From positions 33,866-97,865 of the forward strand of contig RWJK01001322.1 in NCBI GenBank assembly GCA_004335835.1: a stretch of DNA of 64,000 bases, in the 5' to 3' direction. Below are positions 1 to 64,000 of this stretch, one piece after another (position 1 is the first letter of the stretch; the number at the start of each line of letters is the position of its first letter). This DNA comes from Scenedesmus sp. ARA3 (Eukaryota; Chlorophyta; Chlorophyceae; Sphaeropleales; Scenedesmaceae). A program made the position numbers and the translations under genes. The notes under the pieces were generated by a model, which had not been told where the DNA came from, ran no database searches, and was given only the letters and a program-made list of their open reading frames with translations.

Positions 1-1067
1 CGTTATAGTCGTTGTAAAACACTGCCACTGCGTTGCTGCTGCTCTTGCTGTCACAGACGCTGTCCTGCAGGCGCGCTGCTGCTGCAGGGATTTCCATGGT
101 ACAGAGGCAGGCTCCCCAGGCCTTGATGATGTTGAAGGCGTACCATCTGCATGTAACGACAATAAGTCGTCACATAACATGACGTGTAACATGCAGATGA
201 CACACAATCCAACACAATCGTAACTGATGCGTGAACCCCGTTCCGAGCTGGTGGTCAAGCAAGTATTGACAAGCGCATGTTGAAATCAGTTTCAATATCA
301 GCATTGGCCTGCGTGCCGCATATTCGGTCAAGCTGCTTTGCTGGGCGAGTGATGCTACCTGTGCAGCATGTCTGCTATGCAAAGGTTGATACGCTTGGAT
401 TATGCAGTCGCTGCCAACCCTGGAAGAGGATTGAGTTATTCAGTGCTGCAACGGCACTGCTGCCCCTGATTTTCTCACCTATCCTCACAGTACTGCATGA
501 CCAGATGACAAATTTGCGGCAGCAGGCACGATACAGACACAGCAGCATTTGTTCAGGAGAAAGGTTTTCAGGCAACACCATAGCAACGATGTGCAGCAGC
601 ATTGGTTCTGCACCATGCCAAATTTGGAGCATCTTTTAATGCAGCACAGAACAGTAAATCTGCTTTGGCAAGTTTGTGCAGCATGCGGTGGGACTTGCTG
701 GCATAGCTGTCCAAGTGATGCCTGCTGCAGGGGCACCTACTGCTGCAGTGACGCTAGCTAAAGCTGCTGCAGCAGCCCCCACCTTTCTACACTGCGTGAT
801 CTTTTCTGGCTGGTGCTGAGAACCCCAATCGATGCCAATCAGCTTTGTAACGTTGAAGCATCCGATGTAGGCACCGTTTTCGGTGTTCACCGGGGCACCA
901 CGGACTAGTTTGAAGTTTTTGGGCTGCAACGGAGGGGTCCTTACGCCAGTTTGTGCCCTGGGAGCTACTGCTGGTGCATTTGCCTGCTTCAGTTCACGGT
1001 TTTTAGCTGCTGCAGTGGCTACAATCAGCAGCAAAAGGCTGATCACCGCGTAGGGTGACTGCCCCAT
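1..1067 (-). CDS. Secreted protein, WSC-like N-terminal segment (partial)
   Basis: The ATG lies at 1067. Exon 1 is 1067..783 (95 codons), ending in AAG before a GTGGGG donor. Residues 1-21 (MGQSPYAVISLLLLIVATAA) form a clear signal peptide, so the product is probably secreted or at the cell surface. After a proline-rich linker comes a segment with the pattern GAYIGCFNV...CRK, which resembles the start of a WSC-type cysteine domain; this is a weak resemblance. A second coding stretch, 146..1, follows an acceptor ending ATGCAG and reads WYAFNIIKAWGACLC in a frame needing two carried-over bases. Exon 1 ends in phase 0, so at least one undetected exon must lie between 783 and 146. The gene runs off the left edge of the window. 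The sugar-binding idea is inference; the signal peptide is directly visible. Confidence 0.5.
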
Positions 1068-2290
1068 TTTGAAAGCAAATCACAAAGAATGCCTGCCTAT
1101 CGCTCGTCAAGGAAGCCTAGTAGAAGTATCTGCGTGATCGTAAGTAAGAGAGCTGAAAGACCCAGTGCTCGGAAAGATCACGCGGTGTCACTTGCCAACT
1201 GCTGTCAGGTTTGTCAATGTTGAGGGTGTTTGTCAATGTTGCATGTTGCGGGGCGCGAAGCACAGCGCATCTCTACCAAATATAGCAGAACGGGCAGAAC
1301 CTTGTATTGTAACTTGTAAGCATTACGAACAACAGACTTGCCGTGTCGCGCATCATCAGCTGCTCTCTTGTGCTGCAGGTTAGTGCTGCTGGCCTGGCAG
1401 TACTCGATCAGGTCAACGCAGCAGACTGCACACCCAATGATCACGTACAAAACAACAACAGTAGCAGCCTGTGATTCCGCATCATATCAGCTGTGTTCCG
1501 TGACATTTGCGCTGCAGAACCGTGGGTGCAGACGGGCAGCCACAACAACTTGTGGTTGAACCTGGGCGACACGTCAGCCTGAACTCCAGGATTAGCAGCA
1601 CCTCCAGAACACCACCCGGCATCGAGGCTATGAGCCAGCGGAGACATCAACAAACCACGTCCTCCTGCTTATACACCACGACGATGAAACCATGATCCCA
1701 GTTGGACGGATAATTTGACATCCCAACAGCAACGTGATCACAATCATGAATGAGCTCGTACGGTGCTGGCAGCTGAGGGCAGCTGATGGCTCCAACTTGA
1801 TCAGTGTTTCATGTGCCACAACGGGTGTATTGCGATACTGCACCTTGTTCAATCACCACAACTTGAAACCAATCAATGTCACCGCCGTTTGACATCCAAC
1901 TTGCGAGCACCAGCCTGTCAGTGGACCCTAAAACACCACACAAAAGACACAAGAATATCACAAACGTGAGGGTTTGCCATCCAATGAATGAAGAGTGGAC
2001 TCTTGTCGTGCTGACCCCACGCACCATGCATGGTGGGAGAGTTGATCAATAAATGTGTGTAAAATCCAGGACAACCATGCACAACTACGATGTGTGGCGT
2101 TCAAGTTCGTCAGCCCCTGTTTGGAATCACTGGACACAAGGGTTGGTCTTCCTCTTGTGCATGGCATCAATGCTTGCCACCCATTCTCCCCCATTGCACA
2201 AGCTAGAGCTGCTGCAGTTCAACAGCAAAGGAAGCTGACTGGGACGTACATGTGCACCTGACTTGTCTGCACACAAACCTTTCTGTCCGT
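1068..2290. other. Intergenic, no gene recognised
   Basis: This stretch lies between the start of the secreted protein (ATG at 1067, minus strand) and the end of the kinase gene (stop at 2291, minus strand). Several ORFs of 60-80 codons occur on both strands, but none shows splice-compatible neighbours, a domain or a plausible start context. It probably holds the kinase 3' untranslated region and the secreted-protein promoter. Confidence 0.6.
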
Positions 2291-4800
2291 TCATGCGCCC
2301 TGCTTCGCTGTTATGACTGCCTTGGCTGCATGCAATGCTGCACCTACATGGGCTCCCTTGCCAGAGCTTCTGCTGCTGCTGCTGCTGTCGCCGCCGCCTG
2401 GCTGCAGCTTTGACTTGAGGCGTCGCCAGCTGTTGTGCAGCCCATGCAGCAGCAAACGCTGCTGCTGCTGCTCCTGCTGCTCCCCTTCCAGCAGTACCCC
2501 ACTTGCTGTACTGCCGTTCGGTGCTGCAGCAGCTATGTCTGTCGCTGGACTGCACACGTGGCGCTCCTGCAGCTGCTGCTGCTGCTGCTGCTGCTGTTGT
2601 ACACTGTCCGCGCCTGCATCTGCACCTGTTGCTGCCGCTGCTGCTGCTGCTGCTGCTGCTGCTGCATCCGTATCCTCTGCATCAGCTGCCGCTGCTTCTT
2701 CGCTGCTGGACTCTGCAGCGATTGCAGGCAGCTGGTGGTGCTGGTCACCATTGGCCTCATCAGCATCAGCATCATCAGCTGCAAAGCTTTGCAGATGCTC
2801 CCTTGCCTCCGCTGCTGGGAACAGCCACTCGCTGAACTTGCGTCCTGAGCCAGCCAAGCCGCCAGTCATCACCTCCTGCATTTGAAAATGGAAAAAGCAT
2901 TAGATTCATATGGATGCGCAATGCACAGGGTGCAGGGGCTCAGGGCTGGGCGCAGGCTGTGGTCATGGGTTCCTGTTGGTGCGGGTGGGGCAAAGTACCT
3001 TAAACTGTGCGCAACCTTGCCTGCATGTGTCATCAGTGCTGCAGGCTGTGTGTCAAAGTGCAGGCAACACACAATTTGCGGCCTGAGCCAGCTAAGCCGC
3101 CAGACATCACGTCCTGCAACCGACAAGATGTGCATTGTGTAGGGCTCAGTGTTTCAGGTTGTTACGCATGTTCCGCTGCAATTGTGTGCAGGTTGTGTGA
3201 CCTGAGTCATGGGTGGTGCAAAGCTCCAACCTGATCATCAGGTCATCAGACTGAACAAGTCAATATTGACAACGTTGTCAAGTCACTCTTTGCCTCGCAC
3301 ACCTTGAGCCCCTGCGTCACGCGTGCCCTGTGTGAGGGCGCAGGCGGCGGCACTCCGCTCAGGAAATGCTTCTGCAGGAAGGCACTGTCCTTGGCTTGCT
3401 TGAAGAAGCGGTGACCAAGCAGCTCTGAGGCGCAGGGCCGGCTTCGAGGGTCTTTTGTGAGGCAGGCGGCGACGATGTCCTTAAAGGCCTGTGTGGCATT
3501 CACACGCATCGACAGCGCATCAGTGTTTGTATGGATCTGTGCACATTCACTTGGCTCCGTGTGTGCTTGCAGCCACTGTGGAGGTTGGTGGATTTGGGCA
3601 GGGCGACGCAAGCGAGTCTGCAAGTCCCTGCACATGACAAAAGTGTCAGTAACCAAGCTTGAAGAAGCGGTGGCCCAGCAGCTCAGAGGCGCAGGGCCGG
3701 GCGCGGGGGTCTTTGGTGAGGCATGCGTCGCCGACGTCCTTGAAGGCCTGAAAAAAAGGTGACAGTGGCGCAGCGTGCGGCAGCAGAGTAGCTGCGCGAT
3801 TATTTTGTGGTGCGGTTGAACGTGAGCATCTAGGTGGCTGCAACATCCACAGGTTCAAGCTGAAACCGCTGTGGAGATTGCATGCAAAGCCTTGAGGACA
3901 ACAACTACAACACATTGGTGCTACAAAGCACACCCATGAGCAAGCGTCAGCGCACTGCTGCGGCCATGTCCTTTGCCTGCCCTTTGTTGGAAAGAGAGCG
4001 TAGACACTTTCAAGGTTCAAGCATCAGCGCACCTTTGAAAAGGTTCGGCCGTCTGGACTGTCCTGCAGCACTGGCGGCGGCTTGTTTGCTGTCTCCAGGA
4101 TCACGCGCATCGGCGGCAGCTTGGCCAGGGGCGGCTTGCCCAGCGCAAGCTCCATCAGGGTGATGCCAAAGGACCAGATGTCCGCAGACGCATCGTACCT
4201 GCAATACAGTTGGGATAAAAGTGATCAGAATACGTGATTGACCATCGCCAGCTCCATCAGGGTGATGCCAAAGGACCAGATGTCCGCAGACACATCGTAC
4301 CTGCAGCAGCATTTAATCAAATTTTGTGATTGGCTAGGGTGATTGGCTAGGGTTGGCTAGGGTTGTTCATTGTGGCTTGCGCAGGGCCAGCTCCATCAGG
4401 GTGATGCCAAAGGACCAGATGTCCGCAGACGCATCATAACTGCAGCACAAATTGAACCAAAGTTTGAAGGTTTCCGTAATTTGTGATGGTTTGAATTGAC
4501 AGTGTTTGGAGTGACAGTGTTTGGAGTGATGTGGCTAGGGTTGTTGACTTTCGCTTGCCCATGGCCAGCTCCAACAGGGTGACGCCGAAAGACCAGATGC
4601 CCGCAGTTGCATCGTACATGAGATACAATCCAACACACACGCATTGCTCCTGAATGCAAGGTGACGCTCCAACGCTCACCCTTCATCGTCCTCTGGCGCC
4701 AGTATTTCAGGCGCCATCCAGCAAGGCGTGCCCACAAACGTCTTGGCCCGCAGCTCCCCTGACAGACCCAACCCAGCCAGCACCACCTCAGGGCAGCCGC

Positions 4801-4853
<53 letters not shown>

Positions 4854-5338
4854 TGCTGGTCCATCAGGCTGGCGAGGCAGGTTGCTGCCACGCCAAAGTC
4901 CCCCAGGCACACCTGGCCCGCCTCAGAGATGAGTATGTTGTCAGCCTGCAAGCAATTTCATAATGATATTGCGGGTAACACAAGGATATACCTGGTTACT
5001 TCCCGCAATTTGTTTTCGGCGGGTCAAGCAACTCAGCCACCTATTCGCAGCACATGCTGTGCTGCCGGGCCAAGTCGTTGACATCCGCAGCCATTGCTGC
5101 TGCTGAGCTGCACTCAGATTTGAAGCATCTGGTTCTCCTTGCTGGTGTGTTCCAGCTGCAACGCGTCTACGAATGTAACATGGTAACATTGTAATGTAAC
5201 ACTTTGCTGTTGCAGCGCAGCATCCACGGAGGCAGCAGCTCACCTTGATGTCCCTGTGTATGCCGCCGTTCTTGTGCACGTACTGCAGCCCCAGCAGCAC
5301 GTAGCGCATGATGCTGGCAACAACCACCTCCTCCAGGC

Positions 5339-5371
<33 letters not shown>

Positions 5372-6841
5372 GGCGGCAGCAGCAGCAGCACCAGCAGCAG
5401 CAGCAAGTTAGCAGCAGCCCCAGCAGCACGTAGCGCATGATACTGGCGACCACCACCTCTTCCAGGCCCTGGCAGCAGCAGCAGCAGCAGCAGCAGTCAC
5501 CACCTGCAGATACATGTACTATGCAAAGTTTGCTGAGTGATGCATGGCCTAGCCTGTTTGCAGCACCGAGGTTGCTGCAAACCTCTTTGGTGTGCAGCTA
5601 ATCACAGCTGTTGCCGCAGCTACCGTCACAGCAACTGTTGCAGCTGTCGACTCAGCTATTGCCGCGGCTGCTGCCTCAGCTGCTGTCTCAGCTAATGTCA
5701 CAGCACCTGTCACAGCATAATGTAGGCAGGCTTAACTTAGAAACAATGTTGAACTCGACTAAACTCGCAGCATTGGTATCAACATGGAATCAGCATGCTG
5801 GCCCACCTGCGGGAACTGGCGCAGCATGATGCTGCGTATGCTGCCCTGGCCCATGAAGGGAGTGACCATCCACAGCTGCCGCCCTGCCACAAAGCTGGCC
5901 AGCAGCGGCAGCACGCAGGGGTGGTCAAAGCGCCGCATCAGCGTCGCCTCGCGCACCAGACCAGCCTGCAGCAGCAGCACAGTCAACAGCAGGCAACTGG
6001 TTGCAATTAGTCAATCAAGGGTTGGCAAGCAACAGCACGCAGGGGTGGTCGAAGCGCCGCATCAGCGTGGCCTCGCGCACCAGGCCAGCGTACGGCATCA
6101 GCAGGTCAGCGCTGTGGCCTGGGGAGTCCAGCTCCAGCACCCGCACCGCCACCACTGCCTCCAGCGGCTTGCAGTGCACCTTGTACACCTGCAGTGGTGT
6201 TGCATTGCATTGCATGGCATTGAATTGCATGGCATGGCATGTATTGCATTGCAGTGGGCTTTTGGTGTCATGTTATAACATGCGGAGTTGCGCGACTGTT
6301 CAAGTGCCAAGCCTATGACGTGTGCTGGCTGCGTTCCCTGGTGACAGGACATCATTACGGCCAATGATGTTGATGTGTGCCGCTGTGACTGGAATGTTGT
6401 CACTTTCTGTTCAGGATCATGCTTTGAATATCCTTCTGGGCAGCTGTTGGTGTTTCTGCCGCCTCGCCCTGCCAGCTTGACGCTGCTGATGTCGTGCATC
6501 TGGCAGTGACACCAGCTGCTATGCATGCTAGCTGCTGCTGCTGCTGCCGGCTCCGCTCACCACTGCAAAAGCCCCGGTGCCAACTTGCTCTTGCAGTTCA
6601 TAGCTGTCAGCCTCGGCGGGCCAAGACCTGCAGTGCCCAGCAGCATGCTGTTTTAGCTGTGGCTTGTGAACAGCACTAGTGTGCTAAATGGGGAGCTTGG
6701 CTGGGACCCAGCACAGAGTCCTGCAAGCTGCATCGTGTACCTGGGGATGAGGTCGAGGCTTTTGGAAGCTTTTTCTTGTCGTAGCCTGCCTCCAGACTTG
6801 CCGCTTGCGATGAAGCTTTTCCATAACCGGGATGCGTCCAT
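2291..6841 (-). CDS. Ste20-family protein kinase, SPAK/OSR1/FRAY-like, with polyQ in the activation segment
   Basis: Nine exons in consistent frame: 6841..6828, 6627..6561, 6188..6081, 5965..5807, 5339..5244, 4945..4680, 4198..4033, 3488..3303, 2875..2291 (548 aa). The first two exons are the least certain. In order: glycine loop VGTGAFAVVYK, catalytic loop HRDIKADNIL, DFG, TFVGTPCWMAPE, then ADIWSFGITLMEL and a subdomain XI with DPRSRPCASELLGHRFF. These match the germinal-centre kinase VI group (SPAK/OSR1), which phosphorylates membrane transporters and cytoskeletal regulators in other organisms. Two oddities: the beta-3 lysine position reads AVRV, so Arg replaces the ATP-anchoring Lys, and 19 consecutive Gln separate DFG from TFVGTPCW. 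The C-terminal 195 codons are acidic with Ala and Gln runs and show no clear OSR1 C-terminal docking domain. Copies of four exon junctions sit in its introns. Confidence 0.82.
3082..3117 (-). repeat. Decoy copy of kinase last-exon acceptor
   Basis: On the minus strand this is a diverged copy of the first about 36 bases of the last kinase exon (true start 2875), including the CAG before it. It lies upstream of the true exon in the direction of transcription. A weaker trace continues near 3200. Confidence 0.7.
3655..3747 (-). repeat. Decoy copy of kinase subdomain XI exon
   Basis: A pyrimidine-rich acceptor (revcomp of cctgaaaaaaagg) is followed on the minus strand by a close copy of the exon that truly begins at 3488: it encodes AFKDVGDACLTKDPRARPCA, then the HRFFK end. 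It stops after that point and lacks the remainder of the true exon. It lies 259 bases upstream of the true acceptor. No good donor follows, so I read it as a duplicated fragment and not an alternative exon. Confidence 0.8.
4199..4620 (-). repeat. Three decoy copies of the kinase WSFG exon junction
   Basis: Copies of the CAG acceptor plus about 50 bases encoding YDASADIWSFG begin on the minus strand at 4300, 4439 and about 4617. The complete exon begins at 4198. The spacings are 102, 139 and 178 bases. The first two copies keep a CAG acceptor; the outermost has lost it and is the most diverged. Only the innermost copy continues into the rest of the exon. Confidence 0.85.
4802..4858 (-). repeat. 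CAG tract coding for 19 glutamines inside a kinase exon
   Basis: On the plus strand there are 16 CTG units, then TTG and two further CTG. On the coding strand this is 19 Gln codons, 18 CAG and one CAA. The tract lies in the exon 4945..4680, between DFGVAATCLASLMD and CGCPEVV, inside the kinase activation segment. Confidence 0.95.
5408..5469 (-). repeat. Decoy copy of kinase catalytic-loop exon
   Basis: The minus strand carries the acceptor and the first half of the exon that truly starts at 5339 (GLEEVVVASIMRYVLLGL). It then breaks off into CTG-rich sequence before the HRD motif. It lies about 130 bases upstream of the true exon, and both copies are preceded by CAG-rich tracts. Confidence 0.85.
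5966..6080 (-). repeat. Kinase intron made of a copy of its flanking exon
   Basis: The 115-base interval between exons 6188..6081 and 5965..5807 begins on the minus strand with a close copy of the start of the downstream exon (GLVREATLMRRFDHPC encoded twice). The frame is restored if splicing uses the GTGCGC inside the first copy and the CAG before the second, which leaves an AGLAGL doublet in the protein. This looks like an intron born from an exonic tandem duplication. Confidence 0.7.
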
Positions 6842-8140
6842 GACGGAGGGCTGGATGTTACTGAGACCGTGGCTTAGCTTGCATGATGTGTGTGCTGGTT
6901 GAGAGCAGCTTAACCGAACAAGGACAGTGCGCCCCGAAAGTGCCGACCGCAGCACATCAAATCCCGGGGTCACGGGGAGCAGGGCGGAAGTGGGAGGGGC
7001 GAGGAACAGGAGTGAGGGACTTCAAAATTTGCGAATCAGCATAGCAGTCCAGCCAGGACATCGAATAGTTGCTTCATTCAAATGTTTGACGGCTGCTGTA
7101 GTGCGCTGGGCCAAGATGCAACGGTTCCAGCTGCTTGGGCTGACCCTATGGCCATTGGGGTTCCCTTTGGCCAAAATCCGCCATCGCCATTGGCCCGATA
7201 TTGCACTCCCGTTGCACTCCGGTTGCATTTCTGAAAAATTCCATCGTGGATTTCTCGCATAATATAAAGCGCCCGGCCGCGAAACTGGGCCAACAAAGGT
7301 TTTTGAACATGCAGAACCCGAATCCGGGCTATTTTGGCTCGCAGAGGGTGCAGACCCGTAAATTCCCCAAGATTCCATTTTGGCAGCTGCACTCCGGTTG
7401 CACTCCGGTTGCAAGACGCGATGGCGGATTTTGGCCGAAGGGAAACCCTATGGGGGCCCATGCACTGCGTGTCCTGTGTTGCAGCAGGGCTTCATCTGGT
7501 TTGACTAAACAGCGGAGTAGGTGCTGCGGCGGTTAAAATCTCATGCACTGGATCGATTTCTTCTCCACCAACCACAGCAATGCAGACTCCGCTGCGCTGC
7601 AGCCTGGCTGCCTGGCAGGCAGGTGACTTGAAGCACACAAGGGCCAGTTGATGCTGATGCCACCTATTTGCATACTATGTGTAGATATAAGTAATGAACA
7701 AACATGGCTGAGACTGTACATCTTGCGTGTGCCACATGCACACCAGTGGTGTGCAGTTGGTTGACTTCAACCCTTGATGTCAGAATCCGAAAGGACTACC
7801 CTGGACGCAATAGTGTACAGTAACAGTTTAAGGTTGTTGAATCCCCGCATGCACTCCCAGCAGTCGACCAGGGACTGGTTCAGGGGAAAATGGTCCGAAA
7901 CAGCTGTTCTTTGACCCTGATGGTCTGTCATCGCAATGGTCTACGCAGCACATCCGTAATACGTGTGCTGGTGTATGACGGTGTTTGAGCTTGCTGGCAC
8001 TGTTGCGCTTGAACCTCGTGTACGCACCCGGTGTGGCAGTAGTAGCATTTGCTGGGACCGAGTCCATGTCGAAAGCTGGCCTCGTCACCATCTTCCTTAC
8101 TTTCACCAAGGGGGCCTAAACTTTAAAAAGGCTCTGCAAG
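6842..8140. other. Divergent intergenic region between kinase and P-protein genes
   Basis: The region separates two divergently transcribed starts (6841 minus, 8141 plus) and so should hold both promoters. It contains the inverted repeat at 7146..7453. Several 60-130-codon ORFs cross the repeat on both strands with no domain and no splice partner, and I treat them as chance. I could not identify a TATA box with confidence. Confidence 0.6.
7146..7453. repeat. Inverted repeat with about 40-base arms
   Basis: The arm 7146..7186 (containing TTTGGCCAAAATCCGCCATC) matches the reverse complement of 7418..7453 with a few differences. Just inside each arm is a tandem TTGCACTCCGGTTGCA-type motif, at about 7200 and 7390. 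The roughly 230-base centre encodes nothing I recognise. It may be a small non-autonomous element or a hairpin-forming remnant. Confidence 0.7.
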
Positions 8141-11100
8141 ATGTCTCGTGGTCGGATTGTCAGCTCCCTGCTCAGGGCTGCAGCGAAGGCAGCCCGCACT
8201 TCAGAGCAGAGCGGCCAATATGTGGCTCGGCGAATGTTTAGCACCAATGGGGTTGGTCTGGCCGCAGCTGGCGCAGGTGTGTGATTGATCTACCGGCATA
8301 CCCCTCTGCTCATCGCCAGGTGGAGCGCGCCAGTCACATACGTGTGCTCGCCTGGTTTTCGCAGGCCGCTCGTTGCTTGGAGTGTCAGCATGGCGGATGC
8401 CGATCCCGCTGGCAGCGCAGGGGGTGCGCCACATCTCCCTGGACGCCCTGAAGCCATCAGACAAGTAGGTTCGGCAGCAACAGAAACATGCTGGGCAGCC
8501 ATGTGCAGCTGATCAAGCAATTGAAGCTTGAGTAGCTGCATACGTATGCTTTGCACATGGTTGGAATCCCTGCTGGAAGCTGTACCACTGCCAGCAGGCA
8601 TGTAGTAGTGTGCACAACAGCAGCACAGCAGTGCATGGCTGTGACAAGCACAGAGTCAAATTACCTTCAGCCATTGTGGACGTGCAAGGGGCTTTGGGCA
8701 CTGCTACGTATTGACATCATCACAACCACGAGGATTCATGAACGCATATGCTTGTGGTTGATGCACGCCATGTTGTGTGAAGTGCCTGTGGGTGCCTCTA
8801 CCCTCCTACGATGCAGCAGCTGCTGCATCCACCATGCAGCCTTGTATTTCCACACAAAGCTATGTCCTGCAAACACTGCATACATATGCACCACTCTTTG
8901 TCCCTGTTTCCATCCTTTATTTTAGTGGTAACAACACATCATCTGTTCAGCACACACGTGTGCTTGCCGCACACATTTGACATGCCCACGACTCCCACGC
9001 CCTTCCATTGCGCTGCTGCACGTCCATAAAGCAACCTTGTCAAGTCATGCTTCATACTGAAAGCTGGCTGCATCCCAGCACAACCGCAAGCTGACATTCA
9101 GTGTCTGCTCCAAGTATACTTGCTCATTGCTGCTGCTGTCGCCGCTGCTGCTGTGTGTGCAGCTTTGTGCCGCGCCACAACAGCACCACTCCCGAGGAGG
9201 AGGCAGCCATGGTCCAGGTGCGAGGCTAAAGCTGTAGCAGTAGTTACAGCAAGCAAGTTTGATCTGTTGATGAAGCAGTGAATGCCAGTCGGCAATTACC
9301 CCTCACACAGAGGAGGAGGCAGCAATGGTCCAGGTGCGAGGCGAGACAGCGCAGCGCGTACAGTCTGCGCAGCTGCTGCAGCTGCAGAGGCAGAGGGTCG
9401 CATGGTGTCTCTGTACCGCAGATTGGTCCTGCACTGTGCTGTGTGGCGCAGCTGAGCAGTGGCTGCGCTGTCCCTCTGTGCACGTGTACTGTGTGGCAGG
9501 CTTTGTACTGGCTGACAACAGCGCCTATGTCATCGCCCCGTTGTGTGTGGGTGCTCAAGCAAGTCATGTAAGCTACCACGCACAGCTCCTGCAACTTGCA
9601 TACTATGAAATTGTGACTGAGAGCTGACCTCTGTGGGCTGTGTGAATTGTTTTATGTCGTTGTTCTTGTCTGTCTTTCGCAAGCCACCGGCTTCGCCAGC
9701 ATGCATGCGCTGATTGACGCCACCATGCCCACCCCTTTGTGTTTTCTTCGTGGCTGACATGCTGACATTTGTGGGCCGCGCTGTTTGGCTGCCGCAGGCC
9801 ACCGGCTTTGCCAGCATGGATGCGCTGATTGATGCTACTGTGCCAAAGTCCATCAGGCGTGGTGACGCCATGGACATGGGCATCTACAGCGAGGGCATGA
9901 CGGAGTCGGAGTTCCTGGGCTTCTTCAAGTGAGAACCTTGGCGTGAAGTTGGGTGGGAACTTTGGCGGGAACTTGGCTGGGGAATGTGCCGGGCAAGCAG
10001 TGCAGCGCTGGCAGTGGGCGGCAGCGCAGCAGAGGCAATGGTTGCATGCAACAAGCATGTAAAGCAGCAACACCTCCTCTGGAAGCAAGCGATGTACTGC
10101 AGTTGTGTGGCTGCCCGACTGAAGCTGTTTAGATTGCTTTGGCTGCAATGGCAGGACTACCAGCGCCTCGCATATGCTAGCAGAAACACGCATGCTTGCC
10201 CAAGACTGAACCTTGGCAGTGCCTGCACCACCTACTTGCGCCGGCTTGCAGGAACATGCCATTGATGAATTGTGCTCAAGAGCTACATCGGCATGGGCTT
10301 CTGCTGCTTGTTTGACAAGCCTTTGACCTCTTCTTGCAGGAACATGGCTGAGAAGAGAACGCTGTGCTCAAGAGTTGCATCCGCATGGGCTGCTACAACT
10401 TGGGTGACACGCGCGTTCAATGTGCATTGCTGTGCTCTGCTTGCAGGAACATGGCTGAGAGGAACACGGTGCTCAAGAGCTACATTGGAGTGGGCTACTA
10501 CTGCTTATGCAACAAAGCTTTAATGTCTTCGGCGTATCTAGCATGGTTGTAATGTCTCTGCTTGCAGAGACATGGCTGAAAAGAACACGGTGCTCAAGAG
10601 CTACATCGGCATGGGCTACTACTGCTTATGCAACAAGGCCTTGATGTCTTCGGCTTATCTAACACGGATGTAATGTCTCTGCTTGCAGGAACATGGCTGA
10701 GAAGAACACGGTGCTCAAGAGCTACATCGGCATGGGCTACTACTGCTTATGCAACAAGGCCTTGATGTCTTCGGCTTATCTAACACGGATGTAATGTCTC
10801 TGCTTGCAGGAACATGGCTGAGAAGAACATGGTGCTCAAGAGCTACATCGGCATGGGCTACTACTGCTTATGCAACAAGGCCTTGATGTCTTCGGCTTAT
10901 CTAGCACGGATGTAATGTCTCTGCTTGCAGGAACATGGCTGAGAAGAACACCGTGCTCAAGAGCTACATCGGCATGGGCTACTATGACACACACGTGCCG
11001 CCCGTCATCCTGCGCAACGTGCTGGAGAACCCGGGATGGTACACGCAGTACACGCCATACCAGGCGGAGATCGCGCAGGGCAGGTGCGGCGCTAAGAAAC

Positions 11101-14100
11101 AATCTGCTTGTGCAGCAATGTTTGGGTGCTGGGTGTGTACCGGGTACATGCAGTGCACGCCATACCGGGTAGAGATGGCACAGGCTTCAATAACAGCTGG
11201 TGCCGCGCTTCGTGCGGCGCTGCTGGCCACACACTGTGCAGCAGCAATTACTGGAAGCAGCATGCATACAGCGAGAAACGGGCAGGGCAACAAACTGCGT
11301 ATTTCCAGTAACAGCAATGGCTTGTTCTGCACAGCAACACTGTTGCTGTAAAAGCTTGCGCTCGCTTCTCACCAACTAATAAATAACATCTTTTGGTTGC
11401 TGCAACCGTGTTAACAATTGCAGGCTGGAGAGCCTGCTGAACTTCCAGACCATGATCTGCGACCTCACGGGCATGCAGATCAGCAACGCCTCGCTGCTGG
11501 ACGAGGCCACTGCCGCTGCTGAGGCCATGACCATGTGCAGCGCCGTGGCACGCGGCAAGAAGCCGCGCTTCCTGGTGTCCGTGAGTTGCAGCCAATGATT
11601 TTGAAATGAGAAGCGCTTTGTTTTGTTGTGAACAGCTCCCTGCAGGCTAGTAGGAGTTTGGTTTGTCGTGCGGCAGTATGCTTGCGTGCGGCAGCCACAT
11701 GCAGCAGCAGCACAGCAGAAGCCGGGCTTCCTGGTGTCCGTGAGTTGCAGCTTTGTTGAAAGTCCCTTGGGCTTCATTATCTTTCAGCAGCAGAAAAGCA
11801 GCACAGAACAGCCAGGGCCGAACCAGAGGAGTTGTGCTGGTCGTGTAATGCTGCTTTTGGCAGCACCGGGCTGTGCGCCAGGATGCAGCGGATAGCAGCA
11901 GCTGAGCAGGTGACAGCAGCTGCAGCATTTGTAGCGAGCTGTGTGGCATTCCTTGCTTCGTTGATGGCGCTGGATCGCAGCTCCTGCCGGATCCTGCAAG
12001 CACCACAAAACTGGCGCACCGTCTCTGCGGCCCTGCTGTTTCACACCCTGCCACCATGGCTGCCTGCCGCACTTCTTGCTGCTGCTGCTGCTGCTTGCAG
12101 TCCAAGTGCCACCCGCAGACCATTGCTGTGTGCCAGACGCGCGCAGAGGGCCTGGGCTTGGTGGCTGAGGTGGTGGATGAGGGCAGCATGGCATTTGGCA
12201 AGGACGTGTGCGGCGTGCTGGTGCAGTACCCCGACACCACCGGCTCGGTCAACGACTACAAGGTGCGTTAGTTTGACCGCGTTCGACCGGGTCGGCCGTC
12301 GCCGGGAATTGGTGCTTGGGAGCCTCAGAAACCTGCTGTCAGCTTCTGTGAACGTTGGCAGCGCTTGAATTCTGAAGTCGCCATGCAGCAACCCTGTGCC
12401 CACCTGCTGCCATCGGCTGCGCTGCACTGCACACTCTTCGGATTTGCAGTCCATGGTGGATGCTGCGCACAAGGCGGGCGTTAAGGTGTGCGTGGCCACT
12501 GACCTGCTGGCGCTCACCAAGCTGGCCCCGCCAGGCGAGTGGGGCGCAGACATCGTGCTGGGCAGTGCGCAGCGCTTCGGCGTGCCCATGGGCTATGGCG
12601 GCCCCCACGCAGCCTTCCTGTCCTGCCACGACGAGTTCAAGAGGTGCGCTAGTTTATTTACATTATGTAGCGTGTGCAGGCGGCTGGTTGTGTGTTAGTT
12701 TTGGCGTGCCTATGGCGTGGCTGTGTGGGCCCCACGCAGCTTTCCTGTCCTGCCACGACGAGTTCAAGAGGTGTGTCGATTGCACCTACGTAGGGACGGG
12801 CAACTGCGTATGTTGCCGGAAGTCACATAAGCGTGCATCCCTGTCTGCAACTTTGGCGTGTCCATCAATGCTTCGTGGCAGGCATGGCAGCAGGTGTGTG
12901 CGTGCATTCATGTTGCTGCTGAACTGCACTATTTCTTCTTGTTCCGCGGGCTGATGCCCGGTTGCATCATTGGCGTGTCCATCGACGCCACACAGCACAT
13001 CTGCATGTGTACACGCATATTCATCACACCTGTATGATTTCCCACGCTTTGCCACGCATGCTGATGCCCGGCCGCATCATCGGCGTGTCCATCGACGCCA
13101 CACAACACACCTGCATGTGTACACGCATGCTTATCACACTGTTCTTGCTGCATACTTTCGCATGCAGGCTATGCCCGGCCGCATCATCGACGTGTCCTTG
13201 AACACCACACAACACACCTGCATGTGTCCACGCATGCTCATCACACTGTTCTTGCTGCATACTTTTGCATGCAGGCTGATGCCCGGGCGCATCATCGACA
13301 TGTCCATCGACCGGTCACAACGCCTGCATGTGTACACGCATATTCATCACACCTGTTTGTATCTCCCACGCTTTTGCATGCAGGCTGATGCCTGGCCGCA
13401 TCATCGGCGTGTCCATCGACGCCACACAACGCACCTGCATGTGTACACGCATATTCATCACACCTGTTTGATCTCCCACGCTTTTGCATGCAGGCTGATG
13501 CCTGGCCGCATCATCGGCGTGTCCATCGACGCCACACAACGCACCTGCATGTGTACACGCATACGTATCACACCTGCTTATTTTTCCCACTCTTTGCCAC
13601 GCAGGCTGATGCCCGGTCGCATCATCGGCGTGTCCATTGACGCCACGGGCGCGCCCGCGCTGCGCATGGCCATGCAGACGCGCGAGCAGCACATCAGGCG
13701 CGACAAGGCCACCTCCAACATCTGCACGGCGCAGGCGCTGCTGGCAAACATGGCGGCGCTGTACGCAGTGTACCACGGGCCAAAGGGCCTGACTGAGATC
13801 GCTGACCGCGTGCACGGCCTGACTGCTGTGCTGGCGGCTGGAGCCAAGAAGCTGGGCCTGGCACCCACTGCCAACAACTTCTTCGACACGCTCACCATCA
13901 AGGTGCGCTAACCCAATAAACTAGGGAGTGTACAGCTGTTAGCTGTGGCTGAATGTCATGTGGGCCAGCAAGCAACTTCTTCGGCACACTGACCATTTGT
14001 GCTGCATGCTCTTGCATGTAACAGGCAAGTGCAGCCGCGGTTGGCCATGCTCCTTTTCTGCAAGCAGGTATGGTGTGGGCCATACTGCTGTGCTGCAGTA

Positions 14101-17100
14101 CGTGCCTTGTGCTGCACGCCTTGTTGCTTACCCCTGATGCTGCCGCTCACGCCCCTGAGCTGAGAGCGGTGCGTGTACGTGTTGGTGTGCTGTCCGCAGG
14201 TGCCATCTGCTGATGCGGTGCTGTCTGCTGGTGTGGCTGCCGGCGTGAACCTGCGCAAGGTGGATGCCACCCACGTGGGTGTGAGCCTGGACGAGACCAC
14301 GCGCCTGGCTGACGTGGACGTGCTGCTCAAGGTGAAAATTGGATCAGAACTGTTTGTCATTTTCCATCGTAAGCTACAGCATATTGACCTAATTGAAGGG
14401 AATGTATGTCCTAACGCGCCCAGCTGACGTGGACGTGCTGCTAAGGTGAGGATGGAGGATGGTTCAGAACTTTCTTTCTTCCTAGTCTACAGCATATCGA
14501 CTCTCTTCACTATCTTAGATAAGTTATGTCCTATGTGCAACATGGCCGCCAGGGCCCCTTTCTTATACATGCACGCACACATGCATGCGCCTGTTCTGTA
14601 TCAACTGCATTTGCATTCCCATGCTTGCGCAGGTGCTCAACGGCGGCAAGGCAGCCGGCTTCACCGCCGCCTCTCTGGCGCCGTCTGTGCAGCCCGCGCT
14701 GGGCTCCTTCCAGCGCAGCAGCCCCTTCCTGCAGCAGCAGATCTTCAACAGCTACCACTGGTGAGCTTGTCATAACGTGTGATCATAACATTGACACCAG
14801 CAGCCCCTTCCTGCAGCAGCAGATCTTCAACAGCTACCACTGGTGAGCTTGTCATAACGTGTTGCTATAACATGCACACCAGCAGCCCCTTCCTGTGGAT
14901 GATCTGCAACAGCTACTACGGGTGATCTGGCTAAGCCAATATACTCTGATCTTTTTAGACACACAGCAGCTGGTACTGCTGTAATTCAGCCGGCGCTTTG
15001 CGCTGCTCTCTTTGTGTACTTGTGCACTGCTGCAGTACCAGCTGCACGGTTCCTGCATGTTGACATCAAGAGATCACACATCAACTTTGTGCTGCTGCTG
15101 CTGCTGCTTCTGCTGCCGCAGTGAGCACGAGATGCTGCGCTACCTGAAGCGCCTGGAGAACCGCGACCTGAGCCTGGCGCACTCCATGACTCGCTGCATG
15201 CGCTGATCTGGCTCATCATGTCTTGTTCTTACTCTGCTGCCGCAGCGAGCACGAGATGCTGCTCTACCTGAAGCGCTTGGAGAACTGCGACCTGAGCCTG
15301 TCGCACTCCATGACTGGCTGCATGCGCTGATCTGGCTCATCATGTCTTGTTCTTACTCTGCTGCCGCAGCGAGCACGAGATGCTGCTCTACCTGAAGCGC
15401 TTGGAGAACTGCGACCTGAGCCTGTCGCACTCATGATTTGTTGCACGCGCTGATCTGGTGTTATCATGTCTTGTTCTTACTCTGCTGCCGCAGCGAGCAC
15501 GAGATGCTGCGCTACCTGAAGCGTCTGGAGAACCGCGACCTGAGCCTGGCGCACTCCATGATCCCGCTGGGCTCCTGCACCATGAAGCTCAACGCCACCA
15601 GCGAGATGATCCCCATCACATGGCCAGAGCTGGCAAACCTGCACCCCTACTGCCCGCCAAACCAGGTATGAGGCTGTTAACCTCAAGTTATTGTCAGGTG
15701 CGGTGTGTGTATGTGTTGTTGCAACTGGTTCGTCATATTGACCTGGCCAGAGCTGGCAAACCTGCACCCCTACTGCCCGCCAGACCATGTGCGCTTGTTG
15801 TGCTTGGTTGCGTGTTTGAGCAGCATGTCAAGGCGACATGTTTAAGCATTGTGTGGACGCCATTACACAGTTGCACACCGCAGCTGCTTGCTTGCACCAG
15901 CACACACTCGATTGCAACCTCCGCGGCCTCCAGTGCCTGCCTGCTGTTTTGCAAATCTCCGCTACATCCCATGAGCGCAACAGGCCAAGTGTTACATGGT
16001 GATGTTCCATGACCTGGCTTGACAATCGCAAACCTGCTGATTCGCGCTCACCATTGTGCGTGGTCTGCGCTGCTGTCGCTGTGCTGCAACAGGCTCACAG
16101 CTACGCGGAGATGTTCCGCGACCTGGCTGCATTGCGCTTGCCAATCTGCTGAAATGCTCACCATAACGTGTATGTTCGGCCCTTCTCTTTATGCACCGCA
16201 GGCCCAGGGCTACGCGGAGATGTTCCGCGACCTGGCTGCGCAGCTGTGCAGCATCACCGGCTTTGACGCGGTCAGCCTGCAGCCCAACAGCGGCGCCAGT
16301 GGCGAGTACGCGGGGCTCATGGCCATCCGCGCCTACCACAGGAGCAGGTGCGGTTTGGTGGTTTGTCGTGCCGGTGTATGTGTCTGCTGTGATTATCCGT
16401 CATGAGAGGAACAGGTTCGTGGCATGACAGCATGGAGCGCATGCGCGTGGAACAGTATGGCTGCATGCATGCACTTGTACAGACATTGCGGCTGCCCAAG
16501 CATGCGGCGCCACACCGTGATACATACCTTGCCTATCCGCACGCTGTATAGGCTTGTTGATGTGCTTCTGCTGCTGCTCCTGCTGCTGCTGCAGGGGTGA
16601 CACGCACCGCGACGTGTGCATCATTCCTGTGAGCGCGCACGGCACCAACCCCGCCTCGGCTGTCATGGCTGGCATGAAGATCGTGAGCGTGTCCACGGAC
16701 GCCAAGGGCAACGTGAACATGGCCGAGCTCGAGGAGAAGGTGCGGGGCGTGTTTGGTGTTCCTTTGTTTGTTACAAACAATTCTGCATTGTGTTGTGGCT
16801 GGCCACTGTGTGTGGATGAAGATGCGTGACACAAGATGGGCAGTATGAACATGTCCCAGGTCAAGACTCAATGTGCGAGGCAACTTTCGCCCTGCAAGTC
16901 TGCAGCGTGTTGTGTCTGGCTGCTGTGTGTGAGCGTGTCCACGGACGCCAAGGGCAACGTGAACATGGCGGAGCTCAAGGAGAAGGTGCGGGGCGTGCTG
17001 TTCTATGTGTGGTTTCACGCATGTTGATGCAACGCATCGCACGGTGCGTTTTCTGGGGCTGCAATGGTGTCGGTCCGGCAGCTGCATGTCTACGAAGGCG

Positions 17101-17978
17101 CAACATAAACATGGCAGTGCTCAAGCAGCAGATGTGCATGGTTGGTTTGACGACCTCAATCAAAACAAACACCTCAACACACTGTGTACTTGCCTGCTGC
17201 TCGTATGTCCACCGCAGGCCGAGAAGCACAGCAAGAACCTGGCTGCGCTGATGATCACCTACCCCTCCACGCACGGCGTGTACGAGGAGGGCGTGGACGA
17301 GATCTGCCGCATCATCCACCAGCACGGCGGCCAGGTCTACATGGACGGTGCCAACATGAACGCACAGGTGGGTTGCTGTGCTAAAGAAGTGCAGGGAACG
17401 GCAAACAAAACATTGAAATGTTACGGGCCAGGTGTTCCAACGTGCGTCAGCCGCTGCTTCAGCTGTACTGCTGCAACCTGCTGCAACCTGCTGTCATGTA
17501 TATACTTGCATCGCCTCACAGCGCAGTAACGAATGCACATATGCAGGTGCGCCTTACCAGCTCGGGGCGTTGTCACGGTGCGGTGTGCCGCCTCAACCTG
17601 CGTCACTACTGCTTGCTGTTATCTCCTGTTCTCCTCTCGCTGCCCTCCTCACACCTATGTACATTTCACTGTTATGCACGTGTGCATGTGGGCCTGACCA
17701 GCCCCGGCCACATCGGCGCTGACGTGTGCCAACTGACCCTGTGCGGGGCTGGCAGTTGTCATCTTCATCACATTTGTCATAACGTGGTTACATTGTTATG
17801 TTCGTGCAGGTGGGCCTGACCAGCCCCGGCCACATCGGCGCTGACTTGTGCCACCCGACCCTGTGCGGGGCTGGCGGTTGTCATCTCCACATCACATTTG
17901 TCATAACGTGGTTATATTGTTATGTTCGTGCAGGTGGGCCTCACCAGCCCCGGCCACATCGGCGCTGACGTGTGCCAC

Positions 17979-18022
<44 letters not shown>

Positions 18023-20408
18023 CCCAGGCATGGGACCCATCGGCATCAAGGCGCACCTGGCGCCCTTCATGCCCACACACCCCGTGATCCCCACGGGCGC
18101 GCTACCAGAGCAGTGAGTTGCTTGAGTTGCAATATGGTTTAGATGGTTGCATGCTGTGCTCTGCTGTGTTTGATACATTGGCATCAAGGCGCACCTGGCG
18201 CCATTCATGCCCACACACACCGTGATCCCCACGGGCGCGCTGCCCGAGCAGTGAGTACCGTTTGTGTTACTGGATGCTAGTTCTTGTGGTCTTCTCTGTC
18301 GTGTGTGGGTCTGCATTGGCATCAAGGCGCACCTGGCGCCTTTTATGCCCAATCTCATGCACCCTCCCCACTGCACTGCACGCTCACTCACATCTCGCCT
18401 CTCTTTCTCTATCTGCTGTCCATCCCCGCAGGCCCGCCAGCGCCGCGCCCTTTGGCACCATGGCTGCCGCGCCCTTCGGCTCCAGCCTCATCCTGCCCAT
18501 CAGCTACGCATCATACTCACATAGCTCTCTGCCGCTGCTGTCACTTGTTTACCACCCTCAGGCCCGCCAACGCCGCACCCTTTGGCACCATGGCCGCTGC
18601 GCCGATTGGCTCCAGCCTCATCCTGCCCATCAGCTACGCGTCATACTCACATAGCTCTCTGCTGCTGCTGCTGTCACCTGCTTTCCACCGCAGGCCCGCA
18701 AACGCCGCACCATTCGGCACCATGGCTGCCGCGCCCTTCGGCTCCAGCCTGATCCTGCCCATCAGCTACGCCTACATCAGCATGATGGGCAGCGGCGGCC
18801 TGCGCGAGGCGAGCAAGCTGGCCATCCTTAAGGCCAACTACATGGCCAAGGTGCTGGGGCAGCACTACCCCGTGCTCTACACAGGTGAGCAGCAGCGACG
18901 GACAGTTCTACTCATATTCTGCTTGGTTTCTACACAGTCGCTGAGCAGCCACTCAATCAGCAGGCAGAGGGACAGCTGCTGTACCTGCAGTGCAGAGGCC
19001 ATTCTAAGGGGTCTGGGAGCCGCTGCGCATCGTCAACTGCTTGATCCTGTGCCTCCGCCTCCCTTATCTTCAAGCAATATTGTGATGTTATTTGTGCTAT
19101 GCTGTCTATGTGTCCTGCCTTCTGCAGGCCCCAAGGGCACCTGCGCGCACGAGTTCATCCTGGACGTGCGCCCGCTGGAGGCCTCCGTCTGCTGTTCTGC
19201 AATGATACAACCGTTGTATAACTTGCCTGTGCTGCCTCATGTGCTGTGCTATCTGCAGGCCCCAATGGCACCTGTGCGCACGAGTTCATCCTGGACGTGC
19301 GCCCGCTGGAGGCCTCGGCTGGCGTCAAGGCTGAGGACATTGCGAAGCGCCTCATGGACTACGGCTACCACGCGCCCACCATGAGCTGGCCTGTGCCCGG
19401 CACGCTCATGATCGAGCCCACCGAGAGCGAGAGCAAGGCAGAGCTGGACCGGTGAGGGGTGTTATTCAACATGTCACTTTGGTTGCGCTGAGGGGGGTTG
19501 TGCCCGGCACGCTCATGATCGAGCCCACCGAGTTTTGACATGTTAATTTTTGGTACACTGAGGTTGTTGCCCACCATGAGCTGGCCCGTGCCTGGCAAGC
19601 TTATGATCGAGCCCACCGAGAGCGAGAGCAAGGCCGAGCTGGACCGGTGAGGGGTGTTACGTAAAATGTTATGTTTGTGTTATTTCAGTGTTGCGCTGAG
19701 GGGGGTATGTTGCTGTGCGTGGCATGCTCATGATCGTGCCCACTGGGTGATTGATGATCCCCCATGATTAAGATGCAGCATGATTTCACACCGCGCACAC
19801 AACCTGAAACAGCTGCTGACATCAGGATGTCATGTTTTCCGCTGCTGCTGCTGTTGCTGCTGCTGCTGCCACCATCACCAGCTTCTGCGAGGCCATGATC
19901 AAGATCAGGCAGGAGGTGGCGGACATTGAGGCTGGGCGGCTGCCGCGTGACGACAACCCGCTGGTCAACGCGCCACACCCGGCCGGCGTGGTGCTGGCAG
20001 ACACCTGGAGCAGGCCCTACAGCAGGTGCGTGGCAGGGTGGAGAATGCAGAGCTGTGGGTGGATGTTGTTTGAGGAGCCAGGCAGTGGAGAAGTGCCACA
20101 TTGGTACTTCTTCTGCGTTGTTTTTAGTTCAAGGGTCCAGGAAGTGTGCGCAGCATGATCAAGACGCTGTGTGCAGGGCTTGCACTTTGTGAAGCGCTGG
20201 GGATTCTTGGGCGCAGAAACATCAATCTGCTCATGCTCTTGCTGCTGCTGCTGCTTTCATCGCTTGCAGGGAGGTGGCGGCCTTCCCCGCGCCCTGGGTG
20301 AAGCAGGCCAAGTTCTGGCCCACCACCAGCCGCGTGGACAACGTGTACGGCGACAGGCACCTCATCACGCGCATCACCGACGAACAGCCCGTGGCAGCGC
20401 ACGCCTAA
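8141..20408 (+). CDS. GLDP: Glycine dehydrogenase (decarboxylating), P-protein of the glycine cleavage system
   Basis: Twenty exons restore one frame of 1034 aa: 8141..8276, 8365..8464, 9163..9217, 9798..9928, 10931..11083, 11424..11580, 12101..12262, 12450..12643, 13605..13902, 14200..14331, 14633..14760, 15494..15665, 16202..16347, 16595..16739, 17218..17367, 17934..18112, 18694..18884, 19259..19451, 19882..20025, 20270..20408. The protein removes CO2 from glycine and passes aminomethyl to the H-protein lipoamide, in mitochondria during photorespiration. Residues 1-45 form a basic targeting peptide ending near RRMFS. Landmarks include FIGMGYY-like [15 protein letters not shown], the core [18 protein letters not shown], and [18 protein letters not shown], whose Lys (about residue 773) binds pyridoxal phosphate. 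Length and order match plant P-proteins. Most exons have decoy junction copies in the adjoining introns. The start was chosen as the only ATG giving the targeting peptide. Confidence 0.97.
9311..9333 (+). repeat. Decoy copy of P-protein exon 3 end
   Basis: The last 23 coding bases of exon 3 (EEEAAMVQ) and the GTGCGAGG donor recur about 116 bases downstream of the true donor at 9218. The copy is nearly identical. Confidence 0.85.
9680..9728 (+). repeat. Decoy copy of P-protein exon 4 start
   Basis: This copies the acceptor region and the first about 45 bases of exon 4 ([14 protein letters not shown]) 117 bases upstream of the true exon at 9798. The copy has M-to-H and V-to-M changes and a shifted CAAG in place of CAGG at the junction. 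Confidence 0.85.
10252..10930 (+). repeat. Six decoy copies of P-protein exon 5 start, 121-bp period
   Basis: Copies of CTTGCAG plus the first about 55 bases of exon 5 ([18 protein letters not shown]) start at 10252, 10340, 10447, 10568, 10689 and 10810. The complete exon starts at 10931. The last four steps are exactly 121 bases; the older outer copies are 88 and 107 apart and more diverged. The units at 10689 and 10810 are almost identical. Read from an acceptor in the 10689 unit, the frame reaches TAA just before the next unit, so use of such a decoy would truncate the protein. Confidence 0.97.
11135..11185 (+). repeat. Decoy copy of P-protein exon 5 end
   Basis: A diverged copy of the exon 5 tail ([13 protein letters not shown]) lies about 100 bases downstream of the true donor at 11084. 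It has several substitutions and no preserved donor. Confidence 0.7.
11716..11742 (+). repeat. Decoy copy of P-protein exon 6 end
   Basis: The bases encoding KPGFLVS followed by GTGAGTTGCAG repeat the end of exon 6 and its donor about 155 bases downstream of the true donor at 11581. Confidence 0.8.
12698..12776 (+). repeat. Decoy copy of P-protein exon 8 end
   Basis: This copies the 3' part of exon 8 (FGVPM...[15 protein letters not shown]) with its GTG donor, about 130 bases downstream of the true donor at 12644. Internal bases are deleted and the frame is not preserved throughout. Confidence 0.85.
12950..13604 (+). repeat. Six decoy copies of P-protein exon 9 start, about 110-bp period
   Basis: Copies of the exon 9 start ([14 protein letters not shown]) begin at 12951, 13061, 13169, 13275, 13385 and 13495. 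The complete exon has the same base at 13606. The steps are 110, 108, 106, 110, 110 and 111. Copies from 13169 on keep a GCAG acceptor. The unit next to the true exon is exactly 37 codons long and open, so its acceptor (exon base 13494) would add 37 residues in frame. The other units shift the frame. Confidence 0.96.
14413..14450 (+). repeat. Decoy copy of P-protein exon 10 end
   Basis: The bases encoding ADVDVLLK and the GTGAG donor of exon 10 recur about 115 bases downstream of the true donor at 14332, with one base lost in the last codons. Confidence 0.8.
14796..14930 (+). repeat. Two decoy copies of P-protein exon 11 end
   Basis: The tail of exon 11 ([14 protein letters not shown]) plus its GTGAGCTTGTCATAACGTG donor region is repeated at about 14799, nearly identical, and again at about 14881, more diverged. 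The spacing is about 75-80 bases, downstream of the true donor at 14761. Confidence 0.9.
15122..15493 (+). repeat. Three decoy copies of P-protein exon 12 start, exact 124-bp period
   Basis: Copies begin at 15122, 15246 and 15370, with the complete exon at 15494. All three steps are exactly 124 bases. Each unit has a CTGCCGCAG acceptor, about 70 bases encoding [20 protein letters not shown], then a short stretch ending in TGA within the unit. Use of the first copy's acceptor would end the protein a few codons after LSLAHSM. Confidence 0.97.
15742..15790 (+). repeat. Decoy copy of P-protein exon 12 end
   Basis: This repeats the exon 12 tail ([12 protein letters not shown]) about 120 bases downstream of the true donor at 15666. 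The donor itself is changed to CATGTGC. Confidence 0.85.
15992..16135 (+). repeat. Decoy copies of P-protein exon 13 start
   Basis: A good copy at about 16091 repeats [19 protein letters not shown] sequence with an AACAGG acceptor. A degraded trace (GATGTTCCATGACCTGGC) lies near 16002. Both are upstream of the complete exon at 16202. Confidence 0.85.
16929..17130 (+). repeat. Decoy copies of P-protein exon 14 end
   Basis: The tail of exon 14 ([18 protein letters not shown]) with its GTGCGGGGCGTG donor recurs at 16929..17000 with few changes, and as a diverged trace near 17090..17130. Both are downstream of the true donor at 16740. Confidence 0.88.
17547..17933 (+). repeat. Three decoy copies of P-protein exon 16 start
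   Basis: Copies of the exon 16 start ([14 protein letters not shown]) begin at 17547, 17688 and 17810, with the complete exon at 17934. The steps are 141, 122 and 124. The first copy is the most diverged ([10 protein letters not shown]). The third copy retains TTCGTGCAG as acceptor. None contains the catalytic HKTFC lysine segment. Confidence 0.93.
18177..18360 (+). repeat. Two decoy copies of P-protein exon 16 end
   Basis: The exon tail [12 protein letters not shown]..., in the first copy continuing through the CAGTGAGT donor, recurs at 18177..18256 and, truncated, at 18315..18352. Both are downstream of the true donor at 18113, about 140 bases apart. Confidence 0.92.
18432..18693 (+). repeat. 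Two decoy copies of P-protein exon 17 start
   Basis: Copies begin at 18432 and 18562, with the complete exon at 18694 (steps 130 and 132). Each has a CAG acceptor and about 80 bases encoding the start of the exon through LILPISYA, and then diverges. Confidence 0.95.
19128..19258 (+). repeat. Decoy copy of P-protein exon 18 start
   Basis: One unit of 131 bases repeats TCTGCAGGCCCC and the following [23 protein letters not shown] bases directly upstream of the complete exon at 19259. Confidence 0.95.
19499..19745 (+). repeat. Decoy copies of P-protein exon 18 end
   Basis: The exon tail ([20 protein letters not shown]) with its CCGGTGAGGGGTGTTA donor recurs in full at about 19570..19655. A shorter copy lies at 19499..19535 and a trace at 19715..19745. 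All are downstream of the true donor at 19452. Confidence 0.93.
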
Positions 20409-22105
20409 AACCTGTGGCTAAGCAGCGCAGCTTGCTGGCTGGCGGTGTGCGTGTGCGGCAGCTGGGCTGCATCACGCGCATCACCGAGGAGCAGCCCGTG
20501 GCGGCGCACGCCCAAAACCTGCGGCGTAAAGCCTGCGGCTAAGCAGCGCAGCTTGCTGGCTGGCTGTGTGCGTGTGTACGGCAGCCGCGCTGCGTCATGC
20601 GCATCACCGAGGAGCAGCCCGTGGCAGTGCACACCTGAGCAGCAGCAACAGCAGCAGCACATATGAGGCGTTGGCAGCCACCAGCAGCGCAGGGGTAGTT
20701 GATGTGACGTCAGCTGCGCTGCTTGTGCAGCAGCTGATTGGTTGTCGGCAGCTGCGTGTGTTTGACGCTGCAGCAGCAGCGGCTGCACGCATGAGGCCTG
20801 CTGTTGGAGCCCTGCAGGCGCTAATGGCTTCAGCAGGCGGATTAGTAGCGGTGCTGCATGTGCTGCAGGGCTGTAGCAGATGCTGCTGCAGGAGGCAGCT
20901 GCGGCCCACTTGAAGCCGGCCGCTGCAGCACCATATGTAGGTCAACGGCAGCAGCAGCAGTGCACGCAGCAGCTGCTGGCATCGCAGTTGGGTGCCGCAT
21001 TGCAGCGCATTGGCGTGGTGGAGGTGTGTAGTCAGTTGGTGCAGCACCTGCAGCTGACTGCTAGCAGCAGCAGGGCTGCAGCAGCAGCAGCAGCTGTTGC
21101 TCCCACAGGATCTGATGTTTCTGGAATAACCTGATGCTGTGGCAGCGCCTGTTTGCCGCACCTCTGGGCTGCTGATGCAGTAGCGTTGCACATGGCTGCA
21201 ACTTGCTAGACAGCAACGGGCCAGAAGGATAGCAGCAGCAAGTTCTGATGGGAAAGCGACTGCTGCTTGGGAGTTTGAACATGTCTGCACGCTTGTGCAG
21301 CGGCTTGATCGGGCTGGGATGCTGTGTATGTTTGGGTCAGCCACAGCATGTAGCAGGCTAACAGCTTGTTGCTATGCCAACGTTGATTTGTACACGCTTG
21401 TTTACCATACAACGGCTTTGTAGTGGGCCCTGTCGTGCGAACAAGGTACAGGAGCCGCATCGATTGCAATTGTTTGCCACAGACCATGCAATCCAAGACT
21501 GTGCACGTCTGCATGCACAGGTTGACACTGACACTGTGTTACGGCACTGGGAAAGAGTGCCTCTTCAACCTTGTAATGCTTGTTCTGTATCACCTGGTAC
21601 TTATGAGCCTTGTCTTGGGTGGTGATGCTGGCCAGTGGCCACTGCAGTGCAAACCTGCCAGCTCAGCAGTGCTGTGTCGGAGCATTGTCACCATTCTACT
21701 GCTATTCATGTGAATGCTGTAACTGCCGCGTCGAGCTTTGGTTCTTTTGAGCTACTTGCACACTATCAACGTTGCCACGGCCATCGTTAAAAATGAGATC
21801 AGTCAAGACCTGGAAGGTCTCAAGCCACTATTGCCGTTGCCAGGAAAGCCATACAGGAACACAGAGCATCGATTACAATCTTTCGATCTGGTTGAATCAG
21901 ATAGTGGCGTTCGATTGTGGATCGTGGGGTTGCTGAAACTTACTGAAGACAAAGAACCCTACCTTACTTGAACGCCAATACATCACCGACCATACAACTG
22001 TGCCATTTACACGCTAAGCTGTGATAAAACTACGAGTCAGGGTGGACGTGCCCGCCTGCCGCACCACCGTCGTGCGGCAGCAGTCAAAACTCTGGTAGCC
22101 CTGCG
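20409..22105. other. P-protein 3' region and intergenic sequence
   Basis: After the two C-terminal copies, 20640..21140 is rich in Ala and Gln codons, with plus-strand ORFs containing alanine runs. I could not link them to a start, splice sites or a family. A TGTAA motif, the usual green-algal polyadenylation signal, occurs at 21718..21722. The region 21150..22105 is less GC-rich and shows no gene I recognise. Confidence 0.5.
20463..20640 (+). repeat. Two copies of the P-protein C-terminal coding end in the 3' UTR
   Basis: Sequence encoding [14 protein letters not shown] at the end of the true exon (stop at 20406..20408) recurs at about 20468 and 20594, followed by related AAGCAGCGCAGCTTGCTGGCTGG spacer sequence in part. 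The unit length is about 115-125 bases. These copies lie after the stop codon, so they are not confined to introns. Confidence 0.9.
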
Positions 22106-24140
22106 ATGTCGCGTGATGCAGCAGCCACCTCAGTCCAAGACGCTTTACAGTCCCTGCAAATTGCATTGGTAGCTCATCAAAAGCAGCAGGAGAGTGCAGG
22201 CAGCTGTTTGCCAGAGAGTGCCAGCATCAGCTCAGCACTGTCACAGCTGTTTGTGAGCTTTCAACAACTGTTGCAGCGCCACTCCGTGCTGGAACAGTCC
22301 TTAGAAGACAGGTGCGTCTGTTTTGTTTGTTGCGTGTCTTGATGACACACAGCTGGTCACAGCACAGCAGGCATGCAGTCGTACCAGGCAGCTGGTGCCA
22401 GTTAACACTCAGCAGCAGCAGATGGTCAATGACTAGAGCGAGTGAATCAAGCCACAGATGCTCTTGCCTGTCCTCCCTTTTCCTGCAGGAGCATCGCTGA
22501 GCGCGCTCTGCGCAGAGTTGTAGCAAACAAGGATGCAGAGGCGGTGCGCCTGCAGTCTGAAGTTTCCCGCCTGCGACATAGACTCTCAGCAGCAGAGGCA
22601 GCAGCAGACGCAGCAGCAGGCACACCAGCAGCTGTACCAGATGCTGCTGGCAGGCAGGCTCTGCTGGATGCAGCTGTGGCAGCAAAAGAGAAGCCAATAG
22701 CTACTGTCCTGCAGTTGGAAAGGTATGTTGAGGGTGGCGGCAAGCTGCCGTAGCACTATCTGTTGATGTTGCCCTGCTGCCTATGCTCTGCTGCTAAGCC
22801 GCTCACAGGTGAACAGCACACAATCTTTGATGACAACAGGCCTGATAGTTGCACAATATGGACTGGCTGGTGCTGTCCTTGGTTGCCGTGCAGTGAAACT
22901 GCTGCCTGCCAGGCACGAATTGCAGCGCTGGAAGCTGAGCTAGCAGCTGCAGCAGCCGACAACAGCAGCAGGCTGGCTGAGCAGCAGAAGGCATTTCTGG
23001 CAAAGCTGGAGCAGCTGCGACAGGTGCATGCGCAGCAGTTGGCAGCAGCTGCTGCAGCAGAGGCATCCGCAAAGGTGAGGGGCGTGCTGCCAGCGTGCAC
23101 TGTGCTGCAGACGAGGGGGCGTCAATGCATGAAGTGCCAACATCACACAGTCAATCGTACCTACTGCCAATGGACTCTAGATTACATAGGCATCAACAAC
23201 ACCATATTGTCTATGGCTTGCAGGATTCCAGCCAACAGCAGCAGGCACAATGCCAGGCGCTGGAACAGCTGCTTGCGCAGTCAAAGCAGCAGCAAGAGCA
23301 GCAGCAGGTGAGGTGCAGGCTGCATCTGCTGTAGCTGGTGCTTGCAGTGCATCTCAGCGCTGCGCCCTGTTGTATGCCCAGCAAATAGCAGTGACAATGA
23401 GGAATGCCAATCACAATGGGAGAAGCTGACACATTCCAGTACAAATGATTCCACATGCATCTGTTATGAAGTTGCTTCTCAAGCGCTCCTGTACGCTGTT
23501 GTGCTCTGGTGTGCTGCAGGCGCTGATAGCATCGTTGCAGCAGCAGCTTGCTGAAGCACAGTCCCACAGCAGCAGATCACCAGCAGCAGCGGCACACCCA
23601 CAACAACAGCAGCAAAGCAGCATGCACAAGCCAGGCCAGGACCAGCAGAAGGGCGCAGCAGCAGCAGCACCAGGCAGCTCAGGCAGTGCCAGTACAGCAG
23701 CAGAACAAGCCGCAAGTGCAGCAGCAGGCAACAGCACCAGCACGGCAGCGGGAGGCAGTGGCAGCTGCGGTGATCAAGCAGCAAATGAGGTGGCAGCGCT
23801 GCAGCTTATGGAGGGCCAGCTGGCGCGGCTGAGTGGTGTGATCAGATCACACCAGGAAGAGATCACGCAGCTGCGCCAAGCACTCATGGCAAGCTGCGCT
23901 GAGCGGCAGCAGCAGCAGCAGCAGCTGCAGCAACAGCAGCAGTCGCAGCTGCATCAGTCCACAGCAGCTGGGGCAGCAACAACTGGCGTGCCGGCAGCTG
24001 GCGGACCTGCAGGGGCTGTCGGCAGTGGCAGTGGCAGCAGCAGCAGGATGTCAAAGGCAGTAGCAGCGGGTGCCAAGAGCAGGGTGGTAGGGGCAGCAGC
24101 AGTGGCTCGATCTGCCAGCAACAACGCGCGCGGGTGGTGA
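22106..24140 (+). CDS. Coiled-coil, Ala/Gln/Ser-rich protein of unknown function
   Basis: Five exons keep one frame: 22106..22311, 22489..22722, 22894..23074, 23224..23307, 23520..24140 (441 aa). Residues roughly 70-240 show heptad-like helical sequence (ERALRRVVANKDAEAVRLQS and similar), consistent with a coiled coil. The C-terminal exon has Gln and Ala runs, a second helical stretch (QLARLSGVIRSHQEEITQLR), then a basic Ser/Gly-rich tail ending NNARGW. No catalytic or membrane motif is visible. Exon 3 was placed at 22894 because only that acceptor keeps the frame. A structural or scaffold role is inference. It is convergent with the FANCE-like gene. Confidence 0.75.
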
Positions 24141-24762
24141 CCTGTTCTTTGGCTGTGGTGCAACGAGAATCCTGGTTCAGCAATGGCTGCAAAAGCACAC
24201 AGCAATGCGCAGCATCAATGCCTCAAGATGAAAGAGCTGTCACGGATGTGTGCAGCGTCTTCAGCCGGCTTCTTGTGCTGATGCATGGCGTCCTTCCACT
24301 GGAACACGATTAATCGTTCGTGACACAGGCCTATGCTCTGTTAGCTCGTGCTCAATATGTTACAACAGACATGCTGGCAGCGCCCGCAACTTTGCAATTT
24401 TTTACTTGCAACAGCTGCTGCCGCTGATGGCGACAACTTTACATGACACTAACGATCATGCTGCCACGCTAAGGTACTATCTTGGACGTAGTACGTCCAA
24501 ACCGCAAACCCTCTTGACGTGCAGAGCATGCGGTCGTGCTTTCATGCAGCCAAAACAGCAACACGCGTAACGTCATGCATTTGGGGCACGCAAAACTTTA
24601 CAATAGCAATGTTGGGCAGTGGCACCCAGGTGTGCAAACACGCAAAGCATCCACAACCTGCGCAGCCACACACTAGTCAGCCGATGACATTGATGCTATG
24701 GCTTGATGGGTAACATGATGATGATGACACTAGTCAGCCATACATCAAGGCAGTCAAACCTC
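24141..24762. other. Convergent intergenic region
   Basis: Lies between the stops of the coiled-coil gene (plus) and the FANCE-like gene (minus), so it should hold two 3' untranslated regions. It includes one copy of the dispersed repeat at 24691..24729. No gene is seen. Confidence 0.6.
24691..24729 (+). repeat. Dispersed 39-bp repeat, copy 1
   Basis: Identical over about 39 bases to 55568..55606, beginning TGATGCTATGGCTTGATGGG and running through an ATG-triplet run. The two copies are 31 kb apart in unrelated intergenic regions. Confidence 0.9.
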
Positions 24763-27700
24763 TCAGGCAAACACACACAGCCCGCTACTGCTGCATGGCA
24801 CAACAGCCGCATGCTGCGCTGCCAGCTGCTGCAGCTTTGCCACCACAGGCTTAGTCATGAATGAGCTGGTGGCAGCAGCAGCAGCCAGCAGCTGCTGCAC
24901 CTGCTGCGCTGTCAGCACTGCAGCATAGCCCTTCACCAGTGCCATCAGCAGCTGCCCAAAGGCGGCACTCTTGGTCAACGCAGGCTGCTGCGCTGCCACC
25001 TTCAGCGCTGTTATAACGTCATTCAGGCTGTCAGTGACAACATTGGGGCAGCTGTCGATGAGGGCCCGCATTAGCATTGCATGGGCCTCGCTCCAGCAGC
25101 AGCTGGCAGCAGCTAGCGCCCCGGATGGGTCGAGTAATGCCGGCTGCTGCTGCTGCTGCTGATGATGATGATGATGTGCTACATGCTGCGAGTGGCCTGT
25201 GGCAGCCAGCGCCAGCAGCTGCAGCAGCCTGCAAATGCAGCATCATCAGCCACACACAGCGCTAAGCGGAGAGTTGGATCTTGATGCAACACCAGCAGCT
25301 GACCGCATCATGCACAGGATGCAACCACACCAGTTTCAGCTCGACTCACTTGAGCGGCAGCATCCCTCTCTCATGCTACCAGGCTTCTTGCAACAGAGCA
25401 AGCAAACACCATGCGCCTCTGCCATTGATATAAGTCGCATAGCTCGTCAGCATGCAGTAATATGTAGCAATGTGATATAAATTGCTATCATAAAGACTCC
25501 CATTCCCATCATGCCCCTACCTGGGCTGCAGCTGCGGTGCCTCCTTCACCAGCTTCACCAGCAGCTGCACCTGCACAGCCACCAAGCTGCTGCTGCTCAG
25601 CAGTGGCTGCAGCACCACAGCCACCAGGGCCTCAGCCTGGGTTTGAGCTGCAGCAGACAGGCAGGCCGACAGCAATGCAGTGCAGTGCAGCAAAGGCACC
25701 ATGAGGTCAAGCAAGCTCCAGCTGCAGCAGACAGGCAGGCAGGCCAAAGCAGTGCAGTGCAGTGCAATGCAGCAAAAGAGCAGGTAAAGCCAGCTCCAGC
25801 AGTGCAACAGGGGGGAGTGCAACACGCAGGCAATGCTGAGGCATAGACGTGCTGTCAGCAACAATGAGTAAGCCTGCAGGCCGCTGGCAACCAGCACCGT
25901 TCAAGATGATATGGAGAGCTCAGCAGCTGTAAGAGTAGGAACGGTGTGCATACAAGGTCAACATTGCCGTGTACAGAGTACACCTCACCCGCAGCCACCA
26001 GGCTCAGCAGTAGCGACTTGGGTGCAGCGCTGCGCAGCTGCTGCAACCGTGGCAACATCGCAGCTCGCAGGAGGTACCCAACTGCTTGCCCATCCAGCGA
26101 CGTACTGCTGCCATGACTACCTGTACTGCTTTCTGTTGTGTGTGCTGTGCCTGCACTGCCTGCTTTACTGGTGCTGCCTGTTAGGAGCAAAGCATCTATC
26201 AGTGGCTGAAGTGCATCAGAAGACATCTCCTGCAAGCACTGCTCGAGCTGCTGCAGCTGCTGCTGCAGCTGGGGAGACAGACACTGCTCTGCCTGCTGCG
26301 CTGCTGCTGCTGAGAGAGTCTGCTGCAGCAGCGGTGTGTCTAGCTGACTCACACTGCAGGAGCTATCCAGCAGCTGCAGCAGAAAAGCATGCGGCACAGC
26401 AGCAAGGAAGATTAAATGATGGAGCCAGGTTATGATGTTGCCGTGCACACAACAGAGCAGGCATCAGGTGCAATGTGTGCACAGGCCTGCAAGCAGCTGC
26501 CACCCGCCAGCAGGACGCAAGGTATTGCTGATGCACAGTGTGCACAGATCTGGCTGCTTCTGGTGTCATTACATAAATGCGGCCTCATTGGCTGCAGCAT
26601 GCACCATCGCATGTGCTGATCCCCACCTGCAGTTGTTGCAGCACGTTTGGCAGTGCTGCTGCAAGGTCTACAGCAGCACCAGGCACATGTGCTCCTTTGG
26701 CAGCAGCAGCAGCTTCTGCCTTCGCACCTGCAGTCACAACAGCATGACGCATGCAGGGGTGTGAATAACACTAGTTGCACCTCCACCAGCAGTCATCTCC
26801 TGCTGCTTGTGGCATGACCAATTGAGGAACAGCAGGTATCAGAGCTGAGGTCCCACTTACGTTTGGCCGGCGGGCTGATCTGCTGCGGCGGCCTTTTGCG
26901 TGCTGGCACATCACTTGCTGTGGTTTGCAAGGCGTCTGCAGCGCCAGACGAACTCCTGGCAGCAGCAGCTGCTGCTGCTGTTGTTCCTCCTTGAACGTTT
27001 TGCCCGTCTTCTGCTGCTGGCACTTGCGCTGCTGCTGGCACCTCGAGTGCTTCTCCTGTTCCTGCGGGTGCTGTGGCAGCTGCTGCTGAGCTGTCAGTGC
27101 TGTGCGCCAGCCAGCTGAAGCAATGCTGCTGCATGCTGCTGCTGCTGCTGCTTAGCCAGTCAGGGAGGGGAGCTGCATACTGCTGCTGCAGCTGCAGCTG
27201 GCTAAGGGCAGCACCAGAACACAGCAGCAGAAACAGCAGCAGCAGCTGTTGAAACCGTTTCAGTAGTGTGCATGACTGCGCAATCCAGCGCCCACAAGCT
27301 GATGCATGCAACAGCTGCTACTCACAGCAGGTGCTGCGCGCTTACTGGTTCATGCATAAGCAGCTGCAATCAACCCCACAGAAGGAAGCATTGTGATCAG
27401 AGCGGATCCTGGCATAAGATAGCCTGCTGCAGAGCTCATGCTTGCAGGAAAGGCTGCTGTGGTGCAAATTGAGGTGGTGCAGCTGGTAATGCCTATTCTT
27501 GACATACCTACTGCATTGTCTAAGCGTCGCTTGCTGCAAATGCTGCTGCTGCTGCTGCTGCTGCTGCTCCTGTTGCAACAACGCCAGCATGGCAGTTTGC
27601 TGCACACTGCTGTGTGCACGGTCGCTGCTGCCTGCCAGAACTTGCAGCAGCTGCTGAACCTTGCCATGCAAGTTGTGGTCTAGACGTGGATCACTAATGT

Positions 27701-27902
27701 TTTCATGCTGCTGCAAGTTGTTTGAAGTGTAGCGGTGCTTCTCTAACAGGCAAACTGCAGACAGTACTACAGCATGTTGCTGTGCCAGCGGCAAGCATGC
27801 TGCCCTCGGCACCAGGCAATCTCCAAGTGGTACTTGTGGCTCTGCAGCCAACAGCCAGCTCAATTGGCAGTCCAGCAGCAGAGGGTTTGAGGACAGCTGC
27901 AT
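24763..27902 (-). CDS. FANCE-like protein (Fanconi anaemia core complex subunit E homologue)
   Basis: The secure exons are 27275..26861 (5' border uncertain), 26727..26627, 26373..25989 and 25228..24763, with 24763..24765 as the stop. A further exon ends at 25521 but its start is unclear because of a local 70-base duplication. A likely first exon begins at ATG 27902. The C-terminal 80 residues follow the pattern of FANCE C-terminal helical repeats: ALTKSAAFGQLLMALVKGYA, then LTAQQVQQLL, then TSSFMTKPVVAKLQQL. An internal basic PPAKRAKAE stretch looks like a nuclear signal. FANCE bridges the core ubiquitin ligase to FANCD2 in crosslink repair. The assignment rests on remembered family pattern, not on a search. 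The frame between the first exon and the next could not be reconciled. Confidence 0.55.
25640..25810 (-). repeat. Local duplication in the FANCE-like gene
   Basis: Two neighbouring segments on the minus strand share TGCTGCACTGCACTGCA...GGCCTGCCTG...TCTGCTGCAGCT, about 70 bases apart. Both carry a CTGCTGCAG that could be an acceptor, so the start of this exon cannot be fixed from sequence alone. Confidence 0.7.
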
Positions 27903-28177
27903 GACGCAGCAGTACTATTGGTTACAGGAGCAACAGAGCAACCAACCGTATATAGTTCGCAACAGCTATACATAAGAGGATCAAGCATACGCTCGTGCAG
28001 CAACGCTCACAGCGGTGGCCACAGCCAGCTGATAACCAATACCGGGAGGCTCCCGGCGGGAGCGTGTTACTTTTTGAATTGTGTCATCGCCCGCTTCACG
28101 TCACACGACTGCAGCGTACTGAGCCGTCGTAGAACTTCAATGAGCGCATCTTTGTGATGTAAACTTGAATTATCAAA

Positions 28178-28480
28178 ATGCTTACTGTAGCTGTGTCTGA
28201 TGCCGATGAACCGGCTACGCTCGCACTCCTCTCTTCAATAGCTGATCAGTCTGACGACTCGACAACACATGTGCTGTCAGCACTGCAACAAAGGCATCTG
28301 CACTGCAACAAAGGCATCTGCACTGCAACAAAGGCATCTGCACTGCAACAAAGGCATCTGCACTGCAACAAAGGCATCTGCACTGCAACAAAGGCATCTG
28401 CACTGCAACAAAGGCATCTGCACTGCAACAAAGGCATCTGCACTGCAACAAAGGCATCTGCACATCTTAGTGAGCTGTAG
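28178..28480 (+). CDS. Possible first exon of an unknown gene containing a minisatellite
   Basis: An ATG at 28178 opens a frame reading MLTVAVSDADEPATLALLSS and on to THVLSALQ, composition typical of real coding here, before entering the 20-bp repeat. It runs divergently from the FANCE-like gene with a 275-base gap. The repeat adds three 20-residue peptide copies and the frame closes at 28480. I found no convincing downstream exon, so this is either a short gene or a first exon whose intron contains the repeat. Confidence 0.25.
   Translation: MLTVAVSDADEPATLALLSSIADQSDDSTTHVLSALQQRHLHCNKGICTATKASALQQRHLHCNKGICTATKASALQQRHLHCNKGICTATKASAHLSEL
28281..28460 (+). repeat. Perfect 20-bp minisatellite, nine units
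   Basis: Nine uninterrupted identical copies of CACTGCAACAAAGGCATCTG. Three units make 60 bases, so every frame that is open over three units stays open, and several frames on both strands are stop-free. Perfect identity points to very recent expansion. Confidence 0.98.
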
Positions 28481-29170
28481 GCAGCAGCTGTCCACGCTCA
28501 GCTGCATTTGGGCAGAAGTGGGCATGTTTTGATAGCGTGATGGTGGTGTTACTGTGTGGGGTGCTGGGTACCATCAGTCCAGCATTTCTGAGCAGAACAC
28601 ACACCCATGAAGAAAGCATCAGCAGTAAGCTACTAGCAGCAATAGCCAAACTGCTACAACAAACAGCTCTTGCCTGTCGATAATGCAAAGCTTCAGGCTG
28701 GCACGGTAGTGCCACTCAAGTAACTGCACCGATCACATCACCACGTCCATGTGCCCCAATGAAGCATGCATCATGCAGACTCGTTATTCATGTTGCCAGC
28801 AAACATGTGTTAGCGCGTTGCAGCGCTGAATCCTGCAAACACACGTGGACACTTCACCAGCATCAACCCAGCACCACACTGCTATCATCAACAGCAGCCA
28901 GCAAACTGGCAGTAAGTCCATGCTGCTGCACACACCATTGCACTGGCACTTGTCCATCCGTCGACTGCAGGCGCGCATCAGGATCGCTGCTGCTGGCATG
29001 TGAGGCTGGCGCCTTGAACTGCACATGTGTCAACTGGCTGCTGCGTAGCGCTGCTATGCAAGCTGCAGACTGCGGCTCGTTCTGAATGCAGATGCACTGC
29101 AGCAGCTGCCGCAGAGCCACCATCAAGGACGGGCCACGTGAATGCATAGCAGTTGTAACCAATGCAACTT
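28481..29170. other. Region between minisatellite and glutaredoxin
   Basis: A minus-strand ORF ending at 28863 has coding-like composition (GLTASLLAAVDDSSVVLG at its end and ALRQLLQCICIQNEPQSAAC upstream) and could be the last exon of an unknown gene. Its upstream part would collide with the glutaredoxin 3' end, so I do not call it as a gene. Nothing else is supported. Confidence 0.4.
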
Positions 29171-30486
29171 TCAAATGCTGTAGCCCACGCCAGCCAGCAG
29201 CTCCTTCAGCTTGCCGCTGTTGTATGCAGCCATGGTGTCTGCAGCAGCAGCAGCAGCACCAGCAGCAGCAGCAGCAGCGGCGGCAGTTACAGCATGGCAG
29301 CAGCAGGAAATGGCATGGCATGGCACGTGCACAACGCCAATGCAGGTGCCAATCCACTTGCGAGCCACATGAAATGCAGTCAAGAACAGGTCGAGCCCTC
29401 ATGCACTGCCCCCATACCTGCCACCTGCTGTAACAGTACAAGCAGCGGCCCACAGCACACTTGCTTAAGTGCAATCCACAGTGCGTTCGGAGTGCCTACA
29501 CTTTTTGTGGTAACACTGTGACTATCGCTGATGCAGCTGCTGCTGCCGCCGCCACTGCTGCTGTGCCGATCTTCTTAATGCTTAATGCTCAATTCCTTCT
29601 GCGCTCACCGTCGCAGCCGCCCACATGCTTGCCGCCCACAAACACTTGAGGCACTGTGCGCCGGCCCGTAACCTCCTGCAGGACAGGTCAACACAACAGC
29701 AGCAAATCTGCACCCAGTAAGAGCATAGCACGTACCCTGAGCTCCGACATCAGCAGGCATGCTTGACGCAAGATTGCGCTCCGCTACATTGCTGCTGCAG
29801 GAGCACGTGGGAGGGCAAGTCATGCTGTCAAAGAACTGCAACTGCTTTCCTGCCAGGTGCCAGGTAGCCTTGCGTGCAGCATCAGTGTGTCATTTGTACG
29901 TCAGCAGTGCTGCTGCAGCTGCTGCTGCCGCTGCAGCAGCGCACCTGCAGGCCCAGCTGCAGGTCATCCCCTCCCTTCATTGTGTCCAGCTCAATGACCT
30001 TTGCAGGCACCTGCAGCTTCGTGAACAGGCCCTTGGCCTGCAGGACAGGGAGCAGCAGCAGGGTTGCGCAATGTGTCGTTTGTGGCTGATCGAGTTATTG
30101 GCTTGCTGCTGGAGCATGTATCAGTGTACCATATCCAGGTGTGCTTTAGTCATTTGAAGAAAAAAAATGGCTCCTATTAATTCGAAGATACGTCTTCACT
30201 GCTGTCAAGCAATGCTCCTGCAAGCTGAGGATTGCTGGAACCCACGCAGAACGGCGCTCACCTCAGTGCAGTATGGGCAGTATGTTTTGCTGTAGACTAC
30301 CACCTTGTTGTCTGCCACGGTCTGCTTCACGTTGTCTGCCTGAGGTGGGGAAAGCATTGTATGGTCAGCAGGCTGCACACATTGCAGCAGCTCACACCAG
30401 AGCTACAGCTGCTGCCTTTCGCACGCTGGTCGTAAGCGTTTGCAACTATGTTTACACACCTGTGAAGCGTGAACTGACACGCTCAT
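29171..30486 (-). CDS. Glutaredoxin, class I CPYC type
   Basis: Five exons give 110 aa in one frame: 30486..30460, 30339..30262, 30037..29945, 29675..29609, 29238..29171. The active site [14 protein letters not shown] is complete with both cysteines. The glutathione-binding [22 protein letters not shown] region is present: TVP, then GG, then CD followed by the start of the last exon. The small first exon encodes MSVSVHASQ, without an obvious organelle signal, so the protein is probably cytosolic. It reduces disulfides and glutathionylated proteins using glutathione. Its length matches class I glutaredoxins. The ATG at 30486 was chosen because its donor (GTGTGT) joins in phase 0 to the exon carrying the active site. 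I noticed no decoy junction copies in this gene. Confidence 0.93.
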
Positions 30487-31444
30487 GTTCCTCCTTGGCG
30501 CTGCAGGACGAAACAATCGTTTTGAGGCAGTAGCACCAGCCACGGTCCCCCGCCATTGCACGCTACGTACAGCAACCCCCGATACATGCTCAATAGCCAG
30601 CGCTTTGATCTATACTACACGCACCCAAGGGAGCAGGAGCCCAGCGCTGGCACAGACCGCGGAATGAAAGCTTAGATTGCTGCATTTCTCCAGGTTCCGT
30701 GCACATCAAACAACAGGGTGACATCTACTAGAGATGGATGCCAGCAGATCGGCTGGATCACCGAGTTGCGGCCAAGTTAGCAAAGCTACTAGGCATGTCA
30801 TCTCTTGGGGCACAGTGCTGCTGCTGCTGCAGCACTGGTGCGACCATCACCTGTCCAAGCGTGTATGCATTGACTCCCGTGTTGCAAGCTGCAAATATTG
30901 TGTCGCTTCAGACACCGCTTGCTGCATGCAGTTTTCATGGCAGTACTTTGTACTGCATTGCATTTGATGCAAGCAGCCCCTCCCCCCACACACTGAAACT
31001 TCGAAAGACTGCGTAAATACCTAATAGTGTTTCGATTCAAGCTGCAAACACACGTAGTACGCGATCCATGCGCAAATACGCAGCATACTTTCATATCCAA
31101 CATGTGCCACCTCACGACGCAGGGACCCGATGCACTGAGCTCGAGTTGCATCTGTGAGTAACCCATTACTAAACTTATTGACGCTTTCGTGTGACCTTGC
31201 GTAATAAGGCGCACCGTTGACGACCAGGTTTCCTGCAGTGGTGTGCCTGTTGCGCGCGTCAATTGACGCATGCACCGTCAGGACGTCATCACGTTCGCCG
31301 TGCGTAAACCACCCCTATATAGCAAGCACGCACCATAGATCCCCCATTCTGTGATCCTTTTAACCTTTACACGTTGCCTATGTGATCAACTAAAATCGCT
31401 GAGACCTAGCCCCTGTCGCATAGCAGTTTGAAACTCTTAGCAGC
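30487..31444. other. Divergent promoter region of glutaredoxin and secreted protein A
   Basis: The region lies between start codons at 30486 (minus) and 31445 (plus). It includes the TATA-like site at 31315. A minus-strand ORF of 84 codons at 31021..31275 has no recognisable feature. No gene is called. Confidence 0.55.
31315..31322 (+). promoter_or_regulatory. TATA-box-like element upstream of secreted protein A
   Basis: CTATATAG occurs 123 bases upstream of the ATG at 31445 in otherwise GC-richer DNA. The distance allows a usual 5' leader. This is a motif match only. Confidence 0.45.
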
Positions 31445-32874
31445 ATGGCGACCCTCACGAACGTAGCGAAATGTTTAGTGCTGTGCTTGCTGTTCAATAG
31501 TGCAGCAGGTGCGCTAAGCCGGGTTGCTGCATGCTGGCTCGTGGGCCCGACGATCCTGCTCCGAGCTGGTCCATTCTGCGTGCATTGCATTACTTGCTCG
31601 CTTTCACTGCTTCTGGAGCTGCGAGCGTTATGATGTATGCATGAAAGGTCAGCTTAGCTACTAGGATACAGGCTGCTTTGTAAGACTGCGCGGTGCAGCA
31701 GCAGCAGGCCTTGCTGGAGCAGTAGCTTGCTGTTGGCACATGACATCACCGACTGGCTGGTACATGCATTGCCTTAGCACCAGACTTGCTCTTGCGCATC
31801 CCTGTTGAATGTTTGTTTGCTGATACCACTTGCTGCTGCTGCCTGATGGCCACTGCCCTGCTGCCCGTGCAGGCATCAGCCACAGGAAGTTCCTGCAAAC
31901 CGGCACAGGCACTGGCACCGGCCAGGGCACCTCCACTGGCCAGGGCAGTGGCGTGCAGGGCACAGGCGTGGCTGGCGGCACCGGCGCCGGCATCGGCCTC
32001 GGCGGATCTGGCAACCTGGGCTCAGCAGGGCCCGGCGGCAGGTGCGTGTGAGCCCTGTGAGCGCTTGCTGCTGCTCTCTTTTCAGATGAAGTCAGCGGCT
32101 AGTTTCATGCAACAATGTAATTACAGTTTCATTTGAGGATGTATGTAGAGTCTGCTGTGGTATATATGCCGTGCTGGCAGGCAAGGTCTTCCGCATCCGC
32201 TGCTGCAGATAGCATGCAAGGCCGCATCCGCAGGTAGCATGCATGGACCAACTGGCATGCCAGCACATTTCAATGATGGTGCACACAACACTGTTATACA
32301 CCATAAGATTTCCGCCACATGCCCTGCAGCAACTCCGGCTTCAACAGTGGCGGCAGCGGCATCGCCGGCACAGGCCTGGGTGACCGTGGCCGCGCCACCG
32401 CCGGCGGCTCTGGCGGCTCCGGCTGCATCCTGGAGGGCAGCGGCAACATGGCCATCACCAGCTGCGGCGCGGCCGGCAAGAGGAAGCTGCAGCAGACTGG
32501 GGCAGGCACAGGTGGGCCGGGGCTCTGTCAGTGACATGAGGCTCATACTCTGCAAAACTTGTTGTGTATATTATACTGGAAATTTATTATCAAAATTAGC
32601 TATATAAGACGTAGTAGGATGGGAATGAGTTCTTACGATAGAGCTCTCAGGCCCAGGCCTGTCCTTGTCCTTCTCTAATATACGCAAGGAAGAGCATAGG
32701 CTCAAGCAGGCTTGCCTGCCTCCGAAGCGTAGGACTTGTAACTTGTAACCTGTATAAGATGCGCAGCATGTTGCTGTTTTTGTGTGCCTGCAGGGTTACA
32801 TGCATCTCTCGAACTATGGACAGCAGGTTCTGTTGTAAAGGTGATATATCGGGCAGGCCGAGTGATTGACAATA

Positions 32875-32925
<51 letters not shown>

Positions 32926-33537
32926 AGGCACAGGCACTGGCCAGGGGACCTCCACGGGCCAGGGCACTGGCGTGCAGGGCACAGGCGTGGCTGGCGGCAC
33001 TGGCGCCGGCATCGGCCTTGGCGGATCTGGCACCCTGGGCTCAGCAGGGCCGGGCGGCAGGTGGGCAGGGTTGGTCGTGCACAGTCTTGTGCAGTATGGC
33101 AGCATGGCAAGATGGTTATGCTAACTGAAGTTGTGTTGGTCTCCTGCATGAGACAAAGGCTAGTAGATGGTATTGATGCAAATGAAGGCAGCTCTGTCCA
33201 ACCAAAGGCAGTGCAGCTAGCGGCGAGAATACCGCAATATTGTGGCAGGTCGGAGCACTACAGAGAGTCACCAAATGGGGACATGGCAGTGTTATTGATG
33301 TTGGTGCACCTGCCCTCATGTGTGCTGACACAACAACCTGTTGCGCCACCCTTTCTCCCCTGCTGCAACTCCGGCTTCAACAGTGGCGGCAGCGGCATCG
33401 CCGGCACAGGCGTGGGTGACCGTGGGCGTGCCACCGCTGGCGGCTCCGGCGGCTCCGGCTGCATCCTTGAGGGCAGCGGCAACATGGCCATCACCAGCTG
33501 CGGCGCGGCCGGCAAGAGGCGCATTATGAAGGCTTGA
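31445..33537 (+). CDS. Secreted glycine-rich repeat protein A
   Basis: Exons 31445..31508, 31873..32041, 32330..32511 and 32928..33060 join in frame, with a final exon ending at 33537. Exon 1 encodes the signal peptide MATLTNVAKCLVLCLLFNSA. The mature protein alternates two modules: a GT-rich module (GTGTGTGQGTSTGQG, then GVAGGTGAGIGLGG) and a module with conserved cysteines (GTGLGDRGRATAGG, then GCILEGSGNMAITSC, then a Lys/Arg-rich end). The module pair is encoded twice, by exons 2+3 and 4+5. The last module has no AG just before its homologous start: CTGCTG stands where the first copy has CTGCAG. A frame-compatible start at 33249 would give a longer exon. A cell-wall or extracellular role is inferred from the signal peptide and composition. 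Confidence 0.72.
31873..33537 (+). repeat. In-frame duplication of an exon pair
   Basis: Exons 31873..32041 plus 32330..32511 are repeated as 32928..33060 plus the last exon, with high identity in the coding parts and little in the introns. Intron phases are preserved (phase 1 in, phase 2 between the pair), so the duplication lengthens the protein without a frameshift. Confidence 0.85.
32877..32927 (+). repeat. (CTG)16-CAG tract forming a 3' splice site
   Basis: Sixteen CTG units run directly into CAG at 32925..32927, the acceptor of exon 32928..33060. The triplet tract occupies the position of the polypyrimidine tract. Confidence 0.9.
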
Positions 33538-35198
33538 TTTCATGTGAATTGATTGAGAGTCGTTGCTTGTAAGCCTGGCTGATAGTGGCGAGAGATATGA
33601 TGGTGTGTATGCTGTGGATGAGATGGAGACTGGCATGCGCTGTTCCCTACTGTCCATTGTAGTACTGTACATTTGTACAGCATTGTAGTATGTGTAGTGG
33701 TCACGTGCCTGCGCAATTGATGCCGTGCATTTGATGGAGACTGCTGCTGCTGCAATTTCAGCAATTTGTGCTGCAATGCAGTTTGTGCTGCATGAATGAG
33801 TGGTGCCTCGTGGGTGGTGGGAACGCAACGAATGTTGTTGCCTTGACAGTGCTGGAGCGCTGTGAAAGCGTGCGGTGGTGTTATGATGCTGGCCGATGCG
33901 GCCGTATTTGTGTTGACGCAGCCATCACCTCCTGAGAGGTTGTGACAATGCTGCTGGTGCTGTTAAACGTGCCAATTGTGTTGCATTGCTACCTGGCAGT
34001 GCGGAAAGTTGGAATGCGGGGTGTGGGATTATTTGGAGCATGGTACTGCAGCAAGTGCTAGTACACATCCAAGCACCGATGGTGGTGTAGTGCTGATGAA
34101 TGGCAGCCTCAGTGAAGTGCTGATGAACGGCAGCTTCAGTGCCAGCAGGATGAAGGGTGAGTGTATTATGCGCACGGCGCAATTGCATTTCGAGGGAAAG
34201 TTTTGTGGGAGAGAGAGGGAGTGTGGAGCAATTGCTGCACAGACGAAGCATGCTAAGGTGGCAACAGTTGAGTTTTTACTGCGGTATGCTGTGTGCCATC
34301 TGGTGGTGCAAGTTGAGTTGTGGTTGCGCCTGCATCTAGGACATGTGTAATTAGGCAAAGATACGCATGATAGTGATGTTGTGATGTGAAGGAGAAGGGA
34401 AGCATGTGTACATGTGGCGACCCTTAGATGGTAATATGGCAGTTGTAGCGGTGACAATTGTGCACTTTTTGGTGTAACAGTGCGAGAGGGGGGAAAATTT
34501 GCTGCGTTGCCTTGACACTGGATGAAGGTGATGAGGAGCAAGTAGCTGAAGGTGCAGAGTTCATACATGTGTAATGCAGTAAACACGCTGGAGAAGCGAG
34601 TAAGCCCAACTCACCAAGTTGAAAATGGACTTTGAATTGTAGCATCAGAGAGTATAGCACAAGGCTGTGCCATACAAGGTAGCTAACAGTGTTGGGCAAG
34701 AGCTGAGCACGCCACCGCCGCCAGAATGAACATCTGAACAGAAGATTGTGAACAGAAAATGCTGTGATGTGCTGTGAGGAAGATGGCAACAACCATGACA
34801 ACTGGGGATCAACGCGTTCAAGGTCACTAGAACCTCAGTGCACCCACTTCTGCACCGTCAACCTCACACGCAGTGAGTGCAGCTGCACACGTGTCAGTGG
34901 CAGCTGAGTCAGCAGCAAACCGCCCCTTAAGATTGCTGCAAACACTACGCCGCTCACATAATTCTCCCATAAACGTTGCAGCCTCATCAAACTGTGATAT
35001 TCGTGGTGTATCAAATCGTCATCGAAACCGAGGATGATGTGGCAGCCCCCGGCGCGAATAGTCCGAGTCGGACGCGCTGCATCTTCTGATATGAGCAGCG
35101 CCCGTCCCGGCAAAGACATCCCATTGAATTACTATGACAATTCGGTGCTGATCAAGCCATATCCAACCACTCCTGCAGATTTGGTTCTTCAAGAAAAG
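33538..35198. other. Intergenic between paralogous secreted genes
   Basis: Lower-GC sequence with a TGTAA motif at 33568..33572 shortly after the stop of gene A. ORFs on the minus strand (for example 34029..34586) lack splice partners and domains. A frame upstream of gene B stays open from about 35034 into its ATG, so a longer N-terminus cannot be excluded. Confidence 0.5.
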
Positions 35199-35847
35199 AT
35201 GGCGAGGATCGCAGCGCTTGCGGTTACTATTTTCTGCCTGCTGCTGGCCTGTGCGGCAGCTCCCTGCGCCTCAGGTACGCATATAAAATCACAAGATGTA
35301 CCTGAATGTAGCCGCAGTATGTGACGCAGGCGCGAGAACTTTGCCAGCATGAGGTGCATGCTGCAGTTGCCTTTCACTGCATGCGCATGCACAGCCCTGC
35401 TACAGCAACATATGCGTCCAAAACTTGTGCAGCAGTGCGCCCAGAAAGCCTAAATGACAGATATACATCACAAGTTTGATCAAGTCAAGCCGACTGCTGT
35501 GCGCCTTGCAGGCACCCAAGTGCCACACTTCAGCAGGCGCCTGCTGCAGGACGGCACATCCGAGTCAATTGGCACAGGTGTGCTGCTCATTCACACCAGA
35601 AACAGGCAATCAAAGCTGTGTTCTTGTTGCGTGTCCATGGAAACATGTTGCCTGGGCTACACCGGCACACCCGCTGACCATGGACAGCGCTGCTAACGTG
35701 GCCGCACCATGTGGCTCACAGGTCACCTTCGTTAACAAATTTCCTGCAAAGGCTGAGCCAGCAGCTTTGCTGCATGCTGCAGGTGTCGGGCCTCGAAACA
35801 TGGGCACACCCACAGGCATGGGCACCGGCATCCAGGTGAGGCATCAG

Positions 35848-35879
<32 letters not shown>

Positions 35880-35896
35880 TGCTGCTGCTGCTGCTG

Positions 35897-35951
<55 letters not shown>

Positions 35952-37314
35952 GTGGCTGACTCAGCCATGATGTCTGGTTGGCAGGTTGTTGTGGTCATCA
36001 ATTTGATGCGTCAAACTTGTCAGGGACAACTTGGTAGCTTGGTAGTCTGTGTAAGTCCACTAGGGCTGGCCAGCTGGCTGTGCAGCCTGCTCATGCCTGC
36101 AGCCCACAGCCGCCATGGTTTGGCTTTTGAACCTGGCACGATGCTAACTTAACTGCTGTGCATGGGAGGCTGTGCCACCGGGCACAGCGTGCCATGCATG
36201 AATATGTGTGTCTTGCCATGCAATGCTTGGCGAGCGACTCACATCATACAAAAAAAAACAGAAATGAACAACCAATCCTGATCCTGCTGATCCGATCAAA
36301 CCATCCAGACAACACTGCCAGGTTGTTTCAGCCAAACGCCTAGCTGGCAGGTTAGGCTAGCTGTCACTGCAACTCAACTCCCTGATGGTAGCGGCATCCC
36401 TAGCTGCTAAAAGTGGCATGTTTGTGGTTCTTACACCGGAGTACCAAGCACAACTTTTGTGTCTCGACAGGGCACTGGCGTGAGTGGCGGCACTGGTTCT
36501 GGCATGGGCATTGGAGGGGCTGGCACGCTGGGCGGGGCGGGCCCTGGCAGCAGGTGGGAAGGATGGCTGTTTGTGGCTCTGCTTGGTTTGAAACTGTAAA
36601 TCAAGGCACCTTGTGCTGCTGCTGTGCTCATGGTGCTGACGCTCTGGGTGGGGCGGGCCCCGGCAGCAGGTGGGAAGGATGACTGTTTTGTGGGCTTTTC
36701 TGTTTCAAATAGATACTGTTTCTGCCTTGTGCTGCTGCTGTGCACATTATGCTGGCGTGCTGGGTGGGGCGGGCCCTGGCAGCAGGTGGGAAGGATGGCT
36801 GTTTGTGGCTCTGTATGATGATGGCGCCTTACAAGCACATGCACCTGTGATCGGTGACTTCCATTGCTCTTGACACCACTGCCTGTGATTCTACATCTCC
36901 GAGGGGTGTTACGGAACAGCCAAACAGCTGCCATACCTGAATTTCTGAGAATCGCCCGAGCCCACAACGTATTGCTGCTGCTGTAATATGACAGTTTTAG
37001 GCATGGTAAATGCACAACTGCGCACCTTCAAGCAATGCTGGTCCAGAAGCCCCCCCGCACGAAGGCTTCTGGCGCTGCAAGTGGGCTGATCACGCAGGCA
37101 CAGCTGCCCGTGTTGCTGCTGCTGTGCACATGGGGCTGGCATGCTGAGCTGTGTGGGCCCCGGCGCCAGGTGGACAGTGATGTAGGTTGTACCAGCTTTT
37201 TGCATGTTTGTTGTGTTGGGGATGAGTGTGCTGGTGCCTGGCAGGTACCCTGCATTGTCAAGATGCGAAACGCTAGACACGTGTACACACAGGGTTTGCA
37301 TGACTTGGAAGTAA

Positions 37315-37356
<42 letters not shown>

Positions 37357-37555
37357 AAATCGTTCATGCTGCAGCAACTCTGGCTGGAACAGTGCAGGCA
37401 GTGGCGTCGCTGGCACAGGCATCGGTGACCGTGGCCGCGCCACTGCTGGCAGCACGGCCACTCCCAACCCGGGCTGCGTGCTCGAAGAGAGCGGCAACAT
37501 GGCCATCACCAGCTGCATGCAGGCAGCAGGCAAGAGGCGCATGCTGCGCGCTTGA
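35199..37555 (+). CDS. Secreted glycine-rich repeat protein B, paralogue of A
   Basis: Exons 35199..35274, 35512..35577, 35783..35835, 36471..36553 and 37375..37555 give 152 aa. Exon 1 encodes the signal peptide MARIAALAVTIFCLLLACAA. The final exons show the same modules as protein A: GTGVSGGTGSGMGIGGAG-type, then GTGIGDRGRATAGS, CVLEESGNMAITSC, and a basic end KRRMLRA. B has one module pair where A has two. The shared exon phases and sequence show the two genes arose by tandem gene duplication in the same orientation. The function is unknown; an extracellular location is inferred. The large CTG tract at about 35847..35949 is in intron 3, and donor copies follow exon 4. Confidence 0.75.
36620..36800 (+). 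repeat. Two decoy copies of gene B exon 4 end
   Basis: The exon tail (LGGAGPGSR-coding) plus the donor GTGGGAAGGATG recurs with donors at 36670 and 36786, after the true donor at 36554. Both steps are exactly 116 bases. The first donor in transcription order is the one that keeps the protein frame. Confidence 0.93.
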
Positions 37556-39615
37556 AAAGGCTGGCTCACACTGTGTAGAACTGTGTATATGTGTGTATAT
37601 GTATGTACGACAAACTTGTCGGTGGCCAGGGCAGCATATGGCAGATGATTAGCATGCAAGGCTGTGAGTGTGCACAGCTGGCTGTCAGCAACAGCGTGTG
37701 TTGGGCAATGAAGCCAGCTGCTGCAAGCTGAGCATTGCTAGCCAGTGAAGACGCTGGTGGAACTCAGCGTAGTGTGTGTTTCAAATGTTATTTATGGAAC
37801 AAGTGACAAGTCGCTTGCTTAAGTGCTTGCCTGTTTGATGAGCCTGCATACACACCTTACCGTTTTGCAAGTTGATGTTGCGACGCCGCCACACAGGACC
37901 ACACTGTCAGCATCAATGTTGTCACTGCTCGCTGCCGCTTGGCCATGCATCCTTGGCCATTCTGCACCTGCCTCTGTATACAATGTGTGGGCGTGCCAGT
38001 TGCATGCATATGGCATCAAAATACGACGCCCATTGCCATATGGGCTGTTGTACAATATTGATTATTCAGCAGGGGAGTGCTGGCGCTTGTTGAGGACGAT
38101 GCCACACATGACCCCTTGCGCATATTGTGTCATCATGTATATGCCGCATTTCATCCGCTGTGCGAATAAAGCAGTCAGCAGGGCTCAGCTTCAAAGCAGA
38201 GTGCTGCTGTACTGCTCCTGTGGCCTTTTCTATTCAACTGCAGCAGCATCTGCTGCTGCCGTATGCTTTGTATCACAGCACGTTTGTCCATGCGTTCTCA
38301 TCCCATATTATATGCCGCACTGGCCGTTTAATGTTGTCGTGTTAATGATGTCGTCAGTGTTAATGTTGTTATTCTGGTCTGCACAGCAGCTTGGTCTGCA
38401 CACTTTGTTATAGCACTACATGTCCTCATATCCTCATGCCTACAAGTGATGTTTGTGTAAGCATTCGGCTGTTGTGCATGCCTGCAAGTGTCATGTCACA
38501 ATGCCTTTGACACACGCTGTGTATTTTGCACAGGGTAAGAGGCCTTCAGGGCAATTCCACGTCCCAATGGGACCTCAACAGAAAGCATTGTGACAGGGAT
38601 ATATCTTATATATATTGCAAGCACATGTCCCTCACTGCGTTACTCACCTTATTATCATCAGCATAAGTTGTGCACAACTGCCGCAGGCCTGCTTGTGTGA
38701 CCTCAGGTTGTTCCTGCTGCTCTGATCATGATCAATTCAACTGCCAGCCTTTCAGCGCAGTGCGTCATGCACTGTGTTGACATTTGATTAGTATTCAGAT
38801 GCTTGCCAGGTGATGTGACAGCGCATCACATGTACATGTCGTAAGCTGGTCCAGGGTTTTGCATATGTTGTCGACTGTGGTGAAGCTAAGTGTCACCTCT
38901 TGTTCTACAATGCATGTGCGCCTTCCTTTAGTGCGGGTGCTTGAGCTGCAGTGCCCCATAGTGTATGGCCTGCTGGGCCAGTAAGGTTGTTGCGAAACAG
39001 CATGCCCTCAAAGTCAGCTGTACACAGCTGTCACACGGTGTGCACCGTACACAGTTAGCCGAGTGTTTAGCACACGCCTTCGTAAGCTGCCACAATATGA
39101 GACACGGGTTGCACGGTGTGCTGCAGCACGTTATTGGCTGACCAGTGCCAGTGCCAGAGCTCGCTGTGTTTTTGGTCTACACAGCAGTGCCAGCGGTTGA
39201 CTACGCTGCTCCTGGCATAAAAGCTTAGCCAGCCCAAGGCTTGCGCGAAGGAGCTACATGTCACTTATGCACTCAGAAGGCTTCGCATGCTGTGTACCAG
39301 GCAGTGGAGGGTGTGTTTGTCCAGTGTGTTTGTAAGCGTGTTGAACAGCTTGGTGGGCCAAGCAAAGTGTTACCACCACTCTCCTGCAGCCAAGCACCAA
39401 CACAGCCTCGTAACACTACCCGCCGATGCCGCGCGCGGGTGCCTAACCATACAACAATGCCTAACCATACAATCCAGTCCAGTGCGTCACACACCACAGC
39501 AGCCTTCACTGCTGCCCAGCATCTGGCGGCGCACCATCACTGTCCTCCACCCTCCAATGCACATGCAGCCAAAGAGCTCAGCTGGCAGGCTGCAGCCATT
39601 CCCTGCACCAGTGAA
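37556..39615. other. Intergenic, no gene recognised
   Basis: Comparatively AT-rich sequence between convergent genes. A plus-strand frame of 196 codons (37823..38413) has Cys- and Leu-heavy composition unlike neighbouring genes and no splice context. At about 39500..39560 there is a copy of the sequence just past the LRR stop (CCCAGCATCTGGCGGCGCAC), again about 120 bases away. Confidence 0.5.
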
Positions 39616-40784
39616 TTACTGCTGCCCAGCACCTGGCGGTGCACCATCACTATCTGCTACCCTCCAATGCACGTCCAGGCCCGGCCTGCCTGCCCTCAGC
39701 TGGCCCACAAGCTCCTCAAAATCCTCCTCCTGAACCCCAGGGTTGGCCCCTAGCTCCAGCGTCTGCAGCAGCGGCAAGCAGTTGTTGCTGCCAGCTGCAG
39801 CTGCTCGCATCAAAGTGGCCAGCTGCTGCAGGGAAAGGCTGCAGCCTGCTAGGTTGAGCTCTTTCAGGGATTGGAAGCCGCCGCTGCTGATGCTGTCAAT
39901 GAGGGCGGTGACAGCGGTGCCTGTGCAAAGAAGCAAGGGCAGCAGCAGCAGCAGCCAGACGCAAGCAGTGCAGCATCGATAGCTGCCGCAAGTGACATTG
40001 TTCTGAACAACAGCAGTGCAAGATGAGCTACAAATGCATCTGCAGACAGCGCTTGCGTGCTGTGATGTTCTACTGCTGCAAGTTTCATAGCAAAACATCA
40101 CCAGATCGCCTTGCACTTGTGGAGTGTGCCCTCCGCATGCTGGCTCCTGTCCAGGTACATCTGCTGACAACATTGTGTGGCTGACCGTACCAGACCACAT
40201 GCTTACATGTACGTTGTAAGCTTACTTTACCTCTATGTCTGCATGCACAGGCACATGCACATGCACAGGAATCCTGTCTCTGATACAAGTGCTGTGCCTG
40301 GCAGGGAGCCAGGCTGTGCCTGCCTGCCCTCCCCTGGCTCACCCCCAAGCTTGCACATGCACATACACATGCACACGCACATGCGCTTGGAACCCTATGT
40401 CAGATGACTGCAGCACCTAGCAAAGTGCCAAACTCAACCTGGGACTCTTCAATTTGCCTCACCTGGCTCCCCAAGCTTGCAGCCAAACAGGCTCAGCTGT
40501 ACATGCACATGCACATGCACTTGTACCCTATGTCAGATGACTGTTGCACCTGGCAAGGTGCCAAGCTCAACCTGGGACCCCTTGCACTGCCTCACCTGGC
40601 TCGCCTCCAAGCTTTCTGGTTGTATTCATTAGGTTTAAGGTTTAGATATCTTTTTTCTTTATGGCCTCACCTGGCTCGCCCCCAAGCTTGCAGCCAAACA
40701 GGCTCAGCTGCTGCAGCGCAGCAACCTTGGACAGCGCCGCAATGCCCCCAGCACCCACACCTGCATGCGCCAGATCCAGCACCA

Positions 40785-40816
<32 letters not shown>

Positions 40817-43674
40817 GTATCTCCATCTGCACCTGCTGCTGCTGCTGCATGCCCTGCCAGGCTCTCTGCAAGCCTGCACACTGCCTCATCATCTACTCCA
40901 GGGTTTTCTGCAAGCACCAGATGCTGCACTGCAGCAGCACCTGCTGGGTGCCGTGCTAGTGCAGCTGCTAGTGCTGCTAGCCCTGTGCTGTTGAGCTGGT
41001 TGCTGCTGAGGTCTAGAAGCCTCAAGCCTGCTGAGGCACTCAGCAGGCCCTCTGCTGTGCCGATTACACCTGCGGCACGGCAGCAGCAGCAGCAGAGGCA
41101 GTGGCATCATGTAAGTGTTACAGTAAGCATCGTGATATGTATGCCGCTGAGCTGGTTGCTGCTGAGGTCTAGTAGTAGCAGGCCTGCTGCGGCAGTCAGC
41201 AGACCCTCTGCTACGCCGGTTACACCTGCGGCACGGCAGCAGCAGCAGCAGAGGCAGTGGCATCAGGTTTTTCCAAGCATCGTTAAGTGATATGTGAGCT
41301 GCTGAGCTGGTTGCTGCTGAGGTCTAGTAATACCAGGCCTGCTGAGGCACTCAGCAGACCCTCTGCTATGCCGCTTACACCTGTGGCGGCGATGGCAGTG
41401 GCAACAGCAGCAGCAGCAGCAGCGACAGAGGGAGGGGTGTTGGAGCAGCATGCCCTATTTTGGTTGTTGGCATGTGAGGCCGGCAGATGCCTTCACTGCT
41501 GTGAACGCGCGGCAGCTGCATTGATTCCACCGCTTGCACACCACAGCAGCGCGCCAGCACTGACAGCAACCATGGAGCAAGGACATGGCTAAGAGCCTAG
41601 TACCTCATAAATTACCTGAACACACAAGGGAACGCGGAGATACAGCACGGGTGCATCTTTCACGCCAGTGCATCTCATTAAGCTGCGCTGCACTACACTT
41701 TGTGCAGTGACTATGTATGTTTCAAAGTGTGTGTGTCCCCAACAAATAACCTCCCTCACCGTCATCTTGCAGCTGTGTGCTCTTCAGCTTGAGGTGCTGC
41801 AAGCTTGTTGCCTTTGCCAGCAGCTCTGCAAGGCCAGGTGCTGCTGCCGGCCCAAGGTCATTGTGGGACAAGTCAAGCTGCTGCAGCTGCCCTATGCTGG
41901 GCGCAGCAGCTAGTGACAGCACACCCTGATTGGAGCAGCAGCAGCAGTGGCAGCAGCAGGAGCAGCCTGAGACAGAGGGAACTTGGGTGCAGGAGGCACC
42001 TGGGTCAGGCACAGCAGTGTTGTTGACACGAGTACAGCAACAGTGTCTGAGCAGCAATCCAGGTGCATCGCCAAGCACTGCAAAGCAGGTGACACCAATA
42101 GACAGCAAGCTCTGCTACGACTGTAGAGTTGTTGTTACGATGCAAATGAACCGTAAACAAACAATGCTAGCTACTGCTGCTCAGTGGGGTGCACTGTACC
42201 TGGTGGGTCAGATCACATCCTGCTAGCTCCAACTGAGTGAGGCAGTTCCAGGGGACAGCACACAACTGCTGCAGCCCTGCAGCATCAGCATCAGTATCAG
42301 CACCAGCATTGGCAAGAAAACACAGCTCAAATGCACAGATACCCGATTCCAGCTCTCACGTTCGCCCTGGCTGGCACAGCACCATACAGCAACACAGCTG
42401 ACATGGCGCAACAAACACTATCACATTTGCCTATACACCACATGCAAGAGCACACAAATCGGCTCCTGCTGGATATCCTTTGTGCTGATCCAGCAGCTGG
42501 ATTAGCGCAGCGCATTGTGATGCTGCTGCTGCTGCCAGCACCTGCCCTGCTGGCTCACCTGCATCGGTGAGGCTGTTGCGTGACAGCTGCAGCTGCTGCA
42601 GCACTGGATGCTGCTGTAAGACGCGTGCCACGCTGGCGCCACTTGCCTGTGATAAGCCCTGGGCAGCAGCCACATCAGCAACAGCAATAGCACCAGCAAT
42701 CACCTCCATCAGCAAGGGAACTCAGGTAAACGTTTCTTTTCGAAGGCTAGGCAAAGAGGTGGCTTGGGTGTCAGTGTGTAAGGCCAGCTACCATCAACAG
42801 CTACGCTGCATGCACACCTTGTGCTCAAGGTCCCACACCAGCACACTCTTGTTCTGAGGCAGGCCTGCAGACACCAGCGCAGACAGGGCCTGCAAGCAGC
42901 AGCAACAGCAACATCAGCAGCAGCAGCAGCAGCTGGTACCAGACATCTTGAAGGGACCAGTCGAAGCGTGCAGTGCTTGGCATACATACAGTGAGGCAGG
43001 TGAGCGCTGCAGCTAACTGGTAGCAGTTCAATGTCACCAGTACTCGCTGCATCATGCACATGGCAAGGACATGTGTTTCATGTGGCAGCACAACATCCAC
43101 ATGCTGCTGCTGCTGTTTGCAGCCCCTCTTGGTCGCTGCTGGCCATGTTGGAAGGCAACACGCGCAGCGTGCAGGGCCGAAGATAGCAGCTGCCTGGTAG
43201 CATTGCAATATCACCAGTACTCACTGTATCATGCACATGGTGAGGACACACATTTCCCTTGACAATGCAACATCAACATGCTGCAGCTGCTGCTTGGCCA
43301 GCTCACCTCATCTCCAAAGCTGCTGTTGCCAATGCTGATGTGCTGCAGCCGCGTGTTGTGCTGCAGCATGCCACCCAGCTTGGCAGCTGCCTCGCTGCTG
43401 ATGGCATGGCTGCAGCAGATGAGCTCTTGCAGGACAGTGTTTGCCTGCAAGGCAGTGCTGAGCTGTGCAACATCCTACCAGCAACAACAAAAACACGTCA
43501 TAAGATACAGCAGAGGGCTAGGACACGCGTGCCACGGGGAGAGGAACATGGCAAGTCGCCATTGGCAACATGCACATGCTGCCATGTATGCAACGCCACT
43601 GTGCTCTACTGCTCTGCCAGCTGCAGAATTAAGCATAGATGGATCAAGAAGTGCTGCAGTCGGTATGTTGGAGA

Positions 43675-43712
<38 letters not shown>

Positions 43713-43890
43713 CTGTACAGCAGCAGCACCTGGCACTGGCTGTCGAGACATGTGCAGCAGCCCCGGAACCCACCTCGTCGTTAAGCCGGCGGAACCTTAG
43801 GATTGTGAGGCTCTTCAGCTGCGGATCGTTTGCTTGCAGCCTTTTCACCAGGTCGTCCACGCCAGAACCGGCTGCTTTGCCCCACACCAT
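39616..43890 (-). CDS. Leucine-rich-repeat protein, ribonuclease-inhibitor type
   Basis: Eight exons keep one frame (482 aa): 43890..43774, 43474..43307, 42889..42818, 42703..42559, 42276..42200, 41925..41760, 41069..40671, 39920..39616. Repeats of the RI type are visible, each with an LxxLxLxxN-like core: LQQLQLSRNSLTDAG, LQQLDLSHNDLGPAAAPGLA, LRLLDLSSNQLNSTGLAALA, LVLAENPGVDDEAV, LKELNLAGCSLSLQQLATLM and LQTLELGANPGVQEEDFEEL. There is no signal peptide, membrane segment or NACHT domain, so it is probably an intracellular protein-binding scaffold. A poly-Gln run sits between repeats in exon 7. The ATG at 43890 is the first in frame; the partner is unknown. Decoy copies flank exon 7 on both sides. 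Confidence 0.78.
40280..40640 (-). repeat. Decoy copies of LRR exon 7 end
   Basis: Downstream in transcription of the true donor (exon end 40671), sequence related to the exon tail (SLFGCKLGGEPG) and its donor, with CTCACCTGGCTCGCC-type plus-strand sequence, recurs near 40580..40615, 40455..40490 and 40320..40355. The copies are 120-140 bases apart and increasingly diverged, and they alternate with short CATGCACATG tandem repeats. Confidence 0.75.
41070..41380 (-). repeat. Two decoy copies of LRR exon 7 start, 155-bp period
   Basis: Copies of a CAG acceptor plus about 85 bases encoding GVSGIAEGLLSASAGLVLLD and LSSNQL start at 41380 and 41225, with the complete exon at 41069 (steps 155 and 156). 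They encode a full repeat core but lack a frame-compatible donor, so they are read as decoys and not as extra LRR units. Confidence 0.9.
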
Positions 43891-44024
43891 CGCGACTACT
43901 GCTTCTTTGACCCCACTAAGTTAATGATGTGCGACGGAGGTTACTCTTAATCTTGTCTGTCTCACTAAAAACACTGTTTACTGCGCAGTGCGATTGAGTG
44001 CGGCACGACAGCAGTGACGGGGCA

Positions 44025-44085
44025 GCTTGACTTCGCGGCGTGTACACAGCCAAATGCTTGACTTCGTGGCGTGTACACAGCCAAT
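44025..44085. repeat. 31-bp tandem duplication
   Basis: GCTTGACTTCGCGGCGTGTA and the following CACAGCCAAAT occur twice in tandem with a single main difference (CGCGGC/CGTGGC). Confidence 0.9.
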
Positions 44086-44912
44086 TGCGTAAGTTAGATA
44101 TAAATGTTGATGAAATGCCCTGACTGAATGCTTGATCAAGCTGGTCCTTGGCAAGTTTTGAAAACCCTGGTTCCTGGTCGCACGCACAGTACATGAGCTG
44201 CAGGGCAACAACTAGAGCAGCCACCCACTCAGCCAGTCTGCAGCGCATTGAGTGACTTCGTTATGTATGTGAGCGTTTTACAAACGGCGACAATGTGCTA
44301 TAGCCAGCACAACATGGGGGCTACTATGCTGGGGGCTACTATGCCGCCACATAAGCATATTGCACAAGGTCAACTGCAAGATGCCAGCAACAGCATCTGC
44401 ACACTCAACACTCCGCATGCAGAGCGTGAGCAGGGCTGGGACAGCACCAGTTCCTGCTGGCATGCTGACAACTCTGTAACAGACGGCAATGCCACCGCCA
44501 GTGGGGGCAGCTGCCACCACTTGCCAAGCTAGCTCCCAGCCTCTCTGCAGAGAGGCCCTGCAGTGCTCATGGTGAAGTAATGGCATATCAAGCAAGCGCG
44601 CACCACCGCACACACAGCACTAGCTACATGTTCTGTCACTTCTGCATGCAACACATAAGTAGTTTGTCTACCCGGCGGCCGCCTTGCAAGTACCCGAGGC
44701 AAGCCGCCAGACACTGCAGCAAACCATCAGCAGACGCGCACGCCTACTGGCAGCTGTGCAGCATCAAGATCGAGTTCTGTGTCACCCAAGTGCAGCACCC
44801 TTGACCGCCACACTGCTCCACGAAAGTAGGCAGATTCTTCCACACAGGTCAGCGCACACAGTGCCTGCCTAGCAGCACATGTGCCTGGGCTACCCACCCC
44901 AAAACTGCATCA

Positions 44913-45800
44913 CTAATTGCGCCCCAGCTGAACAGGCAGCTGTTGCAACAGCTGCTTAATCAGCAGCCTTGCACAGTCTGGCCAGGTCTTCAGGCCACCC
45001 ATGGCGCCAGCTGCATTAGACGCGATTTGCTTGCTGCCATGCTGGGGATGAGGCGTGGCATGCATTCAGAAGCCACAATGCTTAACACATACTAAGGCTG
45101 CAAGCAAACAAGACCACCACACCAACATGCAGCAGCAGAGCTTGCTCCCAAGAGCTGGATCCCTGATCTGCGGCCTCAGTGCGACTGCTGCGCCTTTGTT
45201 CAAACACGGCAGCGGTTTGTAGCAGCAGTGGCGGCAGCCTGCACAAACATGAGGCCATGCGCCATGCACATTCCGCTATAAACCACACTTGAGCTGCCAA
45301 CCTTTGCAGGTCTACAACTGCTCTTGAGTTAGCAGCAGAAACAGCAGATGGAGTGCTCCTCCATGCCAGCCCTAGTCATTCAGCCCCAACTTAGCAGTGC
45401 AGATACACGTATGCAGTACATCAAAAGTTCAAGCTCCAGCTGCCAAAAGGTAACAAATATCCAGGCCAGGGACATGATTGATCTGATTGATCTGATTAAT
45501 CACTCGCCAGTATGAAGCCAACTGCCAAGGATAGTTAAGTTCCTCTGACTGCTCCGCCAGGTTCCGCCACACCACAGCACACATCCTACGCCGACTGCTG
45601 AAGCAATACACACCTACTGCTGCACTATAGGAGCGCGACTGAAACCAGCAAGCTGCATGCAGCTTATTGCTGCATGCATGCGTGCTGCAGCAGCACCGGC
45701 TGTCACTCCGTGGCTGATACCAGCTGCTGCGCCTCACACGCACGCAGACCCAACCACACAACCGTGCACACATACACGCCATGCAGCGAGGATGGGTCTC
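44913..45800 (-). CDS. Candidate small gene, function unknown
   Basis: Three minus-strand stretches look coding by composition: about 45585..45500 (MCAVVWRNLAEQSEELNYPW), about 45215..45135 (VFEQRRSSRTEAADQGSSSW) and about 45015..44913 (GAMGGLKTWPDCARLLIKQL, closed by a stop at 44913..44915). I could not fix splice sites that join them in one frame or find a start, and I recognise no family. It may be a real short gene downstream of the Ca2+-ATPase or chance ORFs. Confidence 0.25.
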
Positions 45801-46017
45801 TCACAGCCACGCACGCAAGCTGCTGCAAGCTCCACCGACCAACAAGCGCACACCTCACCCCGTCCGGCATCCTGCGTCACTCCTACAGTAAATCAACTTG
45901 AGCAGAACCAAAACAGGCTCCCGCTGCCCACCCAGCCTCCCCTACCACCAAACCCGGACCCACCACCAGTGAGCCCCCTGCAAGCCCTGCTGCTGCTGCA
46001 GCTGCTGCTGCTGCCGC

Positions 46018-49000
46018 TCAGCCCTTGACGCTGGGCAGTGCTACCTCGCCAGCTCCATGCGCATGGCCCCCCGCCCTGTCCATGCTGCGCCTGTCCATGC
46101 TGCTGCGCTGGTGGTGCAGCGCAAGCGCCTCATTGTGCACACGCACGATGCTGGAGTTGGTGCGCCTGCCGTGCCGGCGCCTGGGGATCCTGAGGCTGGG
46201 CAGGAACCTGCAGTGTGGCGCGATGATGCGTGCAGCTGCATGTTGGAACTGAGCTAGAGCGCCTAGGCACATGTGCATGCACTCGCTGCTGTGCTGCCAG
46301 CTCCCCACGTACCTGAAGCATCTGCTTAGCTGGCGTAGGCAGACTTGGTACCCGACACCACAACTGATGCCTCTGGCCTTGATGCCTGCCTGTGATGCCC
46401 AAGCCACACACCACACAGCGCCAACTGCCAACCCGACCCCACGCCAACACCCACTCTACAACTGCCGCCAATCCAGTCTTCAACCAACTCCACTGGGTCC
46501 TTCAGCCACAACTCAACACCGCTCTGAACACGCCACCTCACTCAGCGCCAGCTGGCGCGTTCTTCACCAGTTCCACCCCGTCCTTCCCAGCCGCGTTGCC
46601 ATTTGAATTGGCCAATGCCAACTCAGCAGCCACCGCTCGCTTGCGGCGCGGCCGTGTCCCGCACGGCTGCGGAACCCACCTTGACAGCAGGCGCGTGAGC
46701 ACGCTGACAGGCACTGCGCTGAGCCCGATGGCGATGCTGACGCCCCACTCCACGCCATTGATAGGGATGACCTTGAAGAACCTGCCCACAGGCGTCTGCA
46801 TGATGATGACCTGTTTACAGCAGCAGCCGCAGCAGCAGCAGCAGCAGCAGAAATGGTTAGCAATATTGCTACAAGTGAGACTGACAACCAAGCAGGAGTC
46901 ACCAGCACAGCAGGCGACATGCAGCTGCGAATGCAAATGCGAGCGATGTCATTATCAACAGCCATCCCGTGCCTGCGCAAGCAGCTGCCGCTGCAGCCAG
47001 GCGCACCTGCAGGCCTGCGGTGACCAGCAGCACGCCGATGAAGATGGGGCTCTTGTGGATGCCCTCAAACACGTTGAGCTCGTCGTTGATGCGCCGCGCG
47101 TTGACCTCGTTCAGCATCTGCAGCAGCAGAAGCAGATCACGCGGGTGGCTGAGCCCCAGCCACATAACTCCGGCACGTACAGCACGTCAAATGACAGCGC
47201 ATGCACCATCACGCAAAATAGCAGCAAACCATCTGCATGCGACACGCACAGCATGCGTCCTGCAAGCTGCCGCGCCGCCCTGAACAGCAACACCACCGCA
47301 CCTGCAGCCAGATGAACGCGTTGAACAGCACGCTGTCCGCCTTCTGCCAGTCTTCCTCGCCCTCGTGCAGGTACGCCTTGTCAAAGTGGCTCACGGCCTT
47401 GTAGTAGTCATCGATGCTGGGGCAGCCGCCGTTAAAGCCGAGGCTGCTGCAATCCCCGGCAGCGCCAAAGGCAGCAGAGTAGGCAGATGCAGCATCGCCT
47501 GGCACAGGGCCGGGTGTGATGAAGCCCTGGAACTTGCAGGCCGGCGTGTCGCGCTTGGCGTCGCCGCACTTCTGGGACCAGCCGCAGGACGTCATTGCAC
47601 TGCAGTGCACTGAGGCGTGGCTGGCCTGCAATGCACATGTGTCGCAGGGTGTGACCACACAACACAAGCAGCAGCAGCAGTGCAGAGAAGTCAGTGAGCC
47701 AGCAGCAGCAGGTGCGAGGAAGGCAGCCGCAGGAGGCCATGGCACTGCTGTGCACTGAGGTGTGGCTGGCCTGCAGTGCATACATGTGGCACAGTGTGGC
47801 AGCAGCAGGCAGCACTGCGATAGAGAGAGCAGGCGGACAGCAGTAGGCTTGACCATGATGTGTGCATGTTGTGCACACAGCCCCTGCCAGTCCCAGCACA
47901 GCACAGCGTCCAAACTGCAATGCAAATGCATCAGAAAGTCCACAAACCACACAAACTCTTGGTTTCTTCACGCTAACAGTGTCACCTTTGCATACCGCAC
48001 GCGCGTGGGCACCCACCTGGAAGCCCAGCTTGCTGACCAGCTCGTTGGTGCAGAACATGGGGTCGGGGTGCGCCTCGTGCGGCCCCTGGGTGGCAAAGCT
48101 GCAGTGGTCGGTGATGCGGTAGCGCTCAAACAGCACGGGCGCGCCGTACATGAAGAAGAAGAGCCAGAACATCTGGTACAGGCCCTGGATGAGGATGTGC
48201 TTCCACATCTTGGGCGTGATGAGGTGCTCGTCGCGCCCGTGCGGCTGCAGGGATGCACAAGCACACAGTGCAGGGGGTGGGCGCAGGGAAGTAAGTGACC
48301 AGGAAGCATTGATGGAGGCATCCCTTGTGAACAGCGGACCCTCAGCATTCATCTTGAAAGATCAGCGAAGCAGATCTTTCGCAGCGCAGAGCGCAGGAAA
48401 TATGCATGCAACAAACGCCTTGACTGTCAATCATGCAGCAGGCCCACGCACGCACCTTGTCATCAAGCAGCGCCGGGTTGGGGTCCTCAGTGGCCAGCGC
48501 CAGCGCACCCATGGTGTCCATGATAAGGTTCACCCACAGCAGCTGCAGCACGTTGAGCGGGATGCGGCCGCCGATGATGGCGCCAACAAACGCCACCACC
48601 AGTGCCACAAAGTTCACAGTGAGCTGGAACTGCAGGAACTTGCGGATGCTGTTGAACACGCTGCGGCCCCACAGCACAGCCCTGCGGCGGCACGGCGGCA
48701 AAACACAAAGAGGATGAGCAGCAGTGGTGGGGTGTCATGGTACCGCAATCAGCAGTTGTATGAGTCACTACAACAAGCACTTGAGCTTATGCACTCGCCA
48801 GAGACAGGCAAGAGTGCCCTGCAACTGTGCAGCACAGCCACTGCCGTACAGCACCCATAGCCAGCACAGCAGTAGCCCACGCCAGCACTCACTTGACAAT
48901 GGATGAGAAGTTGTCGTCCATGATGACGATGTCAGCCGCCTCCTTGGCCACCTCAGTGCCTGCAGGCAAATAGGCAGTGCAACCTTTATGCAACGAAAGG

Positions 49001-52000
49001 TATATCCTTCCTATCTGCACAACCTGCAAGCACACACTCTGCCTGTCTAGGTCCAGCACCACGGTGGCAGCACATGCACAGCACAGCTGCACCGAGCAAA
49101 AGCGCCGCGGGAAAAGAATGTTGTACTCGAGCCTCACCTGCGATGCCCATGGCCAGGCCCACGTCTGACTCCTTGAGCGCTGGCGCGTCGTTGGTGCCGT
49201 CGCCCGTGACTGCCACCACCTCGCCCTCCTTCTTGAGCAGCGACACCAGCGTCAGCTTGTCCTCGGGGCTGGAGCGCGCCAGCACCTGCAGATAGCACAG
49301 CAGCAGCAGCAGCAGCAGCAGAAAAAGTTGAAAAAAAAGAAGATGCACAGCAGTGAGCTAGCAGATACGGCACCACACCTGACCCCAGGGATGTGACTGA
49401 GGTGCCTCTTAAAAATTGGCACATTGATGGGGTGCTGTGCGCACCCTTAGCTCACATCTAGACACGGCAGCATCCACGTCAATCTGTCACCAGCCACAGC
49501 TGAAAGAACTCATGGCAACACAGCCAGCGCACACCAAAACCCACACACGCACCTGCAGCTTGGGCAGCAGTGGGATGAGGTCGTGCGCGGGCATGTTCCT
49601 GAAGTTAGGCCCCTCCAGCGCCACGCCCGCCTCAGTGAGGATGCCGCAATCGCGCGCGATGTGGCGCGCGGTGTGGATGTTGTCGCCCGTCACCATGCGC
49701 ACCATGATGCCCGCGTTTTGGCACACGCGCACCGCGTGCGGCACCTCCTGCCTGCAGGCAGAAGATTGGTGCACAGCAATGGCGGCGCAGGGATCAGCAA
49801 GGTCCACCCGAGGCACATGTTCATACCTGGCCATATGTAGACTGTGAACGGATGCAGCCAGCGCGCAAGCACAAGCAGCATCTGTTGCCAAAGCTGCATG
49901 GCACGTACTAGGCACGACTGCCACTCCTGCACAAGCCAAGCAACCAGCCAGCTGGTGCCATGAACCACCTTGAAAATGCACTACTGCCAGCTCCCCGCGC
50001 TGCATGCTCAAGCCTTGCGCTACCCACCTCACTGGGTCCTTGATGCCCACAATTGCCGTGGCAATCAGGTCCCTGTCCACCCTGTCAGCGTCCTCAAAGA
50101 AGTCTGCGGGCCTGCTGCCATCCACAGCAGCGTAGTCGCGGTACGACAGGCAGATGCAGCGCAGGCCGCGCGAGGCCATCGCCACCACAGTCTGCACAAA
50201 CAGGCAGCAGACGCAGGACAGCACAGCATGGACAGACTGCCAACTGCTGCAAAACGCATCACGTGCGCGTGCACAGGCATGTGGGCTCTGAACAGCTTCT
50301 GTGCCGGCCGCCACTGCCACCCTCACTGCACACCATAACACCCCTCCCCCCACCCACCTGCAGCAGCTGCTCCCTGATGCCCTCAGTCATGGGCACCACC
50401 TCGCCGTACTCGTTGTGCAGCGCCACGCAGCGCTTCAGCACCCACTCTGCGGCGCCCTTGTTGTACAGACGCAGCGTTGCGTCGTCGTGCTTGACCAGCA
50501 CGCTGGCCATCTTCTTGGCGCTGGTGAAGGCATACACCTCCACCATGCGGGACGCGTAGTCCTCGCGCACCTGCAGCAGGCGCAAGTATGCAAGGATCAT
50601 ACGTTGCAGGTGTGCCTATTCACAGTGCAAGTGCGGTGCAGCTGCACTCAATACAACTCTCGCGCACACCGCACGTGACTACACCCGGTTACAGCACTGC
50701 GGTACGTGCTCCACCTGTCCCACCGGGGACACCTGGCATAAGCACAGCGTACCAACTCTGATGCCGTGCAGCCCAAGTCACTGATCCCTACAACCAACCA
50801 TTGACAAACCCACACCAGCATCGTATGTGCAGCGCACGCACCTGCTTGTAGTCAATGCCCCACTTCTTGGTCAGCATCAACAGCGCGCACTCCGTCCTGT
50901 TGCCGACAAACTCGATCGGCAGGTCAGCGTGCTCGATGAGGAAGGCCTTGCTGTTCAGCGCGTTGTTGTGTGCCAGCTCCTGGATCAGCTCAGGACGCAG
51001 CTCCTGCAAGGTGACCAGGCAACACCAGCAGCCAAGGAACATGAGTGCTGAACTGCCGGCGCAAGCTGCACGTCATCAAACAATACACACATGCTTGTCA
51101 GTCGGACACACATGTGTGCTGTATACTGGCATCTGTGCGGTCGGTACAGTACGTTTCAAGGCGCCATGTGCGCGTATGTATGGTTACATATAAGTATGTA
51201 GCAAATACCAGGGTCAAAGTTCAGCACTCGCAGCTGGCCTCCCACCTCGCGTGTTGGCGCGTGGTCCAGCTGCACGCCGCTGAACCAGCCCTCCACCACT
51301 GTCATGCGGTTCTCAGTGAGCGTGCCGGTCTTGTCGGAGCAGATGGCTGTCGCGCCACCCATGGTCTCACAGGCAGCCAGCACGCGCACAAAGTTGTTGT
51401 CCTGCAAGTTGCAAGCGCACATAAACCGCAGCAGAGATGTAAAAAGCTGCAGGCACTAGGGGAGGGCTTTTGACCAGAGACCCATCAGCAGGCAGGCTGA
51501 CCTGCTTTGCAGAATCCGTGCCTGAACGCCAAGCAAACTCAACGCAGCAGCACATGAAGGCGCAGAATTTGTGAATGTACTTGACGCAGTCTCACGCCCC
51601 ACCTTCATCATCTTCTTCATAGAGTACGCCAGCGCGATTGTGACAGCCAGCGGCAGGCCCTCTGGCACTGCCACCACCACGATGGTCACGGCGTACAGGA
51701 AGAACTGCACAGGCCCATTCTGATTGATCTTGGCGATGGGGAAGCCCTTGTTCTCCACACACCTGTTGAAAGAAGCAGGGCAACAATGGACCACAGCGTC
51801 AGTATGCACAGCAGCAAGCAGCTGGCAGGGCACCACCTCAGTCGAGTAATATGTGATTCGTAAACATTCATAATGCATACGCACTCACCACTTGATCAGC
51901 AGCGCAATGAAGCAAGCCACAGCCACGCCAAAGCCGATCTTGCCAATGGCAGCTGCCAGGTCAGCCAGCTTCTCCTGCAGCGGCGTGTCCTCGCCGCCAG

Positions 52001-54660
52001 CGCCGCCAACCAGCGCCATCGTCTTGCCCCACTCGCTCTGCAGTGCAGCAAGCAAGCATTAGCCAGCGGTGTCAGGTGACCTTTCAGCTTACAGCCGCCT
52101 GGCTTGAACCCAGCTGGCTTGAACACAGCAGAACTCTGGCAACTGGACAGCCGCAGTGCAAAGCCACAACCCTGTAGCATCACGCACAGCTGCACCTACA
52201 TTTGCCGCGACCCCGCTCACCCCAACAAGCAAGCGCAGCTCACGCCCAATGCTGAATATTCAACTGCTGCTGTGTGAGACACACGCGGTGTATCATGCCA
52301 GACTGCAGCAGATCAATCCAAAATTCTCCCTGGTTGGCCAGCTGCTGACACAGCCGACATCTGAATTGTTCCTGCAAAGCCTGCTGCGCGGCCTGCAACG
52401 CATGAGCACTGAACCAGCTTGTCCGCACCTGTGTTCCAGTAGCGACCACCAGCAGGCGCCCGCTGCCCTCGCTGACTTGTGTGCCGCTGCGCACCCATGG
52501 GTCCTCCTCAGGATTCTTCTTGATGGGGTCGCTCTCACCTGAAGGGAGGAGACACGGTAAGCCAACAGCGCAAGCAACAGCAGTGTTGAACCAGCTGAGT
52601 CGCCGCAGTGCTGTTGGATTGCAGGGCAAGAGCAGCGCTGTTGGCACAACGCCACAGCTGCACAGCAGCGATGCGGCCACAGCCCTCCCCTAAAACGCCT
52701 GCTGCTACATGGCCGTGTGCAGTTTCAACATAACACATCCAGACACATCCAGCCAATCGATAAAGCTTTAACCCTAGTGTGCAGCAGCTTCAGTCAGCGC
52801 CTGCTGCCCTTCCCACGGCAACTCCTGCCAGCTGAACATCCGCTGCAAACGCTGCCTACTGTGTCATATGACCTGCTGCTCATCACCTGTCAGTGAGGCC
52901 TCATCAATGACCAGGTGGAAGCCGTCAATCATGACGCCATCCGCCACCACCTTGTCTCCCATGTTCACCAGGTACACATCACCAACCACGAGGTCGGTGT
53001 TCTTCACCATCTGCGCAGACACACCAGAACAAACACAAAAAGACGGCAGAACAATGCAAAGCAGTGAACCAAGAGCAGTGACAGCCAGCCTCAGAATTAC
53101 GCTGCACCAAGCCAGTGCAGGCACTCAGCATGACCAGCTACCCAGCACCTCTCGTGGTCCTGGCCTGGAGCGGCTGCAGGAAATCCAACCCAGGGCGCAT
53201 GGCAACCAGCTGCTTGACTATCTTTGAGCTGCCAGTGGATACTTGCAGTACCCACACTGTGACTGCATTGGGGCAGCACCCCAATGGACGATAATTGCGA
53301 ACGCAAGCTCTGCTGCAGCCGCAACAACTCTGGCTGCGTAAGCCGCTGCTGCTCATGCCTGCTGCTGAGGCTGGCCTTGCAGGCACACCCACCAGCGTTT
53401 GTCCTCCTCGCGTGACAGTGACCTCTATGATGTCTTTCTGCGCGTTGAGTTTCCGGAACTGCAAATCCTTCTGGTAGTCGTTTCCAGCACCTGCGTCAGG
53501 GAACAAACCAGCAATCAACCCAAAATCTCTGAGCAGACTGTTGTTCACGGACCCCGTTCTTTCACAGAGCAGTAACTGCACAGTATGATGTCCCAAGCCA
53601 GAGCCTGTTAAAACCAGCCAGCCGGTGAAGACCATGTTGCAAGTTTCAAAACTGCATACACAAATGCTGGCTAAAACTGAACCTCACAACTACAGAGAAC
53701 ACCACATGACACTGTGTTCAACACCTTGCAAGCTGCAATTTGACTGCACATGTCACGCCACACTACTTTAACTGGCAGTTGTGTTGGCCTGTCAAGCAGG
53801 CCTGCTGCATCAAGTGGCTGCAGCTGGCATCTGCTTAACTGCCTATGGCACTCACCAACCATGATGACAATTGCCACCGCCACCCAAATTGCAATACCCT
53901 CAATCCACTCGCCCTCCTTCCGCTGCTCCTCTAGCGCCGCACCAAGCACTGTCGACACCTGCAACAGTGCAGCAGCACAACGCCAATCAGATACATTGCA
54001 GCCACTGCTGTGCGTTCCCCCACAAACAGCTGCCGTCTGCCAGTGTCTATCTGAAGCCTTGCAAGCGCTTTCATATACATATATACAAGCATGCAAGAGG
54101 CGTAGCTGCTAGCAGCTGCTTCCAGCCCGCACACATCCATGCAAACTGCTCTTGACCCGTCCCTGCGACGGCTGTGCCTTCCTAAACTGCTCACCAGAGC
54201 TGCTGCAATCAGCAGCAGAATGATAGGGTCCTTTATGTTCTCCCAGCACAGCGCAAAGAAGTTCTTCTGAGGCACAGGTGGGAAGGTGTTGGAGCCAAAC
54301 ACCCTCCTGTGCTCGTCGATGGAAGCATCCCCACTGCTTGCTGGGTCAAGACCATGCTGCTGGTCTGTTTTGATGGTTTTGCACAGGCCAGTGACACCCC
54401 CAAGCTCCTTGAGCTTGGACATGTCCTTGTCCTGCAAGCCCACAACAGCAACCGCTGAGCTGCTGCTGTACGGGACGCTTACATAAGCAGGCATAGCAGC
54501 GTACGCTGCCTGCTGCAGACTTGAGCCCCACCTCATTGAGCTTAAACAGCTCAGAAGGCTTGACACCATAGGGACAGTTCACATCATCAAAGAGAGGCAC
54601 CACTATCTGTTCATTTTGCCAGGGCCAACGCCGCTTTGGCTTGGCTGGCTCTGGCGCCAT
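46018..54660 (-). CDS. P2B-type Ca2+-transporting ATPase (PMCA/ACA family)
   Basis: Twenty-one exons restore 1142 aa in one frame: 54660..54532, 54431..54195, 53958..53856, 53490..53393, 53010..52887, 52538..52429, 52037..51889, 51762..51603, 51401..51246, 51003..50842, 50570..50358, 50191..50028, 49751..49553, 49285..49138, 48959..48893, 48681..48456, 48244..48017, 47625..47302, 47117..47007, 46810..46680, 46207..46018. Motifs: TGES actuator loop, PEGLPLAV in M4, [14 protein letters not shown] with phosphorylated Asp about residue 393, [14 protein letters not shown], and [20 protein letters not shown]. About ten membrane helices are visible. It pumps Ca2+ out of the cytosol using ATP. The C-terminal tail ([20 protein letters not shown]) is basic like a calmodulin-binding autoinhibitor, so regulation is PMCA-like. 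The M7-M8 outer loop is enlarged to about 130 residues with eight Cys. Confidence 0.95.
47715..47790 (-). repeat. Decoy copy of a Ca2+-ATPase exon junction
   Basis: The acceptor and first about 50 bases of the exon truly starting at 47625 ([16 protein letters not shown]) recur about 140 bases upstream in transcription as [20 protein letters not shown] sequence. It is the only clear decoy seen in this gene. Confidence 0.75.
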
Positions 54661-57091
54661 TGCTCAGCTCGCTAACAAGAGCGAGCCCAGTAAAATAATG
54701 CTTCTCAGAAACGAGCGTGGTTCACGCAGCACCTGTCAAGTCGTGCAAGGCCGGCAGGTATAAATGCCGACACGGGTTCAAAGAAGCGAGCAACGACAGA
54801 CACCAGCTAGAACAATGCTCAGTACAACAAAGTTTCTGGACGCAGCATGAGAAGGACGGCATGTGTCATGTTTTGTTGAATCATTGCTACTGTCATAGGT
54901 TGTATGAGCATAGCTGAAAACGGCCAGAAACCTGCAGAGTTTTCAACTGTTTGTTACTTAAACACGAATACAGCCCTTTGAAGGCTAATACATTGACGCT
55001 GAGATAGCTTAGTCAAACAACCGACGCAGTGACATTGCAGCATGAGCATTGGCTGTGCAACAGCGCACTTTGCCATACCGTTTTCCTTTGCCATATTTTG
55101 TTTATTGTGGAGGGGTCTAGGGTTGTGCAACTTGTGTATAGGCGTTCAACGCAACTGCAGTGGCCCATAAATCAAAACGCAGTGCTGGGTCGCCACAGTG
55201 CCACTGCTGCTGTTACCACTTCATCATCACCACAGTAATCCGATCAACGGAACCATAGTGCTGAAGATTTTGGTCCCACACTTCTACACCGATGATTTGG
55301 GCGCTGCATACCTCTGCCTGCCAATTGCGCTTCTGCCTTCCCATGCATGGCGTGCTGCTTCAGCAGGGTTTTTCAAGAGTTGCAGGATACATTTCGTATC
55401 GGTCTCAGCAGGAACCATAGGCATCTTTCTGTCACAAGGCTCTCAACTGAGCTGAAAAACTAGCCAAGTGAGATGCTACTGCGCTCACTGAGTGGCACTG
55501 AGTGGGGTGTGGCCACCACACAGCATGGTTCTGTTGCCGCTCCATTGGGGCGCGGGGCCGATGGCGTTGATGCTATGGCTTGATGGGTAACATGATGATG
55601 ATGACAGCATGGTGCCCTGCGTGATGGGTAACATGATGATGATGGTGCCCTGCGTGTTGCGACTCCACCAATCACATCCTCTTTCAGTTAAAAAGGCAGC
55701 ATGCATACTGAAGCTAGAGCAATGTGGCAGCCGTCAAAACAGAAGACAAGACCAAGCTGCTCAGTGAAGCACAGCAGGCACCAATGCGCTGACTGATGCA
55801 CAGCGCTGATGTTATCAGATGCACGCACCACCCCATGAAGCTGCAGCAGAGGAGAAGCTGAAAGGCTCGGGCACAAAATATCCCCAGACTGCTGCAGCAA
55901 CATACGCCCACGATGCAACAGCCTGGCCAGCAAACAGGCAACAACAAAAGGCGCTGCTGCTGAGCACTACGGCTGAACATTCAAACAAACCGGGTCAAGA
56001 AAGGTACCGCATAGCATGCCGAAGTCACACCCACAAGCAGATGCTCAGTCATGGCAACCACTGGCTATATGTGCAAGGCGCCCTCTGCTCACAAGTATGG
56101 GCGCAATGCACTGGCAACGGGCATAGAGTCGTGTCACCTCTGCCTGGGTCTCAGATTAGCTGCCAAGACACAAGTACTGGTCAACCACCAGCTAGATGTA
56201 TGGCATGCAAGTTCTCGTTGCTTTTACACGTGCTCGCTCCGCACAATCTTAACAGCACACACACATGTGGCGAGAACATAAGCAGCACAAGCCAACAGCT
56301 ACCGTGCTCACATGGTCACCCTCACGTGCAAAAGGGAGGGACACACACACATACCAGGTGTAAATAGAAATAAAGTACAGGTCCACAAGCATCCTTACAT
56401 GCGAAAATTTACACAGGTACCAGAAATGTGTGCCCATGCTGCTGAACCGAGTGCTCGTGGACCTTTCAGCTGTGCTGCAGCTCTCACTCACAAGCCTCAT
56501 TGTGTGCATGTGCCATGCACAAGCCAGGTGGCTGAAGAGTGTGCGCCCCGCTATGCGCTGCTTGATCTACAGCGAAACCGCAGGTAAGCTTACCAGACGG
56601 CTGTCTTACGCGGTCAGAGAACACTGTCAGCCGTGCACTTGCACAGGCAGCACACACAAAAAGGGCACAGGAACAATCCCCCGCCCACCAGGACTACCCA
56701 TCTCACCATAGGTACCCCTTGCCTGCACTACATCCCAACCCTGCTGCACCCAGGTCATGCCTTATGTTCCCTCACTGCCAGCATGCATTGCACCAGCAGA
56801 GGGACTGCGGCAAAGGCCGCAGTTAGTGCTGCAACTTCCTTGCCTTGCCCCAAAGCTGCACCTGCCAGATGATCCAACAGACGTCCTGCGTGCAACTTTC
56901 ACCATCGGCAGCATAGCCGCGGGCTGCATTGACTGCTGCCTTGCTGCGCCAGGTGCTGCTAGCTAAAGCCACGCCTTGCTGCACCAGCTGCTGTTGCAGT
57001 CATGGACTGCCACAACATGCTGCTTGCCGCTGCAGCAGATGAGTGTGCTGTCGCAACACCTGCCGCTGCAACTTGCACTGGCCGCAGCTGC
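54661..57091. other. Intergenic between GSK3 and Ca2+-ATPase genes
   Basis: Both neighbours are on the minus strand, so this holds the GSK3 3' untranslated region and the Ca2+-ATPase promoter. It includes the dispersed repeat at 55568. ORFs of 60-180 codons on both strands (for example 55819..56367 plus) have no domain or splice partner. Confidence 0.55.
55568..55655 (+). repeat. Dispersed repeat, copy 2, with partial tandem copy
   Basis: 55568..55606 matches 24691..24729. Here the TGATGGGTAACATGATGATG core is immediately repeated (about 55620..55645), each copy adjoining GGTGCCCTGCG. Confidence 0.88.
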
Positions 57092-60345
<3,254 letters not shown>

Positions 60346-62222
60346 GCGCAACTACTAACGTCTATTCTACTGATTCTAGCAGCCTGTTCTATGCTATGGG
60401 CCACTGACTTCAGCTGCCCGTCGTTACTGTACAAGTCCCCAGCTCGCATACGTGTCAAACTCTTGCGAAGGGGCAAAATTCTGCTCCACCACCACGAGCA
60501 CACAAGACACAAGGTTGTACAGCAGCTTTCAAGCTCGGCCTTGCCGAGTGCAGGGTGTTTTGGCCGTGTGACATAACGTCTAGCCCCAGCAATTCAGCAT
60601 CTGATAAAGAACAAAATATACAGTAAGATATGTTTTGCCTTTGATGTTTGCTGGGAGCTCGCTCTTCCTGTAGATGATGGTGCTGCAGCAAGTCCAATGC
60701 CAGCATCACAACCACGGCCCCTGTCCACAATATCGAGGACAGCACACTGTCAGCTATGACTTTTTTTGCTGAAAGAACCGATTAATGGTCACAGCAGCGG
60801 TGCCAGACGGTAGCAGGTGTGGGCTGCAGGACATCTCACAGAAGATGTACATGCCATCAAAGGTGCAGCCTGCAGCCAGCAGTACATCTGCCTAAGCAGC
60901 GACGCTGCATCAGGAGCCATTGCAAGTGCGCTCATATGATTACACCTGTGCGGAATGCCACCATCGATTGCATTGAACGAACAGTGATTGAGATGCAGAA
61001 GGTACCAACATCTGCTTCAAGCTGCTGCAGGCCCTGCGCATGGCATGCCTGACCAGGTCACAGTTGCAGATCCCTAGCGTTGATGTGTAGGCAAGCTCTG
61101 CTGCATTGGTTGTGTTGTGTGAGTTAGTTGATGTTTTTCTCCAAGAGAAGTTCGGGTAGAGATAGCGTAACAGTTGCGATGCTGTCAGACAGGCTTAGGC
61201 CTGTTTGGAAAGCATCTGAGCTCATACTCTTGTGCTGCAATCATTGATGCAATCAAGGCTTTGTTACCGCTTATGCTTGTTAGTAGTATAGTATATCGTA
61301 ATCTTACATGTGAGTCGACATAAAATGTGTAGCGCTCTGCCGTGTGCAATAAACAGTGCAGTGAATGCCGCAGCTGGCAGCAAATTCACTGGTGCAGCAG
61401 CACTGTGAAGTTGTTCAGTGTCCCTGCTGCGTTGGTCGCACATTGTGTGCATGCATGTGTCAGTTTTTATCAAAGCACAAGCACACACCTGGCAAACTGC
61501 CAGGAGCAGTGCAGTTCAAATGGCATTGCAGAGGTGCTGTCCTGCAAAGCTGTCAGGGTACAACCATATATACATAAAGCTCATAAGTTGTTCACATCAA
61601 ACATAGCAGCATGCACAAGCAGGCTACGCCACGTCAGAGCGGCTTTGACATCATCTGCAACAAATGCAGTGATCTGCCCTGCTGCTGCCGCAGCGGCTGC
61701 GACACCGTGACAGTGATCACGCTTATCATGCACGAACCACAGCAACAAAATTGTGGTTTACGCTTATGGTAAACAGCCTGACAGGGTGAAAGCATCTGCA
61801 TGCGGCTAAAGTATAGGCCACATGTCAACAACTGGCCCGAACCAGACTGGACTCTCGACCTGGGGCCATGTTTTGCACTGCCAAAATCATATGTTGCTGG
61901 CCTGGATACCAACCACACTCCCAACCCCATACAACAAACCGCAGCCAAATACAAGGACTCATTGCAGAGCCATGCTGCCTACCAATGCCAAGCCACGAAA
62001 GGAAGAGAGGCATGTAACGAAGCTGCCAAGAAGTCCTGAGGAATGTGCATATCAGCGCTCAATCCACACCAAGTCCACACCAAACGTTCATTCCACACCA
62101 GCTGCGCGGCGCATTGCAGTGCTCGCAGGATTATGGACAATAAAGACCCAACATTATATACATGGCCACAGCACTCTGCTATGAGACAAGCACAGTGTGT
62201 TGTAAATACCTGCGAATGGTAT
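60346..62222. other. Intergenic, no gene recognised
   Basis: Lies between the GSK3 start (minus) and the stop of the cysteine-rich protein (minus). It holds the GSK3 promoter and the 3' untranslated region of the upstream gene. ORFs of 60-120 codons on both strands show no domain. The AT content is higher than in the genes. Confidence 0.55.
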
Positions 62223-64000
62223 TTACCATGCCAGTGCATTCATGTCAGGCCCAGCCACACCTGCAGCACCGTTGCCGTCAGGGCTGACAAAGAAGGAGCG
62301 GCCGCCCAGCCAGCTCTCACCGCCGCGCAGCGCAAAGCCGCTGCCTGGCACATAAATGAAGCCCCAGCAGGCGGCATCAGCAGCGCAGGCAGCCTTGCAG
62401 GTTGCTGCATCCTTGCAGTTGGCGCTGTTGAACTCGATGGAGTCCCTGCCAGCCTCAACCTTGGTGGGGTCTGGGGATGTGCCCAGCTTGCCAGCAGCAG
62501 CATCAGCCTTGTGTGCCTCAATGTCGCAGATGGCATAGATGCCAGATGCCATGGTCTTGGCCTTGACATCCTTGCTGTCTGTCTTGGAGGCAGCGGCAAT
62601 CTCGCTGGGTGGCAGCTTGTAGAACATGCGGGCCTTGCTGTCAGCTGTGTCAGAGCTGAGAGGAGCCAGGCGGGCATGCTTGCAGCTGATGCCGCTGTCG
62701 CTCTTCTCGATCTCAGCAATGCAGCACTGGTCAGCAGGGCAGGCCTCCACGCAGGTCTTCACGGCGGCGTTGTCGGTGCCGCTGACGGTGACGTTCACGG
62801 TGAACATGGCGTCAGGCAGGCCGAAGCGGTCGCCGACAGGCTTGGGCAGCTGGGCACGGCGGGGCACGCAGGACTCTGGGCCTACGAGGCCAGTCTTGAA
62901 AGTGATGCCGTATGAAGTGTAGCCATCACCCACAAAGTCGTTGAAGGTGGTCTGGGGGCAGGCATTGCAGGACTCGCTGGTGCCCTGGTTGTAGCTGCCG
63001 TAAGCGCAGGCTGTGCAGGCGGCCCCAGGTGAGGCCTTACCATAGCCAGCAGCGCACACTGCAGGAAGGGAAGAGCGGGCAGCCAGAGCAGGTGCAAGTC
63101 AGCAGCAGCACCAGTGAACCGGAAGGTTATGCTTGCCTTGCACAGTGCCAATGTGAGCAATAATACTGCGTGCTGTGCAGTTAAGAACAGCACTGTGGCA
63201 ACCGTACCCACAATGCAGTATGCATGCAGCTCTGCAAAAGAGGTTGCATGTCACACAGAAGCTGGCAAGCCGTGCAGTGAGCGGTGCAAGTCACCAGTGC
63301 AGCTGGTGCTTCCTGGTGCGGTGGTGCTGCCGTGGTTGGGGCACGCCTGGCACGTGTTGCTGGTGGCCAGAGTGTCGTTGTTGGTGTAGAAGCCAATGGG
63401 GCACTGCTTGGCGGGTGTGTTGGGGTTGGTGGGGTCAGTGGGGCTCCAGGGGTTGGTGTCGCTGCCGTTGAAGACACCGCTGCCGGGCGCCACAATGCAG
63501 TCCTCGATGGCGTCCTGGAAGGTGCCGTTGCCGGGCACATACAGAGTGGTGCGGCCCTCAGGGCACTGCTCGCAGGGGGCCATGGAGTCCTTGGCAGCCC
63601 AGAAGCCGTCAGGGCACTGCAGGAGAATAGAAGCAAGGTGGCAGCAGCAGCGGCAGCAGGCTTGTGAAATGAATGCACAAGACACTGAGCTATGCGCATG
63701 CTACTGCTTGGAGGTACAGCAGGGCCCTAGGTGCAGAAGAACAAGCCAAGCTCACTGCGTAAGCATGTCGTGCAGCTAAGAACACCGCGAAGCAGCAGGA
63801 GGAAGTCGGATTAAGTGTTGCTGCTCACCTGGTTGGCACCCTCAGAGGTATAGCCGAAGCCTCCTGGGTTGAGGCAGGCAGTAAAGTTGGTGGAGGCCTC
63901 TAGGGAGTACAGGTTCTTGGTGCAGGCCTTGCATGGCGCGTTGATCAGGCCGTAGGTGGTGTTGGCCACACCGTAGGTGTTGGCGGGGCAGGGCTTGATG
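62223..64000 (-). CDS. Cysteine-rich extracellular protein with ephrin-receptor-like (GCC2/GCC3) repeats, partial
   Basis: Three exons in frame: 64000..63829 (continues beyond the window), 63616..63295 and 63058..62223, with the stop at 62223..62225. Repeats follow the CPxG(F/Y/T)...CxxC pattern of extracellular GCC2/GCC3-type domains: CPANTYG...CKACTKNLYS, CPDGFWAAKD...CEQCPEG, CPIGFYTNND...CQACPNHG, CAAGYGKASPGAACTACAYG and CNACPQTTF. A separate C-terminal region has paired cysteines (CVEACPADQCCIAEIE; CKDAATCKAACAADAACWGF) like PAN/apple or WSC modules, ending GPDMNALAW. Several N-glycosylation sequons are present. No membrane anchor is visible in the part seen, and the start lies outside the window. 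A cell-wall or cell-surface role is inference. Confidence 0.8.

Follow-up and report, generated by a model that had tools for sequence, protein, structure and literature searches.

Partial copies of exon edges in the introns of a glycine dehydrogenase P-protein gene, and of other genes, in a scenedesmacean alga

Minisatellite-type arrays under concerted evolution have a tandem period, gain and lose units, and are homogenised. In tandem exon duplication, including that of mutually exclusive exons, whole exons are duplicated, and the decoy exons of vertebrates promote intron retention. The glycine dehydrogenase P-protein gene described here, located in a window of 64,000 nucleotides (the whole stretch that was analysed) from the freshwater green alga Scenedesmus sp. 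ARA3, carries in its introns partial copies of its own exon edges. As in minisatellites, its arrays have a tandem period with growth and loss of units, and homogenisation may be shared as well; unlike minisatellites, each array abuts at one end on an exon edge under constraint, and only half of each unit stays alike. Tandem exon duplication likewise copies exon sequence and a splice site locally, but the P-protein copies are one-ended fragments that end inside the exon and are not complete exons with both splice sites. They share with vertebrate decoy exons the character of intronic sites resembling real splice sites, but give no sign of splice-site selection.

In the AGGT model of intron gain, an exonic AGGT segment is duplicated and a new intron results (PMC3443670). 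The present case is similar in involving short intragenic tandem duplication with the coding sequence saved by splicing, and different in that an existing junction is spanned and an old intron lengthened, with none added. No new intron bounded by duplicated AGGT was found at the P-protein gene, where the copies are intronic and most carry the whole junction. For introners, target-site duplications of 3-9 bp are given for earlier families (PMC9860276). An ~85-bp element beside exon 3 is like introners in being dispersed, short, apparently non-autonomous, close to splice sites and accompanied by direct repeats; unlike them, it has repeats of 16-35 bp, outside the 3-9 bp range, and appears to sit in an existing intron. 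Terminal inverted repeats were not seen in it by eye, and it belongs to a dispersed family, whereas 12 other P-protein spacers gave no dispersed match in a search that skips very common words. A literature search, in which subscription journals were little covered, returned no account of junction-spanning copies at such density.

Exon-edge copies in the P-protein gene

The P-protein gene is full-length (8141-20408, + strand), with 20 exons, an open coding sequence of 3105 bp encoding 1034 amino acids, and 19 introns, all GT-AG. Its product differs at 3 of 1003 aligned residues from that of the Tetradesmus obliquus gene model P0001, and the window comes from T. obliquus or a very near relative. 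Each exon end was compared with its own intron at a cut-off score of at least 18, using for this gene curated exons and not those of the gene finder. The scan yielded 42 partial copies at 20 exon ends, namely 19 of the 38 splice junctions and the stop codon. Divergence of these copies from the true exon is 0-30%; they contain indels and have spacers of their own. The 15 exons concerned (3, 4, 5, 6, 8-14, 16, 17, 18 and 20) are exactly those named in a preliminary description of this DNA. About half of the junctions are without a copy (19/38 or 21/38, depending on the count), and the stretches from a true junction out to its farthest copy make up 52% of the intron DNA. The features are as follows:

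8141..20408, +, P-protein gene, the frame of reference for all copies (open coding sequence, GT-AG introns, P0001)
9225..9309, +, dispersed ~85-bp element, flanked by the true exon 3 donor and its copy
9310..9342, +, copy of the exon 3 end (24 bp) with donor (9 bp), spacing 116; alternatively, a target-site duplication of the ~85-bp element
9683..9729, +, copy of the exon 4 start with acceptor, spacing 115
10252..10863, +, exon 5 start with acceptor, six-copy array, inner period ~121
11143..11184, +, copy of the exon 5 end, similarity ending 4 bp before the donor
11717..11751, +, copy of the exon 6 end (23 bp) with donor (12 bp), spacing 159
12700..12773, +, copy of the exon 8 end with donor, spacing ~124-127
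12950..13535, +, exon 9 start with acceptor, six-copy array, period ~110; AG lost in the copy at 13060
13968..13996, +, weak copy of the exon 9 end (score 19)
14414..14501, +, copy of the exon 10 end with donor and some intron, spacing 115
14798..14919, +, exon 11 end with donor, two copies, period 82; nearer copy identical over 45 bp
15123..15437, +, exon 12 start with acceptor, three-copy array, period 124
15741..15787, +, copy of the exon 12 end with donor; exon part 98% identical, intron flank non-homologous
15984..16130, +, exon 13 start with acceptor, two copies, period 109; the nearer matches the exon exactly over 31 bp
16908..17131, +, exon 14 end with donor, copies at spacing 246 and 392
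17547..17863, +, exon 16 start with acceptor, three copies, spacing 124, 246 and 387
18176..18351, +, exon 16 end, two copies, the first with donor, the second ending 37 bp before it
18432..18644, +, exon 17 start with acceptor, two copies, period ~131
19128..19191, +, copy of the exon 18 start with acceptor, spacing 131
19489..19743, +, exon 18 end, three copies, the donor reached in the middle one only
20450..20636, +, exon 20 end, two copies at spacing 107 and 230, covering the stop codon and no splice junction
2835..6089, -, more copies of this kind, in a protein-kinase gene (2291-6215) where 4 of the 10 junctions predicted have clean ones

By eye, a further decayed copy is visible between the true exon 14 and its first copy.

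As the preliminary description had it, acceptor copies lie upstream and donor copies downstream, with an intact exon between them. Its statement that every copy spans a junction was too broad: the copies at 18306-18351, 19489-19532 and 19713-19743 end 26-37 bp short, and the two at exon 20, which it had taken for junction copies, cross a stop codon and not a splice site. The copying is local at the sensitivity of the search, as the 12 P-protein spacers, compared with 87 Mb (very common words skipped), gave 23 matches, all within the gene. We rejected another haplotype or a paralogue, since, among the best 39 of 205 candidates, which were scored, the gene as a DNA query had only repeat-like matches elsewhere.

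Occurrence in other genes

The junction copies in the P-protein gene are real, and they are found in other genes as well. Across 35 other predicted genes, from the window and the sampled loci, copies were present at 57 of 342 junctions. The density that had been emphasised for this one gene holds as an enrichment (clean copies at 17 of 38 junctions versus 57 of 342 elsewhere, p = 1.5e-4), but not as something peculiar to it; a P-type ATPase gene, likewise from the window, shows a copy at 1 of 35 junctions. Over all genes, 86 of 393 junctions scored at least 18, compared with 1 of 393 when introns were reversed and 8 of 393 when introns were drawn from elsewhere, which excludes chance, and a wrong-side control gave matches at 2 of 72 and 4 of 84. 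With regard to an origin tied to splicing alone, clean copies occurred at 1 of 22 predicted stops and 2 of 11 predicted starts versus 74 of 380 junctions, counts that are few and that carry the uncertainty of predicted gene ends; when gapped matches, mostly of low complexity, were included, the numbers were 4 stops and 4 starts of the same 22 and 11.

The gene finder as used predicted 15 of the 20 P-protein exons exactly, and 17 in another run. Left out were L022 (8,876 of 10,000 bases N), introns with N, and exons scoring below 8, and most of the later counts omit alignments with more than one gap and so draw on at most 74 of the 86 copies. At L018 and L028 the gene finder took in-frame copies for exons. 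Some predicted exons in the sample may be genuine duplicated exons.

Junction-type events were found in 13 of the 21 sources sampled. This spread, together with the 0-30% divergence, indels and separate spacers of the copies, makes an artefact of assembly or sequencing extremely unlikely.

Proposed tandem duplication and its alternatives

The explanation we favour, at a probability of about 0.5, is that ~120-bp tandem duplications across exon edges have recurred, and that their exon parts have been homogenised with the constrained exon as master copy. A tandem duplication of part of an exon and the adjoining part of the intron would arise, and only those leaving one intact exon and splice site would survive. 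The copies would then leave with the spliced-out intron and drift neutrally. Exon parts would later undergo slippage, unequal exchange or gene conversion with one another, which would add units and shift older ones outwards, the exon parts being reset while the intron parts lose homology, and the result would be arrays of the form exon-spacer-exon-spacer-exon. Copies would remain recognisable for long because selection on the protein holds the unit attached to the exon constant, and that unit repeatedly re-seeds its neighbours. The exchange step, and the disuse of the copies in splicing, are what we infer.

The copies have a definite period. Among 120 clean copies in the sample, 11 lie at a spacing of 166-231 bp, none at 277-321 bp, and the peaks fall near 120 and 240 bp; the preliminary description put unit lengths at about 105-155 bp, whereas 60 copies lie at 82-165 bp, 25 at 232-276 bp and 24 farther away. 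The junction arrays of the P-protein gene run head-to-tail with TRF periods of 82-138. Their layout is the necessary result of any junction-spanning tandem duplication in a still-working gene, because the intact copy has to be kept on the exon, which places acceptor copies upstream and donor copies downstream. Outward ageing, which recurrent duplication would produce, is only a tendency (of the 11 P-protein arrays with at least two copies, 8 have by our reading a more diverged outermost copy and 2 a less diverged one, with a tie in 1; p = 0.11), and this counts against the favoured explanation; the narrow unit length is left unexplained by it.

Exon parts are too alike for their flanks, though exon-end copying alone would look similar. 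In 30 of 74 pairs, the intron flank fell below the 5% bound of a simulation of neutral duplication and decay at matched exon identity, with substitution and indel rates assumed. At exon identities of 95-100%, the median flank score was 12.5, against 39 (5-95%: 23-45) in the simulation, and simple neutral duplication is, under those assumed rates, disfavoured. Exon-part and intron-part identity were uncorrelated (rho 0.07, n = 67), and one exon 13 copy is identical at 31 of 31 positions adjoining diverged sequence. Of 36 two-copy events, 13 retain more intron homology than the 95% level set by unrelated flanks, as for decayed tandem duplications; the 23 without it fit insertion or exon-end copying equally well.

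The P-protein copies look like neutral debris. In 44 copies scoring at least 15, differences at codon positions 1, 2 and 3 numbered 65/768, 63/769 and 121/774, and 139 of 249 were nonsynonymous, a pattern as from a neutral copy next to a silently drifting exon. The whole sample has a 2.5-fold excess at codon position 3 (188 vs 79 and 74), with 151 of 341 changes nonsynonymous; this is more constraint than a neutral copy should have, and argues against the favoured explanation. Protein-coding alternative exons were rejected for the P-protein gene, as the copies break off within the exon and have changes at every codon position. That the copies are functional decoys, binding splicing factors or yielding unproductive isoforms and kept by selection, would agree with this third-position excess, with acceptor pyrimidine contents like those of true acceptors (0.645 and 0.642, vs 0.498 at random intronic AG), and with the presence of GT or AG in most copies (62/86). 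Yet 69.4 were expected from exon-part identity, so that in these 86 copies splice signals are not kept beyond neutrality and selection on them was rejected; moreover, many copies in the sample are frameshifted (18 of 74), P-protein changes are neutral in pattern, and about half of the P-protein junctions and 34 of 35 in the neighbouring large gene are copy-free. We consider functional decoys very unlikely.

A preference for junctions beyond survivorship is unproven. In its favour, 82 of 109 local repeat events include a predicted exon edge, and the repeats of the ~85-bp element appear to cross junctions at 8 of 13 places. Against it, geometry dictates the layout, a duplication within an exon is eliminated unless it keeps the frame, selection on one partner lets the exon half of a junction copy be recognised for longer, and a similar array crosses the exon 20 stop codon. 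The intron flank was still homologous in 19 of 58 events tested. The non-junction repeats (5 clear, 8 possible, at most 11) were counted from 21 events without a clear exon, which were judged by eye: nine were of the junction type, five clearly not (C953 32958, 33197 and 14841; L018 9332; L029 4459), three doubtful (W 43009; L024 545; L032 2594), three left out (the minisatellites W 7202 and L026, and the unclear L029 3076) and one exonic (L015 3049). The geometric null for the junction share, 0.445-0.635, is set by the assumed intron length, and the excess of 19 over 5-11 events accordingly has p = 0.0006 to 0.59. The interpretation in the preliminary description is partly supported: density and layout are as it states, and a mechanism acting by preference at junctions is neither established nor refuted by these counts; local reverse transcription, which it also offered, is unsupported, as many copies have intron sequence next to the exon part. 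Had ancestral introns been short, the junction share among flank-homologous events would not be clearly above geometry (19/27 vs 0.635, p = 0.30; 19/30, p = 0.59), in keeping with pure survivorship, meaning random tandem duplications at an equal rate everywhere, with similarity preserved by exons and no homogenisation, and non-junction and in-frame exonic duplications do occur. At the present intron length, however, the excess at junctions reaches p = 0.0006-0.03, and the flank scores at high exon identity, under the assumed rates, run counter to pure survivorship; we regard it as distinctly improbable.

The exon 3 copy is better accounted for by an inserted element than by tandem duplication. 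The ~85-bp family occurs in at least 20 places on 19 contigs, in both orientations, and 13 copies are readable. Eight of these lie between direct repeats of 16-35 bp that abut the element ends or stand at most 7 bp away, and the repeats appear junction-spanning, in four cases (window, L004, L007 and L008) by the exon model and in four by a splice consensus judged by eye; at the five others no convincing direct repeat was found. In the window, L004, L007 and L008, the element went in at +8, +19, +8 and +6 from the donor, and, by eye, at +8 in L001 and +6 in L002. If insertion were uniform along an intron of 462 bp, 8 of 13 would have p = 3e-5, and 4 of 13 p = 0.06. It is possible, if doubtful, that a junction-aimed process accounts for the copies generally, short DNA being inserted where a staggered break or a pair of nicks opens the intron close to its edge, so as to leave long junction-spanning target-site duplications, with growth of tandem arrays to follow. 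Copies without intron homology would be expected from it. Set against it, besides the five places without a convincing repeat and the 13 readable of 20, are the intron homology kept in 13 of 36 two-copy events and the spacers themselves: the 12 others in the P-protein gene have no match outside it, and of 58 compared with the sample only that of exon 3 belongs to a convincing dispersed family, so that spacers as mobile elements in general were rejected.

In its fullest form, a DNA process aimed at splice junctions would open the gene just inside the intron, mostly at donor +6 to +8 or from a few to about twenty bases before the acceptor, duplicate 16-85 bp across the junction, and close the gap with a short piece of DNA, in some cases a small mobile element. 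It would leave an intact exon and splice site, so that introns lengthen harmlessly, and would have touched about a fifth of the sampled junctions. We hold this to be rather unlikely. Junction targeting, if it proves true, would tie genome change to splicing or transcription in a new way.

Possible consequences for introns and splicing

Junction copies mislead gene finders, as at L018 and L028. The arrays, in which as many as six nearly identical acceptors can precede the correct one, are natural test sets for site choice by the spliceosome. The mean intron of T. obliquus, at 462 bp, is the longest of five green algae tabulated, the others having 230-302 bp (PMC5966456). Given this length, and the 52% of P-protein intron DNA noted above, this process may be a main source of intron growth.

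Copies of exon ends in the P-protein gene

The glycine dehydrogenase P-protein gene (8141-20408, forward strand) comprises 20 exons joined by GT-AG introns and encodes a product of 1034 aa. Its closest protein match is the Tetradesmus obliquus hypothetical protein OEZ86_008483, encoded on a 4.8-Mb contig, with three differences over 1003 shared residues, including P/L in exon 3 and E/K in exon 14. T. obliquus belongs to the Sphaeropleales within the Chlorophyceae. The corresponding gene model, which is not RNA evidence and seemingly comes from another assembly, splices together the same exons, without any of the intronic copies.

Self-comparison of the window yielded 58 near repeats, 37 of which begin between 8 and 22 kb. 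When each exon end of the P gene was scanned against its own intron, 42 copies with an alignment score of at least 18 were recovered at 20 exon ends (19 of the 38 splice junctions, plus the exon 20 stop codon), and the 15 exons carrying them are identical to those named in the preliminary description. The accompanying statement that every copy spans a junction holds for most copies in this gene; however, three end 26-37 bp short of the junction and two cross the stop codon of exon 20. Stretches that run from a true junction to its outermost copy take up 4733 of 9163 intron bases (52%). At the exon 14 residue (16739 region), which is E here and K in the other assembly's protein, the intronic copy (16908-16985) encodes K as read by eye, and seems to retain an older state than the exon.

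Among 120 clean copies (alignments with at most one gap), 60 lie 82-165 bp from the true junction, 11 at 166-231 bp, 25 at 232-276 bp, none at 277-321 bp, and 24 beyond. Near neighbors are spaced on average 121 bp apart at 29 donors and 124 bp at 31 acceptors, these means being computed inside a 60-165 bp window of our choosing. The exon part of a copy is mostly 23-90 bp (two are longer, 108 and 133 bp), and in the arrays read, the outermost copy retains, besides its exon part, no more than about 3-22 bases of intron. After an acceptor-spanning duplication only the last copy stays on the exon, and after a donor-spanning one only the first; thus, the consistent layout around an intact exon remarked on earlier is present, and is explained by the geometry of junction-spanning duplication.

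Junction copies in other genes and preference for junctions

We extended the analysis to the window, a 50-kb stretch, and 20 loci chosen by a fixed rule (255 kb of readable sequence; L022, a locus that is mostly N, was left out). For gene prediction we wrote a small gene finder and trained it on the P gene; as used, it recovers 15 of that gene's 20 exons exactly. Pfam domains were identified in four of the predicted proteins (alpha-amylase with CBM48, P-type ATPase, ABC1, and protein kinase). Copies scoring at least 18 were found at 86 of 393 scanned junctions, P gene included, versus one match with reversed introns and eight with introns taken from elsewhere. A second scan detected copies at 49/183 donors and 44/197 acceptors (38 and 36, respectively, with at most one gap), and its wrong-side controls gave 2/72 and 4/84. 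The 35 genes other than the P gene have clean copies at 57 of their 342 junctions, and 18 of them have at least one; the P gene has them at 17 of 38. Copy frequency varies by gene (chi-square p = 0.0005, 15 genes with at least eight junctions). Junction copies are real and dense, and they occur in many of this genome's genes. A P-type cation ATPase gene only ~26 kb from the P gene (46018-54660, reverse strand, 21 predicted exons) has a copy at just 1 of 35 scanned junctions.

A paper on the assembly of another strain (PMC5552973) does not mention such copies, nor did titles and abstract openings in the literature describe them; as far as searched, the feature is undescribed. Intron gain by tandem genomic duplication, as outlined in PMC3443670, duplicates an exonic AGGT and creates a new intron; by that outline, neither is seen here. 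Mean intron length is listed as 462 bp in T. obliquus versus 230-302 bp in four other algae (PMC5966456).

The preliminary description had proposed a mechanism acting preferentially at splice junctions, and counting junction-spanning against other units. Across the window and sampled genes, 82 of 109 local repeat events include a predicted exon edge, 7 lie within exons, and 20 touch no exon, but the excess over geometry depends on assumptions. With 122-bp units placed randomly in predicted genes, counting only exon-sparing placements, the expected junction share is 0.445 at present intron lengths and rises to 0.515 and 0.635 when introns are capped at 400 and 250 bp, respectively. Nineteen events retain a homologous intron flank (5/26 acceptors, 14/32 donors), against 5 clear, 8 possible, or at most 11 non-junction repeats, and p ranges from 0.0006 to 0.59 according to the assumptions made. 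These figures hint at a preference but do not prove one, and a junction-directed origin is possible. The array across the exon 20 stop codon shows that a splice site is not required.

Several other repeats were noted. At L018 2926-3889 and L028 6564-7556 (sampled loci, locus-internal coordinates), the gene finder treated arrays of in-frame copies, 26-codon repeats in an ABC1 kinase-like gene, as repeated exons, and these could be real extra exons. Duplications within predicted or likely coding sequence (L015 3049-3200, L024 4568-4724, and L016 3678-3778) are spaced at 108, 72, and 60 bp. Each spacing is a multiple of three, which would follow if exonic duplications survive only in frame. Two pairs at window 31907-33519, of 138 and 162 bp with 93-96% identity, are shifted by 1019 and 1036 bp, suggesting that a larger segment of ~1 kb was duplicated, and a perfect 20-bp minisatellite lies at 28280-28463 (9.2 copies, 100% matches).

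Coding content and age of the copies

In 44 P-gene copies (score at least 15), differences from the exon by codon position number 65/768, 63/769, and 121/774, and 139 of 249 are nonsynonymous, as expected if the copy is neutral and its exon drifts silently. Across the whole sample, the larger third-position excess (188 versus 79 and 74; 151/341 nonsynonymous) counts against a purely neutral reading, and some predicted exons may be real duplicates. GT/AG is not retained in excess in the copies (62/86 kept versus 69.4 expected from exon-part identity), and frameshifts affect 18 of 74 copies. Where close flank homology is lacking, copy acceptors match true acceptors in pyrimidine content (0.645, n = 28; 0.642, n = 187), both exceeding random intronic AG (0.498, n = 3294), which would also fit moderately decayed duplicates.

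Under unit duplication followed by decay, the expected divergence rate of intron parts is about double that of exon-part pairs. A neutral simulation on the real P-gene junctions, with assumed substitution and indel rates, gave a median flank score of 39 (5-95%: 23-45) at 95-100% exon identity versus an observed 12.5, and 28.5 versus 10.5 at 90-95%; 30 of 74 observed pairs fell under the 5% bound. Exon-part and intron-part identity were not correlated (rho 0.07, n = 67), and the exon 13 copy matches at 31/31 bases while adjoining diverged sequence. The exon parts of the copies look younger than the intron parts. Nevertheless, flank similarity exceeds the 95% level of unrelated flanks in 13 of 36 two-copy events, so some events started as true tandem duplications.

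P-gene copies and exons differ at a rate of 0.083 at codon positions 1 and 2, and position 3 adds a further 0.073; both values are low and similar, which argues that exon and copy were reset together; repeated exchange between them, we infer, accounts for this better than selection on the copy. In 11 P-gene arrays, by our reading, divergence is greater in the farthest copy than in the nearest in eight cases, smaller in two, and equal in one (p = 0.11). Persistence of the copies would most likely reflect an exon-anchored form of concerted evolution.

A dispersed element at exon 3

One P-gene spacer belongs to a dispersed family:

9225-9309, exon 3 spacer, ~85-bp element family present in at least 20 places

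The element occurs in both orientations, without inverted termini by eye, and also in loci L001-L012 near position 1500. Eight of 13 readable copies are flanked by 16-35 bp direct repeats, which either adjoin the element or start at most 7 bp from its ends; for introners, target duplications of 3-9 bp are listed for some earlier families (PMC9860276). By exon model, the repeat contains a splice junction in four of these eight (window, L004, L007, and L008), with insertion at +8, +19, +8, and +6 of the donor, respectively. In the other four of the eight a junction falls in the repeat by splice consensus, judged by eye (two donors, +8 and +6, and two acceptors). Against uniform insertion in introns, 8/13 gives p = 3e-5 and 4/13 gives p = 0.06.

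In a genome search, 12 other P-gene spacers had no match outside the P gene; together with the dispersed exon 3 spacer, this suggests that there may be either two processes, or one that occasionally captures a mobile element. The exon 3 element is the part of these findings most worth following.
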